From Caldicellulosiruptor owensensis OL (lineage in GTDB: Bacteria; Bacillota; Thermoanaerobacteria; Caldicellulosiruptorales; Caldicellulosiruptoraceae), in NCBI RefSeq assembly GCF_000166335.1, contig NC_014657.1, positions 2,297,501-2,361,500 on the forward strand: a DNA stretch of 64,000 bases, in the 5' to 3' direction. Position numbers and translations under genes: made by a program. The notes beneath the pieces are model-generated. The model saw only the letters and a list, made by a program, of their open reading frames with translations, was not told the DNA's origin and ran no database searches. Of the stretch, positions 1 through 64,000 are shown one piece after another. How positions within the stretch are numbered: position 1 is the stretch's first letter; every line of letters begins with the position of its first letter.

Positions 1-356
1 TAATGAGGAATTGTCGATGAACCATTTTTAAATATCTGGCACTTTATACCTTCTGCATCAATTATTATCATGTATTCCTGTGTCTCTTTCAGTACCTTTT
101 CTTCAAACTGTGGAATAAGTCCATTTTTTATTGGAATATATTTATAGGAATCAATACCAAAAAATTTATAAGCCTTTTCTTCATTATCTATCTCCGGTGG
201 AAGACCTTGAGAATGCCAAGTCGGAAGTGTTTCGTTCCAGTAACCAAACTCAAAATTTGGTATTCTGTCTACGTTTTGATAGTGCATAACTCTTCTAAAT
301 CTTTCTCTGTTAGTCAATTTTCCCGATTTAAATTTATCCTTTATTATTCTCTCCAT
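1..356 (-). CDS. URO-D superfamily protein, N-terminal part (cut by window edge)
   Basis: Only the first 118 codons lie in the window; the frame stays open to base 1. The start is the ATG at 356, overlapping the end of the upstream URO-D gene (stop at 334) by 23 bases, so the two are probably translationally coupled. The N-terminus carries the RERFRRVMHYQNVDRIP segment typical of uroporphyrinogen decarboxylase-superfamily methyltransferases, in which a new copy begins with a 'REr...al...pDRiP' motif. The catalytic core is outside the window, so decarboxylase and methyltransferase cannot be separated here. Linkage to a second URO-D protein with a zinc-ligand pattern favours a corrinoid-linked methyltransferase (inference). 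Confidence 0.7.
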   Translation of the reverse strand, partial: MERIIKDKFKSGKLTNRERFRRVMHYQNVDRIPNFEFGYWNETLPTWHSQGLPPEIDNEEKAYKFFGIDSYKYIPIKNGLIPQFEEKVLKETQEYMIIIDAEGIKCQIFKNGSSTIPH

Positions 357-1392
357 CAGTCTTTCCCCTTTCTTTATATTTATTGTTAAATTCTTCCACA
401 GCTTTAAAAAAGGCTTTTATATTCTCGATTGGAGTATGATAAGGAATGTCACAGCCAGAGGAAATAACAAAATTGGGATACTCTTTTAACTTGAAAAGAA
501 GTTCCTGAGTTTTATGATACACACCTTCTACAGAGTCATTTTTAAATACACCCACAGGGTCAAGGTTTCCAAATACAAGCTTGTTCTGTGGAACCCTTTT
601 TATGATCTTACAAAGGTCAACACAGTTGCCAAAATGAAATCCCATGCATTCAGTCTCAAGCATTGACTCAACCAAGTTCTGTGTATTTCCACAGTTATGA
701 AGAAACACAGAAAAACTCTCATCCTGAACGCTTTTTACAATCTCTTTTATGTAATTAGATGAAAATTCTAAACATTGCTGAGGTGAAAGAAGGCCTGCTG
801 CCGGTTCTGCAATCAAAATTCCGTTTGCACCTGCTGTCTTCAAAGCATTTGCATACCATCTTAAATATTCTGTGCACTTTTCAAGTAGCATATGAACTTT
901 TTCCGGCTCAAGCATAAGACTGATCATAAGTTCTGTCATGTCAAACAGTCTCACAGCAAGAGAAAACGGACCAATCATTGTTCCAAGAATAGGCTTTTCA
1001 ATATCTAAGAGCTGTAATTTTTTTATAACTTCAATTACATTTCTTGTACGTTTTATCCCACTTTCAGGAATTTGCAGTTTTTTAACTTCATCCAACTTTT
1101 CAATGAGAGGACCTATAACAGACGGTACTTCTTCTAAAGAAAAGCTAACCGCACATCCGAATTCTTCTGACTCAATTGAAAGATCCATTGCAGTTGCAAT
1201 TGCAACCATATTAAAGTGTTGGGAAATTTCTTTTAAAACACTAAAATGAATATCAGCATTTTGTGCTAAATCTCTAACATTAAAACCTCCTATCGATTTT
1301 AAAATTGGATAACTCATGATTGGAAAAGCGCTATTGATATTTTTCCCTTTTTCTATCAACTTTTCTTGCCATTTTTTCATATTCAATTTCAT
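334..1392 (-). CDS. URO-D superfamily cobamide methyltransferase (MtaA/MtbA-like)
   Basis: 352 residues with the URO-D barrel. It has an H-x-C pair (H232, C234 in LHNCGN) and a later Cys (C314 in SSGCDIP). This is the zinc-ligand pattern of MtaA/MtbA-type enzymes, which move methyl groups between a corrinoid protein and a thiol; HemE decarboxylases lack it. FGNLDPVGVF (about 274-283) is another family hallmark. The ATG at 1392 follows GAGGAGAG with 9-base spacing. A second URO-D gene lies immediately downstream, and the nearest corrinoid protein is encoded at 13212. Substrate is unknown. Heme synthesis is unlikely given the Cys/His set and the absence of other hem genes. Confidence 0.75.
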   Translation of the reverse strand: MKLNMKKWQEKLIEKGKNINSAFPIMSYPILKSIGGFNVRDLAQNADIHFSVLKEISQHFNMVAIATAMDLSIESEEFGCAVSFSLEEVPSVIGPLIEKLDEVKKLQIPESGIKRTRNVIEVIKKLQLLDIEKPILGTMIGPFSLAVRLFDMTELMISLMLEPEKVHMLLEKCTEYLRWYANALKTAGANGILIAEPAAGLLSPQQCLEFSSNYIKEIVKSVQDESFSVFLHNCGNTQNLVESMLETECMGFHFGNCVDLCKIIKRVPQNKLVFGNLDPVGVFKNDSVEGVYHKTQELLFKLKEYPNFVISSGCDIPYHTPIENIKAFFKAVEEFNNKYKERGKTDGENNKG

Positions 1393-1540
1393 TTTAACTT
1401 ACTCTCCTCTACCAAGAGCTTTACACTTACTAAACTTATTATGTTTTTTGATGTTTTTTGTTTTTGATTTTATTATATCACATCTTTTATTTGTGTTTAT
1501 TAGTATTTTATTTTGAAAAAATGTACTTTTTTATGATTAA

Positions 1541-1574
1541 AAACAAAAAGGGCAGCAGAACTTCTCTGCTGCCC
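1541..1574 (-). terminator. Rho-independent terminator after malE
   Basis: On the minus strand a 10-bp GC-rich stem (GGGCAGCAGA with TCTGCTGCCC, 5-base loop) is followed by TTTTTGTTTTT. It lies 50 bases past the solute-binding-protein stop, so it most likely ends that transcript. Confidence 0.85.
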
Positions 1575-1622
1575 GAGCTTTTAAACTTTAAATTATTGAT
1601 TTCAATATCCTCTATTTACTTT

Positions 1623-2828
1623 TTATTGCATCTGAGCAATACCCTGTTTTATCTGTTTTACCATAGCATCTGCTGCCTGCTTTGGTGTTGCTTTACCTGT
1701 TGTTATAAGCGAGAGCGCATTGCCTGCTGGAGTCCAAACAGCAGACATTTCTGGAATGTTTGGCATTGGTATTCCCACCTTTGCCTGTTCTGCAAATGCA
1801 CTCATTATTTTATCTGCTTTAACCTCGCTGCTTGCAAGAACGTTGTTTAATACAGGAATTCTGTGACCAACTTTGAACAAGGTCAAAGCTGAATTTTCTA
1901 CAAGATATTTTGCAAGTTTAAATGCTGCATCTTTGTTTTTGGACTTTGCAGAAATAAATGCTGCCTGAACACCAACAAATGAAGGTGTTGGTTTTCCATC
2001 ATCTGTCTTTGGTAGCGGTGCTACTGCAAATGGTACTTTTGCCTTTATAAAGTCCTGAACATCCCATGGACCGCTGATGTAAAATGCAATCTTCTGGTTC
2101 TGGAAATTACCTTTTGCAATATCACCTTTGATGTCCTTTGGCATGAATTTGTATGTCAAAACAAAGTCTCTTATCAATGAAAGTCCTTTTATTGCACCAT
2201 TTGTTGCAAGTCCGATATCGTTTGGATCAAGAGCACCACCTTTGTTCTTGAACACATATCCACCATTTTGAGCAATGAACGCAAAGCTGAAATAGAAGTT
2301 ATTAACATCGTACATAAACCCGTATTTCTTAGCTAATGTGAGCAGCTGGCTCATTGTCTTTGGAGCCTCTTTTACTTTTGATGTATTGTAAAAAAGTGCA
2401 TATGTCTCCATAGCAATTGGAAGAGCATAGAGCTTACCTTCAAATGAACATGCATCAAGCGCAGTTGATACAAAGTTTTTCTTGTCAATGAGATTTACTG
2501 GAACAGGCTCCAAAAGCTTTGCTTTCCAGAAAGCACCGAGATTGTCATGTGGAATACCAAACATAATGTCTGGACCTTTTCCACTCATTGCAGCCGTCTG
2601 AAAGCTCTGGAATGAACCCTGATCACTGATGACTTTTACAGTGTATCCGTTTGCCTTTCCCCACTTGTCTGCAATTGGTTGTAAAGCTTTTACCTCATCT
2701 TGAGTAAGATGTGACCATACAACAAGCTGCTTTTTGGATGTTGCAAATACACCACTCAGTGGTATCAGAGCCACAACTGCAAAAGCAATTATTAGCGCTA
2801 CTGTCAAGATTCTTTTTAGATTTTTCAT
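1623..2828 (-). CDS. malE: Maltodextrin ABC transporter solute-binding protein
   Basis: About 401 residues, family 1 extracellular solute-binding protein. An N-terminal hydrophobic signal segment (about residues 5-28) ends in SGVFATSKK; the mature part begins KQLVVWSHLTQDEV, typical of MalE-like proteins, and the C-terminus has WTPAGNALSLITTGKATP. Unusually for a Gram-positive binding protein there is no lipobox Cys, so it may not be lipid-anchored. The ATG at 2828 is chosen over the TTG at 2834; the SD is AAGGGAGG. It has its own promoter region with a LacI-type palindrome at 2864-2873. The malF/malG genes at 5667-7444 are the cognate permeases by context. Maltodextrin specificity comes from the neighbouring phosphorylase and GH13 enzyme. 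Confidence 0.85.
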   Translation of the reverse strand: MKNLKRILTVALIIAFAVVALIPLSGVFATSKKQLVVWSHLTQDEVKALQPIADKWGKANGYTVKVISDQGSFQSFQTAAMSGKGPDIMFGIPHDNLGAFWKAKLLEPVPVNLIDKKNFVSTALDACSFEGKLYALPIAMETYALFYNTSKVKEAPKTMSQLLTLAKKYGFMYDVNNFYFSFAFIAQNGGYVFKNKGGALDPNDIGLATNGAIKGLSLIRDFVLTYKFMPKDIKGDIAKGNFQNQKIAFYISGPWDVQDFIKAKVPFAVAPLPKTDDGKPTPSFVGVQAAFISAKSKNKDAAFKLAKYLVENSALTLFKVGHRIPVLNNVLASSEVKADKIMSAFAEQAKVGIPMPNIPEMSAVWTPAGNALSLITTGKATPKQAADAMVKQIKQGIAQMQ

Positions 2829-2863
2829 AATCAAAACAACCTCCCTTAAGTTTATTTAATGTG

Positions 2864-2873
2864 CAAACGTTTG
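2864..2873. promoter_or_regulatory. LacI-type operator upstream of malE
   Basis: Perfect 10-bp palindrome CAAACGTTTG with the central CG typical of LacI-family operators, 36 bases upstream of the malE ATG. It matches the palindromes at 7476 and 9364. The likely binder is the LacI regulator encoded at 2968-3990. Confidence 0.75.
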
Positions 2874-2967
2874 ATAATAACATTATATATTTCTTTCTAA
2901 AAAAAGTCAAGAGAAAGAAAAAATTTTTGACTTTGTCAATAAATTTAGCCTCTTTTTCATGCAATCA

Positions 2968-3990
2968 TTATAACATTTGAGCTTTGCCGCACGAGTCTCT
3001 TTCAACAATCTGATGTGGCACTATTATTCTTCTGTATGTCTTTGTTGACTCGCCAAGATCCATCATCAGTACTTCAGCAGCAAGTCTGCCAAGGTGAAGA
3101 ATGTTAATGTCAACTGTTGTAAGAGGCGGCTGACATATTTCACTTACATTTGAGTTGTTAAAAGCAATCACTGAAAGGTCTTTTCCAACCTTAAGATTGA
3201 GACTTTCAGCAACTTTGAAAACCTCAATAGCAATCAGATCGTCCATGCACACGATGGCGGTTGGCCTGTCCTCTTGATTCAAAATCTCATATGCATTTTC
3301 TCTGTAGCTTTTTCTGTAATAGTTTGCAAATTTTATATAGGAGCTTCTTGGTTGTATACCATATTTCTCAAGAGCTTTCTTGTAGCCTGAAAACCTGTCG
3401 GCCGTAACCACCAAATCACTGGGTCCGCCCATGAACGCAATTTTCCTGTGTCCCAGTCCTATAAGGTACTCGGTTGCTTCAAACCCTGCTTTTTGATTGT
3501 CATTGTCAACCCAGTTTACACTGTTTTCATAGCCAATCGGTCTTCCAATCACTACAAACTTAAAGTCAATGCTTTTTAGATATTCAATTGCAGGGTCTTT
3601 CTCCCTTGATGAAAGAAGCACAAAGCCATCAACCTTTTTGCTTTCAACAAGTCTTTTCAAAAGCTCTCTTTCCTTTTCAGGGTTTGAGATAGCAAGCAGG
3701 ATATCATATTCAAAACTATTTACAACAGTGCATATGCTTGTTATCACCTGGTCGAAAAAAGAATTTAAAAAGGCGTTCTCGGGTTCTCGCGGCACAAATA
3801 CACCAACTGTAAAAGATTTTTTTACAGCCAGCCCTTTTGCATTTGCGTTTGGAACATAACCAAGCTTCTTTATAGCCTCAAGAACTCGCTTGGTTGTCTC
3901 AGGGCTGATTTTGCTGCTGCCTGCAAGAACCCGTGAAACAGTGGATGGTGAAACATTAGCTTCTTTTGCTATTTCTTTTATTGTTGCCAT
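2968..3990 (-). CDS. LacI-family transcriptional regulator of the maltodextrin locus
   Basis: 340 residues. The N-terminal helix-turn-helix (residues 2-50, ATIKEIAKEANVSPSTVSRVL) is classic LacI, followed by a hinge (YVPNANAKGLA) and a periplasmic-binding-protein-like sensor domain to the C-terminus. It starts 6 bases after the glucan phosphorylase stop (3997), so it is probably co-transcribed with malF-malG-glgP. Three palindromes in the locus (2864, 7476, 9364) match what this family binds, which suggests autoregulation and control of malE, malF and the divergent GH13/aldolase genes. The effector is presumably a maltodextrin or a related sugar (inference). Confidence 0.9.
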   Translation of the reverse strand: MATIKEIAKEANVSPSTVSRVLAGSSKISPETTKRVLEAIKKLGYVPNANAKGLAVKKSFTVGVFVPREPENAFLNSFFDQVITSICTVVNSFEYDILLAISNPEKERELLKRLVESKKVDGFVLLSSREKDPAIEYLKSIDFKFVVIGRPIGYENSVNWVDNDNQKAGFEATEYLIGLGHRKIAFMGGPSDLVVTADRFSGYKKALEKYGIQPRSSYIKFANYYRKSYRENAYEILNQEDRPTAIVCMDDLIAIEVFKVAESLNLKVGKDLSVIAFNNSNVSEICQPPLTTVDINILHLGRLAAEVLMMDLGESTKTYRRIIVPHQIVERDSCGKAQML

Positions 3991-3996
3991 CTCTTA

Positions 3997-5619
3997 TCAA
4001 TCCTTGTGGGGTTTTTGAATATACATCTTCTCGTAGTACTCTTTTACCATCCTCTCTGCCGAAAACTTTTCAAGTGTAGATTCAATACTATTTTGCATCA
4101 TCTTTATCCACTTATCCCTGTTATTGTAGTATGTTGGAATTACTTCGTTTTGCATAACATTAACTAAACTCTTAAGATCGTGGCTATCTTGCTCTCTTTC
4201 ATCTTTTGACTCGAATCCATCTCCAATCTGCCATCCGTTTATTCCGTGCTGACATGCCTCAGGCCACCATCCATCCAGGGTTGAAACGTTCAAAACACCG
4301 TTCATTGCAGCTTTCATTCCAGAAGTTCCGCATGCCTCTAAAGGTCTTCGAGGGTTGTTAAGCCAAATATCGCAACCGCGCGTGAGCATTTTACCAATTT
4401 CCATGTCATAATCTTCCAAAAACACAACCTTGCCAGGATACTTTTTAGACATTGCAATGATGTTGTTGACAATCTCTTTACCGGTATCATCAAGCGGGTG
4501 GCTTTTACCTGCGAAGATTATCTGAAGATCATTTTTAAACATCTTATCAGCTGCTTCTTTGTCTCTGAAAATAAGGTCACTTCTTTTATATGGAGCTGCT
4601 CTTCTTGCAAAGCCAATTGTTAAGATATCTTCTTTTAATTTGATACCCGTTCTTTTTTCAACAAAATCTAAAAGTTCACGTTTTATTTGAGTATGTGTTT
4701 GCCACAGCTTTTCTGGATTGTTCCTGCTCTCTAATATTCTTCTGTCTGCCCATGTTCCAACATGAACACCATTTGTAATACCAATTATCTCGCTTCTTCT
4801 GTCAACTTTTGCCCACATAGCATTTGCTGTTACTTTGTGTAGGTCAGATACAGCATTTGAAATCCTTGCAAGTCTGAGGGCTGCAACCGTCATATTAAAT
4901 GGCGCACCACCAATATAAACAAGCTGTTCTTCAGTTAAGTTCAAGTTTGCTCCCATATACATAAGAAGCCTCAATGGATGTGTTTCATTCCCTGCCTCAA
5001 CCGGTGTGTGTGTTGTAAACACAATCTTTTCTTTTGCTTTAGATAGTGCCTGTTCGAACGCAAGACCTTTTTCTTCCATATAATACCTTACAAGTTCAAG
5101 CCCGGCAAACACAGCATGTCCTTCATTGAAATGGTAAACATCAACCTTGATACCAAGCTCTTTTAAGGCTCTCACACCGCCTATCCCTAAAACCATTTCT
5201 TGAGCAACTCTTTCTTCACCAAACCAGCCATAAAGCTGTCCTGTAATCCACCTGTCACCATTTTCTGGAAGGTCAGTGTCAAGAAGGTAAAGATCGGCAT
5301 TACCGAAATTATCTACCTTCCACACCTTGCAGTATACATCTCTATTTCTAATTCGCACCTTGACCTTAACACCTGTATCTTTTAAAAAGTCATATCTGTA
5401 GATTGGAAAAGCGTCAATCACTCCATACTCTTCCGTTACAATTTGCTTGTTGTACCCCTGCTTCCACAGTATTCCAACACCCACAACAGGATATCCAAGA
5501 TCTTTTGCAGCTTTTAGGTAGTCACCTGCAAGTATTCCAAGCCCACCTGCATAGATTTTAAAATTAGAATCAAGACCAAATTCCATGCTAAAATACGCAA
5601 CTGTTGGAAGTTTCTTCAT
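3997..5619 (-). CDS. glgP: Alpha-glucan phosphorylase, short form (GT35)
   Basis: 540 residues. Phosphorolyses maltodextrins or glycogen to glucose 1-phosphate using pyridoxal phosphate. The PLP lysine sits in CGTSGMKAAMNG near residue 440; the N-terminus has VAYFSMEFGLDSNFKIYAGG and an early EGHAVFAGLE segment. It belongs to the roughly 540-residue alpha-glucan phosphorylase group, shorter than the ~800-residue GlgP/MalP enzymes. The start is the ATG at 5619, 9 bases after GAGGAG; a longer frame upstream would put the Shine-Dalgarno inside the gene. It lies 47 bases past malG and 6 bases before lacI, so it is likely in one operon with the transporter and acts on imported maltodextrins in the cytoplasm. 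Confidence 0.93.
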   Translation of the reverse strand: MKKLPTVAYFSMEFGLDSNFKIYAGGLGILAGDYLKAAKDLGYPVVGVGILWKQGYNKQIVTEEYGVIDAFPIYRYDFLKDTGVKVKVRIRNRDVYCKVWKVDNFGNADLYLLDTDLPENGDRWITGQLYGWFGEERVAQEMVLGIGGVRALKELGIKVDVYHFNEGHAVFAGLELVRYYMEEKGLAFEQALSKAKEKIVFTTHTPVEAGNETHPLRLLMYMGANLNLTEEQLVYIGGAPFNMTVAALRLARISNAVSDLHKVTANAMWAKVDRRSEIIGITNGVHVGTWADRRILESRNNPEKLWQTHTQIKRELLDFVEKRTGIKLKEDILTIGFARRAAPYKRSDLIFRDKEAADKMFKNDLQIIFAGKSHPLDDTGKEIVNNIIAMSKKYPGKVVFLEDYDMEIGKMLTRGCDIWLNNPRRPLEACGTSGMKAAMNGVLNVSTLDGWWPEACQHGINGWQIGDGFESKDEREQDSHDLKSLVNVMQNEVIPTYYNNRDKWIKMMQNSIESTLEKFSAERMVKEYYEKMYIQKPHKD

Positions 5620-5666
5620 TGTGCTGACTCCTCCTCGCAAAGTAATTTTTTAATACAAAATTGGAA

Positions 5667-6536
5667 TTAACCCTTGACAGCACCTGCTGCAAGCCCACTT
5701 TGAATTTGTTTTTGAAGTGCCATGTATATAATCACAATTGGCAGTGACGCCAAGATTGACGCAGCTGAGAACATTGGCCAGTTAGCCGAAAACTGGTTGT
5801 TTATAAAGTTTCTAAGACCAATTGGTACTGTCGCATTCTCAGGTGATTGCAGAACTAAGCTTGAGAGTAAAAACTCGTTGAACACACCATTAAAACTCCA
5901 GATGAACATCACAGCAAGCATCGGAGCGGTAAGAGGCAAAATAATCTTTCTGAAAATCAGAAAATGTCCTGCACCGTCAATTATTGCCGCCTCGTCAATT
6001 TCATATGGTATCTGGTCCATGTTTCCTTTCAAAAGCCATATGTTGAAAGCTGAACCACCGGCAAGTACCAGAATTAACGCAAACAGATTGTCAAGAAGAT
6101 TAAATTTTGCCAGAAGACCATATATCGCTGGCATTGCCATAAAAGTCGGGAACATCTGTAAAATCAAAAGTGTTTTAAGCCCATTTTTTCTTCCAACAAA
6201 GTTTATCCGTGAAAATGCATATGCTGCTGGAGCTGTCATGAAAATTTGCAAAAATGCAACGCCAAAACATACTATCAAGCTGTTTTTAACCCACATTACA
6301 AAGTCAGGCAATGTCTGTGATGGACTGCTCTTTTTTCTAAAAAGTTCTATATAGTTTTCAAACGTAATCTCTTTTGGGAAAAACGACGACTGGAAGAACG
6401 CTCCACCTTTTGATAGTGATGCAACTATGATAAACCATGTAGGAAGCAGTGAAAGTATTATTGCAATCCAAATAATCACTCTTGATATCCATAGAGCAAT
6501 AGCATCCTGCCTTGTCATATACTCTCTTCCAACCAT
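5667..6536 (-). CDS. malG: Maltodextrin ABC transporter permease (MalG type)
   Basis: 289 residues with six predicted membrane segments. The EAA loop (EAAIIDGAGHFLIFRKIILP, about residues 180-200) contacts the ATPase. The C-terminus is QSGLAAGAVKG, the classic MalG-type ending. The start ATG (6536) overlaps the malF stop in a TAATG junction, so translation is coupled. No ATPase gene is in the locus; a shared MsmK-type ATPase elsewhere is expected, as is common in Firmicutes (inference). Confidence 0.92.
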   Translation of the reverse strand: MVGREYMTRQDAIALWISRVIIWIAIILSLLPTWFIIVASLSKGGAFFQSSFFPKEITFENYIELFRKKSSPSQTLPDFVMWVKNSLIVCFGVAFLQIFMTAPAAYAFSRINFVGRKNGLKTLLILQMFPTFMAMPAIYGLLAKFNLLDNLFALILVLAGGSAFNIWLLKGNMDQIPYEIDEAAIIDGAGHFLIFRKIILPLTAPMLAVMFIWSFNGVFNEFLLSSLVLQSPENATVPIGLRNFINNQFSANWPMFSAASILASLPIVIIYMALQKQIQSGLAAGAVKG

Positions 6537-7444
6537 TATTTTTCACCACCTTCAAACGCTCTTGTAAGTTTCATATTAATAAGCGAAATTGTACCCACAA
6601 TAAAGAAGATTATAATTGACATTGCAGATGCTAAATCATACCTGTAAAACTGCATTGTAAGTTTATATGTTGTTGAAACAAGAAGGTCGGTATGCCCTGC
6701 AAACTGAGTGTCAAGCCTTGCAGGTCCGCCACCTGTAACAAGGTACACAACATTGAAGTTATTAAAAGCATATGCAAACGACGAAATCAAAATTGGAAGT
6801 GCTGTTGGTACAATCATTGGTATTGTAATTTTAAATAGTTTTGTGAACCAGCCAGCTCCGTCTATCTCAGCAACTTCATAAAGCTCTGGCGGAATTGACT
6901 GGAGAGCACCAAGCGCTGCATTCATCATAAACGGGTACGAAAGCCACAGGTTGACAATAAATATACTTATCTTTGCCCAGAACGGATCTGTCATCCATGG
7001 TATGGGGTTTATATGAAAAGTTTTCAAAAGCATGTTTATTGCCCCATACTCCTCGTTCAAAAGTCCCTGCCAAGCCAGAGAAGCAATTGTACCTGGAATG
7101 GCCCATGGTATTATTAAAATTGACCTGTAAATATTTGTCTCTTTCATAAACTTGTTGTTGAGAAGCACGGCAAGCAAAAGTCCTACTGCAAAATTAATAA
7201 GAACTGTAACAAGGGCAAATGTAAATGTCCATGCAAATGTTGGCGCAAATACTTCTTTGAAAGGTCCTGTTATAATATCAACAAAATTCTTAAACCCTAC
7301 AAATTTATAGTCTTCCATGTGATTTAGATTAAAATTTGTAAATGCATAATATACCGTCATCGCAATAGGAAAGAAAGATAGCACTGCCATGGATATTAAA
7401 GCCGGTGCAAGATAAGCATATCCTATTGGCTCGCGCTTTTTCAT
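6536..7444 (-). CDS. malF: Maltodextrin ABC transporter permease (MalF type)
   Basis: 302 residues and six membrane segments, with the EAA loop EVAEIDGAGWFTKLFKITIP at about 190-210. The start ATG at 7444 follows AAAGGAGG. It is the first gene of the malF-malG-glgP-lacI run. A LacI-type palindrome lies 32 bases upstream of the start (7476-7487), suggesting its own regulated promoter besides any readthrough from the GH13 gene. It pairs with MalG in the membrane and receives substrate from the binding protein encoded at 1623-2828. Confidence 0.92.
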   Translation of the reverse strand: MKKREPIGYAYLAPALISMAVLSFFPIAMTVYYAFTNFNLNHMEDYKFVGFKNFVDIITGPFKEVFAPTFAWTFTFALVTVLINFAVGLLLAVLLNNKFMKETNIYRSILIIPWAIPGTIASLAWQGLLNEEYGAINMLLKTFHINPIPWMTDPFWAKISIFIVNLWLSYPFMMNAALGALQSIPPELYEVAEIDGAGWFTKLFKITIPMIVPTALPILISSFAYAFNNFNVVYLVTGGGPARLDTQFAGHTDLLVSTTYKLTMQFYRYDLASAMSIIIFFIVGTISLINMKLTRAFEGGEK

Positions 7445-7475
7445 AATCTTTTTCCTCCTTTAAAATAAAAAATGT

Positions 7476-7487
7476 GCAATCGTTTGC
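7476..7487. promoter_or_regulatory. LacI-type operator upstream of malF
   Basis: 12-bp imperfect palindrome GCAATCGTTTGC (one mismatch between arms), centred on CG, in the 109-base gap between the GH13 stop and the malF start. Same motif as at 2864 and 9364. Confidence 0.7.
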
Positions 7488-7553
7488 TCTCAAGAATATT
7501 ATACAATCCTCTTCCTTGCGTGTCAATATTTTTTTAATCTTTTCTATAAGAGT

Positions 7554-9287
7554 TTATTTAACAATTACAATTTCAAAGCTCACGGGATTCAGTTCAAGTT
7601 CAATATAGCATGAATGGTTTTTAACTTTCTGCTGCGTGGTGAAAAATTCAATTTCTCTGTCAACAATAAACTCTGACCACAGCCTTACCCTCTGCAAAGC
7701 TTTGCGTGGATTAAAAAGAACGTACACAATTTCGCTTTCACTTTTTCTTTCAAAACAAAGCACATCTCCCACTGAGTACTCTTTAACATCGTCACAGTTT
7801 AGAGCCGAAGATGTTCTTTTGAGATCTATCAATCTTCTGTACAGGTCAAAAATCTCCTTGTCCTGCTTTTCTTGTTCCCATATCATCCCCCTTCTTGAGT
7901 CAGGGTCATGCCCGCCTTCCATTCCAATTTCATCACCATAGTAAATCATAGGAATTCCCTGATAGGTAAGGTTGTAAACTGCAGCAAGCATTGCAAGTTT
8001 TTTGTTGTGATTTAGCCTTGTCAAAACCCTTTCTGTGTCGTGGCTGCCAATGAGGTTTAGCTGGCACGAAAAAAGTATAGGATTAAATTTTAGCCTGTAG
8101 TCTGCCAAAATCCTTGATGCATCCTCTGCATTATATTTACCCATCAAATACCTTGCAAAAACTTCCCACGAAAAGTAGTTCATCACCCCGTCAAACATGT
8201 CTCCCATCAAAAAGTTTTCGCTCCTATGCATAACCTCACCAATTAAAAGAACATCTTTCTTTATGGCTTTTAGCTCTCTTCTTATTCTTCTAATAAAGTT
8301 TTTGTCAAGCTCGTTTGCAACATCAAACCTGAACCCGTCAACGTCAAACTCCAAAAGCCAGTACTTTAAAACCTCTAAAAAGAAGTCCTGAACATCTTTG
8401 TTTGAAGTATTTATCCTCGGCATGCTCCTCACATTGATTGCAAAAGTCTCATAATTTCCTTTTTGGACATCAACAGGTAAAGACTTTATATTATACCAGC
8501 TGTAATACTTTGAATTTTCTCCATTTTTTATGACATCCTGAAAAGCTAAAAATCCAACACCTGTGTGGTTGAAAACCATGTCAAGTATTACTCTGATACC
8601 GTTTTTGTGAAGGCTTCTTACCAAATCTTTAAACTCCTCTTTTGTACCCAAAAGCGGGTCAACGTCAAAGTAGTCGTCCACGTTGTAGCGGTGGCTGGAC
8701 ACTGATTTAAAAATTGGTGTAAGATAAATTGCATTTATTCCAAGAGTTTTAAAATACTCTATTTTTTCTTTTATGCCTGCAAAATCACCACCAAGAAAAA
8801 CTTCAGAGCCTGGTACATCCCAGCTGCAGTAATCCCAATCAAATAATTTTGGGCTATGCACTTCTTTTTTGCCTCTTTTGAACCTGTCGGGGAATATTTC
8901 ATAGACAACCAAACCCTCTGCGAAAGAAGGTTTTTCAAAGATATCTGCCTCATTTGCATAAGGAAATTGGAAAGCATCAAAATATAGGTTTTCTTCAGTA
9001 TCCGCAAGTCCAAACTGGTTAAATATTTTAAAACTTCCATCCAAAAGCTCAATCAAAAACTTGTACGCAAATCTTGGGGTTTTGTTTTGCACATGCGCTG
9101 TATATACCTCAAAACTTCCCACATTCATGTAAAAGTCCATCTTAACCTTTTGGACTTCCAAATCATACCTGTCTGAGAATATCAAAGTGACACTTCTTAC
9201 CAAACCTTTTTGCACCCACAGTCTTACGTAGAACCTATTCTTGCTCAGAGCAAAAATGTCATGAACTTGATTGTGAATAACTTGCAA
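7554..9287 (-). CDS. Intracellular GH13 maltodextrin hydrolase (neopullulanase/cyclomaltodextrinase type)
   Basis: 577 residues without a signal peptide. An N-terminal beta domain of about 120 residues (CBM34-like) precedes the barrel, as in cyclomaltodextrinases and neopullulanases. The four GH13 signatures are present: DMVFNHT (236-242), GFRFDVANE with nucleophile D322, LIGEVMH with acid/base E351, and IGSHDTER with D417. It would trim imported maltodextrins for the phosphorylase. The start is TTG (9287), 10 bases after AAAGGAGAG; the nearby GTG is followed at once by a stop. It is divergent from the aldolase gene, with a shared LacI-type palindrome at 9364-9377. Exact product specificity cannot be read from sequence. 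Confidence 0.9.
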   Translation of the reverse strand: MQVIHNQVHDIFALSKNRFYVRLWVQKGLVRSVTLIFSDRYDLEVQKVKMDFYMNVGSFEVYTAHVQNKTPRFAYKFLIELLDGSFKIFNQFGLADTEENLYFDAFQFPYANEADIFEKPSFAEGLVVYEIFPDRFKRGKKEVHSPKLFDWDYCSWDVPGSEVFLGGDFAGIKEKIEYFKTLGINAIYLTPIFKSVSSHRYNVDDYFDVDPLLGTKEEFKDLVRSLHKNGIRVILDMVFNHTGVGFLAFQDVIKNGENSKYYSWYNIKSLPVDVQKGNYETFAINVRSMPRINTSNKDVQDFFLEVLKYWLLEFDVDGFRFDVANELDKNFIRRIRRELKAIKKDVLLIGEVMHRSENFLMGDMFDGVMNYFSWEVFARYLMGKYNAEDASRILADYRLKFNPILFSCQLNLIGSHDTERVLTRLNHNKKLAMLAAVYNLTYQGIPMIYYGDEIGMEGGHDPDSRRGMIWEQEKQDKEIFDLYRRLIDLKRTSSALNCDDVKEYSVGDVLCFERKSESEIVYVLFNPRKALQRVRLWSEFIVDREIEFFTTQQKVKNHSCYIELELNPVSFEIVIVK

Positions 9288-9363
9288 GCTTCTTACACTC
9301 TCCTTTTGAAATATTTTTTGAAATACAACATTGAAATTTATTTTATCACTTTTCTATCTATAA

Positions 9364-9377
9364 TGCAAATGTTTGCA
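9364..9377. promoter_or_regulatory. LacI-type operator between GH13 and aldolase genes
   Basis: 14-bp palindrome TGCAAATGTTTGCA with a single arm mismatch. It lies 77 bases upstream of the GH13 TTG and 150 bases upstream of the aldolase ATG, so it could control either or both. Confidence 0.7.
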
Positions 9378-9526
9378 CAAATTTGTTTTGTAGGTACTCA
9401 TAAAGTTTTTAAGAGGTCAAATTTGGGTATTTTCAAATCAATCAAATAATTGTAGAATAAAATAGAACAAAAAAATCAAAACAAAACAATATCATGACAA
9501 TGCATTTTAAAGAAAGGTGGAAAAAA

Positions 9527-10168
9527 ATGCAGGATATACAGACCATCAAATCCCAGATATGCAGGATTGGAAGAATTATGTATGAAAGAGGTTATATAAG
9601 CGGACCTGATGGAAACATCTCTGTAAGAGTCGACAAGGATAAAATCATTACAACACCGTCGGGTGTGTCGAAAGGTTTTTTGCATGAAGACATGCTGGTT
9701 TTAATTGACATGGAAGGTAAAATTCTTGAAAAGACAAATTACAAGCCATCGTCTGAAATAAAGATGCACCTCAAAGTTTATCAAGAAAGAGAAGACATAG
9801 GCGCCTGTGTTCATGCACATTCACCTTATGCAACAACATTTGCAGTCTTAAGAAAGCCTCTTGACAAGCCAATTTTAGCAGAGTCAGTTTTCATCTTTGG
9901 CGGGTATATCCCTGTTGCGCCGTTTGCAACACCTTCAACAGTTGAGGTGCCAGAGTCAATAGCACCTTTTATAAAAGACTATGATGCTGTGCTTCTTTCA
10001 AATCATGGTGTTTTGACATACGATAAGGACTTGGAGATGGCATTTTACAAACTCGAGATTGTTGAGTTCTGGGCAAAGATTTTATTTATGTCAAACCAGA
10101 TAGGCACACCGCAAGTTTTGAGCCCTGAGGAAATTCAAAAGGTTTTGGATTTGAGAAAGGATAAGTAA
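9527..10168 (+). CDS. Class II aldolase (L-fuculose/rhamnulose-phosphate aldolase type)
   Basis: 213 residues. Zn-dependent class II aldolase/adducin fold: catalytic Glu in SSEIKMH (E77) and zinc His residues in HAHSPYAT (H96, H98) and SNHG (H160). It splits a ketose 1-phosphate such as fuculose-1-P or rhamnulose-1-P into dihydroxyacetone phosphate and lactaldehyde; it could also be a 5-(methylthio)ribulose-type relative. The start is the ATG at 9527, 6 bases after AAAGGTGG; an in-frame ATG 33 bases upstream has no ribosome site. It heads a plus-strand run with a GH106-like protein (34-base gap) and a corrinoid protein, pointing to deoxy-sugar catabolism. Confidence 0.85.
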   Translation: MQDIQTIKSQICRIGRIMYERGYISGPDGNISVRVDKDKIITTPSGVSKGFLHEDMLVLIDMEGKILEKTNYKPSSEIKMHLKVYQEREDIGACVHAHSPYATTFAVLRKPLDKPILAESVFIFGGYIPVAPFATPSTVEVPESIAPFIKDYDAVLLSNHGVLTYDKDLEMAFYKLEIVEFWAKILFMSNQIGTPQVLSPEEIQKVLDLRKDK

Positions 10169-10201
10169 ATTCAAAAATATAGCATAGAAAGGAGACAAAA
10201 A

Positions 10202-13192
10202 ATGATTGATTTAGAAAAGCTCAAAAACCCGGATAGTTTTTACAGGTGTGCACCTTTCTGGAGCTGGAATGACAATTTAAAAGAGGAAGAGCTTTTGCGC
10301 CAGATAACTGAAATGCACAAAAAAGGTTATGGCGGTTTTTTCATGCACTCAAGGGTTGGACTTGTGACAGAATATCTCTCTGAAGAGTGGCTTTATCTTG
10401 TCAAAAAATGTATAGAGCATGCAAAAAAGCTAAACATGCTTGCATGGATTTACGATGAGGACAAATGGCCGTCTGGTTTTGCAGGCGGTGCTGTGGCTCT
10501 TAAAAATCCCTCATACAGGCACAAGTTTTTAGTACTTTTGAAAGAGGACCAGGTAGAACAAGATGATGAGGTTCTATCAAGCTTTGTGCATGGAGGCGTA
10601 AAGTACATTGTTGCAAAGCGCACAATGAAGCTTGGCGACAAGTGGTTCAACGGAAGCTGTTATGTTGATCTTCTTTCAAAAGAGGTTACACAGGAGTTTA
10701 TAAACCTCACACATGAAGAATACAAAAAAGTTTGCCAAGAACATTTTGGCGATGCAATGCCGGGAATATTCACCGATGAGCCAACATATTTAAGAGTCCA
10801 CTACAAAGATATCCCTACTTTGCCATGGACAGAAAAGCTGCCAGAAAGGTTTTTGCAGAAAAAAGGGTATGACATAAAAGATCACTTTGAAGAGCTTTTC
10901 TTCAATGTTGGCAATTACCACAAGGTCAGATTTGACTTTTTTGACATTGCACTTGAGATGTTCATAGAAAACTTTACCATTCCGTATGCAAAGTGGTGTG
11001 AAGAAAATGGTATTATGATGACAGGTCATTACATGGCAGAAGATACAATGCGCGGTCAGATTGAATGGATAGGCGCTGCAATGCCACATTACGAATACAT
11101 GCAGCTTCCTGGAGTTGACAAGCTTGCAAGACATTTAGAGCAGGTAGTTACTATGAAACAGGTATCATCGGTCTGTGAGCAGCTTGACAAAAAAGGAGTA
11201 CTGTGCGAAACCTTTGGAACAACAGGTCAGCATGTGAGTTTTCTTCACAGAAAATGGATATCAGACTGGCAGGCAGTGTTTGGCGTAACATATATAAACC
11301 CACATCTTAGCCTGTATTCCATGAGAGGTGAGAGAAAAAGAGACTATCCACCAAACCTTTTTTACCAGCAGCCATGGTGGGAAGATGAAAAGTTCTTTGC
11401 AGACTATCTTGCAAGAATCTCGTACATAGCAGGGCTTGGCAAAAGAGATGTTGATGTACTTGTCATCCACCCAATATCCTCTGCGTGGGCAGAATATTCC
11501 AGGTTTGATGATAGCGTAGACAAGCTGGATAGTTTGCTTGACAAAACAGTAAAAGAGCTCATAGCAAACAAGATTGATTTTCACTTTGGCGATGAAATAA
11601 TACTATCAAAGTATGCACAAATCGAAAATGGCAAAATCAGAGTTGGTAGTTATAACTACAAAGTAGTTGTCCTGCCGCCTCTTACAAACTTAAGAAAAAC
11701 AACAATGCAGCTTTTGCAGAATTTTATAAATTCTGGCGGCAAGGTAGTTTCACTAAAAGATTTTATGTTCTCAAGATTTGAACTTTGCATGATAGACGGC
11801 AGCAAGTGTGACATTCCTTTAAAAGAGAATTTTATAAATGTTGCAAATATAGATGAACTTGTTAGCATCTTAAAAGAAGAAGTTTCAATCTATATCGAAG
11901 TGATTGATAAAAAGACAGGTCAAAACGCTAAAAAGATTATACTTCAGAGCAGAAAACTGGATGATGGAAGTAGAATAATCTTTTTGGCAAACACAGACCT
12001 CAAAAGAGAAGCAGAAATCACAATAAAAATCCCTACCGACAACAACGTTTTCGCAGCAGACCTTGTAGATTTTGGCATCTTCAATATACCAACATTGAAA
12101 AGGGAAAATGGCTTTGCTGTGATTAATGCAACAATGTATCCTGCATCAAGCCTGTGTCTTCTGGTATGTGAGAAGGAACTTTCGCAGAATACAAAAAATG
12201 TCATCTCAGGTGTTGTATTTGACAATAGTTTAGAATACAAAACAGGTAGCTGTGAGTTTGACATAGAGCTTAAAAATTACAATACACTGATACTTGATAG
12301 AATAAAATATGAAGTTGATGGAAAGGTAGTATTTGAAGATTGTTATGTTTCCCAGGTTTGGCACAAGCATTTTTATAATCTTCCGGAGGGGACACCCTTC
12401 AAAGCCGCGTACTATTTTGAGGTTGAAAAAGTGCCATCAAAGCTTTTTGTGGCAATAGAATGTGCAGAGAATCTTGACAGAATCCTTGTGAACGGTCAGC
12501 CTGTCAAATTTGAAAGAAAAACCGAAAGTTTTTCGCCCGACCAAAACTTTTTGGATGTGAACATTAGCAAGACTGATATTACCTCTTTTGTCAAACAAGG
12601 GAAAAACGAGATTGTGATAAGTGGCAGAAAGTCAAACAACATTACAGCACCTGGCTGCCATGAAAGAGTAAAAGACCCCAAAAATCACAGACCAACCGAG
12701 GTTGAAGCCATCTATCTTATCGGGAATTTTTCTCTTAGTTGTGTGGATGAAACAAGATTTGTTATAACTGATCCCAAAAAACCATGTCATTTTGATATAA
12801 CAAAAGATGGGTATCCTTTTTACGTTGGGACTATGAGCTTAAAAAGCTCTTTTGAAATTACAAAAGAAAAATCAAAAAGAGTCTATATAAAGCTCAACAA
12901 CGTCAGCGCAGCAGTTGCCAAAGTGTATGTAAACGGCAAGAAAGCATGTATCCTATTTTCCCAGCCGTTTTTGGCTGACATAACAGAGCATGTAACAGAG
13001 GGCAAAAATGACCTTGAAATAGTTTTAACAAACACACTCTTTAATCTCATAGAAGCAAACCATAAAGCAGATGTATTTGACGAGGTGTACAGACGTCCAC
13101 AGAGCTTTATCGATTTTGAAAACTTTACTTCACGATATATGCTCTTGCCATTTGGTCTTGGAAGTTATAGTATATTAACATCTGAGTTTTAA
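10202..13192 (+). CDS. GH106-like glycoside hydrolase (alpha-L-rhamnosidase related)
   Basis: 996 residues, no signal peptide, so cytoplasmic. The N-terminus has the PFWSWND segment and then GYGGFFMHSRVG and IYDEDKWPSG, characteristic of GH106 and related large rhamnosidase-like barrels. Later acidic motifs GIFTDEPTY and TGHYMAEDT are candidate active-site segments. The last ~350 residues are beta-sandwich, galactose-binding-like, with NLDRILVNGQPV. The ATG at 10202 follows GAAAGGAG. With the aldolase upstream, it would release a 6-deoxy sugar (rhamnose, or a methylated rhamnose or fucose) from an imported oligosaccharide. The exact family assignment and linkage are uncertain. Confidence 0.72.
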   Translation: MIDLEKLKNPDSFYRCAPFWSWNDNLKEEELLRQITEMHKKGYGGFFMHSRVGLVTEYLSEEWLYLVKKCIEHAKKLNMLAWIYDEDKWPSGFAGGAVALKNPSYRHKFLVLLKEDQVEQDDEVLSSFVHGGVKYIVAKRTMKLGDKWFNGSCYVDLLSKEVTQEFINLTHEEYKKVCQEHFGDAMPGIFTDEPTYLRVHYKDIPTLPWTEKLPERFLQKKGYDIKDHFEELFFNVGNYHKVRFDFFDIALEMFIENFTIPYAKWCEENGIMMTGHYMAEDTMRGQIEWIGAAMPHYEYMQLPGVDKLARHLEQVVTMKQVSSVCEQLDKKGVLCETFGTTGQHVSFLHRKWISDWQAVFGVTYINPHLSLYSMRGERKRDYPPNLFYQQPWWEDEKFFADYLARISYIAGLGKRDVDVLVIHPISSAWAEYSRFDDSVDKLDSLLDKTVKELIANKIDFHFGDEIILSKYAQIENGKIRVGSYNYKVVVLPPLTNLRKTTMQLLQNFINSGGKVVSLKDFMFSRFELCMIDGSKCDIPLKENFINVANIDELVSILKEEVSIYIEVIDKKTGQNAKKIILQSRKLDDGSRIIFLANTDLKREAEITIKIPTDNNVFAADLVDFGIFNIPTLKRENGFAVINATMYPASSLCLLVCEKELSQNTKNVISGVVFDNSLEYKTGSCEFDIELKNYNTLILDRIKYEVDGKVVFEDCYVSQVWHKHFYNLPEGTPFKAAYYFEVEKVPSKLFVAIECAENLDRILVNGQPVKFERKTESFSPDQNFLDVNISKTDITSFVKQGKNEIVISGRKSNNITAPGCHERVKDPKNHRPTEVEAIYLIGNFSLSCVDETRFVITDPKKPCHFDITKDGYPFYVGTMSLKSSFEITKEKSKRVYIKLNNVSAAVAKVYVNGKKACILFSQPFLADITEHVTEGKNDLEIVLTNTLFNLIEANHKADVFDEVYRRPQSFIDFENFTSRYMLLPFGLGSYSILTSEF

Positions 13193-13211
13193 AAGGGGGG
13201 CTGGTTTAAAA

Positions 13212-13853
13212 ATGGAAATTTTAAATGAAATTTCACAGCTCATTCAAAAAGGAAATGCAAAACTTGCACCTGAAAAGGTAAAAGAGGCTCTGTCTTCTGG
13301 AATCTCCGCTGAGACAATCTTAAACGATGCACTTATCCAGGCAATGTCGGTTGTTGGCGAGAAGTTTAAAAACAACGAGATTTACGTGCCAGAGGTGTTG
13401 ATTGCAGCAAGAGCTATGAAAGCTGCACTGGAGGTATTAAAACCAATCCTGACAGAAACAGGTGTAAAGCCAATCGGTAAGGTTGTGATTGGCACTGTAA
13501 AAGGCGATTTGCACGACATTGGCAAAAACCTGGTTGCTATGATGATGACAGGTTCGGGTCTTGAAGTAATTGACCTTGGAGTGGATGTTGCACCTGAGAA
13601 GTTCTGTGAAGCAGTGAAAAACTATAGTCCACAAGTTGTTGCAATGTCAGCTCTGCTTACAACAACTATGCCAAACATGAAAACAACAATTGAAAAGCTA
13701 CAAGAACAAGGCTTGCGCGATAAGGTAAAGGTGATAGTTGGTGGTGCACCTGTAACAGAAAGCTTTGCAAAGAGCATCGGAGCTGACGGGTATGCACCTG
13801 ACGCGGCATCTGCTGCAGAGATTGCAAAAAAGTTTGTCCAAGGTGCTGCATGA
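13212..13853 (+). CDS. Corrinoid (B12-binding) methyltransferase cognate protein
   Basis: 213 residues. A helical cap domain (about 1-85) is followed by a Rossmann B12 domain with the base-off cobalamin ligand motif DLHDIGKN (D99-x-H101-x-x-G104), SALLTTTM and VGGAPVT. Such MtaC/MtbC-like proteins carry the methyl group between a substrate-specific methyltransferase and a URO-D type transferase. The ATG is 18 bases past the GH106-like stop, so it is part of that operon. No MtaB/MtvB-type partner other than the URO-D genes at 1-1392 is seen. Its presence in a sugar operon is unusual. Confidence 0.88.
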   Translation: MEILNEISQLIQKGNAKLAPEKVKEALSSGISAETILNDALIQAMSVVGEKFKNNEIYVPEVLIAARAMKAALEVLKPILTETGVKPIGKVVIGTVKGDLHDIGKNLVAMMMTGSGLEVIDLGVDVAPEKFCEAVKNYSPQVVAMSALLTTTMPNMKTTIEKLQEQGLRDKVKVIVGGAPVTESFAKSIGADGYAPDAASAAEIAKKFVQGAA

Positions 13854-13875
13854 AAATTTGAAATACTTTCAAATT

Positions 13876-13906
13876 GCCGCAGGCAGGCTTGTCTGTGGCC
13901 TTTCAT
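13876..13906. terminator. Terminator after the corrinoid-protein operon
   Basis: 10-bp stem GCCGCAGGCA/TGTCTGTGGC (two wobbles, 4-base loop) followed on the plus strand by CTTTCATTTTTT. It lies between convergent genes ending at 13853 and 13910. Confidence 0.75.
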
Positions 13907-13909
13907 TTT

Positions 13910-14428
13910 TTATATGCTCATTCTCACGACCATGGCTGCGATGATTAAAACCAAAAAATCTACAGCTATCGCTACCGGTATCAGATACCTTGTCTTTTTC
14001 ACGTTTGTTGCTGCAAGGTATGTGGTGATGACGTAAAAGAGTGTCTCTGTTGATGCGCATATTATAGAAGAATATATGCCTATTTCAGAGTCAACACCGT
14101 ATTTTTCAAAGATGTCTCGCAGCACTGCAAAGCTGCTACTGCCAGAAAACGGTTTTATAATAATAAGACCAAGCGCTTCTTTGTATATCCCAAAAAAGCT
14201 CAATACATGAGACAAGAGCTTTTGCAGGATATCCAAAACCCCTGTCTTTGTGAAAAGCTCAACAGCCACAATCAGTGCAAAAATGTTTGGAAATATCCTT
14301 ATTGAAATTCTAAGTCCATCTTTTACACCTTCAACAAAGCTCTTGAAAACATCTATTCTTTTTGAAGCTGCAAACAGGATTATCAGAAGTAAAAAAGAGA
14401 CTATCAGATAATCTGAGATATTTTTCAT
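13910..14428 (-). CDS. spmB: Spore maturation protein B-like
   Basis: 172 residues, five hydrophobic segments, nucleoside-recognition (Gate) domain. The run IIIKPFSGSSSFAVLRDIFE (about 100-120) is typical of SpmB. In Bacillus, SpmA and SpmB act together in spore core dehydration. The ATG at 14428 overlaps the spmA stop in an ATGA junction, which fixes the start over the longer frame that begins at 14458. Confidence 0.88.
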   Translation of the reverse strand: MKNISDYLIVSFLLLIILFAASKRIDVFKSFVEGVKDGLRISIRIFPNIFALIVAVELFTKTGVLDILQKLLSHVLSFFGIYKEALGLIIIKPFSGSSSFAVLRDIFEKYGVDSEIGIYSSIICASTETLFYVITTYLAATNVKKTRYLIPVAIAVDFLVLIIAAMVVRMSI

Positions 14429-14994
14429 TGCTTCCACACCTTCGACAAAACCTTGCACAGGATTATTCCCACAAAAAGACTTGCCATTGAAACAAAAAGT
14501 GTGGGAAAGGTGATGGCTGCTGGAGCTGATGATGAAAATTTGGTTCTCAGAAGTATCGCAGTTGTTGGAATTAGCTGAATTGAACAGGTGTTTATCAGTA
14601 CAAACAAAATCATCTCGTCAGAGGCTGTAGAATTTTTGGCTTCTTTTGAAAGTTCCTGCATGGCAAGTATACCTGCCGGTGTTGCAGCATTACCAAGCCC
14701 AAGCATATTAGCAACAACATTTAAAAGCATAAAATTCAGCGCCCTTTCGTTTTTGGTTTTAAATAAAGCTTCAAAAATGGGTTTCAAAAGCTTTTTAAAA
14801 ATCTCAACAAGGTTACTATCTTGCACAACTCTCAAAAATCCTGACCAGAGCATTATTGAAAGCAAAATGGTCAAGAAGATATCAGCTGCTTTTTGAGGTG
14901 CCGAAAATAGAATTTCTGTAATTTTTTCTACATTCCCAAAAAGAAGCTGGTACAAAATAGCAGATACAATTGCAACAAGCCAGAATGCGTTCAT
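14425..14994 (-). CDS. spmA: Spore maturation protein A-like
   Basis: 189 residues, membrane protein with the conserved NVVANMLGLGNAATPAGI segment of SpmA. The start is placed at 14994 (MNAFWLVAIV) after AAGAGG; 32 further in-frame residues upstream are charged and lack a ribosome site. It is translationally coupled to spmB. Confidence 0.88.
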   Translation of the reverse strand: MNAFWLVAIVSAILYQLLFGNVEKITEILFSAPQKAADIFLTILLSIMLWSGFLRVVQDSNLVEIFKKLLKPIFEALFKTKNERALNFMLLNVVANMLGLGNAATPAGILAMQELSKEAKNSTASDEMILFVLINTCSIQLIPTTAILLRTKFSSSAPAAITFPTLFVSMASLFVGIILCKVLSKVWKQ

Positions 14995-15118
14995 TTTTTG
15001 AGCCTCTTTAGAGTTTTTGTCACTATATAATTTATACTTAAGCTTGCTTGAGAATATAACAAAAAAGCACTCTGCCAAAGAATAATACAAAAAGCACTTT
15101 TAGCAGAGTGCAAACAAT

Positions 15119-16225
15119 TTACAAACACAAAACCTCCCTTAATAGCTCCATATCAAGAAGAGGTGTTTGAGGCGCTGTGCTCTCAACATCAACAAACCTT
15201 CCTTCTTGGGTTGAAGTGTAGATTGCCCACAGAGTTTCCAGCACATGATAAGAAAGCCTGCCCGATGCCCTAAGAGGTGTTGAGAGCTTTATTGAAAGTG
15301 CCATGTCAAGTATTCCAAGCCCGCGCAGGTTGTCGTAATTGAACGGATTGATGGTCGGCACCTTTGTAAATTCTTTGTCATGGTGTCTTTTTAAGTACAC
15401 CCTGCCATGGTCAAAAAAGTTCGGGTCAGGAACAATTAGCGTGCCTTCTGTACCATAAATTTCTATCCCGCGCAGGTTTGTATCCGGCACATCGTAAGAC
15501 ACAGTAACATTTCCTATGACGCCCGTGTCAAAAAGAAGGTTTGCAGTCACATATGTTGGCATTTCAACCTCAATCTTTTCTCCCCTGTGGGGCTCAGAAG
15601 TTATAAGCCTTTCTTTGTATGTTATCATGCCCATACCAGATACTTTTTTGACAGAACCAAGTAAAAACACAAGGGCTGTCAGGCAATAAGGCCCAACGTC
15701 AAAAAGAGGTCCTAAGTATTTTTTGAAAATAAAATGTGGGTTTGGATGCCACTTTTCAGGTCCACCGTAGAGTATAAAACAGTTTACAGCAAACGGTCTT
15801 CCTATCCATCCATCTTCAATGAGCTTTTTTGCTGTCTGAATGTTCGCACCAAGAAATGTATCAGGCGCACATCCAACTTTAAGGTTTTTCTTTTCTGCCA
15901 ACTCCAGAATTTCTTTTGCTTCCTTTAACGTTGAGCAAAGAGGCTTTTCGCTGTAAAGATGCTTTCCACTTTCCAAAACCCTTTTGTTTATCTCATAGTG
16001 GTGCTGAGGAGGGGTAAGATTCACAATTATATCCACATCAAGGTCATACACTTTGTCAGGTTCTACCACCTGCGGCACAGAAAACTCTGAGGCTATGCTC
16101 TTTGCTTTATCCAAGTCTACATCTGCACACGCATTAATGTCAAATATCCCAAACCTTTTGAGATTTTTAAGGTAAACTGGCGCAATGTTACCACAGCCAA
16201 GCACTGCAACTTTTACTTTTTCCAC
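15119..16225 (-). CDS. Gfo/Idh/MocA family NAD(P)-dependent oxidoreductase
   Basis: About 368 residues. The N-terminal Rossmann motif is VAVLGCGNIAP; SEKPLCSTLKEAKEIL carries the EKP catalytic lysine typical of the family. The C-terminal domain is the GFO_IDH_MocA C-terminal type. The likely substrate is a sugar, inositol or sugar-derived alcohol; none can be named. The preferred start is GTG at 16225, 9 bases after AAGGAG; the ATG at 16234 would touch the Shine-Dalgarno directly. It is separate from spmA by 125 bases and transcribed in the same direction. It could feed the carbohydrate operons nearby (inference). Confidence 0.85.
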   Translation of the reverse strand: MEKVKVAVLGCGNIAPVYLKNLKRFGIFDINACADVDLDKAKSIASEFSVPQVVEPDKVYDLDVDIIVNLTPPQHHYEINKRVLESGKHLYSEKPLCSTLKEAKEILELAEKKNLKVGCAPDTFLGANIQTAKKLIEDGWIGRPFAVNCFILYGGPEKWHPNPHFIFKKYLGPLFDVGPYCLTALVFLLGSVKKVSGMGMITYKERLITSEPHRGEKIEVEMPTYVTANLLFDTGVIGNVTVSYDVPDTNLRGIEIYGTEGTLIVPDPNFFDHGRVYLKRHHDKEFTKVPTINPFNYDNLRGLGILDMALSIKLSTPLRASGRLSYHVLETLWAIYTSTQEGRFVDVESTAPQTPLLDMELLREVLCL

Positions 16226-16343
16226 CTTTTTCATCTCCTTGTGCCTTAATACTAAAGGTTCATTAGCCACCAGTATCAAGAAAATTTGTGTAGCTGAAAA
16301 CCTTATCAGAATTCAAACATCTTTAATTTACTTTATTTTACTT

Positions 16344-16616
16344 CTAAAATGAATATATTCCATCCTCTATAAATGTCTCAAGTTTTATATCCAAAATCTT
16401 GCAGAGTTCTTTCCCAATAGACAGCCCCAGCCCAAAACCTTTCCTGCTTGATTTGTATCTTTCAAACAGAAAAACAAGCTCTTCTTCTTTCAAGTCTGTC
16501 TTATTGTAGATATCTACATACTTCCTCTCGTCCTCAATATACACTTTTTTATCCTTTGTATTTTCAATTGCATTTTTTGAAACAGCTAAAAATATGGTAA
16601 TTGAGCAAGTACTCAA
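16344..16616 (-). pseudogene. Histidine kinase C-terminal remnant
   Basis: A 90-residue frame whose end, FGLGLSIGKELCKILD, is the G2 box and last helix of a GHKL ATPase domain. The sensor, dimerisation domain and N box are missing, and no partner response regulator is near. It is the stub of a deleted two-component kinase. Sequence between 16617 and 16744 shows no further recognisable kinase. Confidence 0.6.
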
Positions 16617-16744
16617 TATGTGCTGCCTCTTAAGATGCTCCTGATCGTCCAGCTTTTTACAACTATTAGAACATTTGTTAAACTGCTGTTTTGTAGCCAG
16701 AGAACATGATCATTTAAAATTGTAATAACACTCTTGAATTCCTG

Positions 16745-18127
16745 TCATTCAAAATTACTGAACAGCAATATATGAGGATTTTGTTCAACAAAACTTATTA
16801 CCTCATCTGTAAAACCGCTTTTTGAAAAAAGAGCATAAAATTTTTTGCGGTGATTGAAAATCATGCTTTTTTCCATCAAGTTATTTAAAACAGACATATC
16901 AACTTTCTGGTTTCCCCACTTGCATTCGCAAAACAGGATGTTGTCGTCGTTAAGTGCTACTATATCAATTTCTTCTTCACGCTTTTTGTAAGGATTGTTC
17001 CCCCACCATTTGCCTATATTTTCAAAGATGAAAGGCAGTTTCTTTTCCCTGTTTAAAATCTTGAGGTAATCCATACATACCTGCTCGTAAACCTCTCCAA
17101 TAAAATCACTTATGAAAGGTTTGATTTTATTCTCAACAACTTCATCAATCAACCCCTGTTCAATTAGAGTCTTGTTGCTAAAAACAAATCGATACCAGAA
17201 TCTAAAGAAATTATCCTTGATTCTGTAAATGCTTTTTCTGCTTTTTGCTTCAAGCTTCAAAGGTGTTACCTTTTCAAGGATTTTCAGGTCTATGAGCACA
17301 GAAATATATTTTGCACACTTATCAGTATCAACTCCCACTTTTGCAGCTATCTCATTTAGCTTGCTGCTACCTGTTGCTATTGCCTCTATTATCGAGTTAT
17401 ATAAAGCAGGCTCTCTTACTTCCTGTCTTAAAAGCAGTTTTGGCTCTTCATAAAGATATGATGACTTGTCCAGTATCTTTGTCCTGATATTTTCGTATAT
17501 GTCTTTTGTACTGTCAAAGATGCTCAAGTACTGCGGAATTCCACCCAAAACTCCATAAGCAGTAACCTGATCTTCAAAACTGTAACTGGGGAAAAACTCT
17601 CTACTTTCAAAAAAACTAAATGGTTCAACTATTAACTGAGCAGTTCTTCGTCCATACAGTGGGCTTTTATAACTCAAGACTTCCTTTTCAATAAAACTTA
17701 CAGAAGATCCACAGATGATCAAAAAGAGTTTGGTATCCTTTAAATGATGGTCAATAAGATTTTGCAAAAGTGAGGGGATGCTTTTGTTTGAATTAACTAT
17801 ATATGGAAACTCATCTATTACCACAACTAATCTTTTATCCTTTGATTGCTGTGCCAAAAATATGAATGCCTTCTCCCATGATTCAAATCTGCGCAGGAAT
17901 CCTCCAAGGTTAAAGTAGGAAAGTATCTTGTCTGAAAAAGATTCAAGGTTAATTTTGTCATTGTATTCCTCAGCAACAAAGAAAATTGAGGGTTTGTTTT
18001 TGCAAAACTCAGTAAGAAGAGTAGTTTTGCCTACACGCCTTCTCCCATACACAACAATAAGGTGGAATTTGTCCTCGTTATAAAGTCTGTTGAGCGTTTC
18101 AAGTTCATATTTTCTGCCGATAAACAT
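16745..18127 (-). CDS. AAA/STAND-type ATPase with DUF234 nuclease-like C-terminus
   Basis: 460 residues. Walker A is YGRRRVGKTT (residues 27-36) and Walker B is RLVVVIDEFPYI near 100. A winged-helix segment follows at about 255-290 (KLNEIAAKVGVDTDKCAKYI). The C-terminal DUF234 region has a PD-(D/E)xK-like signature, EIDIVAL then FCECKWGN (about 397-417). This family is common in thermophilic archaea and Firmicutes; its function is unknown, and a mobile-element or defence role is often suspected. The ATG at 18127 follows GTAGGTGA. A striking palindromic array lies directly upstream (18147-18198), suggesting autoregulation. It sits next to mobile-element debris. Confidence 0.8.
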   Translation of the reverse strand: MFIGRKYELETLNRLYNEDKFHLIVVYGRRRVGKTTLLTEFCKNKPSIFFVAEEYNDKINLESFSDKILSYFNLGGFLRRFESWEKAFIFLAQQSKDKRLVVVIDEFPYIVNSNKSIPSLLQNLIDHHLKDTKLFLIICGSSVSFIEKEVLSYKSPLYGRRTAQLIVEPFSFFESREFFPSYSFEDQVTAYGVLGGIPQYLSIFDSTKDIYENIRTKILDKSSYLYEEPKLLLRQEVREPALYNSIIEAIATGSSKLNEIAAKVGVDTDKCAKYISVLIDLKILEKVTPLKLEAKSRKSIYRIKDNFFRFWYRFVFSNKTLIEQGLIDEVVENKIKPFISDFIGEVYEQVCMDYLKILNREKKLPFIFENIGKWWGNNPYKKREEEIDIVALNDDNILFCECKWGNQKVDMSVLNNLMEKSMIFNHRKKFYALFSKSGFTDEVISFVEQNPHILLFSNFE

Positions 18128-18146
18128 TAAATCACCTACTTTAAAA

Positions 18147-18198
18147 TTACTAACTCTAGAGTTACTAACTCATGAGTTAATACCTATGGAGTTAGTAA
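18147..18198. promoter_or_regulatory. Nested palindromic operator array of the DUF234 ATPase gene
   Basis: TTACTAACTC occurs at 18147-18156 and 18162-18171 (15-base period) and inverted as GAGTTAGTAA at 18189-18198. Within the array, AACTCTAGAGTT (18152-18163) and TAACTCATGAGTTA (18166-18179) are perfect palindromes. It lies 19 bases upstream of the ATPase start. Confidence 0.6.
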
Positions 18199-18298
18199 TA
18201 TTATAACACAACAGCAGGTGAAAATCCACTGTGTTTTTAGATTTTGTTACGAATGTTTGTTGTAAAATTAAATGCAACAGGGTAAAAAAATATTGAAG

Positions 18299-18505
18299 CC
18301 ATAGCTTCCACCTGTATATGATATTAGTTGTAAAGACAATACAATACACAGGAGGGTGAAAGCTATGGCCTATAATGATAACACCACAAAATGAAAGAAA
18401 TTTAAACACCTGAGCCAGGAAGAAAAGAGAAGCGATAGAGAAACTATTAGAAGCAGGCTTTGGAATAAGAAAAATAGCAAAACTTTTAAATAGAAATGCA
18501 AGCAC
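18299..18505 (+). mobile_element. IS30-family transposase remnant (5' end only)
   Basis: An imperfect inverted repeat (CCATAGCTT at 18299 and AAGCTATGG ending 18368) precedes a broken reading frame. The ATG at 18365 meets a TGA after nine codons. KKFKHLSQEE follows, then a frameshift, then EAIEKLLEAGFGIRKIAK and LLNRNAST. This is the N-terminal helix-turn-helix of IS30-type transposases. The rest of the gene, including the DDE domain, is absent; sequence switches abruptly to a Uma2 gene near 18505. Confidence 0.7.
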
Positions 18506-18990
18506 GTCCTGCACCTTCAAGGATACATCAAGAGATAATTTTTGAGCTGACGTTAGTTATTGGAAATTATATCAAGCAAAACAATAAACTATGTAAAATA
18601 TACACAGCTCCATTTGATGTAGTTCTTGTTGAGGAAGGACATGATGAAAAGCAAGCAATAAATGTTGTCCAGCCTGATATATCAATCATATGCGATAAGA
18701 AAAAGCTCACTGAAAGAGGCTGTGTTGGAGCTCCTGAGATGATAATTGAGGTTGTATCTGAAAGCAATTCTTCACATGAGTATATCCGAAAACTCAATCT
18801 TTACACACAGTTTAAAGTCAAAGAATATTGGATTGTAAATCCAAACAACCAAACAATTTTGGTATACAGGCTCAAAGACAATGAAGAAGATTACTTACCA
18901 CCAGTAGCTTACACCTTCAGTGACGCGGTCAAGGTTGGTATCTTTGAAGACCTTATAATAGACTTTGCTCAAATCAAAGAGGTGTTATAA
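18496..18990 (+). pseudogene. Uma2 family endonuclease, N-terminally truncated
   Basis: The frame starts inside IS30-derived bases (first four codons) and then reads PAPSRIHQEI, which in intact Uma2 (DUF820) proteins lies some 40-50 residues from the start. The PD-(D/E)xK core follows: VVQPDISIICDKKK, then GAPEMIIEVVSESN and YTQFKVKEYWIV. The roughly 164-residue product lacks the first strand and helix, so it is probably inactive. The remainder is undamaged, so the truncation looks recent. Confidence 0.7.
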
Positions 18991-18991
18991 A

Positions 18992-19087
18992 ATGCCTGCC
19001 AAAATCAAAAAGAAAGGGAATAATGAAGGCAGTATATACAAAAATGAAGTTAAATCATCCGTTGGAGCAAGCAAACATAAAGGGTAA
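18992..19087 (+). pseudogene. Integrase (tyrosine recombinase) N-terminal remnant
   Basis: 31-codon frame, MPAKIKKKGNNEGSIYKNE and then a stop. KKGNNEGSIYK is the characteristic AP2-like start of phage/ICE tyrosine integrases. All downstream domains are gone. It lies about 120 bases from the 3' end of tRNA-Arg, the usual attachment target, and runs toward it. Confidence 0.6.
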
Positions 19088-19116
19088 CCACTCCTAAGAT
19101 AGTGGAGTAGTTACCC
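19082..19116. repeat. Stem-loop in integrase debris
   Basis: Inverted repeat GGGTAAC(C)ACTCC / GGAGT(A)GTTACCC with one mismatch and a short loop, followed by TAAAATTTTACAG. It could be a weak terminator or part of a former attachment region. Confidence 0.5.
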
Positions 19117-19135
19117 TAAAATTTTACAGTTTCTC

Positions 19136-19157
19136 GGGTAGCTGTAGGGTAGCTGTA
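19136..19157. repeat. Two tandem 11-bp repeats next to tRNA-Arg
   Basis: GGGTAGCTGTA is repeated exactly twice head to tail. It sits between the integrase stub and the tRNA-Arg 3' end, a position where integrase arm-type sites occur. Confidence 0.55.
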
Positions 19158-19208
19158 AAAAATGAGTTTGTAATATTATTCCAAACCTCAAAACCCTTTA
19201 AAACAACT

Positions 19209-19284
<76 letters not shown>

Positions 19285-19300
19285 ACATTTTACATTTAAA

Positions 19301-19376
<76 letters not shown>

Positions 19377-19404
19377 ACCTATTATTCTTTTTTATTAAAT
19401 TAAA

Positions 19405-19480
19405 TGGAGCTGGCGATGGGACTCGAACCCGCAACCTGCCGATTACAAGTCGGCTGCTCTACCGATTGAGCTACGCCAGC
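19405..19480 (-). tRNA. tRNA-Thr (anticodon TGT)
   Basis: 76 nt with encoded CCA. Acceptor GCTGGCG/CGCCAGC with discriminator T; anticodon loop CTTGTAA. Confidence 0.95.
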
Positions 19481-19498
19481 ACCATTTATTCTTTTAGA

Positions 19499-19583
19499 TG
19501 GTGGAGGGGGTTGGATTCGAACCAACGAAGCCTGCGGCAACAGATTTACAGTCTGCCCCCTTTGACCACTTGGGTACCCCTCC
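19499..19583 (-). tRNA. tRNA-Tyr (anticodon GTA)
   Basis: 85 nt, class II with a long variable arm and encoded CCA. Acceptor GGAGGGG; anticodon loop CTGTAAA. Confidence 0.95.
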
Positions 19584-19671
19584 ATGTTTTACTTTCAATA
19601 TAAATTTAAAGCCGACGCTTTTGTATTTTAGCACACTCTACTTTTCTTTGTCAATACCTACTTTCGCTCAA

Positions 19672-19748
19672 TGGTCGGGGTGAGAGGACTTGAACCTCCG
19701 GCCCCATGGTCCCAAACCACGTGCTCTACCAAGCTGAGCTACACCCCG
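19672..19748 (-). tRNA. tRNA-Pro (anticodon TGG)
   Basis: 77 nt with encoded CCA. Acceptor CGGGGTG/CACCCCG; anticodon loop TTTGGGA. Confidence 0.95.
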
Positions 19749-19885
19749 CCATCAGCATTTATATGATAACACCATTTTTGTTTTTAGTCAAGAGGATTAA
19801 AGAAATTTTTCTTCAAATATTGTTTCCAGTATTGTATAATTTATTATTATTGTATAATTTATTGCTGTAAGGAGGGTAAGCAAAC

Positions 19886-22183
19886 ATGAAAAAACTTCTG
19901 TGCTTGTTTCTTACTACTACCTTTATTTTGTTTTGTTTTTTAAATGTCTCATACTCAGCTTCATCACAAAAAAATGATTACAAGTATTTTGAAAATTTGC
20001 TCAAAAATAATATTACCATTGAAAAAGGCATAACCATAATTATACACGAACTTGGTTTGGATAAAAATTTACCCCAAAATCCACCGGTTATTTATGACAG
20101 TAAAAATAAAAAACCATCAGCAGAATTTTCAGGATACATTGCAGCTGCGAAAAGATATTTACCAAAAGCTATTCCACCTTTTAACTCTAATATGACAAGA
20201 ATTTTTGCAGCAAAATTTATTCTGAGCATTCTTAATTGCAATTTATATGACTCACAAAATCCTCTGGATTTGAAAATAGTAAAATCAGTTTTAACAGAAA
20301 GCAAAATTATTTCAGCTGACAAAGAAAATGATTTATATAAACCTGTTACAGGTGAGGAACTCAAAAAACTTATTAATAGAGCAAAAATTAAAATCACTGG
20401 TGTTGACATGGCAAAACCTGCATGGGAAGCTTATGCTCAGGGTAAACTAGAAGATGCAGAATATATATTTAAAAGATGTATCAGTGCAGGACTCAACATT
20501 GGAACAACACAATCATACCTTGCAAACTCATATTATGGTTTGGGATTAGTATATGCTCACCACAATAATAAGAGATATTATGACGCATATGTTATGCTCA
20601 ACCAGGCAATAAAACTTGATAATGGTGGTAAAATTGGTCAAGCAGCCAGAAAATATTTAATAGAAAAATTACCTCCCTATGAACTTGATCTTAATTACCG
20701 GACAACAAAAGAAATTACATACGAAGAAGTTATGGCACTCGTCGGACATCATCTATCCCTCAACATAAAAGAAGTACCTACAGATTTTGTCGCCAAAGAT
20801 GCAAATGGAAAAGAACCTTCACCGTGGGCTGCACCATATGTTAAACTGGCTTATTATAGAAAAAATATTCCTTCTGTACCTAGTTCATTTAACGATATTG
20901 CACCGCGATACTGGATTGCTGCCTATATCTGCAATGTCAAAGGACTAATGCATTATGATTATGAAACATATTACGATTTCAAAGATTTAGGAAATCTTGA
21001 TACTAATTACAAAATGTATGTGAGTGTGGCTGTCGACAGAGGATTAATTATGCCTGTCACTGAAGATACTTTTTCACCCTATTCTGGCATTGAGAGGAAC
21101 ATTTTGGAAGGTATTATAAAAAATCTTAAGAGTCCTAAAATACCGCAACCAAAAGATATTAAAATTCAGAACACCCCGAAATTAATAACCACATATTTTA
21201 AAGGTGTTGAGCCCGAGCAAATAGATATTTTGGAAAAAAAATCGAACCTGTTAGATATGGTTAACTTTGATGCAGTTATGTTAGGTATAGAAAGTCCCAA
21301 AGAAGGCACAAAAAGTGTAGCAACCTACTTTTATAATACTGACCTATCAAAAGCAATTAAGATAGCAAATGACTTAAAAATATCTACCTTTTTATCACTC
21401 AGCAATCTAAACAAGGGCAAATTTGATCCTGAGCTGACACATAATTTTATAAAAGATGATAGTAAAAGAAAAAGTTTAGCAGACGAATTAGTAAAGTTGG
21501 TTGATAAGTATAATCTAACAGGTGTGCATATAGACTTTGAACATCTGTACAGCAGTGATAAAGATAACTTAACAGAGTTTATCAAAATTCTATCTGAAAA
21601 ACTAAGATCGAAAAACAAAAAGCTTACAATGGTAATAGGAGCATATATGAGTGACGCTGAAGCTAATAAAAGCGTTTATGCTTTTGAAAAATTATCTGAA
21701 TATGTTGATTATTTCAATCTTATACTCTATGATGATTTTCCAAAAGGCAAATATCCATCAACAGGTATTGACGGACCAATATCAAATATAGTGAGAATAG
21801 AAAGAGTTTTAAAATATACGACACTTCGCATCCCTCCATCAAAGATACTCATGGGGATTGGTGCATACGGAATTGATTTTAACATCACAAATAAAACTGC
21901 AGAAAATGTAAAACTTGATTATATCCCAAATATTATCAAGAATGCTAAAACAGGTAGCGTAAAATATTTATTCGATTCCCAAACACAAAGCCCATATTTA
22001 GAATTTACAAATCCTGATGGTACAGTTCATAGGCTCTGGTATGAAAACAAGAAAAGTTTAGAAGAAAGAATGAAAATTGTTCACAAATATAACCTCGCAG
22101 GAATATGCTTCTACTGGCTTGGAAGTAATACCGACGAGATTTATCAAGTATTTCAAAAATACTTAAAACTAAAAGAAAATTAA
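19886..22183 (+). CDS. Secreted GH18-like glycosidase with TPR and SLH-like regions
   Basis: 765 residues. Signal peptide at 1-26 (KKLLCLFLTTTFILFCFL...SYSA). Residues ~30-130 and ~280-420 resemble S-layer homology units; 185-260 is TPR-like (GKLEDAEYIFKRCISAGLN). The last ~340 residues form a GH18-type barrel: LTGVHIDFEHLY with D550 and E552, then SEYVDYFNLILYDDFP and LAGICFYWLGSN. The DxxDxDxE signature is reduced to its final D-x-E; the first Asp positions are Thr and His. It may be a lysin or spore/wall-associated hydrolase (YaaH/YdhD-like), or a binding protein. The ATG follows AAGGAGGG with 9-base spacing. Confidence 0.75.
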   Translation: MKKLLCLFLTTTFILFCFLNVSYSASSQKNDYKYFENLLKNNITIEKGITIIIHELGLDKNLPQNPPVIYDSKNKKPSAEFSGYIAAAKRYLPKAIPPFNSNMTRIFAAKFILSILNCNLYDSQNPLDLKIVKSVLTESKIISADKENDLYKPVTGEELKKLINRAKIKITGVDMAKPAWEAYAQGKLEDAEYIFKRCISAGLNIGTTQSYLANSYYGLGLVYAHHNNKRYYDAYVMLNQAIKLDNGGKIGQAARKYLIEKLPPYELDLNYRTTKEITYEEVMALVGHHLSLNIKEVPTDFVAKDANGKEPSPWAAPYVKLAYYRKNIPSVPSSFNDIAPRYWIAAYICNVKGLMHYDYETYYDFKDLGNLDTNYKMYVSVAVDRGLIMPVTEDTFSPYSGIERNILEGIIKNLKSPKIPQPKDIKIQNTPKLITTYFKGVEPEQIDILEKKSNLLDMVNFDAVMLGIESPKEGTKSVATYFYNTDLSKAIKIANDLKISTFLSLSNLNKGKFDPELTHNFIKDDSKRKSLADELVKLVDKYNLTGVHIDFEHLYSSDKDNLTEFIKILSEKLRSKNKKLTMVIGAYMSDAEANKSVYAFEKLSEYVDYFNLILYDDFPKGKYPSTGIDGPISNIVRIERVLKYTTLRIPPSKILMGIGAYGIDFNITNKTAENVKLDYIPNIIKNAKTGSVKYLFDSQTQSPYLEFTNPDGTVHRLWYENKKSLEERMKIVHKYNLAGICFYWLGSNTDEIYQVFQKYLKLKEN

Positions 22184-22232
22184 GTAAAATAAATTACATA
22201 AAATTAATTTTGCATTCAGGAGGCTTTGAAAA

Positions 22233-22940
22233 TTGCAGTATATATTCAGCAGAGTGAGAAAAGCAATTGAAGATTTTAACATGATTGAGGACAGAGACAA
22301 AATAGCGGTTGGGGTTTCTGCCGGAAAAGACAGTCTTACCATGCTTTATACTTTAAGCTTTATGAGAAGATTTTACCCCAAAAAGTTTGATGTTGTTGCT
22401 ATCACAGTTGATATGGGATTTGAAGGAATGGATTTTTTGCCAATCAAAGAATTTTGTGATAAAATAGATGTTGAATTTCATCTTGTTCCATCACAGATAA
22501 AACAGATTGTGTTTGACATCAGAAAAGAAGAAAACCCTTGCTCGCTTTGTGCGAACCTTCGCCGTGGAATACTTAACTCAACAGCAAAAAGTCTGGGTTG
22601 CAACAAGGTTGCGCTCGGACATCACTTAGATGATGTGGTTGAAACATTTTTCCTGAGCTTATTTTATGAAGGAAGAATATACTGTTTTTCACCAAAGACA
22701 TACCTTGACAGAACTCAGGTAACAGTAATTCGACCTATGATTTATGTTAAAGAACATGACCTGAGGTCTGCTGCAAAAAAGCTTGAGCTTCCTGTAATCA
22801 CAAATCCATGCCCTGCAAACGGAAAAACTAACAGGCAAAAAATGAAAGAGTTTGTAAAAAGCTTAAAACAGTTTCACCCTGCAACCAAGGATTTAGTCTT
22901 TAATGCTATAAAGAGAAATATATGGGGGTTAAAAGACTAA
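22233..22940 (+). CDS. PP-loop ATPase, TtcA-like tRNA thiolation protein
   Basis: 235 residues. The PP-loop is VGVSAGKDSLTML (about 28-40). NPCSLCANLRRG gives the CxxC pair that binds a [4Fe-4S] cluster in TtcA, with a third Cys in TNPCPANGKT. GHHLDDVVETFFLSLF is the family hallmark. TtcA makes 2-thiocytidine at tRNA position 32; Firmicute homologues may thiolate other positions. The start is TTG at 22233, after CAGGAGG with suitable spacing. Confidence 0.85.
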   Translation: MQYIFSRVRKAIEDFNMIEDRDKIAVGVSAGKDSLTMLYTLSFMRRFYPKKFDVVAITVDMGFEGMDFLPIKEFCDKIDVEFHLVPSQIKQIVFDIRKEENPCSLCANLRRGILNSTAKSLGCNKVALGHHLDDVVETFFLSLFYEGRIYCFSPKTYLDRTQVTVIRPMIYVKEHDLRSAAKKLELPVITNPCPANGKTNRQKMKEFVKSLKQFHPATKDLVFNAIKRNIWGLKD

Positions 22941-22979
22941 ACTTTTGTAATTTTTCATAACAAAAGACCGGAGGCAATC

Positions 22980-25619
22980 GTGAAGGTGAAAAAGTTTTTA
23001 AGCTTTATCTCTTTTGCGACAATTTTATCCTTTATCTTATCAGCATTTGCAAAGCCGTACACAGAAATTTTGAGATTTAAAACAACATGGCAGATTGCTC
23101 CTCGCACATATTACGAAAAGTACGAACTTTTGACTGATGAGGGGTTTGTTGATATAAACTGCATAAAGCTTGATCTTATAGATGGCGGATTTGACTTTGA
23201 TGTGCTGAAAGCCAGCGTTGCAAACACCGGTGATTTTGTCTATAACATGGTTTATAATCAGATTGATAAAAATCCTGTTGCCGCAATAAACGCAAACTTT
23301 TTTTACACAAACACCAAGACAGACTACAATAAAATCTGGCCAATTGGAATTTCTGTATCAGGTGGCAAGATTCTATCTTCACCAAATAACAAGCAAAATA
23401 CCTTCCCGGCTTTTGTATACACAAACTCGAATGAAATTCTTTTTGACTATATAAATGGTCTTTCATACAAACTTGTAAATGTGGATTCTGGCTATGAATT
23501 CAAGATTGCACACATAAACAAGTTCACAGGCGATTTGACATACCCTATTTTGTTCACAGGCGACTATGTCCAAAAAACCATCGGAAACAAGTACAAGGGA
23601 ATTGTGGAGCTCATCATAAAAGATGGCATTATCACAGATATCAGAGAAGAAGCTCCAGCTGTGGCCTTGGATAAGGATGAATATCTTTTGGCGGCAACAG
23701 GAAACTATGCAAAAAACCTAAAAACAAACTTCAAAGTGGGCGACAAGGTGGAGATCAAGATAGACCTATCTGTTCCCCTTGAGAAAATAAAAGCTACGGC
23801 ATCTGGTAATACCTTTTTATTAAAAGATGGCAAAATACCAACTTTTACACATGAGATTGCAGGAAGGCATCCGCGCTCTGCAATTGGCATTGACAAAACT
23901 GGTCGATATCTCTATCTTGTTGCAGTTGATGGCCGAAATGGAAAGAGCATTGGACTTTCACAGGGTGAGCTTGCTCTTTTCCTGCAGTCAATTGGCGTGT
24001 GGACAGCCATAAACCTTGATGGCGGGTATTCCACACAGCTTATTGCAAAAGACAATGATGGAAACCTCAAAGCCTTTTACAACACAGGCAAGACCAGAAA
24101 GGTCTTTGACAGCATAGCAGCTTTTTATAAATACAGAGATGATAAAATTTCTACATTTTATATAGACTGTCCTAACAAGGTCTTTGCAGGCGAAGAGTAT
24201 CCCATAAAGGTTTTTGCAAAAGACAGGTTCTACAACACAATCACATATGACACTGTATATCTGAAAGTATATCAGGATGCTTATGAGATAGACATAAAAG
24301 ACGGCATCTTCACACCTTACAAAGATGGCGTTGTGACAGTATCCTGTGTGTATGAGGATGCATACCAGAAAGTTCAAGCACAAAAAAAGATTTCGGTGTA
24401 CAAACCAGAGATTTTGACCTCAAGCAAAAAGCAGCTTTATCTTTTGCCCGGGGAGTCGACAAGGCTGAGGTTTTATATAAAAGATAAGCTTGGCCACTTC
24501 AAAGAGATAGATTCAAGAAAAGTTCAAGCAGAAGAGAATCCTGCTTTCGAGTTCAAAGACGGAAGTTTTAGAGCAAAATCTAACTTTCGAGGCTTTGTAA
24601 CATTTACTTATAAAGATTTAAAATGTAGCATACCTGTTGGAATAGGTGAGACTTTACAGCTTCTACGGTCGTTTGATTATCTTGCTTTGAGCTGGCCAAA
24701 AGGTGTTTCGATGTTTCTTTCATCAAAGAACAAAACACAAGGAAAATATTCAAACAAGATATACTTCAGCGTCTCATCAACAAAAGGCAAAAGTTTCAAG
24801 CTTGATTTTAAAACTCCTGTTGACCTTACGAATATAAGCAAAATTTCATTTGACGTTTGTGCAAAAAATGTAAAAGTCTATCTTGGCTTTAAAATGCCAA
24901 ATGGCATGCAAAAAGAAGTTGAGATTGCGCAGCTCAAAAGCGACAATTTTAAAAGCTATTCCTTAAATGTAGAGAGTTACAAAACTTTAAACTATATTCT
25001 TCTCATTCCGCAAAAGACTCAAGGTTACATCTGGATTGACAATCTGAAGGGCAATATTGTAAATCTACCTCCTGTTGAAGATATAAACCAGTATGTTGCA
25101 AAGTTCGATAGTAAGCTTGCAAAATCGTCTGTTATTTTCCTGACAAAGCGTTTTGAAAACCTACCTGGTGATACCAAGAAAAAGTTAGAATCAAACCTTG
25201 GCAGTTATTTGAAATGCTACAATCTCGAAAAAGACAATCCACCATATGAAAAGAATGAAAAGTTCAATATAGTATTTTTAAAAACAAAAAGGGGTTCGAT
25301 TTTGGATTTTTCATATTATCAATGGATGAGGATTAAAAATCTATCAGCTGAAAAAAAACCATTGATTGTTGTTCTGGACATACCCTTTGAAAGCCTCAGG
25401 CAAGATGAAAAGGATATACTCATAAGACTTTTAAAATCAAAAAAAGCACCTTCAATGATCATCTGCACTACAAGCGACTACACTTATGTTGAAAGATACG
25501 ATACTCTTTATATCGGCTATGCATCAACAAATGACCTGCTTGCAAAATCAAGTACAAAAAGTGTAAACCTTGCATGTGATGTTGAGAAAGGATACATCTA
25601 TCTTGCAAGAGGGTATTAA
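22980..25619 (+). CDS. Phosphodiester glycosidase (NAGPA domain) exported protein
   Basis: 879 residues. Signal sequence at 1-24. The NAGPA domain spans ~95-380: AAINANFFYTNT, GRHPRSAIGIDKTG and TAINLDGGYSTQL are the conserved segments. Bacterial members act on cell-wall phosphodiester-linked sugars or are linked to sporulation and exopolysaccharide. The C-terminal half is beta-rich, probably Ig-like and carbohydrate-binding-like. The GTG start at 22980 follows CCGGAGG closely. It probably acts outside the cell; substrate is unknown. Confidence 0.82.
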   Translation: MKVKKFLSFISFATILSFILSAFAKPYTEILRFKTTWQIAPRTYYEKYELLTDEGFVDINCIKLDLIDGGFDFDVLKASVANTGDFVYNMVYNQIDKNPVAAINANFFYTNTKTDYNKIWPIGISVSGGKILSSPNNKQNTFPAFVYTNSNEILFDYINGLSYKLVNVDSGYEFKIAHINKFTGDLTYPILFTGDYVQKTIGNKYKGIVELIIKDGIITDIREEAPAVALDKDEYLLAATGNYAKNLKTNFKVGDKVEIKIDLSVPLEKIKATASGNTFLLKDGKIPTFTHEIAGRHPRSAIGIDKTGRYLYLVAVDGRNGKSIGLSQGELALFLQSIGVWTAINLDGGYSTQLIAKDNDGNLKAFYNTGKTRKVFDSIAAFYKYRDDKISTFYIDCPNKVFAGEEYPIKVFAKDRFYNTITYDTVYLKVYQDAYEIDIKDGIFTPYKDGVVTVSCVYEDAYQKVQAQKKISVYKPEILTSSKKQLYLLPGESTRLRFYIKDKLGHFKEIDSRKVQAEENPAFEFKDGSFRAKSNFRGFVTFTYKDLKCSIPVGIGETLQLLRSFDYLALSWPKGVSMFLSSKNKTQGKYSNKIYFSVSSTKGKSFKLDFKTPVDLTNISKISFDVCAKNVKVYLGFKMPNGMQKEVEIAQLKSDNFKSYSLNVESYKTLNYILLIPQKTQGYIWIDNLKGNIVNLPPVEDINQYVAKFDSKLAKSSVIFLTKRFENLPGDTKKKLESNLGSYLKCYNLEKDNPPYEKNEKFNIVFLKTKRGSILDFSYYQWMRIKNLSAEKKPLIVVLDIPFESLRQDEKDILIRLLKSKKAPSMIICTTSDYTYVERYDTLYIGYASTNDLLAKSSTKSVNLACDVEKGYIYLARGY

Positions 25620-25624
25620 AGCAC

Positions 25625-25659
25625 AAAAAGGTCCAGCTCTTTTGCAGTTGGACCTTTTT
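25625..25659. terminator. Bidirectional terminator
   Basis: AAAAAGGTCCA ... TGGACCTTTTT inverted repeat between the convergent glycosidase (ends 25619) and spoIVA (ends 25663). It has T tracts on both strands. Confidence 0.85.
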
Positions 25660-25662
25660 GTT

Positions 25663-27138
25663 TTAAAGTATAATACAAATAAGCCCGCCACTTCCCTCAT
25701 TTATAATTTTTTGCAATGTTTCTTTCAACTTTGCTTGAGCATCTTCTGGCATTCTGTATAGCTTGTTCTGCAAACCTTCCTTAACAAGCTCGTGCAGAGA
25801 TTTTCCAAATATATTGGACTCCCAAATCTTTTTGGGGTCATCTTCAAACTCTCTCATCAAAAAGTTTACAAGCTCTTCACTCTGTTTTTCTGTGCCAACA
25901 ATTGGTGATACCTCTGTTTCAACCTCAACTCTTATAACGTGAAGAGATGGAGCTGATGCTTTCAGTTTTACCCCAAAACTGTTTCCCCTCTTGACTATTT
26001 CAGGTGTCTCAAGCTTGAGTTCATCTAAAGCAGGTGCAACAATACCGTATCCCTTTTCTTTTGCTTCTTCAAGAGCATCTTTTAATTTATCATACTCTTT
26101 CTTTATCTGTGAAAGGGCACAGAGAAGTCTTACAAGATGATGTTCACCTTTTATCTCAAACCCGGTTGCCTCTTCAATGATCTTGAACAAAAGGCCTTCT
26201 TTGAAGTAAATTGAAAGCTCGCTCTTCCCATCTCCCAAATTTATTCCTACAACCTCGCACCTGTCAATCTGGGGATGTTGTTTCAAAATCTCAAGCTGGT
26301 CTGTTATATCTCTTATTTTGTCAAGCTTTTCTGCATAGTCCTTTATCTTTTCATAAACCTCTTTTTTGAGCCAGGACTCGCTTTCTAACTCTTCAAACCA
26401 TCTGGGCAGGTTGATTTTAACCTCAACAATAGGAAACTCAAACAGTACTGTCTCTAAAATCCTCTTTACATCCTCAATCTGCATCTGAAGACAGTTGACA
26501 ATCAAGACTGGCATTTTGTACTTCTCTTCAAGCTCTTTTTTGAGCTCTTGTGTATCGGGTGAGTAGGGTTTTGCGGTGTTGAGAACAATCACAAATGGTT
26601 TGTTGATTTGTTTTAATTCTTCAACCACTCTCTCTTCTGCCTTTATGTAGTTTTCTCGTGGTATATCAGTAATAGTACCATCTGTTGTAACAACTATTCC
26701 AATTGTTGAATGGTCCTGGATAACCTTTTTAGTGCCAATCTCTGCTGCCTCTTCAAACGGGATTGGCTTTTCAAACCACGGTGTTGTAACCATGCGCGGA
26801 TGATTTTCTTCCAAGTGCCCCATTGCACCTTCAACAAGGTACCCAACGCAGTCAACAAGCCGTACCTTTAGCCTCGCACCACTTGATAACAAAATTTCAA
26901 CAGCTTCATTAGGAACAAACTTGGGCTCTGTTGTCATTATAGTTTTGCCTTGCGCACTTTGAGGAAGTTCATCTTTTGTCCTCTCTTTTTTATATTCATC
27001 TTCAATGTTTGGAATTACAAAAAGGTCCATGAATCTTTTTATGAAGGTCGACTTTCCTGTTCTGACAGGCCCAACAACACCAATGTAAATGTCACCGTTT
27101 GTCCTTTTTGCTATTTCTCTGTAGATATCAGCATCCAT
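25663..27138 (-). CDS. spoIVA: Stage IV sporulation protein A
   Basis: 491 residues, close to the ~492 of Bacillus SpoIVA. Starts MDADIYREIAKRTNGDIYIG with Walker A GPVRTGKST (23-31) and a switch region RLVDCVGYL. SpoIVA is an ATPase that polymerises on the forespore surface as the coat basement layer. The C-terminal end KETLQKIINEGSGGLICIIL matches the family's amphipathic anchoring region. The ATG at 27138 is preceded by AGGGGG at 12 bases; an in-frame TTG six bases earlier is possible. Together with spmA/spmB it implies sporulation ancestry. Confidence 0.95.
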   Translation of the reverse strand: MDADIYREIAKRTNGDIYIGVVGPVRTGKSTFIKRFMDLFVIPNIEDEYKKERTKDELPQSAQGKTIMTTEPKFVPNEAVEILLSSGARLKVRLVDCVGYLVEGAMGHLEENHPRMVTTPWFEKPIPFEEAAEIGTKKVIQDHSTIGIVVTTDGTITDIPRENYIKAEERVVEELKQINKPFVIVLNTAKPYSPDTQELKKELEEKYKMPVLIVNCLQMQIEDVKRILETVLFEFPIVEVKINLPRWFEELESESWLKKEVYEKIKDYAEKLDKIRDITDQLEILKQHPQIDRCEVVGINLGDGKSELSIYFKEGLLFKIIEEATGFEIKGEHHLVRLLCALSQIKKEYDKLKDALEEAKEKGYGIVAPALDELKLETPEIVKRGNSFGVKLKASAPSLHVIRVEVETEVSPIVGTEKQSEELVNFLMREFEDDPKKIWESNIFGKSLHELVKEGLQNKLYRMPEDAQAKLKETLQKIINEGSGGLICIIL

Positions 27139-27235
27139 CAAAATATCTTTCCCCCTATGCAATTTCAAATGGACTTGTCAGTAAAAATATATTTGAGTAT
27201 TAAAAGAATTATTACAAAGATTTATTGATTGTAAA

Positions 27236-27282
27236 TACCCTTATAGGGTATATTGACACATAATACGTAATTGAATTATAAT
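27236..27282 (+). promoter_or_regulatory. Promoter with CsoR-type inverted repeat, FmdB gene
   Basis: TTGACA (27253-27258), 18-base spacer and TATAAT (27277-27282) form a vegetative promoter. The inverted repeat ATACCC-TTATA-GGGTAT (27235-27251) abuts the -35. The same repeat overlaps the promoter of the flavin reductase at 28947. Confidence 0.65.
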
Positions 27283-27319
27283 AAAATCAGTGTCACAAGT
27301 ATATAAGGGGGTATAAGGT

Positions 27320-27538
27320 ATGCCATTTTATGATTTGAGATGCAAGGAATGTGGTGAGGAGTTCAATATCAGAGCTTCCATTAAAGAGAGGGAAAACAAA
27401 GAGATTGAATGTCCAAACTGTCACAGTCATGAACTTGAGGCAGTTTTCAAAAGTGTAAATATAATCTCATCTTCGCGTTCAGATAGTGGCGGATATTCAT
27501 GCTCAAGCGGATGCTGCAGCGGGTCTTGTGGGTTTTAA
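27320..27538 (+). CDS. FmdB-type zinc ribbon protein
   Basis: 72 residues. MPFYDLRCKECG starts a zinc ribbon with C8-x2-C11 and C31-x2-C34, the FmdB/CxxC regulatory-protein family; role unknown. The tail is Ser/Gly/Cys-rich (SCSSGCCSGSCGF), with five extra cysteines that could bind metal or polysulfide. RBS is AAGGGGG. It is a single-gene unit, with terminator following. Confidence 0.85.
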   Translation: MPFYDLRCKECGEEFNIRASIKERENKEIECPNCHSHELEAVFKSVNIISSSRSDSGGYSCSSGCCSGSCGF

Positions 27539-27542
27539 TAAT

Positions 27543-27597
27543 AGGGCGGCTTAAAATTGTAATATTCTACATCTGCCCTCTTGTTTTTTGTTTTTAT
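27543..27597 (+). terminator. Terminator after FmdB gene
   Basis: AGGGC ... GCCCT pairing followed by CTTGTTTTTTG just past the stop; the stem is short and the loop long, so this is moderate evidence. Confidence 0.45.
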
Positions 27598-27659
27598 TTT
27601 TTTTAGTAACTGGTGTATAATAGTCTTTAAAAACCTGCAAATCTTCAAGGTGAGGTACA

Positions 27660-28007
27660 ATGTATAGGATATTTTGCGAAAGCTACCAGAACTTTTGCAA
27701 AGATTTTGAAAATAATAGAGCACAAGATGAATTCAGATATAAGATTTCAAAGGTGTTTGAGCTCATAGTAGATTTGAATAGATTCCAGCAGGAAAGAGAA
27801 AGAAACTCGGAGCTTTACAAAAACCTGTGCGACCTTCTGTGGTTTATGCAGCAAAACATCGACAAATACCCAAAATTCAAAGCATTCTTGTGGACTTTGG
27901 AGTCAAGAGAAATCGTACCTATATATTTTGGTACAACACCTCAAAACATTCTTGAAGAACAGGCAAAGCTTGCAAATATGTTTTTGAACCTTTTGTACTG
28001 GGAGTAA
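27660..28007 (+). CDS. Hypothetical protein, 115 residues
   Basis: Not recognised. Mostly helical and charged, starts MYRIFCESYQNF, with an aromatic-rich middle (CDLLWFMQQN) and end (NMFLNLLYWE). No signal or membrane segment. The ATG at 27660 follows AAGGTGAGG. It runs into the terminator at 28012 and appears monocistronic. Confidence 0.7.
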   Translation: MYRIFCESYQNFCKDFENNRAQDEFRYKISKVFELIVDLNRFQQERERNSELYKNLCDLLWFMQQNIDKYPKFKAFLWTLESREIVPIYFGTTPQNILEEQAKLANMFLNLLYWE

Positions 28008-28011
28008 AAAA

Positions 28012-28052
28012 TAAAAAGGACCTCATCGGCAAACGCCGAATCAGTCCTCTTT
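28012..28052. terminator. Terminator between convergent genes
   Basis: AGGAC-CTCAT-CGGC-AAAC-GCCG-AATCA-GTCCT hairpin with an internal loop, flanked by AAAAA and TTT tracts. It lies between genes ending at 28007 and 28051. Confidence 0.7.
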
Positions 28053-28929
28053 ACTTTTGCTTTTCTTTTACCATCTTCACATATGTTGAGGCTGAAAGCC
28101 CGGCAATCTGCCCCTCACCGACAGCTTTCGCAACCTGATAAGGTCTTCCCACTGCATCTCCTGCTGCAAAAAGTCCTTCAATAGATGTTTGCATCTTGCT
28201 GTCAACTTTTATATGTCCATCTTCTGTAAACTCAAGTCCGTAAATTAGCTGGTCTGCCGGCATAGTTTTTCTGATTATAAAAACACCATCTACATTCAAT
28301 ATCCTGTCTTCAAGTTCCAATGCATTAACAAAATCTTCGCCATAAACTCCTTTTGGACGTGAGAAAATAACCTCAACATTGTCTTTAAAATGAAACTCAT
28401 TCTTTTTATAAAGCGGCACATAGTACAACTTTTTTGCAAGCTCAGAAAGATACTCAGCCTCTTCTTCAGCTTCAATAGCCTCTCCAATAACGGCGATAGT
28501 TCTTCCCTTGTACAGCATTCCATCGCAAACAGCACAGTAAGAAATTCCCCTACCTACAAACTCAGCTTCATTTTCTAAAAGAGTTTTCTTTGGCGTGCCA
28601 ATTGCTAAAATGACAGAGTAAGCTTCATAAAATTCGTTGTTTGCGTTTATGGTAAAAACGTCACCTGATTTGTAGAAGTTTATAACCTTCTTGTGTACAA
28701 TCTCAATGCCCATCTTTTTAGCATGGTCATAAAACGCCTGCAAAAGCTCTTTTCCGGACACACCATGAAACCCAAGATAATTGTTCACTTCAGGCGCTCT
28801 GTAGATACTTGAGTCTTCTTCTTTTGTTGCAAACACAACAACACTTCTGTTTGTCTGAGCAAGATTTATGGCAGCAGATAAGCCCGCTGGTCCTGCCCCA
28901 ATCACAGCACAATCATAAATCATCTTCAT
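28051..28929 (-). CDS. Flavin thioredoxin reductase-like protein lacking NADPH motifs
   Basis: 292 residues. FAD motif AVIGAGPAGLSAAINLA; redox pair C132-A-V-C135 in YCAVCDGML; C-terminal FAD segment GLFAAGDAVG. The usual NADPH motifs are missing: GGGxSA is GEAIEA and the HRR phosphate-binding segment is replaced by LYKKNEF. This is the pattern of ferredoxin-dependent flavin thioredoxin reductases known from clostridia. The ATG at 28929 follows AGGGGTGATT; the longer frame would run through the operator at 28947. It is likely controlled by that inverted repeat. Confidence 0.8.
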   Translation of the reverse strand: MKMIYDCAVIGAGPAGLSAAINLAQTNRSVVVFATKEEDSSIYRAPEVNNYLGFHGVSGKELLQAFYDHAKKMGIEIVHKKVINFYKSGDVFTINANNEFYEAYSVILAIGTPKKTLLENEAEFVGRGISYCAVCDGMLYKGRTIAVIGEAIEAEEEAEYLSELAKKLYYVPLYKKNEFHFKDNVEVIFSRPKGVYGEDFVNALELEDRILNVDGVFIIRKTMPADQLIYGLEFTEDGHIKVDSKMQTSIEGLFAAGDAVGRPYQVAKAVGEGQIAGLSASTYVKMVKEKQK

Positions 28930-28946
28930 AATCACCCCTATATTAT

Positions 28947-28965
28947 TATACCCATACAGGGTATA
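28947..28965 (-). promoter_or_regulatory. CsoR-type operator on the flavin reductase promoter
   Basis: Perfect inverted repeat TATACCC-N5-GGGTATA. On the minus strand its distal arm runs into TATAAT, a good -10, so a bound repressor would block the promoter. The motif is shared with 27235-27251. Confidence 0.65.
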
Positions 28966-28981
28966 TTTTAAAACTATCATT

Positions 28982-29308
28982 TCAAACTTTCAAGAAATTT
29001 TCAATATCCAAGACAAAAATCACTGCTCCGCCCTGTTCAATCTTTTGCTTGCTCACAAAAAACAGGCTCTGCAAAGCAGGTGGCAAAGTAGATTTTGAAA
29101 CCTCTTTCCTTTCTGACACGTTCTTTTTTATAAGATCAATTACCTCATCAACCCTCTCATCCTCAACACCTATCATAAATGAAACTGTCCCTCTGTTTAA
29201 AAGACCACCTGTTGAATAAATAATTGTAGCAGAAATCCCGTTTTCAATAAGCGCAAGGTTCAGTTTATTTTTATCCACTTCTGATATAATTGCCAAAACC
29301 AATTTCAC
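28982..29308 (-). CDS. PII-like cyclic-di-AMP receptor (DarA/PstA/CdaR family)
   Basis: 108 residues. MKLVLAIISEVDKNKL, STGGLLNRGTVSFMIGVEDE and VDEVIDLIKKN are the family hallmarks (formerly DUF970, YaaQ), ending with VFVLDIENF. Binds c-di-AMP as a trimer; downstream targets are poorly known. The GTG start at 29308 follows AAAGGGTGA. The flavin reductase gene lies immediately downstream with its own promoter. Confidence 0.9.
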   Translation of the reverse strand: MKLVLAIISEVDKNKLNLALIENGISATIIYSTGGLLNRGTVSFMIGVEDERVDEVIDLIKKNVSERKEVSKSTLPPALQSLFFVSKQKIEQGGAVIFVLDIENFLKV

Positions 29309-29478
29309 TATTTAAATTCACCCTTTTCAAAAATCAATTATGATATTATTTTACCACAATTTTCTTTAGTTGATTTAAATTTTATCCAAAAGTTTTGTTG
29401 TTAGCAAATGCAATTTTGGTGGTATAATAAATAAGTTAGAAACTTTTAAATCCATTTTCGCAAGGAGATGTCGCAAAG

Positions 29479-30219
29479 ATGCTTGAAGTTATTGATCTTC
29501 ACGTTGAAGTTGGCTCAAAGGAGATTTTAAAAGGTGTATCGCTTACAATCCCTGACGGAGAAACCCACATTCTATTCGGACCAAATGGAAGTGGAAAGAC
29601 AACACTCATGATGAGCATAATGGGTCTTCCAAAATACAAAATAACGTCAGGCAAGATAATCTTCAATGGCATCGACATCACATATATGCCTACACATGAA
29701 AGAGCAAAGCTCGGAATTGGCATGATGTTTCAAAAACCACCAGCTATAAGAGGTGTTGAGCTTCAAAAACTTTCTGAGATAATAAAGTCTATAAGAAACA
29801 CCGATACTGACATCCAAGAGTATGCAAGAATTTTAAATTTAGAGGAACATCTATCAAGGGAAGTAAACTATGGATTTTCTGGTGGTGAGATAAAAAGGTC
29901 CGAGCTTTTGCAGCTTTTGTGTCAAAAACCAAGCCTTGTACTTTTAGATGAACCAGAATCAGGTGTTGACCTTGACAATATCACATTGCTTGGAAATATG
30001 ATTAAAAAAATTTTAAAAGGTGAAAAGATTAAAAAACGTCACACCTCCGGCTTGATTGTTACACACACCGGGTATATCTTAGAGTATGTCAATGCAGACA
30101 AAGGTCACATTCTGATTGATGGAAAACTTGTATGTTCAGGTTCTGCAAAAGATCTATTTGAAGAGATAAGACAAAACGGGTTTGGGAGGTGTGAAAATTG
30201 TCTTCAAGACACTATATAG
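29479..30219 (+). CDS. sufC: SufC-like Fe-S assembly ATPase (minimal SUF/SMS type)
   Basis: 246 residues. Walker A GPNGSGKTT, Q-loop in MMFQKPPAIRG, signature FSGGEIKRSELLQL, Walker B LVLLDEPESGVD: all intact and typical of SufC. It is paired with one SufB/D-like scaffold and no SufS, SufU or SufD, as in the minimal SufCB (SmsCB) systems. The ATG follows AAGGAG. It ends overlapping the scaffold gene by 22 bases. Confidence 0.92.
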   Translation: MLEVIDLHVEVGSKEILKGVSLTIPDGETHILFGPNGSGKTTLMMSIMGLPKYKITSGKIIFNGIDITYMPTHERAKLGIGMMFQKPPAIRGVELQKLSEIIKSIRNTDTDIQEYARILNLEEHLSREVNYGFSGGEIKRSELLQLLCQKPSLVLLDEPESGVDLDNITLLGNMIKKILKGEKIKKRHTSGLIVTHTGYILEYVNADKGHILIDGKLVCSGSAKDLFEEIRQNGFGRCENCLQDTI

Positions 30220-31448
30220 ATGAAGAGATTCTGGAGCTTGCAAAGTCAGCTTTAAATAAAAAAGCACCTTTTGGTACAGACATTGACCTTTCAGCCTTTG
30301 AAGAGGCAGAGGAAAAAGACCAGATTTCAGAGCTTTCCAAACTTCCAGAGGAGATTCAAAAAACAATCCTTAATGCTGGAATAGAAGTATCAGAAGAGGG
30401 CCGGTCGGGAAGTTTTTTACAGCTTGACCACTCTGTTGTATACAGGCGGCTTCAGCAAAGGTACCATGGCCAGCTTGAAATTCTGGATATAAATGAAGCT
30501 TTGGAAAAGTATCCTGAGGTTCGTGAAAAATATTTCTGGAAAGCGGTAAAGCCTGATAGGGATAAATACACTGCATTTTCTGCAACCCATCCTGCCCATG
30601 GGTATTTTATAAGAGTGTTCAAAGGGCAGAAGGTTGAAAAGCCAATACAGGCGTGCCTGCTTTTGCAGGAAAATGCAAGGATACAAAACGTGCACAATAT
30701 TGTCATCTTGGAAGAAGGTGCAGAGGTTCAGATTATAAACGGATGTGCAACAGCACCAAAGGTAAAGGAAGGGCTTCACATTGGAATTTCTGAGTTTTAC
30801 CTTGAAAAGGGAAGCAGGCTCACCTTTACAATGGTTCACAACTGGGCAGAAGATTTTTATGTCAGACCCCGCGGCGTAACAGTTGTTGAGGATGATGCTG
30901 TGTTTGTTTCAAACTATGTGCTTTTAAAACCTGTGAAGTCCATACAGTCGTTTCCCATTGCAATCTTGAAAGGTAAAAACTCGGTTGCATCCTTCAACTC
31001 ACTCCTGTACGGGCTAAAAGACTCTGAGATTGACATGGGCTCACATATTATACTGGAAGGTGAAAATTCAGGCGGACAGGCAATATCAAGGGCAATTGTA
31101 AAAGACAGCGCAAAGATATACTCGCGCGGAATTTTAGAGGCTCGGCAGAACCTCTCAAAAGCGCACCTTGACTGCCGCGGTATTCTTCTTTCTGATAGCG
31201 GACTTATGTACGCTGTGCCGGAACTTTTATCTGCAGGAGCACCCCAGAGCCATCTTTCACATGAGGCTGCAATCGGTCCTATTGCCGAAGAAGAGGTAGA
31301 GTACCTCATGAGCAGAGGACTTTCAAAAGACGAGGCAATATCTCTGATTACACAGGGGTTTATGGATGTAAAAATACTTGGGCTTCCAAAACAGCTTGAA
31401 AATTATATTCAGGAGCTTATTTTACAAACGCAGGAGGAAAATATGTAA
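30198..31448 (+). CDS. SufB/SufD-like Fe-S scaffold (minimal SUF/SMS type)
   Basis: 416 residues of SufB/D beta-helix family. C-terminal hallmarks SHLSHEAAIGPI and YLMSRGLSKDEA then TQGFMDV; core segment AHLDCRGILLSD includes a conserved Cys. The single protein would form a homodimer with SufC. The start is TTG (30198) after GGGAGG, embedded in the end of sufC, so translation is coupled. Downstream, a large hairpin lies at 31515. Confidence 0.9.
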   Translation: MSSRHYIDEEILELAKSALNKKAPFGTDIDLSAFEEAEEKDQISELSKLPEEIQKTILNAGIEVSEEGRSGSFLQLDHSVVYRRLQQRYHGQLEILDINEALEKYPEVREKYFWKAVKPDRDKYTAFSATHPAHGYFIRVFKGQKVEKPIQACLLLQENARIQNVHNIVILEEGAEVQIINGCATAPKVKEGLHIGISEFYLEKGSRLTFTMVHNWAEDFYVRPRGVTVVEDDAVFVSNYVLLKPVKSIQSFPIAILKGKNSVASFNSLLYGLKDSEIDMGSHIILEGENSGGQAISRAIVKDSAKIYSRGILEARQNLSKAHLDCRGILLSDSGLMYAVPELLSAGAPQSHLSHEAAIGPIAEEEVEYLMSRGLSKDEAISLITQGFMDVKILGLPKQLENYIQELILQTQEENM

Positions 31449-31514
31449 ATGTTTTGAGTTATAGACAATCTATAAAATTTTAAATTGTTTGTAACATTTC
31501 TATTCATTGGAAAG

Positions 31515-31601
31515 AGGCAAGGTAGTAAACCCCAAACCTATTCCCTCTATTTGGGCAGGTAAGACTTCTTGCACAGAAGTCTTGGGGTTGTTACCTTGCC
31601 T
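31515..31601. ncRNA. Putative structured element with three-way junction
   Basis: A ~20-bp outer stem (31515-31535 with 31582-31601, one bulge and two G-U pairs) encloses two smaller hairpins: ACCT..CCC / GGG..AGGT (31536-31560) and AAGACTTCT-TGCAC-AGAAGTCTT (31561-31583). No U tract follows on either side. It lies between convergent genes. It could be a structured RNA, a small palindromic repeat unit (MITE-like) or an unusual terminator. Confidence 0.45.
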
Positions 31602-31633
31602 ATATTGTTTCCCCTGTTTTTGGGCTTTTATTT

Positions 31634-32821
31634 TTATTCATATCTTAGCGCTTCAATAGGATTTAAGCGCGCTGCTTTCTCTGCCGGGAGCATCCCAAAA
31701 ACAATTCCAATTAAAACCGAAATCCCAAAAGCCACAAGAGCCCATTTCAATGAATATACAGGTTCAACACCCGGAATTCGCGAAATCCCAACTGCAATCA
31801 CAACAAAACCAAGTAATATTCCAATTATTCCCCCAACTCCTGTTATAACCATTGATTCTATAAGAAACTGCACTCTTATGTCACTTCTTTTTGCCCCAAC
31901 TGCTTTTCTGATTCCAATCTCCCTCGTTCTCTCTGTAACAGATACAAGCATAATGTTCATTATTCCAATGCCACCAACCACAAGAGATATTGTAGCAATT
32001 CCACCAAGTATTATCATTAAAAAATATGTTACTCTGTTTAGCATCGACATAAGTTCTGACATATCATAGATAGAATAGTTGTCTTCCTTTTTTACAAACT
32101 TACTTACAAACTCTTTTATCCTTTTTTTCGCTTCTTTGTTCTTATCTGGTGAAACTGTCCGTACTAGAAAATTTTTCAAAAGTGCCATCTCACCTGCTGA
32201 AAGGCTATTTACTACAAACACAGGAACTATAATGCTGTCATCAACTGTATTATCTCTGCCACCCTGTTTTTCTTTCAAAACACCAATTACCTTGAAAACC
32301 TGACCGTTTACATTAATCTCCTGACCTATTGGATTTTGCTTACCAAAAAGTTTGCTTTGAATTCTTGAACCTATTACTGCAACTTTCTGTCTAAAATCAT
32401 CATCAACCGGAGATATAAACCTCCCTTTAGACAAAGAAAGACCTTGAACCATCATATATTCTGATGTTGCACCAACAATCTGGCACTCTTCTTTTTTGCT
32501 TTTAAAAAGTGCCTCACCCGGATATTGTATGAATGGACTTACACCAAGTATGACATCGCTATTTTTTCTTGCAAAATCTAAAAATTTATCAATTGAAATA
32601 TCTTCGCTTTTTGAAGCCGGTCTTATAAAAACATATACAACATTTGTACCAAGATTTTCTATTTCTTTTGTTATGCTTGCAGTAGTTCCCTCTGCCAGTC
32701 CTACTGCTGCAACAACTGCACCAACTCCTATGACAACACCGAGAAGTGTTAAAAATGATCTTAGCCTGTTTAGAAAAATACTCTGGATTGCCATCTTGCA
32801 TGAAAGCAAAAACTTTCCCAT
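31634..32821 (-). CDS. MacB/FtsX-type ABC transporter permease without ATPase domain
   Basis: 395 residues: one N-terminal membrane segment (RLRSFLTLLGVVIGVGAVV), an extracytoplasmic MacB core domain and three C-terminal segments including GIGIMNIMLVSVTERTREIG and RKAVGAKRSDI. This is the permease half of a MacB-like mechanotransmission exporter. The partner adaptor is 22 bases upstream; a separate ATPase gene is expected but absent from the cluster. Confidence 0.88.
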   Translation of the reverse strand: MGKFLLSCKMAIQSIFLNRLRSFLTLLGVVIGVGAVVAAVGLAEGTTASITKEIENLGTNVVYVFIRPASKSEDISIDKFLDFARKNSDVILGVSPFIQYPGEALFKSKKEECQIVGATSEYMMVQGLSLSKGRFISPVDDDFRQKVAVIGSRIQSKLFGKQNPIGQEINVNGQVFKVIGVLKEKQGGRDNTVDDSIIVPVFVVNSLSAGEMALLKNFLVRTVSPDKNKEAKKRIKEFVSKFVKKEDNYSIYDMSELMSMLNRVTYFLMIILGGIATISLVVGGIGIMNIMLVSVTERTREIGIRKAVGAKRSDIRVQFLIESMVITGVGGIIGILLGFVVIAVGISRIPGVEPVYSLKWALVAFGISVLIGIVFGMLPAEKAARLNPIEALRYE

Positions 32822-32842
32822 CTTATAATATCTACCCCTTTA

Positions 32843-34474
32843 TCAGAAAAGAGATTTCGTCTCTTCTTTTGTATCAAATTTTGGAAGTACAACTTCTTCG
32901 CCTTCTTTGAGTCCACTTATAATCTCAACATACTTGTCAGTTACAATCCCAACTTTGACAAACCTCTTTTCACTATCTTTATAATATGAATCTCCAAGCC
33001 CATATTCATCAGTTTTCTTTGTATTTTCTCTATTGCTGGTTAAGCTGTTAGACTTTTCTTTATAAACATAAACGTAATACTTTCCATTTTCCTTGTGAAT
33101 AGCCTCAACTGGCACTGTAAGAGCATCATTTTTCACTTTCAACATAATCTCTGCATCGGCATGCATACCAAACTTTACACTGCCCGGATTTTTAAATCTT
33201 ATCTTCACAATAAACTTTGAAATGCTACTTTCACCCTGAGCTTTTTCAGAAATTTCATCAACATACCCTTCTGCAGGTTTTACTTTTGTGCCCGGCACAG
33301 CATCAAGTTTTACTTCAGCCTTCTGTCCAGGTTTTATCTTTAAGATATCAAGCTCCTCAACTTGAGCTGCTATCACCAAATTTTCAGGATCAAATACCGA
33401 ACATATAAGCTGCCCGGCAGTTACAATATCACCCTCCTGTAAATTCAAATCAACTATCTTACCATCAATTGGTGATATAATCCTAAAATTTTTAAGTTCT
33501 TTTTCTGTTTCTTCTATCTGAGATTTCACATCCTCAATTTTTAAATCAATCTGCTTTAACTGTCTTTCAATATCCTCTGAAGAAAACCTCAGAAGCACTT
33601 GACCACTTTTTACTTTTTGCCCATTCTCAACAAAAACCTGCTCTATTTTACCAGTAACTGGGCTCAGAACTGTCTTTTTTGAAAATGCCTCTAAAACTCC
33701 TTCACCAAGCGACATTACCTTTTCGCCGCCTGAAAGATTCAAAACTGCACCTGCTTTAGTGCCTTCTAAAAATACACCGTTTCTGTTGTGAAGAAATACT
33801 TTTACATCAAATCCCAAAATGTTATCCTGATTTTTATACAATCTGTTGCTAATATCTTCTATGGTTCCTTCAACAGTGCTGATAATCTCTGATATTGCAA
33901 CATCTACTTTTTGACCCTTTTTTACCTTTCCGTAACACCATGCAGGAAACTGAACTGTCATTTTCATCTTTGAGTCATCTACAATTGTCATTATCTGCAT
34001 TCCCTGGTTGACAAGCAAACCTTCTTGAACCGAAAGATTTTGAACAAATCCGTCCTGAGGAGATTTTAAAGTAAAGTTTTGAAACTGTTTTTCCAAACTT
34101 TCCTTTTGAAGTTCAAGCTCTAAAAGTTGCCTTTTTAAAGACTCTATTTTGGCAGTTGCCTGAGTATCATCTATCTGAGCAATTAAATCGCCTTTTTTGA
34201 CATACTGACCATTTTTGACAAAAACTTTTCTAACGCTCCCATTTACTTTTGATATAGCATTTCTTGTGTTGCTGCTTTGCACTATACCAGATACCAAAAG
34301 GGTTTGTTTTAAAGAAATTTTTTGTACCTTTGCAGTCTTTGGCTTAGATGAAGCATTCTTTTTGCTCCCAGATGGCATTGTTAAAACAAGTGTTAAAATA
34401 AATCCCACTAATATAAGTAACACTATAATTATAGCCTTTTGCCAGTTTTTTAGGCCTTTTGCAGTGCTTTGCAT
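32843..34474 (-). CDS. MacA-like adaptor protein with two tandem lipoyl/hairpin modules
   Basis: 543 residues, one N-terminal membrane anchor (13-33). Two similar modules: residues ~75-175 (VRKVFVKNGQYVKKGDLIAQ, coiled coil, then SPQDGFVQNLSVQEG) and ~270-372 (IEQVFVENGQKVKSGQVLL, coiled coil, then SPIDGKIVDLNLQEG). Family members usually have one module and ~350-400 residues. The start is the ATG at 34474, 9 bases after AAAAGGAGAG. It is in an operon with the MacB-like permease downstream and a Yip1 protein upstream. Confidence 0.85.
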   Translation of the reverse strand: MQSTAKGLKNWQKAIIIVLLILVGFILTLVLTMPSGSKKNASSKPKTAKVQKISLKQTLLVSGIVQSSNTRNAISKVNGSVRKVFVKNGQYVKKGDLIAQIDDTQATAKIESLKRQLLELELQKESLEKQFQNFTLKSPQDGFVQNLSVQEGLLVNQGMQIMTIVDDSKMKMTVQFPAWCYGKVKKGQKVDVAISEIISTVEGTIEDISNRLYKNQDNILGFDVKVFLHNRNGVFLEGTKAGAVLNLSGGEKVMSLGEGVLEAFSKKTVLSPVTGKIEQVFVENGQKVKSGQVLLRFSSEDIERQLKQIDLKIEDVKSQIEETEKELKNFRIISPIDGKIVDLNLQEGDIVTAGQLICSVFDPENLVIAAQVEELDILKIKPGQKAEVKLDAVPGTKVKPAEGYVDEISEKAQGESSISKFIVKIRFKNPGSVKFGMHADAEIMLKVKNDALTVPVEAIHKENGKYYVYVYKEKSNSLTSNRENTKKTDEYGLGDSYYKDSEKRFVKVGIVTDKYVEIISGLKEGEEVVLPKFDTKEETKSLF

Positions 34475-34493
34475 GAGTAGATACTCTCCTTTT

Positions 34494-35156
34494 CTATTTA
34501 CCACCAAACTTCATAATACTTTGCGTAAACATTGAAACAATTGGCATTATGAGAGTAATTATAGTATACACAGCTGTAACAATTGCACTCTTTACTTTGT
34601 TAAGTTCACAAACAGCAAATACTCCAATGCCAATCAATATATACCGCCAGATAGAAAATACATTCAGGTATGTAGCTATAAAATACTTAAAATCTTTACT
34701 AACATCTAATATATTTAAATTCACAGCTCTGGCATATATAGCATAGAAAATGTAATAAGGAATCATGACAATATTTGCAACAGCCACAATTGTAAGCGCC
34801 TTTTTGTAGTCAATCTCACCACCGGCAAGTCTCACAATTACGAGTAAAATAAACGCAGTAATGAAAAATGAAATAATATAATGTAAAAATTCTGTTCCAG
34901 CTAAAAATGCAGGCGACATTGTAATTTTTAAACTTTTTAGGGTTGTTTGCTGTAATTCAGGGTCTTCAATTGTTTTTTTCACATGTTCTAATAAAACCTC
35001 GTCGGGTATTTTGGGTATAAACAGCATAGCAAGCGCTGATATCAATGGTATTAAAAATATTAAAATTAGGAAATCCGGTTTTTCTTTTATCTTCTGAAAT
35101 ACTTTAGTTGGTGATACAACAAGATTTAAAAGATTTGAAGGTTTTAAATATTCCAT
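34494..35156 (-). CDS. Yip1-family membrane protein
   Basis: 220 residues, about five membrane segments. The N-terminus LNLVVSPTKVFQKIKEKPDF is the Yip1 signature (segment before the first membrane span). Often found with MacAB-type exporters in Clostridia, role unknown. The start follows AAGGAGGGGG and leads the adaptor-permease operon. Confidence 0.8.
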   Translation of the reverse strand: MEYLKPSNLLNLVVSPTKVFQKIKEKPDFLILIFLIPLISALAMLFIPKIPDEVLLEHVKKTIEDPELQQTTLKSLKITMSPAFLAGTEFLHYIISFFITAFILLVIVRLAGGEIDYKKALTIVAVANIVMIPYYIFYAIYARAVNLNILDVSKDFKYFIATYLNVFSIWRYILIGIGVFAVCELNKVKSAIVTAVYTIITLIMPIVSMFTQSIMKFGGK

Positions 35157-35265
35157 TTTTTAAACCCCCTCCTTGAAATTCTGTTAATAGATGATAAAAA
35201 ATCTTATAATATTATACTTTAAGCTTTTGTTTGTTGCAAGAAATATTTGCAATATATCTAAAAAA

Positions 35266-35308
35266 TAAAATAGCTGCCTTTATATACATCTTTGCTGGCA
35301 GCTTATTT
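35266..35308 (-). terminator. Terminator after GGDEF-EAL gene
   Basis: On the minus strand AAAATAAGCTGCC ... GGCAGCTATTTTATTTT, 7-bp GC-rich core plus A/T pairs; lies just past the stop at 35313. Confidence 0.75.
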
Positions 35309-35312
35309 TATC

Positions 35313-36974
35313 TCATACAATAACTCTTATCAGTCCCATCTTATATTTTCGATAAAACTCTAAAAATTCATTTCTAACCATTGGTTTTGAAAATAAAAAC
35401 CCTTGAGCAAGGTCACAGCAAAGTTCTTTTGCCACTCTGTAATGAAATGGTGTTTCCACACCTTTAGCAATAACTTTTATTTTCAATGCATGAGCTATCT
35501 CAATAATTCCTTTTATTATTACGCTAACACTCTTGTCAAAAACTGCATTTTCAATGCATCTATTATCAACTTTCACTGCATCTACCGCAAAATATCTTAT
35601 AGTATCAACAGATATATTGTCACTGCACCAATCATCCACAATTATCCTAAACCCTTTATGCTTAACCTCTTCAGCAACCCTCAAACAGTCAGAAAGATTT
35701 GTATCTATATCTTGCTGATTTATTTCAAACGCCATCATCTTATTGTATTGATTATAGTGAGTAAATACCTTGTTTGAAAAAATACGCTCAGCTACATTTG
35801 AATCTAAAAACGATACATTCAAAGAAATGAAGAAATCATCTGGTAACATCTCCTCAAAAGCTGGCACATCCTCAGCAATGGTATCTAAAACCCACTCTTC
35901 AATCTCAGGAATCATTCCCTCTTTTTGAGCAATTGATATAAACTCCTTTGCAGAAACTATTCCTTTTTCAGGACTCATCCATCGAACAAATACCTCTGCT
36001 CCAGCAACTTTGTTTTTCTGCAAATCCACCAATGGTTGATATACAAGTAAAAAGTTTTTCTGCAAGATTGCCTTTTTAAGTTCATTAGAAACTGAAACAT
36101 TGTAGAAAAGCTTTGTATTATCTTCACTACTTGTAAAATATACTTTCTTTTCTTCCCTTAGCCTTGCCTGCTTAAGCGCTTCTGTAGCAGCTTTTAAAAT
36201 TTCGTCTATACAATTTCCATCCTGAGGATAAAAAGCAACTCCTACAACACTCTTTAATTCAAACTCATCACCAACCAAATACCATCTACCTTCGATAATC
36301 TCCCATATAATCTTTATGTATTCTACTAATAAATCTCTGCATCCATACTCGTAAAAAAGTATTGCAAATTTATCGTCCTCTATTTTGGCAACAAAGCTTT
36401 TCTCCGGAAGTCCATTTTTAAGCTTAAAGCCAATATCTTTTAAAATAACACTTGCGAGGGAGCAAAAACTACTACCTTCAAACTCTCCCAAATTTTCTAT
36501 ATCAACTATAATTACTGCTATTTCATCAAAACATGAAGATACATTTTGCTGTAGTCTTTGAAAAAATATTTCAAGCTGTAATTTATTTGGTAGCCCTGTG
36601 AGCATATCAAAATATGCAATTTCAACCATCTTTGTTTTCTTCCCATTTTGAAACCTCTTATACTCCTTTTTTGTAATTTCAAAAAGTTTCCTTTTGATAG
36701 TATCACATTGAACAATCGTTTTTTGCAGAGACATTTTGAGCTTGTAGTTTTCTCGTAAAAGGGTGTAGAGAAAGTAAAATAAATAAAAACTATCTATTAC
36801 AACCATTAACGTAGAAAAAATACCCACCCAAAGTTTATATTTTTCAAAAAATGCCGTATTAAAAAATACTACATAGATTACCGCTGCTAAATAAACAAAA
36901 TTAAAAACAAAAAATACCAAGGCGGTAAACAAACCTTTTCTGAAACATTCTGAAGAATAAAACTTTGAAAGCAT
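35313..36974 (-). CDS. Degenerate GGDEF-EAL membrane protein
   Basis: 553 residues. Two N-terminal membrane segments (about 14-40 and 48-72), a coiled linker, GGDEF (120-280) and EAL (295-545). The GGDEF motif is EDDKF (199-203), so cyclase activity should be lost. EAL reads EVF (327-329); N386, E417, D447, D448, K468 and Q524 positions are kept, but the AEGVE glutamate is Lys504. It is likely a c-di-GMP sensor or weak phosphodiesterase. The ATG at 36974 follows GGAGGAAG. Monocistronic, with its own terminator. Confidence 0.88.
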   Translation of the reverse strand: MLSKFYSSECFRKGLFTALVFFVFNFVYLAAVIYVVFFNTAFFEKYKLWVGIFSTLMVVIDSFYLFYFLYTLLRENYKLKMSLQKTIVQCDTIKRKLFEITKKEYKRFQNGKKTKMVEIAYFDMLTGLPNKLQLEIFFQRLQQNVSSCFDEIAVIIVDIENLGEFEGSSFCSLASVILKDIGFKLKNGLPEKSFVAKIEDDKFAILFYEYGCRDLLVEYIKIIWEIIEGRWYLVGDEFELKSVVGVAFYPQDGNCIDEILKAATEALKQARLREEKKVYFTSSEDNTKLFYNVSVSNELKKAILQKNFLLVYQPLVDLQKNKVAGAEVFVRWMSPEKGIVSAKEFISIAQKEGMIPEIEEWVLDTIAEDVPAFEEMLPDDFFISLNVSFLDSNVAERIFSNKVFTHYNQYNKMMAFEINQQDIDTNLSDCLRVAEEVKHKGFRIIVDDWCSDNISVDTIRYFAVDAVKVDNRCIENAVFDKSVSVIIKGIIEIAHALKIKVIAKGVETPFHYRVAKELCCDLAQGFLFSKPMVRNEFLEFYRKYKMGLIRVIV

Positions 36975-37163
36975 AAATTAAACTTCCTCCAGTTCCTCCT
37001 TCAAGGTTTAATATATTTTTACCCCTACTTTTCATGATTTTAACCCTGAGTATTTATTAATCTTTGCCGTTTAACCGCTTTCAATTATACATTAACATAT
37101 TTCGAACTGACAAGGTTATCACCACAAAAATCATACAACTTTTTGTTTCACCGCCCCGACTTC

Positions 37164-39002
37164 TTAAACCACTGCAAACTGGCTTATATACAGGTTATAG
37201 TAGAAACCTTTATTTGCTATAAGTTCATCATGTGTACCCTGTTCGACAATTCTGCCATCGTGTATTACAAGAATAAGGTCAGCATTTCTGATAGTTGAAA
37301 GTCTGTGGGCTATCACAAAACTTGTTCTTCCCTGCATAAGCTTTAACATTGCGCTCTGGACAAGTTTTTCTGTCCTTGTATCGATATTGCTTGTTGCCTC
37401 ATCTAATATAAGAATTGCCGGGTCAGAAAGTATTGCTCTTGCAATTGCCAGAAGCTGTCTTTGCCCCTGACTTAAGTCCATTCCATTGTCTGTAAGTACT
37501 GTATCATAACCATGTGGAAGATGTTTTATAAACTCATGTGCATTTGCCATCTTTGAAGCTAATATTACTTCATCGTCTGTGGCAGAAAGTTTTCCATACC
37601 TTATATTTTCCTTAACAGTTTCTGAAAATAAAAATGTATCTTGAAGTACAATCCCAAGTTTTCTTCTGAGGCTGTACCTGTTTATCCTTCTTATATCAAT
37701 ACCGTCAATCAAAATCTGTCCGCTATCAATATCGTAAAATCTGCTAAGCAAATTCACAATTGTCGTTTTCCCGCTTCCAGTGGGTCCAACAAGCGCTACC
37801 ATCTGCCCGGGTTTTACCTTAAAACTCACATCTTTGATAACAGGCTGACCTTTTGTGTAAGAAAACCATACGTTTTTAAATTCAACTTCTCCTTTAATAT
37901 CCTGCAGGTCAACTTCATCTTCAAAAGAAGTCTCTTCTACCTCATCCATTATCTCAAATACTCTCTCAGCTGAAGCAAACGCAGACTGGATCTGATTAAA
38001 CTGGTTTGCAAGCTCATTTAACGGTCGTGTAAACTGTCTTGCGTATTGAATAAAACTTGCAATTGTCCCAACTGTGATAAAACTTCTGAGCGCTAAAAAG
38101 CCACCCGATGCTGCAACAATTATAAACGCAAGGTTATTCAAAAGGTTCATAAGAGGCGGAATAACCCCTGAAAATATCTGGGCTTTTATCCCCACATGTG
38201 TAAGTTCTCTGTTCACTTTTTCAAATTTTTGTATTTCTTTTTCTTCTCTTGTAAAAACTTTTATAACCTTCTGACCAGTTATATCCTCTTCAATTATGCT
38301 ATTCAAACTACCCAAAAGCTTCTGGTTTTGTGAAAATAACTTTCTTGTTTTATTTGCGATTAAGTTTGTTAGCCAGAACATAAGCGGCACAACTGTCAAC
38401 GTTAAAATTGTAAGCAAAGGACTTAAAATTAGCATAACAATTATTGAGCCTGTTATGGTTATAATACTCGAGAATATTGAAGTTAAACTTGCGTTGAGAG
38501 TGTTTGTCATAACATCAATGTCGTTTGTCAGTCTTGACATTAAATCTCCATGTGCTCTTGTATCAAAAACTTTTATTGGAATTCTTTGGAGTTTTGAAAA
38601 AAGATCACCTCGCATTTTGAAAACTATCTTTTGGGAAATTGTCATCATTCCGTAACCCTGAAGATACGCAAAAAAGGAGTTGAGAATATAAATTCCTATC
38701 ATTGCCAGCACTATTTTATAAAGTCCGTCAAGTTTTTTCGGAACTATATATCCATCTATGGCTCTTTGGATTAAAAGAGGAGAAATAATCTGCAAAATCG
38801 CACCTGCTATGACAGTTACAAATATCCCGAAAAGTAAAAGTCTGAATTCATTAAAATATTCCCAAAGTCTTTTTAAAGTAGATTTTAAATCTTTGGGCTT
38901 TGCTCCTTTGGACAAAAATCTGTGTGCTGGTCCTCTTCCTGGAACAGGCCCCGGTCCAAATACAGGTGGCTGAAACGAAGATTGCTGTTTTTTATCAGGC
39001 AA
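37164..39002 (-). CDS. ABC exporter subunit (ATPase-permease fusion), second of a heterodimer
   Basis: About 612 residues: a Pro-rich cytoplasmic tail of ~45 residues, six membrane segments, then an ATPase with Walker A VGPTGSGKTT, signature LSQGQRQLLAIARA, Walker B ILILDEATSNID and H-loop IAHRLST. The start is taken as TTG at 39002, 9 bases after GGGGAGGAGG, overlapping the upstream gene's stop by 8 bases; the GTG at 39023 would lie inside the Shine-Dalgarno. Pairs with the gene at 38995. Resembles LmrCD/BmrCD-type drug exporters. Confidence 0.88.
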   Translation of the reverse strand: MPDKKQQSSFQPPVFGPGPVPGRGPAHRFLSKGAKPKDLKSTLKRLWEYFNEFRLLLFGIFVTVIAGAILQIISPLLIQRAIDGYIVPKKLDGLYKIVLAMIGIYILNSFFAYLQGYGMMTISQKIVFKMRGDLFSKLQRIPIKVFDTRAHGDLMSRLTNDIDVMTNTLNASLTSIFSSIITITGSIIVMLILSPLLTILTLTVVPLMFWLTNLIANKTRKLFSQNQKLLGSLNSIIEEDITGQKVIKVFTREEKEIQKFEKVNRELTHVGIKAQIFSGVIPPLMNLLNNLAFIIVAASGGFLALRSFITVGTIASFIQYARQFTRPLNELANQFNQIQSAFASAERVFEIMDEVEETSFEDEVDLQDIKGEVEFKNVWFSYTKGQPVIKDVSFKVKPGQMVALVGPTGSGKTTIVNLLSRFYDIDSGQILIDGIDIRRINRYSLRRKLGIVLQDTFLFSETVKENIRYGKLSATDDEVILASKMANAHEFIKHLPHGYDTVLTDNGMDLSQGQRQLLAIARAILSDPAILILDEATSNIDTRTEKLVQSAMLKLMQGRTSFVIAHRLSTIRNADLILVIHDGRIVEQGTHDELIANKGFYYNLYISQFAVV

Positions 39003-40731
39003 TTTTGCTTTCCTCCTCCCCACTCTGAGTTAAATAAATTTCTCTGTAGATAGGACAGTTTTTTACAAGCTCGTCATGTGTACCAATTGCTACAATTTTG
39101 CCTGCGTCCATGACAATTATCTTATCTGCATGTCTTATAGAAGATATTCTCTGAGCTATTATAAAGGTTGTTGTACCCTTTGTGTACTCTTTCAAAGCTG
39201 CCTGAATCTTCTTTTCAGTTGCCATATCAACAGCTGATGTACAGTCATCCAATATCAATATTTTGGGTCTTTTCAAGATAGCTCTGGCAATTGAAATCCT
39301 CTGTTTTTGTCCACCAGAAAGATTCACTCCACGTTCAGACACCTCAGTGTCATATCCTTTTTCAAAACTCATGATAAAATGGTGAGCCTGCGCTGCCTTT
39401 GCAGCCTGTATTATTTCTTCCATAGTGGCATTCTCATTACCCCATGCAATATTCTCTTTTATCGTTCCTGTAAAGAGAATTGTATCCTGTAAAACTATAC
39501 TGATGCACTTTCGCAAAACCTCAACATCGTAGTCTTTTACATTTACATCATCAATTAATACCTCACCTTCCTGAACATCATAAAGTCTGGGAATTAAGCT
39601 AACAAGGGTGGATTTCCCGGAACCTGTTGTGCCAATAATGCCAACTGTTTCACCCGGATTCACAATAAATGATATATTTTCAAGTGCCGGACTATTTTCA
39701 TCCTGGTTGTAGTAAAAAGTTACATTCCTAAACTCCACTTTGCCAAATTCAATTGGTTTTTTGACTGCATTTTCTTTGCTTTTGATATCTATATCACACT
39801 CAAGAACTTCATTGATTCGTTCTGCAGAAGCACTTGCTCTTGTAATAAACAAAAAGATATTACCTATCATCATCAGAGAAAACAGTATCTGCATTGTATA
39901 ATTTATAAATGCCATAAGCTGCCCCACCTGTAGACTGCCATATTTCACTTCAAACCCTCCAAACCATACAACACCTACCATTGCCATGTTCATAACAAGT
40001 CCAAATAGCGGCATCGTAATTACAACAATCCCAAATGCCTTCATAGAAGTTTCTAAAAGCTCTCTGTTTGCATTATAAAACCTTTTCTGTTCATATTCAT
40101 GCCTGACGAAAGCTTTTACTACTCTGCTTCCTAAAAGATTTTCACGCATTACAGCGTTTACTCTGTCTATTCTTTTCTGAACCTGAGAAAATAAAGGAAA
40201 ACTGTATTTTATCATGATATAAAAAATTAGTATAACAAAGGGTATTGAGATAAACAAAACAAGCGAAAGTTTAGGATCTATTGTGAGAGTCATTATAATT
40301 CCACCAATAAAAAGAAATGGTGCTCGTACAACTATTCTAAGCATCATCATGACAATATTTTGCATTTGCACAACATCATTGGTAAGCCTTGTAATGAGAG
40401 TTTCCGGTCGAAACCTGTCAACATTTTTAAACGAAAACGACATTATTTTTTTGAACAGGTCACACCTCAAGTCGTAGGCAAAGTTCTGGCTTGCAATGCT
40501 TGAAAATACCACACATCCCCCACCGCCAATCATCCCAATCAGAGCTGCTAAAATCATTATCAGTCCTGTTTTCAAAATGTATTCTATATCGCCTCTTTTT
40601 AGCCCAATATCAATTATCCTTTCCATAAACCTCGGCTGCATAAGGTCCATTGCTACTTCTAAAATCATAAACAGAGGAGCTAAAATCACAGCCCATGTAT
40701 ATGGCTTCAAGTATCTAAAAAGTTTTAACAT
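38995..40731 (-). CDS. ABC exporter subunit (ATPase-permease fusion), first of a heterodimer
   Basis: 578 residues, six membrane segments and an ATPase: Walker A IGTTGSGKST, signature LSGGQKQRISIARA, Walker B ILILDDCTSAVD. The catalytic Glu after Walker B is Asp (DDCTS), and the switch residue His is Gln (FIIAQRISS). This is the degenerate-site half of a heterodimeric exporter, with the intact site on the partner. RBS is AAAAAGGAGG. It follows the MarR gene by 3 bases, so the two are co-transcribed. Confidence 0.92.
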   Translation of the reverse strand: MLKLFRYLKPYTWAVILAPLFMILEVAMDLMQPRFMERIIDIGLKRGDIEYILKTGLIMILAALIGMIGGGGCVVFSSIASQNFAYDLRCDLFKKIMSFSFKNVDRFRPETLITRLTNDVVQMQNIVMMMLRIVVRAPFLFIGGIIMTLTIDPKLSLVLFISIPFVILIFYIMIKYSFPLFSQVQKRIDRVNAVMRENLLGSRVVKAFVRHEYEQKRFYNANRELLETSMKAFGIVVITMPLFGLVMNMAMVGVVWFGGFEVKYGSLQVGQLMAFINYTMQILFSLMMIGNIFLFITRASASAERINEVLECDIDIKSKENAVKKPIEFGKVEFRNVTFYYNQDENSPALENISFIVNPGETVGIIGTTGSGKSTLVSLIPRLYDVQEGEVLIDDVNVKDYDVEVLRKCISIVLQDTILFTGTIKENIAWGNENATMEEIIQAAKAAQAHHFIMSFEKGYDTEVSERGVNLSGGQKQRISIARAILKRPKILILDDCTSAVDMATEKKIQAALKEYTKGTTTFIIAQRISSIRHADKIIVMDAGKIVAIGTHDELVKNCPIYREIYLTQSGEEESKIA

Positions 40732-40734
40732 TTT

Positions 40735-41211
40735 TTATTGACCTCCTTTTTGGTCACAGCATCCTATCATTTTTAGAACAAGTTTTTTGAGTCTTTTTAG
40801 CAGATACCATAGCTCTTCAATCTCGTCCTCAGAAAGTCTTGAAAGATTTATCTCAAGGTTCTGGTTTACCCACCGTGTGTGAATACTTAAAAACTCTCTT
40901 CCTTTTTCTGTTGATTGAACTATTGAAACTCTTCTGTCAGAATCATCTTTGAGCCTTTCTACATATTCTTCTGAGATAAGCTTATCTATGATAGGTGTCA
41001 GATTAGACGCTGAAATGTTAAGCCTTTTTGCAAGCTCAGACATATTTATTGGACCAAACACATCTATAAGATGTAATATGTATATAAACCTCGGTGGCAG
41101 TCCATACCTTTCAGAAAATACATCTTTCTTGAGAACTTTGTTTGTTATTAACGGAAAAAGAGACAACATGTTTTCAGCAATCTGATTTATCATCTCCTTT
41201 GAAATACCCAT
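40735..41211 (-). CDS. MarR-family transcriptional regulator
   Basis: 158 residues with a winged helix: INMSELAKRLNISASNLTPIIDKLISEEYVERLKDD, then the wing DRRVSIV. The start is the ATG at 41211, 7 bases after AAGGGGTG, rather than the longer frame from 41250. Heads the exporter operon, so it probably represses it in response to a drug or lipid-like ligand. Confidence 0.9.
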   Translation of the reverse strand: MGISKEMINQIAENMLSLFPLITNKVLKKDVFSERYGLPPRFIYILHLIDVFGPINMSELAKRLNISASNLTPIIDKLISEEYVERLKDDSDRRVSIVQSTEKGREFLSIHTRWVNQNLEINLSRLSEDEIEELWYLLKRLKKLVLKMIGCCDQKGGQ

Positions 41212-41368
41212 CCAAAAACACCCCTTTTTGATAAAGTTGAAAATTCTCAATTGAAGTAATATAATATCTTAAATAATGCTATTTTAATTTTTACTGATTG
41301 CCAATTAATTATACAAACATAAGTAATGGGCAGGGTGATAATAGTCAATATTTCAAAATACCAGCTGA

Positions 41369-41411
41369 AAATAGTTATATTTTTATAATTATTATATCAT
41401 TATAACTATTT
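41369..41411. promoter_or_regulatory. AT-rich inverted repeat upstream of the DUF554 gene
   Basis: Perfect 11-bp arms AAATAGTTATA and TATAACTATTT, separated by 21 bases that contain several TATAAT-like -10 candidates. It lies between the divergent MarR and DUF554 genes. A MarR dimer site is possible, but the spacing is wide. Confidence 0.4.
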
Positions 41412-41450
41412 GCAAGTCAAAAATTATTTAAAGATGAAGGAGAGTTATAA

Positions 41451-42188
41451 ATGACTGGACTCGGAACCATAGTAAATGCTATTGCAGTGGTTGCAGGCTC
41501 TATTTTAGGGCTTATTTTAAAATCCGGAATACCAGAAAGATTTAAAACAACTATTATGCAGGCAATATCTCTTTCTGTTATATTCATTGGAATTTCTGGA
41601 GTGCTGCAAGGAATTTTCAAGGTGCTTTCAACCGGAAAAATTGACAGGCAGTTTATAATGCTTATGATTTTTTCGCTTGTGATCGGCGGGCTTCTGGGAG
41701 AAATTTTGAAAATAGAAGATTTTTTAGAATCACTTGCCGGTAAAATAAAAATGTCAGTTTCAAAATTTATAAAATCAGAAATTTCTACATTTACAGAAGG
41801 CTTTGTAACAGCAAGTCTTGTGTTCTGTGTTGGTGCTATGGCTATTGTAGGAAGTCTTGAAGATGGTCTAAATCATAACTTTAGTATTCTTTTTGCAAAA
41901 TCTATTTTAGATGGCGTAACTTCAATAATATTTTCTGCAACACTTGGGATTGGCGTTATGTTCTCAAGTATAACAATCCTTTTATATCAGGGGAGCATAA
42001 CGCTTCTGGCAGACATTGTAAAACCATTTCTAACAGATACTGTGGTCTTACAAATGTCAATGGTGGGGTCTGTTCTGATATTTGCAATTGGTCTTAACAT
42101 GCTTGGAATTTCAAAGATAAAAGTTGGCAATCTTCTCCCTGCAATATTTGTACCTGTTGTGTGGTACGTTGTAAATTTGTTTATTTAA
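41451..42188 (+). CDS. DUF554 family membrane protein
   Basis: 245 residues, about seven membrane segments, start MTGLGTIVNAIAVVAGSILG and core FCVGAMAIVGSLEDGLN, both conserved in DUF554 (YdfK-like). Function unknown; a transport role is often guessed. The ATG follows GAAGGAGAG. Confidence 0.9.
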   Translation: MTGLGTIVNAIAVVAGSILGLILKSGIPERFKTTIMQAISLSVIFIGISGVLQGIFKVLSTGKIDRQFIMLMIFSLVIGGLLGEILKIEDFLESLAGKIKMSVSKFIKSEISTFTEGFVTASLVFCVGAMAIVGSLEDGLNHNFSILFAKSILDGVTSIIFSATLGIGVMFSSITILLYQGSITLLADIVKPFLTDTVVLQMSMVGSVLIFAIGLNMLGISKIKVGNLLPAIFVPVVWYVVNLFI

Positions 42189-42361
42189 ATGTATTCAGAT
42201 TCAATAATAAAGAGTTAAATAGCGGATTGAAAGTAAATTATTACATATTTACAGATAACAATAAAACAAAGTATAATGATTCTTGAGGTTTAAAATTCTT
42301 ATTGTATCTAATTATTGTTTTTTGTAATAATTAGCTCAATACAAAATAAGAGGTGTAAAAC

Positions 42362-42752
42362 TTGGATTATTTGGAAATTTTAAGAACATTTTTTTGAAAA
42401 TCAAGATGACGTATTAATGGCTTTTCTATTTGGTTCAGTTGCGAAGAATAAAAATACAAAAGAATCAGACATAGATATAGCTGTTTACTTGAGTAAATAC
42501 GACCAAAAAAGAGTCTTTAGCCTTTGGAACAAACTTGAAGATCTGTTGAAGAAAAATGTAGATTTGATTGTGTTAAACAAAGCAAATTGTGACATTGCAT
42601 GGGAAGCCTTAAAAGGAAAGAAAATTTTAATAAGAGATAATCAATTCTTTATTAATTATTTCTTAGAAGTTTCTCAGGAAGCAGAAGACTTTAGAGAAAT
42701 TCTTTTAGAAATTTTTAAGATAAGACTGGAAAGAAGGAATAAAAGTGCTTGA
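42362..42752 (+). pseudogene. MntA-type nucleotidyltransferase antitoxin, frameshifted
   Basis: The frame opening at TTG 42362, after AAGAGGTG, reads YLEILRTFF and hits a stop in a run of seven T near 42390-42396. Removing one T joins ENQDDVLMAFLFGS and the rest of the gene. The second frame has GSVAKNKNTKESDID, the GS-X10-DxD nucleotidyltransferase motif of MntA. An alternative start at ATG 42417 would remove the first ~18 residues but keep the catalytic motif, so residual function cannot be excluded. Confidence 0.7.
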
Positions 42753-42765
42753 ACATTAAAATAAG

Positions 42766-43125
42766 TTGAGTATATTGAAAAGGGTTGACTTTGTTTTCTT
42801 AGAAATTGAAGATTTGGAACAGTATAAAAACTTAACTTTTGAAGTATATAGTAAAGACAGGTTTATAAGGCAAAACGTTGAAAGAATAATTGAAAATATT
42901 GCAAATGCTATAATCGACATATCAAAAATTATTATTGCAAACTAATTCAATATAATAGATATTGCTCTCGCCACATCTATCGCAGAAGTTGCAAGATTGC
43001 GCAATATACTAGTTCACCAATATTTAGATATTCGATGGGAATATTTAAAAAATTTTATTGACGAAAAAATAGGAGATGTTTATAAATTTTTAGAGAATAT
43101 TTTGAATTTTGTAAATTCTATTTAG
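42766..43125 (+). pseudogene. HepT-type HEPN toxin, interrupted by a stop
   Basis: A single frame from TTG 42766 to TAG 43123, with an in-frame TAA at 42943. The second part carries RLRNILVHQYLDI, the HEPN R-x4-H (RNILVH) ribonuclease motif followed by Tyr. The stretch around the stop is shorter than in typical HepT proteins. Partner of the MntA gene 13 bases upstream. Inactivated toxin. Confidence 0.65.
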
Positions 43126-43287
43126 TCATTTGTGTTTAATGAATCATGAATATTACTTTTTTTTAATTTCTATGGAATTCACGAAACTGAAAAATTTATA
43201 AGTACTAAATTTTTATTTTTAAATTTGAAGAATTTACTTAGAAAATTAAAAAAGTTATTATCTTGACCATTTAAAAAAAACATATTC

Positions 43288-43316
43288 TTGATATAAAACG
43301 AGAAAAGGGGTATAAT
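43288..43316 (+). promoter_or_regulatory. SigA-type promoter of the leader region
   Basis: TTGATA (43288-43293), 17-base spacer, TATAAT (43311-43316). No gene starts within 140 bases; instead a structured region follows. Confidence 0.65.
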
Positions 43317-43322
43317 TGTTAA

Positions 43323-43436
43323 TAGAAAAGTGTTTTCTCTCAAGTAAGTTTTGTTGGTAACCGGCACCCGACTAATAAAATGCCGGCTCGTAAGTTCTCA
43401 AAAAAGAGCCCTGATTTACAGAGGGCTCTTATTCTA
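43323..43436 (+). ncRNA. Putative structured leader or small RNA ending in a terminator
   Basis: Downstream of the promoter at 43288, CCGGCA (43361-43366) pairs with TGCCGG (43381-43386). AAGAGCCCT (43404-43412) pairs with AGGGCTCTT (43422-43430) and is followed by ATTCTATAT. The layout is that of a ~110-nt RNA with an intrinsic terminator, upstream of an ABC exporter operon. It does not match a riboswitch class I can name. Confidence 0.45.
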
Positions 43437-43459
43437 TATATTCTAAAAAAGGGGAAATA

Positions 43460-43633
43460 ATGCGTGAAACCTCAACTCCACTTTTTATCCAAACTCCTCA
43501 ACAAAGAAAGGGGCTGAGGCAAAGGACAAAGCCTTTGACCAATCCAGCCCCTTCCAAAATCTATTCTAAAAGGAGGAGTCTCATGTTGGCATCTTTTACT
43601 TTCTTTTCGTCAGCCCTTCTACTTAATATTTAA
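43460..43633 (+). CDS. Possible 57-residue leader peptide
   Basis: The ATG at 43460 follows AAGGGGAAATA (tight). The frame runs 57 codons to TAA 43631. A second in-frame ATG at 43583 has a stronger site (AAAAGGAGGAG) and would give a 16-residue hydrophobic peptide, MLASFTFFSSALLLNI. A large hairpin (43508-43516 with 43545-43553, plus an inner stem) lies inside the frame. It may be a regulatory leader of the ABC operon or simply spurious. The rest of 43634-43790 holds nothing else I recognise. Confidence 0.3.
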   Translation: MRETSTPLFIQTPQQRKGLRQRTKPLTNPAPSKIYSKRRSLMLASFTFFSSALLLNI

Positions 43634-43790
43634 TCTAAAATTTTTTAAAAAAGTATAAAGAAATGTTTAAAAATTTGTAAACAATCTTTTAACAAAGACA
43701 TGACAAATGTCACTATAAAAATTTTCTTTAATAGTATATTATAATATCAGCAGTAAAATTAAATTTTTGTAAAGAAGGTGTAAAAAAGCT

Positions 43791-44756
43791 ATGCTTGCAC
43801 TTGAAGTCAGAAATCTTGTGAAAAGATATTCAAATATTCTTGCACTTGATAATCTTTCGCTTTCGATAAAAGAAGGAGAGGTTTTTGGACTTTTAGGGCC
43901 AAACGGTGCAGGAAAAACAACTTTTATAAACTGTATACTGGGACTCACTCCATTTGACAGAGGTGAAATTTACATCTTTGGAAAACCTCTCAATAAAGCC
44001 TTGAAAGAATTAAAATGGCAGATTGGAATTGTCCCCCAGGAGATAGCACTTTACAGCAACCTGACTGTGTATGAAAACCTCAGTTTTTTCGGTTCTCTTT
44101 ATAATTTGTCAGGTAAAGTTTTAAAAGAAAGAATAGAATTTGCTCTTGAGTTTGTTCAGATGCAGGACAGCATAAAGAAACAAATAAAAAACCTATCTGG
44201 CGGAATGAAAAGAAGGGTAAACATTGCCGCAGCTCTTTTGAATAATCCAAAACTTTTGATAATGGATGAACCCACTGTTGGAATTGATATATTCTCAAGA
44301 AAACTGATTTTAGAATCTGTTGAAAAACTCTCTGGAAGTGGTATTACAATTATTTATACAACTCATTACATAGAAGAAGTTGACAGAATATGCACATCTG
44401 TTGCCTTTATAAACAAAGGAACTATAATAGAATACGGTCCAAAAGAGTTTCTTATCAGAAAACTATCAAACAATAATATAATAAGAATAAAGCTTGGCAA
44501 ATTCAAAGATGAAGCTATTTCAAAAATTAAGAAAATAAATGGAATAGAAAAAACATCTTTTTCTGAAAACGAACTTATAATCACTGCAAATAACTCCAGT
44601 AATTTAATAAAAGATATTATCGAAGTTCTCTCTCAAGAACAATGTGAAATACTTTCAATATCATATGAAAAACCAACTATGGAAAAACTGTATTTTGCAG
44701 TAATGGGTTATACCATAGACGAAAAAGGAGAGATTGTTCATGAAATCAGCAGTTAA
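43791..44756 (+). CDS. ABC-2 type exporter ATPase
   Basis: 321 residues. Walker A GPNGAGKTT, Q-loop IVPQEIALY, signature LSGGMKRRVNIAAAL, Walker B LLIMDEPTVGID, H-loop TTHYIEE; a C-terminal ~90-residue regulatory domain follows. Of the DrrA/antibiotic-exporter type. The ATG is the first gene of a three-gene operon whose junctions overlap. RBS is GAAGGTG. Confidence 0.92.
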   Translation: MLALEVRNLVKRYSNILALDNLSLSIKEGEVFGLLGPNGAGKTTFINCILGLTPFDRGEIYIFGKPLNKALKELKWQIGIVPQEIALYSNLTVYENLSFFGSLYNLSGKVLKERIEFALEFVQMQDSIKKQIKNLSGGMKRRVNIAAALLNNPKLLIMDEPTVGIDIFSRKLILESVEKLSGSGITIIYTTHYIEEVDRICTSVAFINKGTIIEYGPKEFLIRKLSNNNIIRIKLGKFKDEAISKIKKINGIEKTSFSENELIITANNSSNLIKDIIEVLSQEQCEILSISYEKPTMEKLYFAVMGYTIDEKGEIVHEISS

Positions 44757-45885
44757 AGCATTTTTCTTTACTTTAAAAGAAAATATTATGAGTATTCCAC
44801 TTCTTTCAATAATGCTTATCTTCCCAATTGTTATCATTTTTATACTTGGAAATGCTCTGTCTGGATATTTCAAACAAACTGACATTCCAAAGACTAATAT
44901 TATTCTTGTTTTTGAAGATAATCTTAAACCATATATTCATGATACTCTCTTGAAAAACGATAAAACCTTTTCAAAGCTGTTTGAGTCAGAAGTTGTTTCT
45001 TCAAAGTCCGATGCCATAAAAAAGTTTTCAAGTTCAAATAAATACACAGCTGTTGTTGTTTTCAGACAAACTAAAGAAAATGGCCCAAAAAGTTACAGTC
45101 CTTTTGGTTTTGATATACAAATCATGGCAAAAGGAGGCTTTCCTGAAGCCGGGTTTGTAAAAGTTTATTTTTCTATATTTTCAAACTACTATAAATTTGC
45201 AAAAAACATTTATACACCACAAGATATCCCGAAAAATATAGAATTTGAATCTGCGTTTTCAGGACGTTTTCCAAGAGCTATTGACTACTATGCTGTTACA
45301 ATGGTTGTTATGATGGCTCTTTACGGCGCTTTTGCTGGAGTTGCTGTAATAGAAGGAGAAAGAAGACAGAACACTCTAATTAGACTTTTTGCATCACCCA
45401 AAAATCCACAGATAATATTTGTGTCAAAAGCGCTTGCGCAAATGGTATTTTTATATGTCCAGCTTTGCATAATAATAATCTTTTCAAAACTTGTTTACAA
45501 TGCTAACTGGGGTAAAAACCTTTCTTTTGTATTCCTTTTAATTCTAATCTACAGCATATTTTGCATTCTTTTTGGAATTTTGATTGCACTTGTTGCCAAA
45601 AGCTATGTTTTCTCAAATGTTCTTATAAGCTCGTTTGCTGTTATAGCAACATTTCTGGTTGGCGGGTATACAAGAGTTAATATATCAAACAGATTTCTTG
45701 CATCTATAAGAGATATTCTGCCAAACAACGTTGTGCAATCAACATTGTTTAGCATAATATATAACCCATCTGAAACAAATACCTTGAAAATTGCTTTTGT
45801 CTACTTCGGTATACTCTGTACAGTAGTTGCTATAATATGTATATTTCTGATGAGGGCGGTGAAACCATGGCAATTTTCAAAATAA
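44740..45885 (+). CDS. ABC-2 type exporter permease 1
   Basis: 381 residues: a membrane span near the N-terminus, a ~150-residue external loop and five or six spans in the C-terminal half, including AFAGVAVIEGERRQNTLIRL. This is the ABC-2 permease plan (YhgE/Pip-like). The start is the ATG at 44740 after GGAGA, overlapping the ATPase gene by 17 bases. Confidence 0.88.
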   Translation: MKSAVKAFFFTLKENIMSIPLLSIMLIFPIVIIFILGNALSGYFKQTDIPKTNIILVFEDNLKPYIHDTLLKNDKTFSKLFESEVVSSKSDAIKKFSSSNKYTAVVVFRQTKENGPKSYSPFGFDIQIMAKGGFPEAGFVKVYFSIFSNYYKFAKNIYTPQDIPKNIEFESAFSGRFPRAIDYYAVTMVVMMALYGAFAGVAVIEGERRQNTLIRLFASPKNPQIIFVSKALAQMVFLYVQLCIIIIFSKLVYNANWGKNLSFVFLLILIYSIFCILFGILIALVAKSYVFSNVLISSFAVIATFLVGGYTRVNISNRFLASIRDILPNNVVQSTLFSIIYNPSETNTLKIAFVYFGILCTVVAIICIFLMRAVKPWQFSK

Positions 45886-46976
45886 ACATAAAGCGGCTTT
45901 TGAAGGATAATCTCAATCTATTTTTTATGATAATACTTCCTGCAATTGCAATCTCAATTTCTACATTTTTTTCAGCAAGCGTTGAAGCACCATACACCAT
46001 TGGAATTATCACAGACAGTGAAAAAAGTCCTCAGGTAATGTTGATTGAAAAAGAGCTCAAAAAATGTTTTAACATAAAACCCTTTGACAGATCAAAATCT
46101 ATTGTGAGCCAGATGGTGCAAAGCGGAATTGATTGTGTGATTGATTTGACAAATAAAGATGTTGAAGATATCTTAAACCAAAAGAGAAAAAGTATAAAGA
46201 TATATACATTTGGAAAATCTGAGACATATATGATTTTAAGGGAATATTTAGGCGGCATAATACGAATAATTGTCTCGCAAAAAAGACTTGTTCACGATTA
46301 CTTAAAAGTGTCAGAAAATATATTGTCATACGCACCAGCTGTGAAAACCAATATTATCCACCAGAATTCAAAACAGCTGCCGGTTACTTTTGCTTCTGGA
46401 TTCTTTGTAATGTCTCTTTTCTGGCTTGCTCTGAATGCTTCAAACATAATTCTCAAAGATTATCATGAAAGAGTTATACTTCGAATTCTTTGCGCTCCAA
46501 TATCAAAACAAAGTTACATCCTCCAGTCAATTTTGAGCATATTCTCTGTAACGTTAGTTCAGATAATTTTCTTTGTTGTAATGTGTACCTTCGGGTTAAA
46601 ACTTTCTTTTGGCCAAAATATAGCAGTTGTTATTCTGGTTCTATCTGCCTGTAGCTTTATGTTTGTAGCATTTGGCGTTATGCTGATAAGCATAGTAAAT
46701 GATATGCGAAAACTTTCTACTCTAAACTCAATGGTTGTAACAATAATGTGCATGCTTGGCGGCTGTTACTGGCCTTTGAGTATAATGCCAAAGTTTTTGC
46801 AAAAGATTGCTCTCATTTTCCCAACAACATATGCAGCAGCTCTGACAAAAAATGTGCTTCTCTCAAAACCACTTGGAAGTATGCTTTTAGATATAATCAT
46901 AGTAGTGGCATTCTGCGTACTTTTTATTCTGGTGGGAATAAAACAGCTTTCTAAAAATGTAATTGCAAAGGTGTGA
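45867..46976 (+). CDS. ABC-2 type exporter permease 2
   Basis: 369 residues, same topology as the preceding gene (span at ~18-38, external loop, C-terminal spans with LNASNIILKDYHERVILRIL). The start is the ATG at 45867 after GAGGGCGGTG, overlapping the upstream gene by 19 bases. The two permeases would form a heterodimer with the ATPase at 43791. Confidence 0.88.
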   Translation: MAIFKINIKRLLKDNLNLFFMIILPAIAISISTFFSASVEAPYTIGIITDSEKSPQVMLIEKELKKCFNIKPFDRSKSIVSQMVQSGIDCVIDLTNKDVEDILNQKRKSIKIYTFGKSETYMILREYLGGIIRIIVSQKRLVHDYLKVSENILSYAPAVKTNIIHQNSKQLPVTFASGFFVMSLFWLALNASNIILKDYHERVILRILCAPISKQSYILQSILSIFSVTLVQIIFFVVMCTFGLKLSFGQNIAVVILVLSACSFMFVAFGVMLISIVNDMRKLSTLNSMVVTIMCMLGGCYWPLSIMPKFLQKIALIFPTTYAAALTKNVLLSKPLGSMLLDIIIVVAFCVLFILVGIKQLSKNVIAKV

Positions 46977-46993
46977 GTTGTTTTAAGAAAAAA

Positions 46994-47034
46994 GGGGCTA
47001 TCCAGGTACCTTTCTGGAAAGCCCCCAAATTTAT
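46994..47034 (+). terminator. Terminator after ABC-2 exporter operon
   Basis: GGGGCT-A-TCCAG ... CTGGA-A-AGCCCC hairpin followed by AAATTTATTT. It could serve the plus strand; the minus-strand gene ends at 47120. Confidence 0.6.
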
Positions 47035-47119
47035 TTAGAAAACAGTCTTACAAAGCTTGATTTCGCTAAGAAAGTAAAAGTTTGTCAAAACAAAAATCCA
47101 AAAAGTAATTTGGACAATT

Positions 47120-49630
47120 TTATTTCTCACCATAATATTTTGTATAAACGGCGTTCAGCTTTATTTTTAGCATTGCTGTGCCTTTTGGTGTTTTATTGCG
47201 TGGCATCATAGCATCTTTTACAACATTTATAATACTTATCGAAGAATACAAATCATTTATATTTCCCTGTCCACCTATATTAAATGATTCTCCAAGAGAA
47301 TCAGGAAGCTTTATTGAATTATCAATATCCTGAATACCCGTTATACTGTCTAATTGCTCTGCTATTTTACCTAAATCCGCAGTATAAATGTTTTTAAGAG
47401 GACAATTATATTTAAAAACATCTATACTCTTTGATATGTTGATTCCTTTTGGATTCCAATCATTTAAATCAGGGATTAGCGCAACAATCTGACTTATACC
47501 ATCAAGAGGAAGTGGCTGAGCTAAATTAATAGTTCTAAGCGGTTCAGGAAAGTAAAAAGTGGTATTACCTTTTAGCGTATCTTCTTTTAATAACGGTGGA
47601 ATAACCATTAACATCCCTTGAGGGGGAATATTTTCTTTTGCTCCATATTTTTGATAAATATCTTTTGATCCCTCTTTGCTGGTTGAAGGTTTTTTCAATA
47701 TCCTAACAAGAGAATTGTATATATCCGGGTTGGTAATTGAAGTTGAAGCACTTCCTGATGTTTCAATTTGTTTTTTTCCATCAATAAAACCCTGCCCGCT
47801 AAAGTTGTACTTTGAATTCTTTACAACATAATAAAAGTGATCTTTTATTTCCAGCGTTTCAACAAGAGTTCCTTCAGCTTTCCATTCAAAACTATCTACT
47901 TTGTAAGTGTAGTCATATTTCATACTAAGCTGCATCTCTTTATTGCATTTTCCAGTCTCCACTCTAAATTTATCAGGTTCTTTCATCTTATTTTTAAAAT
48001 TTGCATAAGAATAAACAAGTATAAGTGCTTTTATGTTCTCACTCTTATCTGTTTTAGCTCTGCAGTATTGTTTAACCACTTCAGAAGACCAGTCTTCAAC
48101 AACCCATTTATCACCAATCTTTAAAATAGCTTTTCTTTTTAAATATTTATCATTGGCTATAGATTTTTCAAAAGTAATAGTAACATGTTGCAAAGTTAAA
48201 TCTTGCTGATCAAAAAGATACAAATAATAAGCCATAGCACCAGGCTCCAGTAAAACACTCTCTTTATCCTCTTGCTCAACTCTCATTATTTTCTTTTTAA
48301 AACTCTTTCCAGAAGGACCACCAGTAATTTTACCGTAATCATAATACTTATCGACAGGTGACCAGTTCCAGTTGTAAAGAGCAAATGTTGAATAAGTTTC
48401 TTTAAGTTTTGGTATGTTGTTTTCCAAAAACGGTCTTATTGATTTTGCTCCTTTTTGCCCTGCTGTCTTGATTATATCCCGTATAAAATTTGTCTTTGCA
48501 TAATCTGTAAGATAGTAGAAAAACATATAACTCAAGTATTCAAACCCTTTACCAGCCCCTATTCTTTCTTTATCTAACGTTTTGAAAAATCTCGGGTGCC
48601 ATGCATGTTCTAAATTATAGTTCGGATAGACATAGTTTTCAGCCCATACAGCAGTTGCTTCACAGAGCCATTTTTCATCAGGGGTGTCATAACCCACTTT
48701 ATATTCATCCTGAAATGCATGAAATAGTTCATGTGCTGTTGTTGATTTATTTGCCTTTTCATTATTTGCATGTAAAATATTTATTCTTATCCTGTAATTC
48801 CCTTCTTCGTACCACTCCAACCCATATAACTTCTTTTCCAATTCAACCAGTTCAATTATGAAAGGCTTTGAAGGTTTTATTTTCATTAAACTCTTGAATT
48901 TGTTCCATGAGTAGATTATTGATTCTTTAATATATGAAACAGTATTCTTTATAGATTGTTTTTTCTTTTCAGACCAGTTTTTTTCTTCATAGTATAATAT
49001 TTTAAACTTCTGCCCATCATGTTTAAACTCTTGTACACAAAGCTTATTGTCTTCAGCTGCATAGGCTTCTTCAAATAATTTAATTCTTGAACTTTTATTT
49101 TTCTTTTTGTCCAAATTAAAAAAGCTCTGCGGATGGTCTATGGGAAGAAGATAAGGTAAAACCTCGCTGCGCGTTTCCTTTGATAATTTATTCCAGTTGT
49201 TTATTAAATACCGAATATCATATTGAGCTGTGTCTGGAGGTTCAACTGATACATATTCCTTTGGAAGTCTTTTCGGATCAAAGTTTGAAATAACTTTTAA
49301 AACAGCAGCTTTTTCCCTGCTTATCTTACCTTTAATCAAAGCATTTTCAATCAGCTCTGTTGAATTCGGTAAAAGATTTTCGTAGCTGTCGCTACGTGCC
49401 GAAAACAAATTTACAAGTTCTTTGTCAAAACCTTTTAATTCTTTTGAAACATCATTCTTTACATTACCAACTGGTTTTGTTTCAGAAGAAGTTGTATTAG
49501 ATGCAGAAAATTTAATATCTTTTGTAGCATCATTTTTACTTACTGCAGAACATCCAATCATAGATAAAAAAACAAAGATAAACACAAAAATAAGGATAAT
49601 CGAAAATAGTTTTTTGTAAAATATTTTCAA
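47120..49630 (-). CDS. Large lipoprotein with gluzincin-like zinc peptidase site
   Basis: 836 residues. Lipoprotein signal with lipobox SMIGC (Cys27). A HELFHAF motif (H300-E301-x-x-H304) is followed 20 residues later by WLCEATAVWAEN (E324), the arrangement of gluzincin metallopeptidases. The long C-terminal part is beta-rich and unrecognised. No partner gene is obvious; it stands alone, with AT-rich flanks. The 235 bases up to the next gene hold nothing I recognise. Confidence 0.75.
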   Translation of the reverse strand: MKIFYKKLFSIILIFVFIFVFLSMIGCSAVSKNDATKDIKFSASNTTSSETKPVGNVKNDVSKELKGFDKELVNLFSARSDSYENLLPNSTELIENALIKGKISREKAAVLKVISNFDPKRLPKEYVSVEPPDTAQYDIRYLINNWNKLSKETRSEVLPYLLPIDHPQSFFNLDKKKNKSSRIKLFEEAYAAEDNKLCVQEFKHDGQKFKILYYEEKNWSEKKKQSIKNTVSYIKESIIYSWNKFKSLMKIKPSKPFIIELVELEKKLYGLEWYEEGNYRIRINILHANNEKANKSTTAHELFHAFQDEYKVGYDTPDEKWLCEATAVWAENYVYPNYNLEHAWHPRFFKTLDKERIGAGKGFEYLSYMFFYYLTDYAKTNFIRDIIKTAGQKGAKSIRPFLENNIPKLKETYSTFALYNWNWSPVDKYYDYGKITGGPSGKSFKKKIMRVEQEDKESVLLEPGAMAYYLYLFDQQDLTLQHVTITFEKSIANDKYLKRKAILKIGDKWVVEDWSSEVVKQYCRAKTDKSENIKALILVYSYANFKNKMKEPDKFRVETGKCNKEMQLSMKYDYTYKVDSFEWKAEGTLVETLEIKDHFYYVVKNSKYNFSGQGFIDGKKQIETSGSASTSITNPDIYNSLVRILKKPSTSKEGSKDIYQKYGAKENIPPQGMLMVIPPLLKEDTLKGNTTFYFPEPLRTINLAQPLPLDGISQIVALIPDLNDWNPKGINISKSIDVFKYNCPLKNIYTADLGKIAEQLDSITGIQDIDNSIKLPDSLGESFNIGGQGNINDLYSSISIINVVKDAMMPRNKTPKGTAMLKIKLNAVYTKYYGEK

Positions 49631-49865
49631 ATTAAAAAACTCCTTTCAATATTAATAGGTGCATTACCAAGCTGCATTTAACGTTATAGAACTGTTAAAA
49701 TTAAACTGGCTTTCTTCATTATTTGTCTCACTCTTTCCCCAACTATTTTTGTAAGTTCTTTAAAGGAAAACTGATATAATCCCTTATCAACAAGTCATTA
49801 AAGTATGCTGGCAATCCTGTTTGCCTTAATCTTGCGTTTTAAGGTTATTATAATACACATTCACC

Positions 49866-50885
49866 TTATATCTGCTTCAGGTGCTCCTGAAGCAATCTTT
49901 CTAATTCCATAACCGTTCCATCAAAATTTAAACTCTGGTGTGTACAAATGTAATTATCACCTCTTCTCTCAATAGAAATAAAATGGTTAGCTTCATCAGT
50001 AGGAGCTAAGAAGTAGCGTCCAACACTCTCTACTTTCCCGGATAAACGTTTGAGCACAGAAACTTCAAAACCAATAGCAGTATTCCAGAAGATGCTAAAC
50101 TCCAGGCCCAGATACTTGAGTGTAGGACCAAATAAATATACAGCTTTATTACTTTTTCCTTCGACAGCCCGGGTATAAAAACCAAGTGCACGTACCATTT
50201 CCATATGCTGACCAGAAAAAACCAGAGATGTTTTCCCTAAATCAGGAACAAGACGTAAAAAGGCTGGTAATAACCATCTTATGTCTGGGCTTTTCAGTTC
50301 ATGATCAAACACTGTTAAAAACTCTTCTTCGTAAATTGCTTCAACCGATTTTGCGTTGCTGCTTAGCATCTCGTTAAGGTATGCCCGACGGTAACAATCG
50401 ATAAATGCTAAAATAATCAGCATTACCTCTAACGAAACCTCTGGTTTAATTAAATTAGGAGAAGGTTTGGCAACATGTGCAGCATATAAAGTAGCAAGAT
50501 AAGAACAACAAGCATTAAGGTCTTCAAAATATATAGTCTCTACCAAGTTATTTGAACTGCCTACATATACCACAGCTGTTTTTTCTCCATCCCTTCGGCT
50601 GTATAACCTGAAACTTTCTGGAGGTCGACCCATACCACCCACGCAAAATGATACTCTTAATTCAGGTGCAGCCAAAACATTAGCTATGCGTTTCAAATCA
50701 GGATCAGATGCAAGAGCTAATACTTCTGCTGATAGTTGCTCACCTTCTTCCGGCTGACCAATAAAAGGGGATAGAGAGTTTAAACCCAATCGATAATGGT
50801 AACGAGCCAGTCGATAAAGCTCACCACCATCCATGCGGAATACAGGTATTTTATCAATTGTAATTATTTGGTTATTGTTTGCCAT
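49866..50885 (-). CDS. Unrecognised 340-residue soluble protein, last gene of the operon
   Basis: No known family seen. No signal or clear membrane spans, mixed alpha/beta composition; notable segments: PVFRMDGGELYRLARYHYRL (N-terminus), ELRVSFCVGGMGRPPESFRL, and a C-terminus IERRGDNYICTHQSLNFDG. Two start codons are possible: ATG 50885, 9 bases after GAGGAG, and ATG 50918, overlapping the upstream stop; the former is chosen. It is coupled to the 1450-residue exported protein, so it may be a chaperone, adaptor or immunity protein (speculation). Confidence 0.75.
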   Translation of the reverse strand: MANNNQIITIDKIPVFRMDGGELYRLARYHYRLGLNSLSPFIGQPEEGEQLSAEVLALASDPDLKRIANVLAAPELRVSFCVGGMGRPPESFRLYSRRDGEKTAVVYVGSSNNLVETIYFEDLNACCSYLATLYAAHVAKPSPNLIKPEVSLEVMLIILAFIDCYRRAYLNEMLSSNAKSVEAIYEEEFLTVFDHELKSPDIRWLLPAFLRLVPDLGKTSLVFSGQHMEMVRALGFYTRAVEGKSNKAVYLFGPTLKYLGLEFSIFWNTAIGFEVSVLKRLSGKVESVGRYFLAPTDEANHFISIERRGDNYICTHQSLNFDGTVMELERLLQEHLKQI

Positions 50886-50907
50886 TTTACATCGCTCCTC
50901 TTTATTC

Positions 50908-53900
50908 CTATTTTTCATTTAAATGTGATCTTATCACTGCAGCAATTACTGCTTGCAACGCTTGTTTTGAAGTTTTAACTTGCGCATTATGTGCCACCTC
51001 AGAAATCAATTTTGTACTCAGTTTTTGAAGTCCTTCAATACGCCCAGCTAACTTATTTGCAAGGTCTATGGGATCTTCAAATCCAAGTTGCTTGAGACCC
51101 AATATTCTGGCTTGTGGCGACAAATTCCGGTTAGAAACTATTTCCATTGCTTTTAGCATATTTTCAGGTACATCCTCAACCGGCAGACCAAGCTTGCGAA
51201 AAGCTTCGGTCAATTGGTTAGTTAGTTTTCCCATTTTGGCTAATTGTTCAAAAGCTTCAGTTTGGTTAGCCAGTCCACCACGATTAAAAAATTCTTGTAT
51301 CTTATAAGTTTCCATCATGCTCAATCCCTGTGGGTCCATTAATCGTGCAGAAGGAGTGCCAGCCTTCAAAAGATCAACAGCACTTTCTCCTGCCGGCAAA
51401 TTTTTGCGCAGCGGATGTTCTGCCCATTTACTGAAATCTACAGCAGCTTCAGGTGAAAATACATCAGTTACTTCCTGGTTATGCCGCTTTGCAAAGACTT
51501 CCAGTTGTTGTTCCCTGGTTAGCTGATGCCAGTTAACATCTGGCATCTCAGCCTGAGCTTTTTCTATGTTGAACTTCCCACTTTCATCCAGCATGCCCGA
51601 AGCCTTTGCAAACTCTTCATGGTAGATACCAGGTAGAGTCACTTGCTGGTTATGCCGCTTTGCAAAGACTTCCAGTTGTTGTTCCCTGGTTAGCTGATGC
51701 CAGTTAACATCTGGTATCTGAGCTTGAGCTTTTTCTATGTTGAACTTCCCACTTTCATCCAGCATGTCCAAAGCCCTTGCAAAGTTTTCGTTATATACAT
51801 TAGCTACTTCTTTTAACTTCAGTTCGCGGACAACTGGATTGCCTTTGTTATCAACAACGGGTTGACCGTTTGCGTCAGTAATTTTAATTCTTGCAGAAAG
51901 GTCATTGTCGGCGTTAAGTCTTATTCCTTCTGCAGATGTACCCGGTGTTCGAATAGAAATTATTTCTACTTCCACTTTTGTTCCCGGTCCGTATTGTTTT
52001 TCAAGTTCTGTCTTAAATGACGAACGGCTGTTTAATATCTCATTCAGTTTACTTTTGGTGTTATTGATTGCTGGTTCATATAGATTTTTTTCAAGTGCAT
52101 TTTGATATGCACGCTTTATATCTTCGGGTGCATTTTTAAGCTCGCGTGTTACGCTGGGGTCACGAAGCACCCTCCTGATATCATCAACATCAAGCTCACT
52201 TCCCGTTTTAATCTTTCCAGCGATCATTTCTGCCGTGTCTTTTACTTCTGCACGATACCTAATATAATCAAGAGCATCAGAAGTTTTACGGCAAAGACTT
52301 TCTGCAGGGTCAACCATACCTTTGTATGCCTTTTTAGCTGTACCTTCCACCATTTCTTTTGTCTGTTTTTGCCAGAGCAATTCTCCAACCGGAGTGTTAA
52401 GTTTCTTTGACATATATTCCATTGCCTTTGGACTGAGTTTCAGCTCAAAGTGTTTTAAAAATTCTTCACCGCAGGCACCTGCCAGCTCACCCAGCGTATA
52501 TTTGCCAACAGCTTTTAAGGTTGCCTTAACTTCATCTTCACCAGCTTCAATGCTTTCTTTAATATCATACATAGCCTCGCCTACAGAAAGAGGTATTTCG
52601 CTGTAGCCCCCGGTCAAAGCAGCCAATGTCATTCTACCAGCCATACCAGCCCATGTTCTGCCAGTTACTATATCAAGACTGCTCTGGAGTGAGGTATCTG
52701 CAATGATGTTTATGTTAGTGACATCGTTCCAAAAGTCCTGCAAATCAGCTTTTATTCCAGATAAGAAGCTACCATCTCTTTTTGAAAGAGGTTCAACACC
52801 TTTTACAAGTCTGCTACCTTCTTCTTCACTTATTGTGCGACCTGTAAAACGATCAGTTACAACCCGCGCTATTCGGCTTGCACGGTCGCGCAGATTCTCA
52901 GTAGATATTTTTATATTGCTAAGGTCATCAATAAGCCTGTCGATATTCGCATTAACATCTCCCACACCTGGTGCAGGAGGTTCAATGCCATAAGCCCGGT
53001 TTCTTATCTTCTGCAACTGCTCAAGCAGTCGCGAACGTTCTTTCTGATCGCTGACAAGCTTATCCATTTCTCGGTCAAAAACTGTATTTCCCGTTTCTAA
53101 CTTATACCTTTGTGTTTCAATAAAATCTCTGTCTTTTTCAATATTGGGCAGAACATCTTTTTCATATCTTTCCATATCAAATATGTTACCAGTTTCCGAA
53201 TTATACCACTGACCTGTCTCCGGATTATAAACTATCTCGGCAGTACGCCCGGTATGATCAATTGTGAGAACCAATGTATTAGTATTAGCAGACATAGTAT
53301 TTATTTCATCAATTCGCTGGTTAAGATAACTTATATACCTGTCATAATCCTGTAAAAGCTCTTTTGCCTGTGGGTCACTCAGATCTGCTGATTCTTTAAA
53401 GAGTTCTAAGTTGTGGAGCCATTCATCCCTTTCAGCAATAAGTCTATCATACTCACTAATAAAAAGTTTTGTGCCAAGGTCAGAAAACAAAATTTCATTA
53501 AAACCATAATCCTCTTGTATTTCTTTTTCTTCTTTACCAACTTCATAATTTTCTTCTGTCTGCTCGGTATAACTTTCATTAATGTCTTCAATAGCAGTGT
53601 CAAAAACATTATTTTCTTTTATAGAATCAGGGTCAGGTACAGCCTCAGCCCATACTAACAGGGCAGCTGCCTCAGGATTTTTACTTTTTAGTTCTTCAAA
53701 AGCTGCATTTGCCTCTTCCACCCTGCGACGGTAATAACTCTCTACAATCTGGGCAAAAACAGAAACAAAAGGTGGGAAAAGCATACCTGTTGCTGCCTGA
53801 AACGGAGTATCAGGTCCGGGGATATTACCTGCCGTACCAAGCCGTTGCGATATAGCAGCCATCACAAACGCAGGCAACTCACGTCTGAGCATTTGCCCTT

Positions 53901-55260
53901 TAGCACTAATATTATAGGTGTTAAAATCCATTCCCTTGCCACTAACATAAGGTCTAAAATAGGTTCCATTACCTGTAGCGCTAAAAAGAGGCGCAAGTCC
54001 CGGTGGCTTTTCAAGAACAATATTAATTGTTGCTGACACCTGCGCTGGTTCAGGCAAACGCACCCTAAAAGAGCCCGGTAAAGACTGATTCAATCTCTTT
54101 ATATTTTCAGAAATTGGTCCCAGCCATGTTGAACCTTTTATAATAGCTTTTAACTTGTTTTCTTTTGATTCTGCAATCTCAGCCGTGAGAGAAAAAGGTA
54201 TTTGTTCATAACGTCCAATGATTTGCAGATGACTGCCCTGATCAAGAATAGTAAGTTCATAATCTTGTAAAGAAAAATCGGGTTTAGAATTGAAAGTTGA
54301 TCCCATGAGAGTACTACTTTTGACAGCATTTAAGTTTATAGAATATGTGCCGGTAAAGTTAAAACGTGGTTTTTCCAGCGCTCCATTAGCTGATTGTAAG
54401 TCATCCTCCTGAAGATTAAAAGAACCCTGGTTTGTTTTTGGTTTTTGTTTATCTCCCTCTTCGAGTTGTAAATTTGAACGAGATTCATTCTTGTCAGCTA
54501 CTTGCTGCTGCATACCATCGTTCTGTACTATTCCAGATCTACTGGCATCTTTAATCTTTTTAAGCAGCAAAGAAATTATCTCTTTTTTTTCTTCATGAGC
54601 CCTTTTAGCAGCATAATCAACACCTGTCAAGAGCACGGCCGGAACCGTTTCTGCTTTGTCACCAGTAACCAATGGAATATTAGATTTGATAATCAATTCA
54701 TAGTCGCCAGCCGGCAAGATAATATCTTCTTCTGAAAACCATAATGCATCTAAATAAACAGGATATTCTTCCAAACTTTTTTTCGTAACATTTACTTCTT
54801 TGACATCAAAAGACCTATAGAATTTGCCTTCAGAATCCTTTAAAGAAATACTCACCTTAACCGACCGGGCAGCTGACGCCGCCGGTTGTTTGGACTGCAA
54901 GTCTTTCCGGTAATCAGAAGTTTGCATAAGGGGAATGTAAATTTTCTTTAGCATTGATGTTGATTTTAACGACATTTTGACTGCAGGCAAACTTGAAAAA
55001 TTGTCGATGTTAAGAGGTGTTCGCTTACCGCTATATTCAACCAAAAGAAATGTCCTGCCATCATACTTTGCATATTGGGTCTCCCATGAACCATTTTTCA
55101 GAAGCACCCTTTCCCATGGCTCATCATTTTCTACAAAATTGGTTTCTGCCTTAGAAAATACAGGAAAGGTTAAAAATAAAAGAAATACTGTTAAAATAAC
55201 TTGAATGAGTTTTAATTTATTATGACCTGATACTTTCAAAGTTATTTTAAACACCCCCAT
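50908..55260 (-). CDS. 1450-residue exported protein, unknown, polymorphic-toxin-like features
   Basis: Signal sequence about residues 16-38. Residues ~40-235 beta-rich; 235-300 charged, Gln-rich linker; 300-440 another beta region; 530-760 acidic coiled region; a motif YNPETGQWYNSETGN near 690; hydrophobic helical stretch ~870-930 (RTWAGMAGRMTLAALTGGYS); C-terminal ~350 residues with AEGIRLNADNDLSARI and two near-identical 57-residue repeats. The layout recalls large secreted or polymorphic toxins, but no toxin domain is identified. The ATG at 55260 follows AGGAGGGG. It is in one operon with two membrane proteins upstream and a soluble protein downstream. Confidence 0.75.
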   Translation of the reverse strand: MGVFKITLKVSGHNKLKLIQVILTVFLLFLTFPVFSKAETNFVENDEPWERVLLKNGSWETQYAKYDGRTFLLVEYSGKRTPLNIDNFSSLPAVKMSLKSTSMLKKIYIPLMQTSDYRKDLQSKQPAASAARSVKVSISLKDSEGKFYRSFDVKEVNVTKKSLEEYPVYLDALWFSEEDIILPAGDYELIIKSNIPLVTGDKAETVPAVLLTGVDYAAKRAHEEKKEIISLLLKKIKDASRSGIVQNDGMQQQVADKNESRSNLQLEEGDKQKPKTNQGSFNLQEDDLQSANGALEKPRFNFTGTYSINLNAVKSSTLMGSTFNSKPDFSLQDYELTILDQGSHLQIIGRYEQIPFSLTAEIAESKENKLKAIIKGSTWLGPISENIKRLNQSLPGSFRVRLPEPAQVSATINIVLEKPPGLAPLFSATGNGTYFRPYVSGKGMDFNTYNISAKGQMLRRELPAFVMAAISQRLGTAGNIPGPDTPFQAATGMLFPPFVSVFAQIVESYYRRRVEEANAAFEELKSKNPEAAALLVWAEAVPDPDSIKENNVFDTAIEDINESYTEQTEENYEVGKEEKEIQEDYGFNEILFSDLGTKLFISEYDRLIAERDEWLHNLELFKESADLSDPQAKELLQDYDRYISYLNQRIDEINTMSANTNTLVLTIDHTGRTAEIVYNPETGQWYNSETGNIFDMERYEKDVLPNIEKDRDFIETQRYKLETGNTVFDREMDKLVSDQKERSRLLEQLQKIRNRAYGIEPPAPGVGDVNANIDRLIDDLSNIKISTENLRDRASRIARVVTDRFTGRTISEEEGSRLVKGVEPLSKRDGSFLSGIKADLQDFWNDVTNINIIADTSLQSSLDIVTGRTWAGMAGRMTLAALTGGYSEIPLSVGEAMYDIKESIEAGEDEVKATLKAVGKYTLGELAGACGEEFLKHFELKLSPKAMEYMSKKLNTPVGELLWQKQTKEMVEGTAKKAYKGMVDPAESLCRKTSDALDYIRYRAEVKDTAEMIAGKIKTGSELDVDDIRRVLRDPSVTRELKNAPEDIKRAYQNALEKNLYEPAINNTKSKLNEILNSRSSFKTELEKQYGPGTKVEVEIISIRTPGTSAEGIRLNADNDLSARIKITDANGQPVVDNKGNPVVRELKLKEVANVYNENFARALDMLDESGKFNIEKAQAQIPDVNWHQLTREQQLEVFAKRHNQQVTLPGIYHEEFAKASGMLDESGKFNIEKAQAEMPDVNWHQLTREQQLEVFAKRHNQEVTDVFSPEAAVDFSKWAEHPLRKNLPAGESAVDLLKAGTPSARLMDPQGLSMMETYKIQEFFNRGGLANQTEAFEQLAKMGKLTNQLTEAFRKLGLPVEDVPENMLKAMEIVSNRNLSPQARILGLKQLGFEDPIDLANKLAGRIEGLQKLSTKLISEVAHNAQVKTSKQALQAVIAAVIRSHLNEK
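51466..51807 (-). repeat. Two tandem 171-bp (57-codon) repeats inside the 1450-residue protein
   Basis: Unit 1 (51637-51807) and unit 2 (51466-51636) differ mostly in the first 14 codons; the remainder, DESGKFNIEKAQA.. to RHNQ.VT, is nearly identical in protein and DNA. This indicates a recent duplication. Confidence 0.9.
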
Positions 55261-55270
55261 ACTACCCCTC

Positions 55271-55792
55271 CTACCGAAACAAATTGATACCTGTTTTTAA
55301 CAGGTGCACAGCACCTTCCAGATATAAAGGAATTTTACCTACAAAATTAAGACTAAAATTCCATGCTATACCTAACAAAGAGGCTGTTACAGAAGCAAAC
55401 AGTGCATCCTTTGCCTCCTGCTTGCCTTTTAATTTACCAAGTTCCACTGCTGCTGCCACAGAGGCAGTCATAAAAGCTGCGGATACAAAACCAGCAAGAG
55501 CTGTCCAGTGCAGCAAATAAGCTGCTACAAGTGACATAAGAGCAAATGGGAGAAGAAATGTCATACCACGTGCAATTGCCTTTTTTACTTCCTTTCGTCC
55601 GTGCTTTTGCTTGAGTTTGCGGTTAGTAATTCCCAAGATAAAAGAAAGCATAAATCGGTAAACTATACCAAAACAGATTCCAGTAATTACCCCCACAGTA
55701 AGGTTAAAAGCGTTAAATCTATCAAAAGGATTATGAACAGCAACTAATCCAAAAACTGCAAAACAAAGAAAAACTAAAAATGAATATTTCAT
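55271..55792 (-). CDS. Small membrane protein of the unknown operon
   Basis: 173 residues with about four membrane spans (~3-20, 28-55, 75-115, 130-155) and a basic loop NRKLKQKHGRKEVKK. No family recognised. It starts 27 bases after the Yip1-like gene and ends 10 bases before the 1450-residue gene's start, so it is clearly in the same operon. Confidence 0.75.
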   Translation of the reverse strand: MKYSFLVFLCFAVFGLVAVHNPFDRFNAFNLTVGVITGICFGIVYRFMLSFILGITNRKLKQKHGRKEVKKAIARGMTFLLPFALMSLVAAYLLHWTALAGFVSAAFMTASVAAAVELGKLKGKQEAKDALFASVTASLLGIAWNFSLNFVGKIPLYLEGAVHLLKTGINLFR

Positions 55793-55819
55793 GTTTTTCC
55801 CTCCATTGCTTGCATCAGA

Positions 55820-56374
55820 CTAAATGTTAGCAAATATCGACCAGGTTACAAGCACCACAATGCCAACTGCACTGGCAAAAATAACTCCCATGGTTGTATT
55901 TCCTCTTGTCATCTCTCTTATTGTAGTAATCAACGGACCGGTAGCCCATAAAACACCGGTTACACCAAATGCTATAGCAGTCTTCCAGTTAAATACTAAA
56001 GAAAAAAACAGTCCAAACAGACCATAAATTAACGCACCACTGTAGCTAAGACAAAAAGAGGAAATAGTCCAGAAAACTGACTTTTCATTTCTGGTTATTT
56101 TAAAAAAACCCCATATCACAACAGCCAACAATGGAATTGCAATAGCACCATAGGCAGCACCTATTGCCACTGATTTTAGGACAAATATGAGCTGTCTTTG
56201 GCCTGTGCGGTAAAGATCTAAGCCAGTCTGTAGAAAGAAAAGAGCAAAAGCAAAGGTTGAAACTAAAAGAGAAAAAACCCATGGTATTTCAGAAATTGTT
56301 GACTTTAAAATAGTTGTGGGATTCAACATCATAGATATGAGAGTGTGTAAAACAGGCACTTTGGTTAACTTCAA
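55820..56374 (-). CDS. Yip1-like membrane protein of the unknown operon
   Basis: 184 residues with five predicted spans. NPTTILKSTISEIPWVFS near the N-terminus resembles the Yip1 entry segment, and the pattern of spans fits. The start is TTG at 56374 after AAAGGGG. First gene of the operon; divergent from the LuxR-type regulator 203 bases away. Confidence 0.65.
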   Translation of the reverse strand: MKLTKVPVLHTLISMMLNPTTILKSTISEIPWVFSLLVSTFAFALFFLQTGLDLYRTGQRQLIFVLKSVAIGAAYGAIAIPLLAVVIWGFFKITRNEKSVFWTISSFCLSYSGALIYGLFGLFFSLVFNWKTAIAFGVTGVLWATGPLITTIREMTRGNTTMGVIFASAVGIVVLVTWSIFANI

Positions 56375-56577
56375 ACCTACCCGCCCCTTTTGCCTTACTT
56401 AAACTTGTATCTTTATTTTATAAAGCAACTTTTCAAATTTCTTCACCCCAAAAGGGTGATTTTGGCTTTAAAGGCATGATATTTTTCATTATTTTAAAAA
56501 TGATAATGATATAGTTAAAACAGAAATCTTATGATAAAATTGATCTTGTTGAGTATCCCCTTGAGGAGGGATTAAAT

Positions 56578-57981
56578 ATTAAATACTCTTATTCAGGTCT
56601 TGGATTGATGTTCGGGTGGCTATGGCTTTTATTTATTAACGGCCCTTTACTTTTTAAATCAGCAGAAAATTTGAATATATCTCCAGAAAGAATTTATACA
56701 GTTTTCTTCTTTGCACATTTTTCAACTTACCTTGTATTAAGTTTATTGCCGGAAAGGTTATTTAAAAAGAAAAACAGAAATATCTTGATAATTTTAGGGG
56801 CACTGTTTACATCAACAGGCACATTATTTTTCGGAATAAATATCTTTTCTCATATAAAAACTTTAGTTTATATTCTTGCCTCTTTTTCCGGAATAGGAGC
56901 TTCAATTTTAATTTCTTTTTGGCTCGAAATTTATAGCAAAAATGCCTTAAAAACGATTAGTATTTCTTATATATTTTCTGTTATTTCAGGTTCTTTAATC
57001 TTTACTGTTGTTCAGTTTTTACATTTTATTTATGCTATAGTTTTTACATCATTATTACCATTACTTTCTTCAGTTTTGCTGCTGTCAGATGAAACCATCA
57101 ATGAAAACTATGATATTGAAGAAACAAACGAAAACTTTCTTTTACCTTTCAGATTAATTTTGATAATTGCGGTGTTTTATTTAGCAAGCGGACTTTTGCA
57201 ATGGATAATATTTTTTAAAGGATATTTTCCTTCTTCTAAACTTTACTGGCTTTCTACAACAGTATATGCTATTTCTTCATGCATGGCAGGATTTTTAATC
57301 TTTCGAATACCTGATTTTAATTTGAACAATTTATATAAACCTGTTCTGCCACTTTTAGGCGCTTCATTTACTCTTTTGCCGTTTGCCGGTAAAATACTTA
57401 CACCGCTTATCTTGGGTCTTTTTTACAACACTGCATTTGCATTTTTTGATTTTTATACAATGTGTACAATATGTCTTTTTTCAAGCAGGGTAAAAAAGCC
57501 TATAAAGCTAATAGCACAGGGGTACTTCTTTATAACTTTATTTATTTTCATTGGAGAATTTCTTCCAAACAGGTTGGTTTCGACGATACCATTCATGGCA
57601 AGTAAATCAGATACAGTAGCCATATCAGCGGCTATATTAATGTTTGTAGCGTCAGTTTTAATAAAAGAAATTTCTGTTGACAGTAAAGAAAAAGAAAGTA
57701 ATTTTATAATTGAAAGCAATGTTGACAGGTCAATGCTTGACTTAGAAAGTTTTGCTAAATATTACAAGTTAACACTGAGAGAAAAAGAAATACTTAGCCT
57801 TATTCTATCCGGCAGAAATAATCCCTATATACGAGACAGCCTTAATATTTCAAATAATACTTTGAAAACCCACTTGAGAAACATATACACCAAACTTGAT
57901 GTTAAAAACCGGCAGGAGGCAATAACCCTCTTTAATAAATTTTTAGAATCAAAAAATAGCAAACCATCACACACCGGATAA
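56578..57981 (+). CDS. Membrane-bound LuxR-type regulator (12-span sensor, C-terminal HTH)
   Basis: About 467 residues: up to twelve membrane segments (MFS-like) and a C-terminal LuxR helix-turn-helix, LTLREKEILSLILSGR .. NNTLKTHLRNIYTKLDVKNR. The translation start looks like ATT 56578 (7 bases after GAGGAGGG), giving N-terminus IKYSYSGLGLMFGW; the nearest standard starts (TTG 56605, ATG 56608) are 34-37 bases from that site. Probably senses a small molecule and controls a neighbour, most simply the divergent operon. Confidence 0.82.
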   Translation: MKYSYSGLGLMFGWLWLLFINGPLLFKSAENLNISPERIYTVFFFAHFSTYLVLSLLPERLFKKKNRNILIILGALFTSTGTLFFGINIFSHIKTLVYILASFSGIGASILISFWLEIYSKNALKTISISYIFSVISGSLIFTVVQFLHFIYAIVFTSLLPLLSSVLLLSDETINENYDIEETNENFLLPFRLILIIAVFYLASGLLQWIIFFKGYFPSSKLYWLSTTVYAISSCMAGFLIFRIPDFNLNNLYKPVLPLLGASFTLLPFAGKILTPLILGLFYNTAFAFFDFYTMCTICLFSSRVKKPIKLIAQGYFFITLFIFIGEFLPNRLVSTIPFMASKSDTVAISAAILMFVASVLIKEISVDSKEKESNFIIESNVDRSMLDLESFAKYYKLTLREKEILSLILSGRNNPYIRDSLNISNNTLKTHLRNIYTKLDVKNRQEAITLFNKFLESKNSKPSHTG

Positions 57982-58028
57982 AAAGCTATTTTTCTTGAAG
58001 ATTTCTCTATAATTTATGATAAAATAAT

Positions 58029-59008
58029 TTGATAGTATTTTTATCATTTGATTTTTTAAAAACTGAATATCTCAAACCCAGACCTTTAATCTTAACCGCA
58101 TCTTTTTTTCAGCTTTTGATAATTGCAATTTCAGTTAGCATGTGCGGATGGGAATTTGCTTTTTTGATGCCTTGCTCTGTAGCCATTTTTTAGCAGCAAA
58201 GAAAAATCTTTGTTTGTTGCAGTATTTGCAGGTTTGCTTGTGCCAGTATTTTTTATACCCTCAGTTATTATAAAAGAGTACTTATTAATCTCCGTGCTTG
58301 TTGTGTATACAAAATATCTACACAAAACTTTTGAAGTCAGCAGACAAAAATATCTGGAGAATATCGACAAGCTAAGACTTTTAAATATACAGCTAAATAG
58401 ATTAAAATCAGAACTTCTTGAATCCCAGCAGTATATAAAACAGCTTGCTAAAAAAACTCAACAGATGAAGATGTCATCATCTTTGTACGATTCTGTAGAG
58501 CACAGCTTAGCTGCGCTCAACATTCAACTGAACGCTTTGAAAACTCTTTTAGACAAAAAAGGAGTACTTGAAGATGTCAAGATAAATCAGATTCTGTCAA
58601 ACTGTTTTATGAATACTCAACTCTCATATCAAAATCTTCGAAATTTTGTATATTCAAGTAGAGCTTCTTTTTTATCAAAAGCAAATTATCTGAACAATGT
58701 AATAGAAAATTTTAACTATTGCGATGTAAAACTTGTAACTGATGGAAATATTGAAAGAAGCTCTTGTAAACGTTTCAAAACACTCAGATGCAACTTCAGT
58801 TCAGGTTTGGCTTATTTCAAACCCTGAATATGTTAGACTTCAAATACATGACAATGGTACCAAAAGAGGCGAAATTAAAGAAGGTATCGGACTTTTGAGC
58901 ATAAAATCAAGGTCAAAATCAATGAGAGCAACAGTAAACATAGATAATCATTCTGGTTTTTCTATAGTTGTTTTCGTTCCATTAAAATATCAGGGAGGAA
59001 ATACTTGA
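58029..59008 (+). pseudogene. Broken NarL-type sensor histidine kinase
   Basis: Three segments in different frames. First, LKTEYLKPRPLILTASFF with membrane spans to a stop near 58190. Second, from 58210, a further span and coiled coil plus LYDSVEHSLAALNIQL, where the phospho-accepting His of LHDxxxH is Tyr. Third, from about 58742, EILKEALVNVSKHS, QIHDNGTK and GIGLLSIKSR, the ATPase domain. Frameshifts lie near 58190 and 58740. The start is approximate. It cannot work as a kinase as it stands. Confidence 0.75.
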
Positions 59009-59650
59009 GTGGAAAAAACAAAAATACTTATTGTTGATGACAATAAAGATGTTTTATATGGGTTAAAAATCATACTTGAACTTGAAAATTTTGAGGTCGC
59101 AGGGCTTTGTACAAATGCAAAAGAGGCAATAGAGTTTCTTGAAAAAAGACATGCAGATGTTGTTCTTATGGACATCAGAATGCCTGTGATGGACGAAATT
59201 GAAGGCACTTTTAATATAAAAGTTAGATTTCCCAGTGTCAGGGTTATTATACTTACAACCTTTTGTGAAGAAGATTATATAAAAAAGAGCCTGAGCTTTG
59301 GAGCAGATGGTTATATTCTCAAAAGCTCAGACGCTCAGCATATTATAGACACGATACATGCTGTTTTAGATGGCAAAGTTGTAATAGATAAGGAAACAGC
59401 TTTATTTGTTGCAAATAGTCTGAAAAAAGATTTTCAAAATCATAGTATAAATGAAAATAAGTTGAAAAATCTTTCTGAAAGAGAACTTGAAATTGCAAGG
59501 TTAATTGCACAGGGATATTCAAATAAAGATATTTCAAAAATACTTTTCATCTCAGAAGGAACTGTTCGTAATTATATTTCTTCTATTCTTGAAAAGTTAG
59601 AACTTAAAAACAGAACTCAAATTGCTGTATATTACTTTAGCAATATGTAA
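59009..59650 (+). CDS. NarL/FixJ-family response regulator
   Basis: 213 residues. Receiver domain with acidic pair D10-D11, phospho-acceptor D55 (LMDIRMPVMD), Thr and Lys positions kept (ILTTF, YILKSS), then a LuxR HTH (LSERELEIARLIAQGYSNKDI). The GTG start (59009) follows GGGAGGAAA. The cognate kinase directly upstream is broken, so it is an orphan, perhaps served by another kinase or acetyl phosphate. Confidence 0.92.
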   Translation: MEKTKILIVDDNKDVLYGLKIILELENFEVAGLCTNAKEAIEFLEKRHADVVLMDIRMPVMDEIEGTFNIKVRFPSVRVIILTTFCEEDYIKKSLSFGADGYILKSSDAQHIIDTIHAVLDGKVVIDKETALFVANSLKKDFQNHSINENKLKNLSERELEIARLIAQGYSNKDISKILFISEGTVRNYISSILEKLELKNRTQIAVYYFSNM

Positions 59651-59738
59651 AAATTCCACTATTTAATATATTGACTTCTTGCTTTCAGCAGTTTATTATA
59701 TAATTAATTGCTTATGAGCTTATGAGGTGTTATGAATT

Positions 59739-60035
59739 ATGCAAATGGAAGAAAGGTTAGCAAAAATATTTAAAGCGCTTGCTCACCCAATAAGAGTAAA
59801 AATTGTTGAAAAGCTATCAGAGGGCGAAAAGTGTGTATGTGAGCTCCTGGAATTTGTTGAATATTCCCAGCCAAATTTGTCGCAGCACCTTAAAATATTG
59901 AAAGAGGCAGGAATTATAGAACATCGCAAGATAGGACAAAATATCCATTACAGAATCAAAAACGATATTATTAAAAATATACTTTTCGGTGCAAAGGACC
60001 TCATTTTACAAATACATGAATTTGAAAGGATGTGA
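59739..60035 (+). CDS. ArsR-family metal-responsive repressor
   Basis: 98 residues with winged helix and the metal site EKCVCELLEFV of As(III)/Cd-type ArsR proteins, then YSQPNLSQHLKILKEAGII. RBS GAGGTG. It leads an operon with a permease and a small thioredoxin-like protein. Confidence 0.92.
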   Translation: MQMEERLAKIFKALAHPIRVKIVEKLSEGEKCVCELLEFVEYSQPNLSQHLKILKEAGIIEHRKIGQNIHYRIKNDIIKNILFGAKDLILQIHEFERM

Positions 60036-60041
60036 CAGCAG

Positions 60042-61013
60042 TTGTTTTTACCGGTGCAAAAATTTGCTGATTTTTTAACATACTCGATTTTTAAAATTCC
60101 TCAGGGTTCAAAACTTTCAAGTGCTGTCAATTTTTTTATCTTTGATACAATAAAGATTTTTATACTACTTTTTGTAATAGTGTTTATAATAACCTTTATA
60201 AGAACATTTTTCTCTCCTGAAAAAACAAGAGACATATTATCGCATAGAAAACAGAATATTTATATTGCTCACATTTTAGCTGCACTTTTAGGAATTGTAA
60301 CACCATTTTGCTCATGCTCGGCAGTGCCGCTTTTTATCGGATTTGTCGAAGCTGGAATCCCTCTTGGCGTGACATTTTCGTATCTGATTGCTGCTCCAAT
60401 GGTAAATGAAGTGGCACTGGGACTTTTGTATGCAAACTTTGGACTCAAGATTGCTATAATTTACGTTTTTTCTGGAGAAATAATTGCTATTGTATCAGGT
60501 ATTCTCATCGGAAAGTTAAATCTTGAAAGATACGTTGAAGATTATGTGTTTAAAATAAAAGTTGCTAATGTTCAATACCAAGAAGAAAAGAAAACTCTCA
60601 AAAAAAGAATGTCTGAAACCTTGGAGTTTACTGTTCAGCTCATAAAAAAGGTATGGATATTTGTTGTTGTGGGAATTGGAATAGGTGCTTTTCTTCACGG
60701 CTACATCCCAACAGGAGCGCTGGCAAAGATTGCCGGCAAGAACAATCCCTTTGCTGTAATTTTTGCAACAGTCCTTGGAATACCTCTTTACTCAAACGCA
60801 GCAGGAATTATTCCGCTTGTAAGTGAATTCAAGCGTCTTGGAGTTTCGATGGGTACATCACTTTCTTTTATGATGAGTGTAACAGCCCTGTCGCTTCCTG
60901 AAATGATACTTTTAAGAAGAGTTTTAAAACCCCGGCTTTTAGCAATATTTGCAGCAATTGTTGGCTGTGGCATAATTATAACCGGGTACCTATTTAACCT
61001 TATTCTTGAGTAA
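60042..61013 (+). CDS. UPF0718/DUF318 permease (ArsP-like)
   Basis: 323 residues, eight to ten spans. FCSCSAVPLFIGFVEAGIP is the hallmark double-Cys site of ArsP-type permeases; a second half-site reads GIPLYSNAAGIIPL. ArsP exports trivalent organoarsenicals; relatives may move other metalloids. The TTG start (60042) overlaps an SD-like GAAAGGATG; 6 bases after arsR. Confidence 0.85.
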   Translation: MFLPVQKFADFLTYSIFKIPQGSKLSSAVNFFIFDTIKIFILLFVIVFIITFIRTFFSPEKTRDILSHRKQNIYIAHILAALLGIVTPFCSCSAVPLFIGFVEAGIPLGVTFSYLIAAPMVNEVALGLLYANFGLKIAIIYVFSGEIIAIVSGILIGKLNLERYVEDYVFKIKVANVQYQEEKKTLKKRMSETLEFTVQLIKKVWIFVVVGIGIGAFLHGYIPTGALAKIAGKNNPFAVIFATVLGIPLYSNAAGIIPLVSEFKRLGVSMGTSLSFMMSVTALSLPEMILLRRVLKPRLLAIFAAIVGCGIIITGYLFNLILE

Positions 61014-61044
61014 AAACTTTTAAGAAAGGAAGGTGGATGGACAA

Positions 61045-61290
61045 ATGGTTATAAAAGTTCTTGGTGGTGGATGTGCAAACTGTAAAAAGTTAATGGAAAA
61101 TGCTAAAAAGGCAGCTGAAGAACTTGAAATTCAGGCTTCATTTGAAGAGGTAAAAGATATCGAAAAGATAATGTCATACGGTGTTATGAGAACACCTGCG
61201 CTTGTTGTCGATGAAAAGCTCATATTCTCTGGCAGAGTTGCAGGTGTTGAGGAAATAAAAGAGGTCTTGAAAAAAGAAGCAGGAAAGTAA
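61045..61290 (+). CDS. Small thioredoxin-fold protein (redox-active disulfide type)
   Basis: 81 residues, MVIKVLGGGCANCKKLMENA with CANC as redox pair; the TRX-like core ends VVDEKLIFSGRVAGVEEIKE. This family often follows ArsP permeases. The start is the ATG at 61045, 8 bases after GGAAGGTGG, not the GTG at 61033. Confidence 0.9.
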   Translation: MVIKVLGGGCANCKKLMENAKKAAEELEIQASFEEVKDIEKIMSYGVMRTPALVVDEKLIFSGRVAGVEEIKEVLKKEAGK

Positions 61291-61307
61291 AAACACTTTC
61301 TCTTGCG

Positions 61308-61340
61308 AGGCGGGCAGTACACCCGCCCTTTAAATTTTTT
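61308..61340 (+). terminator. Terminator after the ArsR-permease-thioredoxin operon
   Basis: AGGCGGG-CAGTACA-CCCGCC followed by CTTTAAATTTTTT; strong GC stem. Confidence 0.8.
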
Positions 61341-61449
61341 ATTACATTAATATTCTGTTCACTCTTTTAGCTGTTCAAATCTCTTTTGTAAGATTAGCTT
61401 CATATTCTAAACTTTTAAACTCATCTGTCGACTTCAAAATCCCACCAAA

Positions 61450-62373
61450 TCAAACCTGCCTCAGATACCCTCTTTTCCTGAACTCCTGTGCGCTCATACC
61501 TTTGTGCTTGTGAAAAACCCTGGCAAAGGTGGAATATGAATCAAAGCCAACCTCAAGCGCGATGTCTGTTACAGGCTTGTCGGTTGAAAGAAGCAGGCTG
61601 CATGCGTGCTGAAGCCTCACTTCGTTCAAAAAGTTGTGAAAGTTGCTCCCAACAAGCTTTTTAAAAAGCTGGCTTATGTAAGAGGGACTTAAGTGAAACT
61701 CTTTTGACAAAACCTTGAGGTCTATGTTCTGGTTATAATTCTTATGGACATAGTACACAAGCTGCCAGTAGTCGGTCGGAACAGGAATGCTGTCTTTTTG
61801 AGCTCTGTTTTGGACAACGGAAGAGGCAGGTCTTTGAGAGTTTTTAGCACTTGCCAAATTCCTGCACCTATCAAAGTATGCAACTATCTCCAAAATCTTG
61901 GCTTTGAGTATTATCTCTGCCCACACATCTTCCTGGTTAAAATACGTCCATGCTTCTTTGAAAAGCCTGTCCATCACCTCTTTTTCCTTGCCTTCAAAGT
62001 AGTAATAGGGAAGAACATTTTCGTTATAGCTTAAAAGCAGTTCTCCTATTCTGTAAAAAATGCTTGATGGTGCCAAAAGCTCCTCAAACGAAATAGCCAC
62101 AACATAGATTGAAAGAGGGTTTTGCTCTGAATAATCTATTCTGTGAATCTGGTACGGCATGACAATTGAAAATGTGCCGGGTTTTAAGCTGTAGCTGATT
62201 GAATTTATATGTTCTGTCCCCTCGCCTTTGACAACATACATAAACTCAACAAAGTTGTGCCTGTGAAGTTTAAAATACCTTGGGTCTTCCCAGAAATTCA
62301 AGACAAACTTCTGTGGTCGCTGGCTAACATAATCAAAAATCTCTTCTATGTAAAGAGGCTCTTTTTCAGGCAT
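61450..62373 (-). CDS. AraC-family transcriptional regulator
   Basis: 307 residues: N-terminal cupin (RHNFVEFMYVVKGEGTEHIN) and C-terminal pair of HTHs (LSPSYISQLFKKLVGSNFHN, PVTDIALEVGFDSYSTFARVFHKHKG). It would sense a sugar. The ATG is 9 bases after AAGGGG. No sugar operon is adjacent within the window. Confidence 0.92.
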   Translation of the reverse strand: MPEKEPLYIEEIFDYVSQRPQKFVLNFWEDPRYFKLHRHNFVEFMYVVKGEGTEHINSISYSLKPGTFSIVMPYQIHRIDYSEQNPLSIYVVAISFEELLAPSSIFYRIGELLLSYNENVLPYYYFEGKEKEVMDRLFKEAWTYFNQEDVWAEIILKAKILEIVAYFDRCRNLASAKNSQRPASSVVQNRAQKDSIPVPTDYWQLVYYVHKNYNQNIDLKVLSKEFHLSPSYISQLFKKLVGSNFHNFLNEVRLQHACSLLLSTDKPVTDIALEVGFDSYSTFARVFHKHKGMSAQEFRKRGYLRQV

Positions 62374-62430
62374 TTATCATTTCCCCTTAACAATTTTAAA
62401 TTCTCGTGCTAATTCTCATTATACCCCAAT

Positions 62431-62459
62431 TTGCAATGCAAATTAAAGTGTGCTAAAAT
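62431..62459 (+). promoter_or_regulatory. Promoter of queF
   Basis: TTGCAA (62431-62436), 17-base spacer, TAAAAT (62454-62459); the riboswitch at 62487 lies ~20-25 bases past the expected start point. Confidence 0.55.
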
Positions 62460-62486
62460 CTTTTTTGCAGGTGCTTCAAAGCGCTG

Positions 62487-62522
62487 CCCGGGTCGCGGCA
62501 AACCCCGGCCAAAAAACAAGGA
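62487..62522 (+). ncRNA. PreQ1-I riboswitch
   Basis: CCGGG-TCGCGG-CAAA-CCCCGG followed by an A-rich tract and ACAAGGA. It closely follows the Caldanaerobacter (T. tengcongensis) preQ1-I aptamer: P1 CCGGG/CCCGG, and an ACAAGG tail overlapping the ribosome site, so preQ1 should block translation. Directly upstream of queF, as expected. Confidence 0.85.
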
Positions 62523-62539
62523 AAGGAAGTGCAAATTCT

Positions 62540-62935
62540 ATGTCTGACAAGTACCAGCAAAGAAGATTTGACATCTATGGGTATGAAAAGATTGACACAG
62601 AGGTTTTAGAAGCAATTCCATATGAATACCCTGAAAAGAACACGGTGGTGGAATACATCACAGAAGAGTTTTCATCAGTCTGTCCGTGGACAGGTCTTCC
62701 AGACACCGCAAAGCTTACAATTCGATATATCCCCCACCAAAAACTTGTTGAGCTAAAATCTCTCAAGTATTATCTTACCTCATACAGAAACGTTGGGATA
62801 CTGCAGGAGCATGCAGTAAATAGAATCCTGGATGACCTTGTAAAACTACTTGAGCCAAAGTTCATGGAAGTGATTGGAGAGTTCCATGAGCGCGGGGGAA
62901 TATCAACAAAAGTAGTGGCAAGGTATGAAAAATAA
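62540..62935 (+). CDS. queF: NADPH-dependent 7-cyano-7-deazaguanine reductase QueF
   Basis: 131 residues, unimodular QueF that reduces preQ0 to preQ1 for queuosine. Catalytic Cys in [15 protein letters not shown], and [15 protein letters not shown] and the conserved EFHERGG end motif. The ATG at 62540 lies ~11 bases past AAAGGAAG; earlier frames would translate the riboswitch. Confidence 0.95.
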
Positions 62936-62957
62936 CACCTTGCCACTTTTTAATTTT

Positions 62958-63608
62958 TTACTCAGCCCCTTCAAACATATTCACCACAAACTGCAGGTTG
63001 TCAAGCCTAAAGAGTGAAAAGTTGTCCCAGAAGATGCAGCTTCCACACACAATAAGTTTTCCGCCACTTTCAAATCTTTTTTGAGCAATAAGCACAGGCG
63101 ATTTCTTGCCACTGTCTGTGAGGCTAGTCTTTCTTGCTCTCAGCACAATCTCAGCTCCATTTTCCACCTCAAGAGGAGCTGAATACGGGAACACAACCTC
63201 TTTTACACCTTCTCGGTAAAGTTTTACTTCATCTGTTGTTATTATAAAAAGGTCATCTTCCAAATGGTGCATCTCATCCTTTATACCTTCTGGCAATATG
63301 TCTATCCCATAATCCCTTGTTATGCTATTGCAAATCTCAGAAACACCGTCTTTGTTTTTGAAATGCGCTGTGAAGATGATCTTCTTGCCTTTTTGCTCCA
63401 GAGCTTCTCTTATTTTTTCCTTCTCTTCACTGCTGAAAGGATTTTCTGGATAGTTGAAAACTATGACATCATACTCAAAAAGCCTGTCAAAATCGTCTAC
63501 CTCTTCAATTTCAATTCTTCTATTGCAAAGCTCCTTGTAAAGCCCTGAAAAGTAATAGCCGTCTGTGAGCAGAAACTCCTGGTGAGTTGCGCTCCACGCA
63601 ACTCTCAT
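62958..63608 (-). CDS. ThuA/GATase-like protein of unknown function
   Basis: 216 residues. MRVAWSATHQEFLLTDGYYFSGL start; parallel alpha/beta pattern with IIFTAHFKNKDG and KLIVCGSCIFWDN, as in ThuA- or GldG-like GATase folds that occur alone in Firmicutes. No catalytic triad recognised. The start is the ATG at 63608 (9 bases after AGGGTG) rather than GTG 63620. Confidence 0.7.
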   Translation of the reverse strand: MRVAWSATHQEFLLTDGYYFSGLYKELCNRRIEIEEVDDFDRLFEYDVIVFNYPENPFSSEEKEKIREALEQKGKKIIFTAHFKNKDGVSEICNSITRDYGIDILPEGIKDEMHHLEDDLFIITTDEVKLYREGVKEVVFPYSAPLEVENGAEIVLRARKTSLTDSGKKSPVLIAQKRFESGGKLIVCGSCIFWDNFSLFRLDNLQFVVNMFEGAE

Positions 63609-63884
63609 CCTCTTTCTCACCCTGCGTGTTTTAGTTTTTCAAATATTTGGGTGGACCAATTCTTATTTTCTTGTTAATACTTTATATAATTTATTTTATC
63701 ATCCCCAACAATCTTCTCAAAATCCTTAAAATGTGCAAAATTGCTCTCCAAAGGTATATTTATTTTTAGTCAAAAAGTGATATCATATATTGTGTAATTC
63801 TACAGAGCAATCTTCTTAAAGCTTAAAACCTTGTATTATCTTATCTCGATACATACAAATTTTGGAAGGAGCGATGAAAAGGCA

Positions 63885-64000
63885 ATGCACAGAGAAGAAG
63901 ACACAAAGATCAATAAAAAAATACTCATCGCAACAACACTTTCTTCTTTTTTGGTGCCGTTTATGTCAAGCGCAGTCAACATTGCCGCACCAGATATAGC
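63885..64000 (+). CDS. MFS transporter (DHA2/EmrB type), 5' end only
   Basis: The frame MHREEDTKINKKILIATT and the following first membrane segment, VPFMSSAVNIAAPDI, match the first span of EmrB/QacA-type drug transporters (the usual form is ...ALPDI). Runs off the window end. GGAAGGAG at 63863 is rather far (about 14 bases). Confidence 0.7.
   Translation, partial: MHREEDTKINKKILIATTLSSFLVPFMSSAVNIAAPDI

Follow-up and report, generated by a model that had tools for sequence, protein, structure and literature searches.

The four-gene operon examined here, a cassette of two membrane proteins (A and B), a very large exported protein (C) and a cytosolic partner (D), probably encodes a polymorphic toxin-like system with a chassis of its own, made up of A, B and an element in C with a Pro-Gly-Pro signature (PGP element), and with an EspG-like chaperone. 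We assign this reading a probability of about 0.62. Homologous C proteins combine a conserved N-terminal chassis with differing C-terminal domains, the tails, whereas D is predicted to fold like the EspG proteins of mycobacterial ESX (type VII) systems.

Layout, neighbourhood and distribution of the cassette

The window, i.e. the whole 64-kb stretch analysed, contains at 49866–56374 the four minus-strand ORFs reported by the initial annotation, in the order A-B-C-D. The interpretation as a single operon holds: A and B are separated by 27 bases and B and C by 10, the C and D reading frames share 11 bases, and the gene order was found again in other genomes. With the inner D start, which the initial annotation had taken, 22 bases separate C from D. 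Shine-Dalgarno-like sequences precede both B and C. Also in agreement with that account, D lacks a signal, as proposed for a soluble partner, and the hydropathy of C reveals a signal-like N-terminal segment, suggesting export; such a segment is present in most of the complete C homologues examined. The motif remarked on in the large protein lies in the chassis, and its "repeats" correspond to a tandem duplication in the tail (Table 1).

Table 1. Features of the operon and of the divergent regulator (window coordinates)
Feature	Residues	Position	Strand	Description
Gene A	184 aa	55820..56374	-	TTG start; membrane protein, ~5 hydrophobic segments
Gene B	173 aa	55271..55792	-	Membrane protein, ~4 hydrophobic segments
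Gene C	1450 aa	50908..55260	-	Putatively exported polymorphic protein
Gene D	350 aa	49866..50918	-	Second ATG at 50885 gives 339 aa; cytosolic, predicted EspG fold
N-terminus of C	C 1-38	55147..55260	-	Signal-like, hydrophobic (hydropathy)
PGP element	C 478-508	53737..53829	-	GNIPGP and hydrophobic element
Chassis motif	C 678-691	53188..53229	-	YNPETGQWYNSETG; family motif xDPxTGxWVNxxTG
Helical region	C 868-925	52486..52659	-	Conserved, Gly/Ala-rich (WAGMAGR...LTGG.SE)
Tail alpha	C 1000-1415	51016..52263	-	Exchangeable C-terminal domain, predicted enzyme
RTPG...NADND motif	C 1104-1120	51901..51951	-	Invariant R-T-P and N-x-D-N-D in 19 tails
Tandem duplication	C 1159-1272	51445..51786	-	171 bp, inside tail alpha; not seen in relatives
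Divergent regulator	458 aa	56605..57981	+	Membrane protein with LuxR-type helix-turn-helix

Profile searches returned no credible score for A-D against any Pfam, NCBIfam, PADLOC or PHROGs family, in accordance with the description of the operon as unrecognized. Scattered Pfam rows (POB3_N, COG5_N, Cmyb_C and MrpH_C) were all under the cut-off, and a known defence system was dismissed, as the sole PADLOC row, a weak Cas4 one, came from a relative of D. A is the best conserved gene of the cassette (homologues 35–58% identical in 13 loci), and B homologues, 28–41% identical, directly follow A in other loci. Like Yip1-domain proteins (PF04893), A is a small, multi-span membrane protein, and 8 of 14 A homologues matched this profile weakly and below the cut-off (best E 2.6e-4); window A itself differs in having no Pfam match to Yip1 at E up to 1. 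The idea of A and B as a split version of the multi-span module that is fused to tails at two other loci (L131 and L047) was not supported by profile comparison with a single sequence.

The cassette is widespread. C homologues occur in 16 of 398 genomes of the phylum, own genome counted, and the A alignment, run against 84,980 species genomes, returned 68 loci. These lie mostly in Clostridia, e.g. Syntrophomonas, Desulfotomaculaceae, Sporomusa ovata, Acidaminobacter and Geosporobacter; the remainder carry the labels Thermotogota, Chloroflexi, Actinomycetota, Verrucomicrobiales and Bacteroidetes, and in other phyla the cassette is more divergent. Across the loci inspected, A-B-C is as a rule followed by D or a D-like gene, and the full A-B-C-D order recurs in dozens of genomes, indicating that the arrangement is more than chance. 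The core of D, as opposed to its zinc ribbon alone, was detected in 18 of the 398 genomes, namely all 16 with C and two others (G185 with locus L131, G196 with L132), where D adjoins large proteins with a multi-span N-terminal module in place of A-B-C.

Within its own genome, a single contig of 2.43 Mb, C is single-copy, and none of the 11 other genomes of the genus contains a homologue. Neither the divergent regulator nor the neighbouring downstream lipoprotein gene has an orthologue in the eight congeners searched, where the regulator gave only short matches in the LuxR-domain region. Owing to these absences the region looks like an island, and horizontal transfer of the operon, which had been suggested on the grounds of its higher GC content, is plausible. 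The GC argument alone is weak: the operon has 39.3% GC compared with 32.1% and 32.3% in the 5-kb flanks, but the whole window averages 35.9%, so the contrast owes as much to low flanks as to a high operon. C homologues were absent from plasmid, phage and viral contig collections, and the idea of mobile-element cargo was rejected. Regulators of the same design, with a membrane part and a LuxR helix-turn-helix, lie near A in many loci, which suggests an association with the cassette.

The C chassis and its exchangeable tails

Two chassis types were distinguished. Type I, found in the window and at L048-L067, is related to the first ~760 residues of window C; type II proteins are ~1600–2400 residues long and carry long GYDxxGF repeats. 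The xDPxTGxWVNxxTG motif is common to both, as is the PGP element, a GxIPGP signature with a hydrophobic stretch that we found in 51 C proteins from several phyla. As a rule positive charge follows the stretch in type I, whereas none follows in type II, so C may finally be either released or membrane-bound. The helical Gly/Ala-rich region is kept between window C, the protein of L051 and type II proteins, and is a candidate chaperone-binding or membrane region.

Differing C-terminal domains among C homologues, which the initial annotation had named as a feature to look for, were indeed observed. Tail alpha, ~330 residues long, is carried by the C proteins of the window, L051, L080 and L101 and by most type II proteins. 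Its invariant residues (R-T-P, N-x-D-N-D, H, D, E and K) are all retained in the window, and such invariant polar residues are typical of an enzyme, as we predict tail alpha to be. The duplication in the window tail, with copies at C residues 1159–1215 and 1216–1272 that are identical at 143 of 171 bases, may have inactivated it, so the activity of this copy is uncertain. Tail beta was found at 10 loci, five per chassis type. In further C proteins the terminus is either Gly/Ala-rich or an individual tail (e.g. L081). An alpha superfamily also takes in tail gamma (L047, L061) as well as the tails found at L105, L108 and L131; a first HHalign view of alpha and gamma as unrelated was overturned by the links through the latter three.

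The alpha superfamily is distributed over type I, type II and multi-span chassis, and beta over types I and II. Mapping alpha (taken as the whole superfamily) and beta onto a maximum-likelihood tree of A requires 6 changes compared with 6.4 for shuffled labels, and 235 of 500 shuffles were as low as the observed value. Well supported branches force at least three tail changes. The two commonest tails are thus distributed like shuffled labels, indicating that tails have been exchanged repeatedly.

In 9 of the 10 tail-beta loci a gene of 270–300 codons lies exactly between C and D, while the other A-B-C-D loci examined have none; its product is a candidate immunity protein for tail beta. Strict specificity of this gene for tail beta was dropped, since at L131 it adjoins a tail of the alpha superfamily carried by another chassis. 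Different tail types share A and D (or a D-like protein), implying that these serve the chassis rather than act as tail-specific immunity. RHS-repeat proteins (Pfam E 2.6e-73 and 2.4e-79) are encoded in the neighbourhood of the L047 cassette and directly after a C protein with a short chassis in L031.

No toxin domain was matched in Pfam by the tails examined, and tail beta had no PDB match by sequence. A model of the L051 tail alpha (pLDDT 86.3) gave no significant structural match among PDB or viral models. Comparison of tail alpha with nucleotidyltransferases returned non-significant rows only (ANT, CutA; E ~0.8–2.4), and the G-x9-D-N-D spacing is present; a nucleotidyltransferase fold is only a lead. 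That tail alpha has no recognized toxin domain and no recognized separate immunity gene in the window is a counterpoint to the toxin reading, the lack of an immunity candidate being its weakest point.

Taken together, a chassis with swapped tails, a partner gene accompanying beta and RHS proteins as neighbours are marks of polymorphic toxin systems. Zhang et al. 2012 (PMC3482391) describe such systems by a large exported protein that joins repeats and exchangeable C-terminal domains to a conserved N-terminal region, as appears to apply to C; further likenesses to that account are a small gene found nearly always with one tail and RHS proteins in related loci. The abstract of that paper names eight trafficking routes, and none of them matches the EspG-fold partner, the PGP element or the pair of A and B. 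The cassette also differs in having no recognized toxin domain or immunity family.

The predicted fold of D

The initial annotation had assigned the last gene to no known family. With regard to sequence this stands, but the predicted fold is recognizable as that of EspG. D was modelled from a 34-sequence alignment (mean pLDDT 90.9) and the model was compared by Foldseek with 350,542 PDB chains. The 13 best matches were all mycobacterial ESX chaperones (EspG1, EspG3 or EspG5; E 3.5e-7 to 3.9e-5; probability 1.00), and the next match had a probability of 0.11. TM-scores were 0.40–0.45 normalized by query and 0.35–0.60 by target, with large rmsd; these moderate values suggest that the two halves of D may sit at a different angle than in EspG. 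By sequence, no Pfam EspG match was obtained for 11 D homologues at E 0.1, and no EspG chain was among the sequence-profile matches of D to PDB chains. We therefore describe D as having a predicted EspG-like fold, not as a close homologue. A C-terminal zinc ribbon is present in 10 of the 11 D proteins first aligned and has been lost, as judged from the alignment, in window D.

To our knowledge, EspG is known solely from mycobacteria and their relatives, where it partners ESX substrates, and a search of open-licence papers found nothing on EspG outside the mycobacterial ESX setting. No WXG100 match was found in the own genome, and in 14 carrier genomes none exceeded the cut-off. The sole EssC match in the own genome scored 119.6 bits against a cut-off of 778.4, and sub-cut-off matches to this profile also occur in control genomes of many kinds. 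With neither WXG100 nor EssC found, the EspG-like protein, as modelled, appears to work outside type VII secretion here. D resembles the EspG chaperones in predicted fold, in cytosolic character and in the position of its gene next to that of a putative substrate; it differs in the lack of an EspG sequence match and in the zinc ribbon of most of its relatives, and the cassette differs in having no WXG100 or EssC found and a Sec-type signal on the putative substrate. EspG serves type VII substrates, whereas C bears a Sec-type signal, which is a further counterpoint to the toxin reading.

The LXG or type VIIb toxins of Bacillota are, according to the abstract of PMC9600955, made together with dedicated partner (targeting) proteins. 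The cassette is alike in pairing a Gram-positive polymorphic toxin-like protein with dedicated partners. It differs in that C has a Sec-type signal and no recognized LXG domain, and no T7SSb machine was found.

Competing explanations and implications

C could instead be a membrane receptor, its N-terminal half sensing the outside, the PGP-hydrophobic element spanning the membrane and the tail serving as an intracellular signalling or cell-suicide enzyme restrained by D, A and B. Such a topology is consistent with the hydrophobic stretch behind an extracellular-looking half in all 51 proteins and the positive charges next to it in type I; the short C protein of L046 ends in a clear hydrophobic segment followed by KKR, and a cytosolic D could bind an internal tail. 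The cysteine content argues otherwise. Behind the PGP element, the 51 C proteins contain 0.126% cysteine (53,198 residues), a value depressed by the low-complexity repeats of type II, compared with 0.575% before the element and 1.18% in the core of the cytosolic D; A (0.75%), B (0.78%) and other ORFs (1.09%) are likewise richer, and most type I parts behind the element are also nearly or wholly cysteine-free. This contrast between a cysteine-poor C and a cysteine-normal D favours export of the whole of C, with D in the cytosol. In addition, in type II proteins the stretch is followed by very long repeats and not by positive charge, and the RHS proteins in related loci suggest toxins. We consider a receptor unlikely.

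Less probable still is a cell-surface protein, such as an adhesin, a matrix protein or a wall-modifying enzyme, with exchangeable catalytic ends, no antagonism, and A, B and D as assembly factors. The long repeats of type II, the signal-like N-terminus and the lack of a recognized toxin or immunity protein for tail alpha would be compatible with it, but repeated tail exchange, the partner gene of beta and nearby RHS proteins suit toxins better. A divergent type VII (ESX) substrate locus, in which D would be a true EspG and C the substrate of a machine encoded elsewhere in the genome, draws on the predicted fold of D; the WXG100 and EssC results described above, with control genomes likewise below the cut-off, and the Sec-type signal on C have largely refuted it, and we regard it as highly improbable.

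We thus favour the polymorphic toxin-like system. C would be synthesized with a Sec-type signal, and the cytosolic, EspG-fold D would bind it as a dedicated chaperone and hold it in the cytosol. C would then exit the cell by the Sec route, and A and B, which would assist its export or anchor it, may recognize the PGP-hydrophobic element. The exchangeable tail would be a toxic effector domain; it is probably an enzyme whose targets would be neighbouring cells. Of the roles initially offered, antagonism by a polymorphic toxin-like protein is accordingly the best supported, while surface assembly or secretion is retained only as a proposed function of A and B.

A polymorphic toxin-like protein with a chaperone is a kind of system already known. 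New here, insofar as no description was found in the open-licence literature, are the chassis with its tails, the pair of A and B, the PGP element and an EspG fold outside type VII secretion; an earlier account may exist elsewhere. A broader proposal, which we put forward tentatively and hold to be possible but doubtful, is that A, B and the PGP element constitute a novel pathway by which polymorphic toxins are exported or delivered, and that EspG-type chaperones are an older and wider class, not specific to type VII, which would pass toxins of very large size to that pathway in Clostridia, Actinomycetota and further phyla. Carriers include the named strains Sporomusa ovata DSM 2662, Acidaminobacter hydrogenoformans DSM 2784 and Schaalia suimastitidis DSM 15538. 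The cassette would add a hitherto undescribed group of toxin-like proteins that has a membrane pair of its own, and, by tying the EspG fold to another exported protein without a recognized type VII machine, it would make the origin and the general logic of these chaperones testable.

Flanks of the operon

On both sides of the operon (41000-50000 and 56000-60000) the GC content is 28-34%, which makes these stretches AT-rich relative to the rest of the window, so that there may be an island of greater size or age. Downstream, the lipoprotein-like protein matches the MXAN_6640 putative metalloprotease model partially, with 71.9 bits against a cut-off of 140, and no homologue of it was found in the 8 congeneric genomes searched. 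On the other flank, a frameshift possibly lies behind the apparent split of the histidine kinase. Within the operon, the tail of C carries a 171-bp tandem duplication (51445-51786), which is not seen in relatives.

Features flanking the operon in the window
Feature	Coordinates	Remarks
Lipoprotein-like gene, 836 aa	47120-49630	downstream of operon
Apparent split histidine kinase, two overlapping frames	58210-59008	HisKA_3 part 58210-58827; apparent ATPase part 58742-59008
Response regulator	59009-59650	adjoins apparent split histidine kinase

Other chassis and RHS neighbours

In locus L131 (1852-5719), a further chassis joins an N-terminal multi-span membrane module to a tail of the alpha superfamily; behind it come D and the 270-300 aa gene that sits between C and D in 9 of 10 tail-beta loci. 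The same module is fused to RHS repeats in locus L047 (11105-15916), and modules of this type are present in 6 of the 398 phylum genomes. At L031 (9427-14389), a short chassis C of 509 aa is directly followed by a separate 1134-aa RHS-repeat gene, which has its own ribosome-binding-like site.

Type II cassettes in other lineages

At L095 (11046-17606) and other type II loci of syntrophic Clostridia, C contains an 8-residue repeat of the GYDxxGF type in very long arrays. The actinomycete Schaalia suimastitidis DSM 15538 also has a type II cassette (L080), which is nested within Bacillota on the gene A tree; this suggests transfer between phyla.
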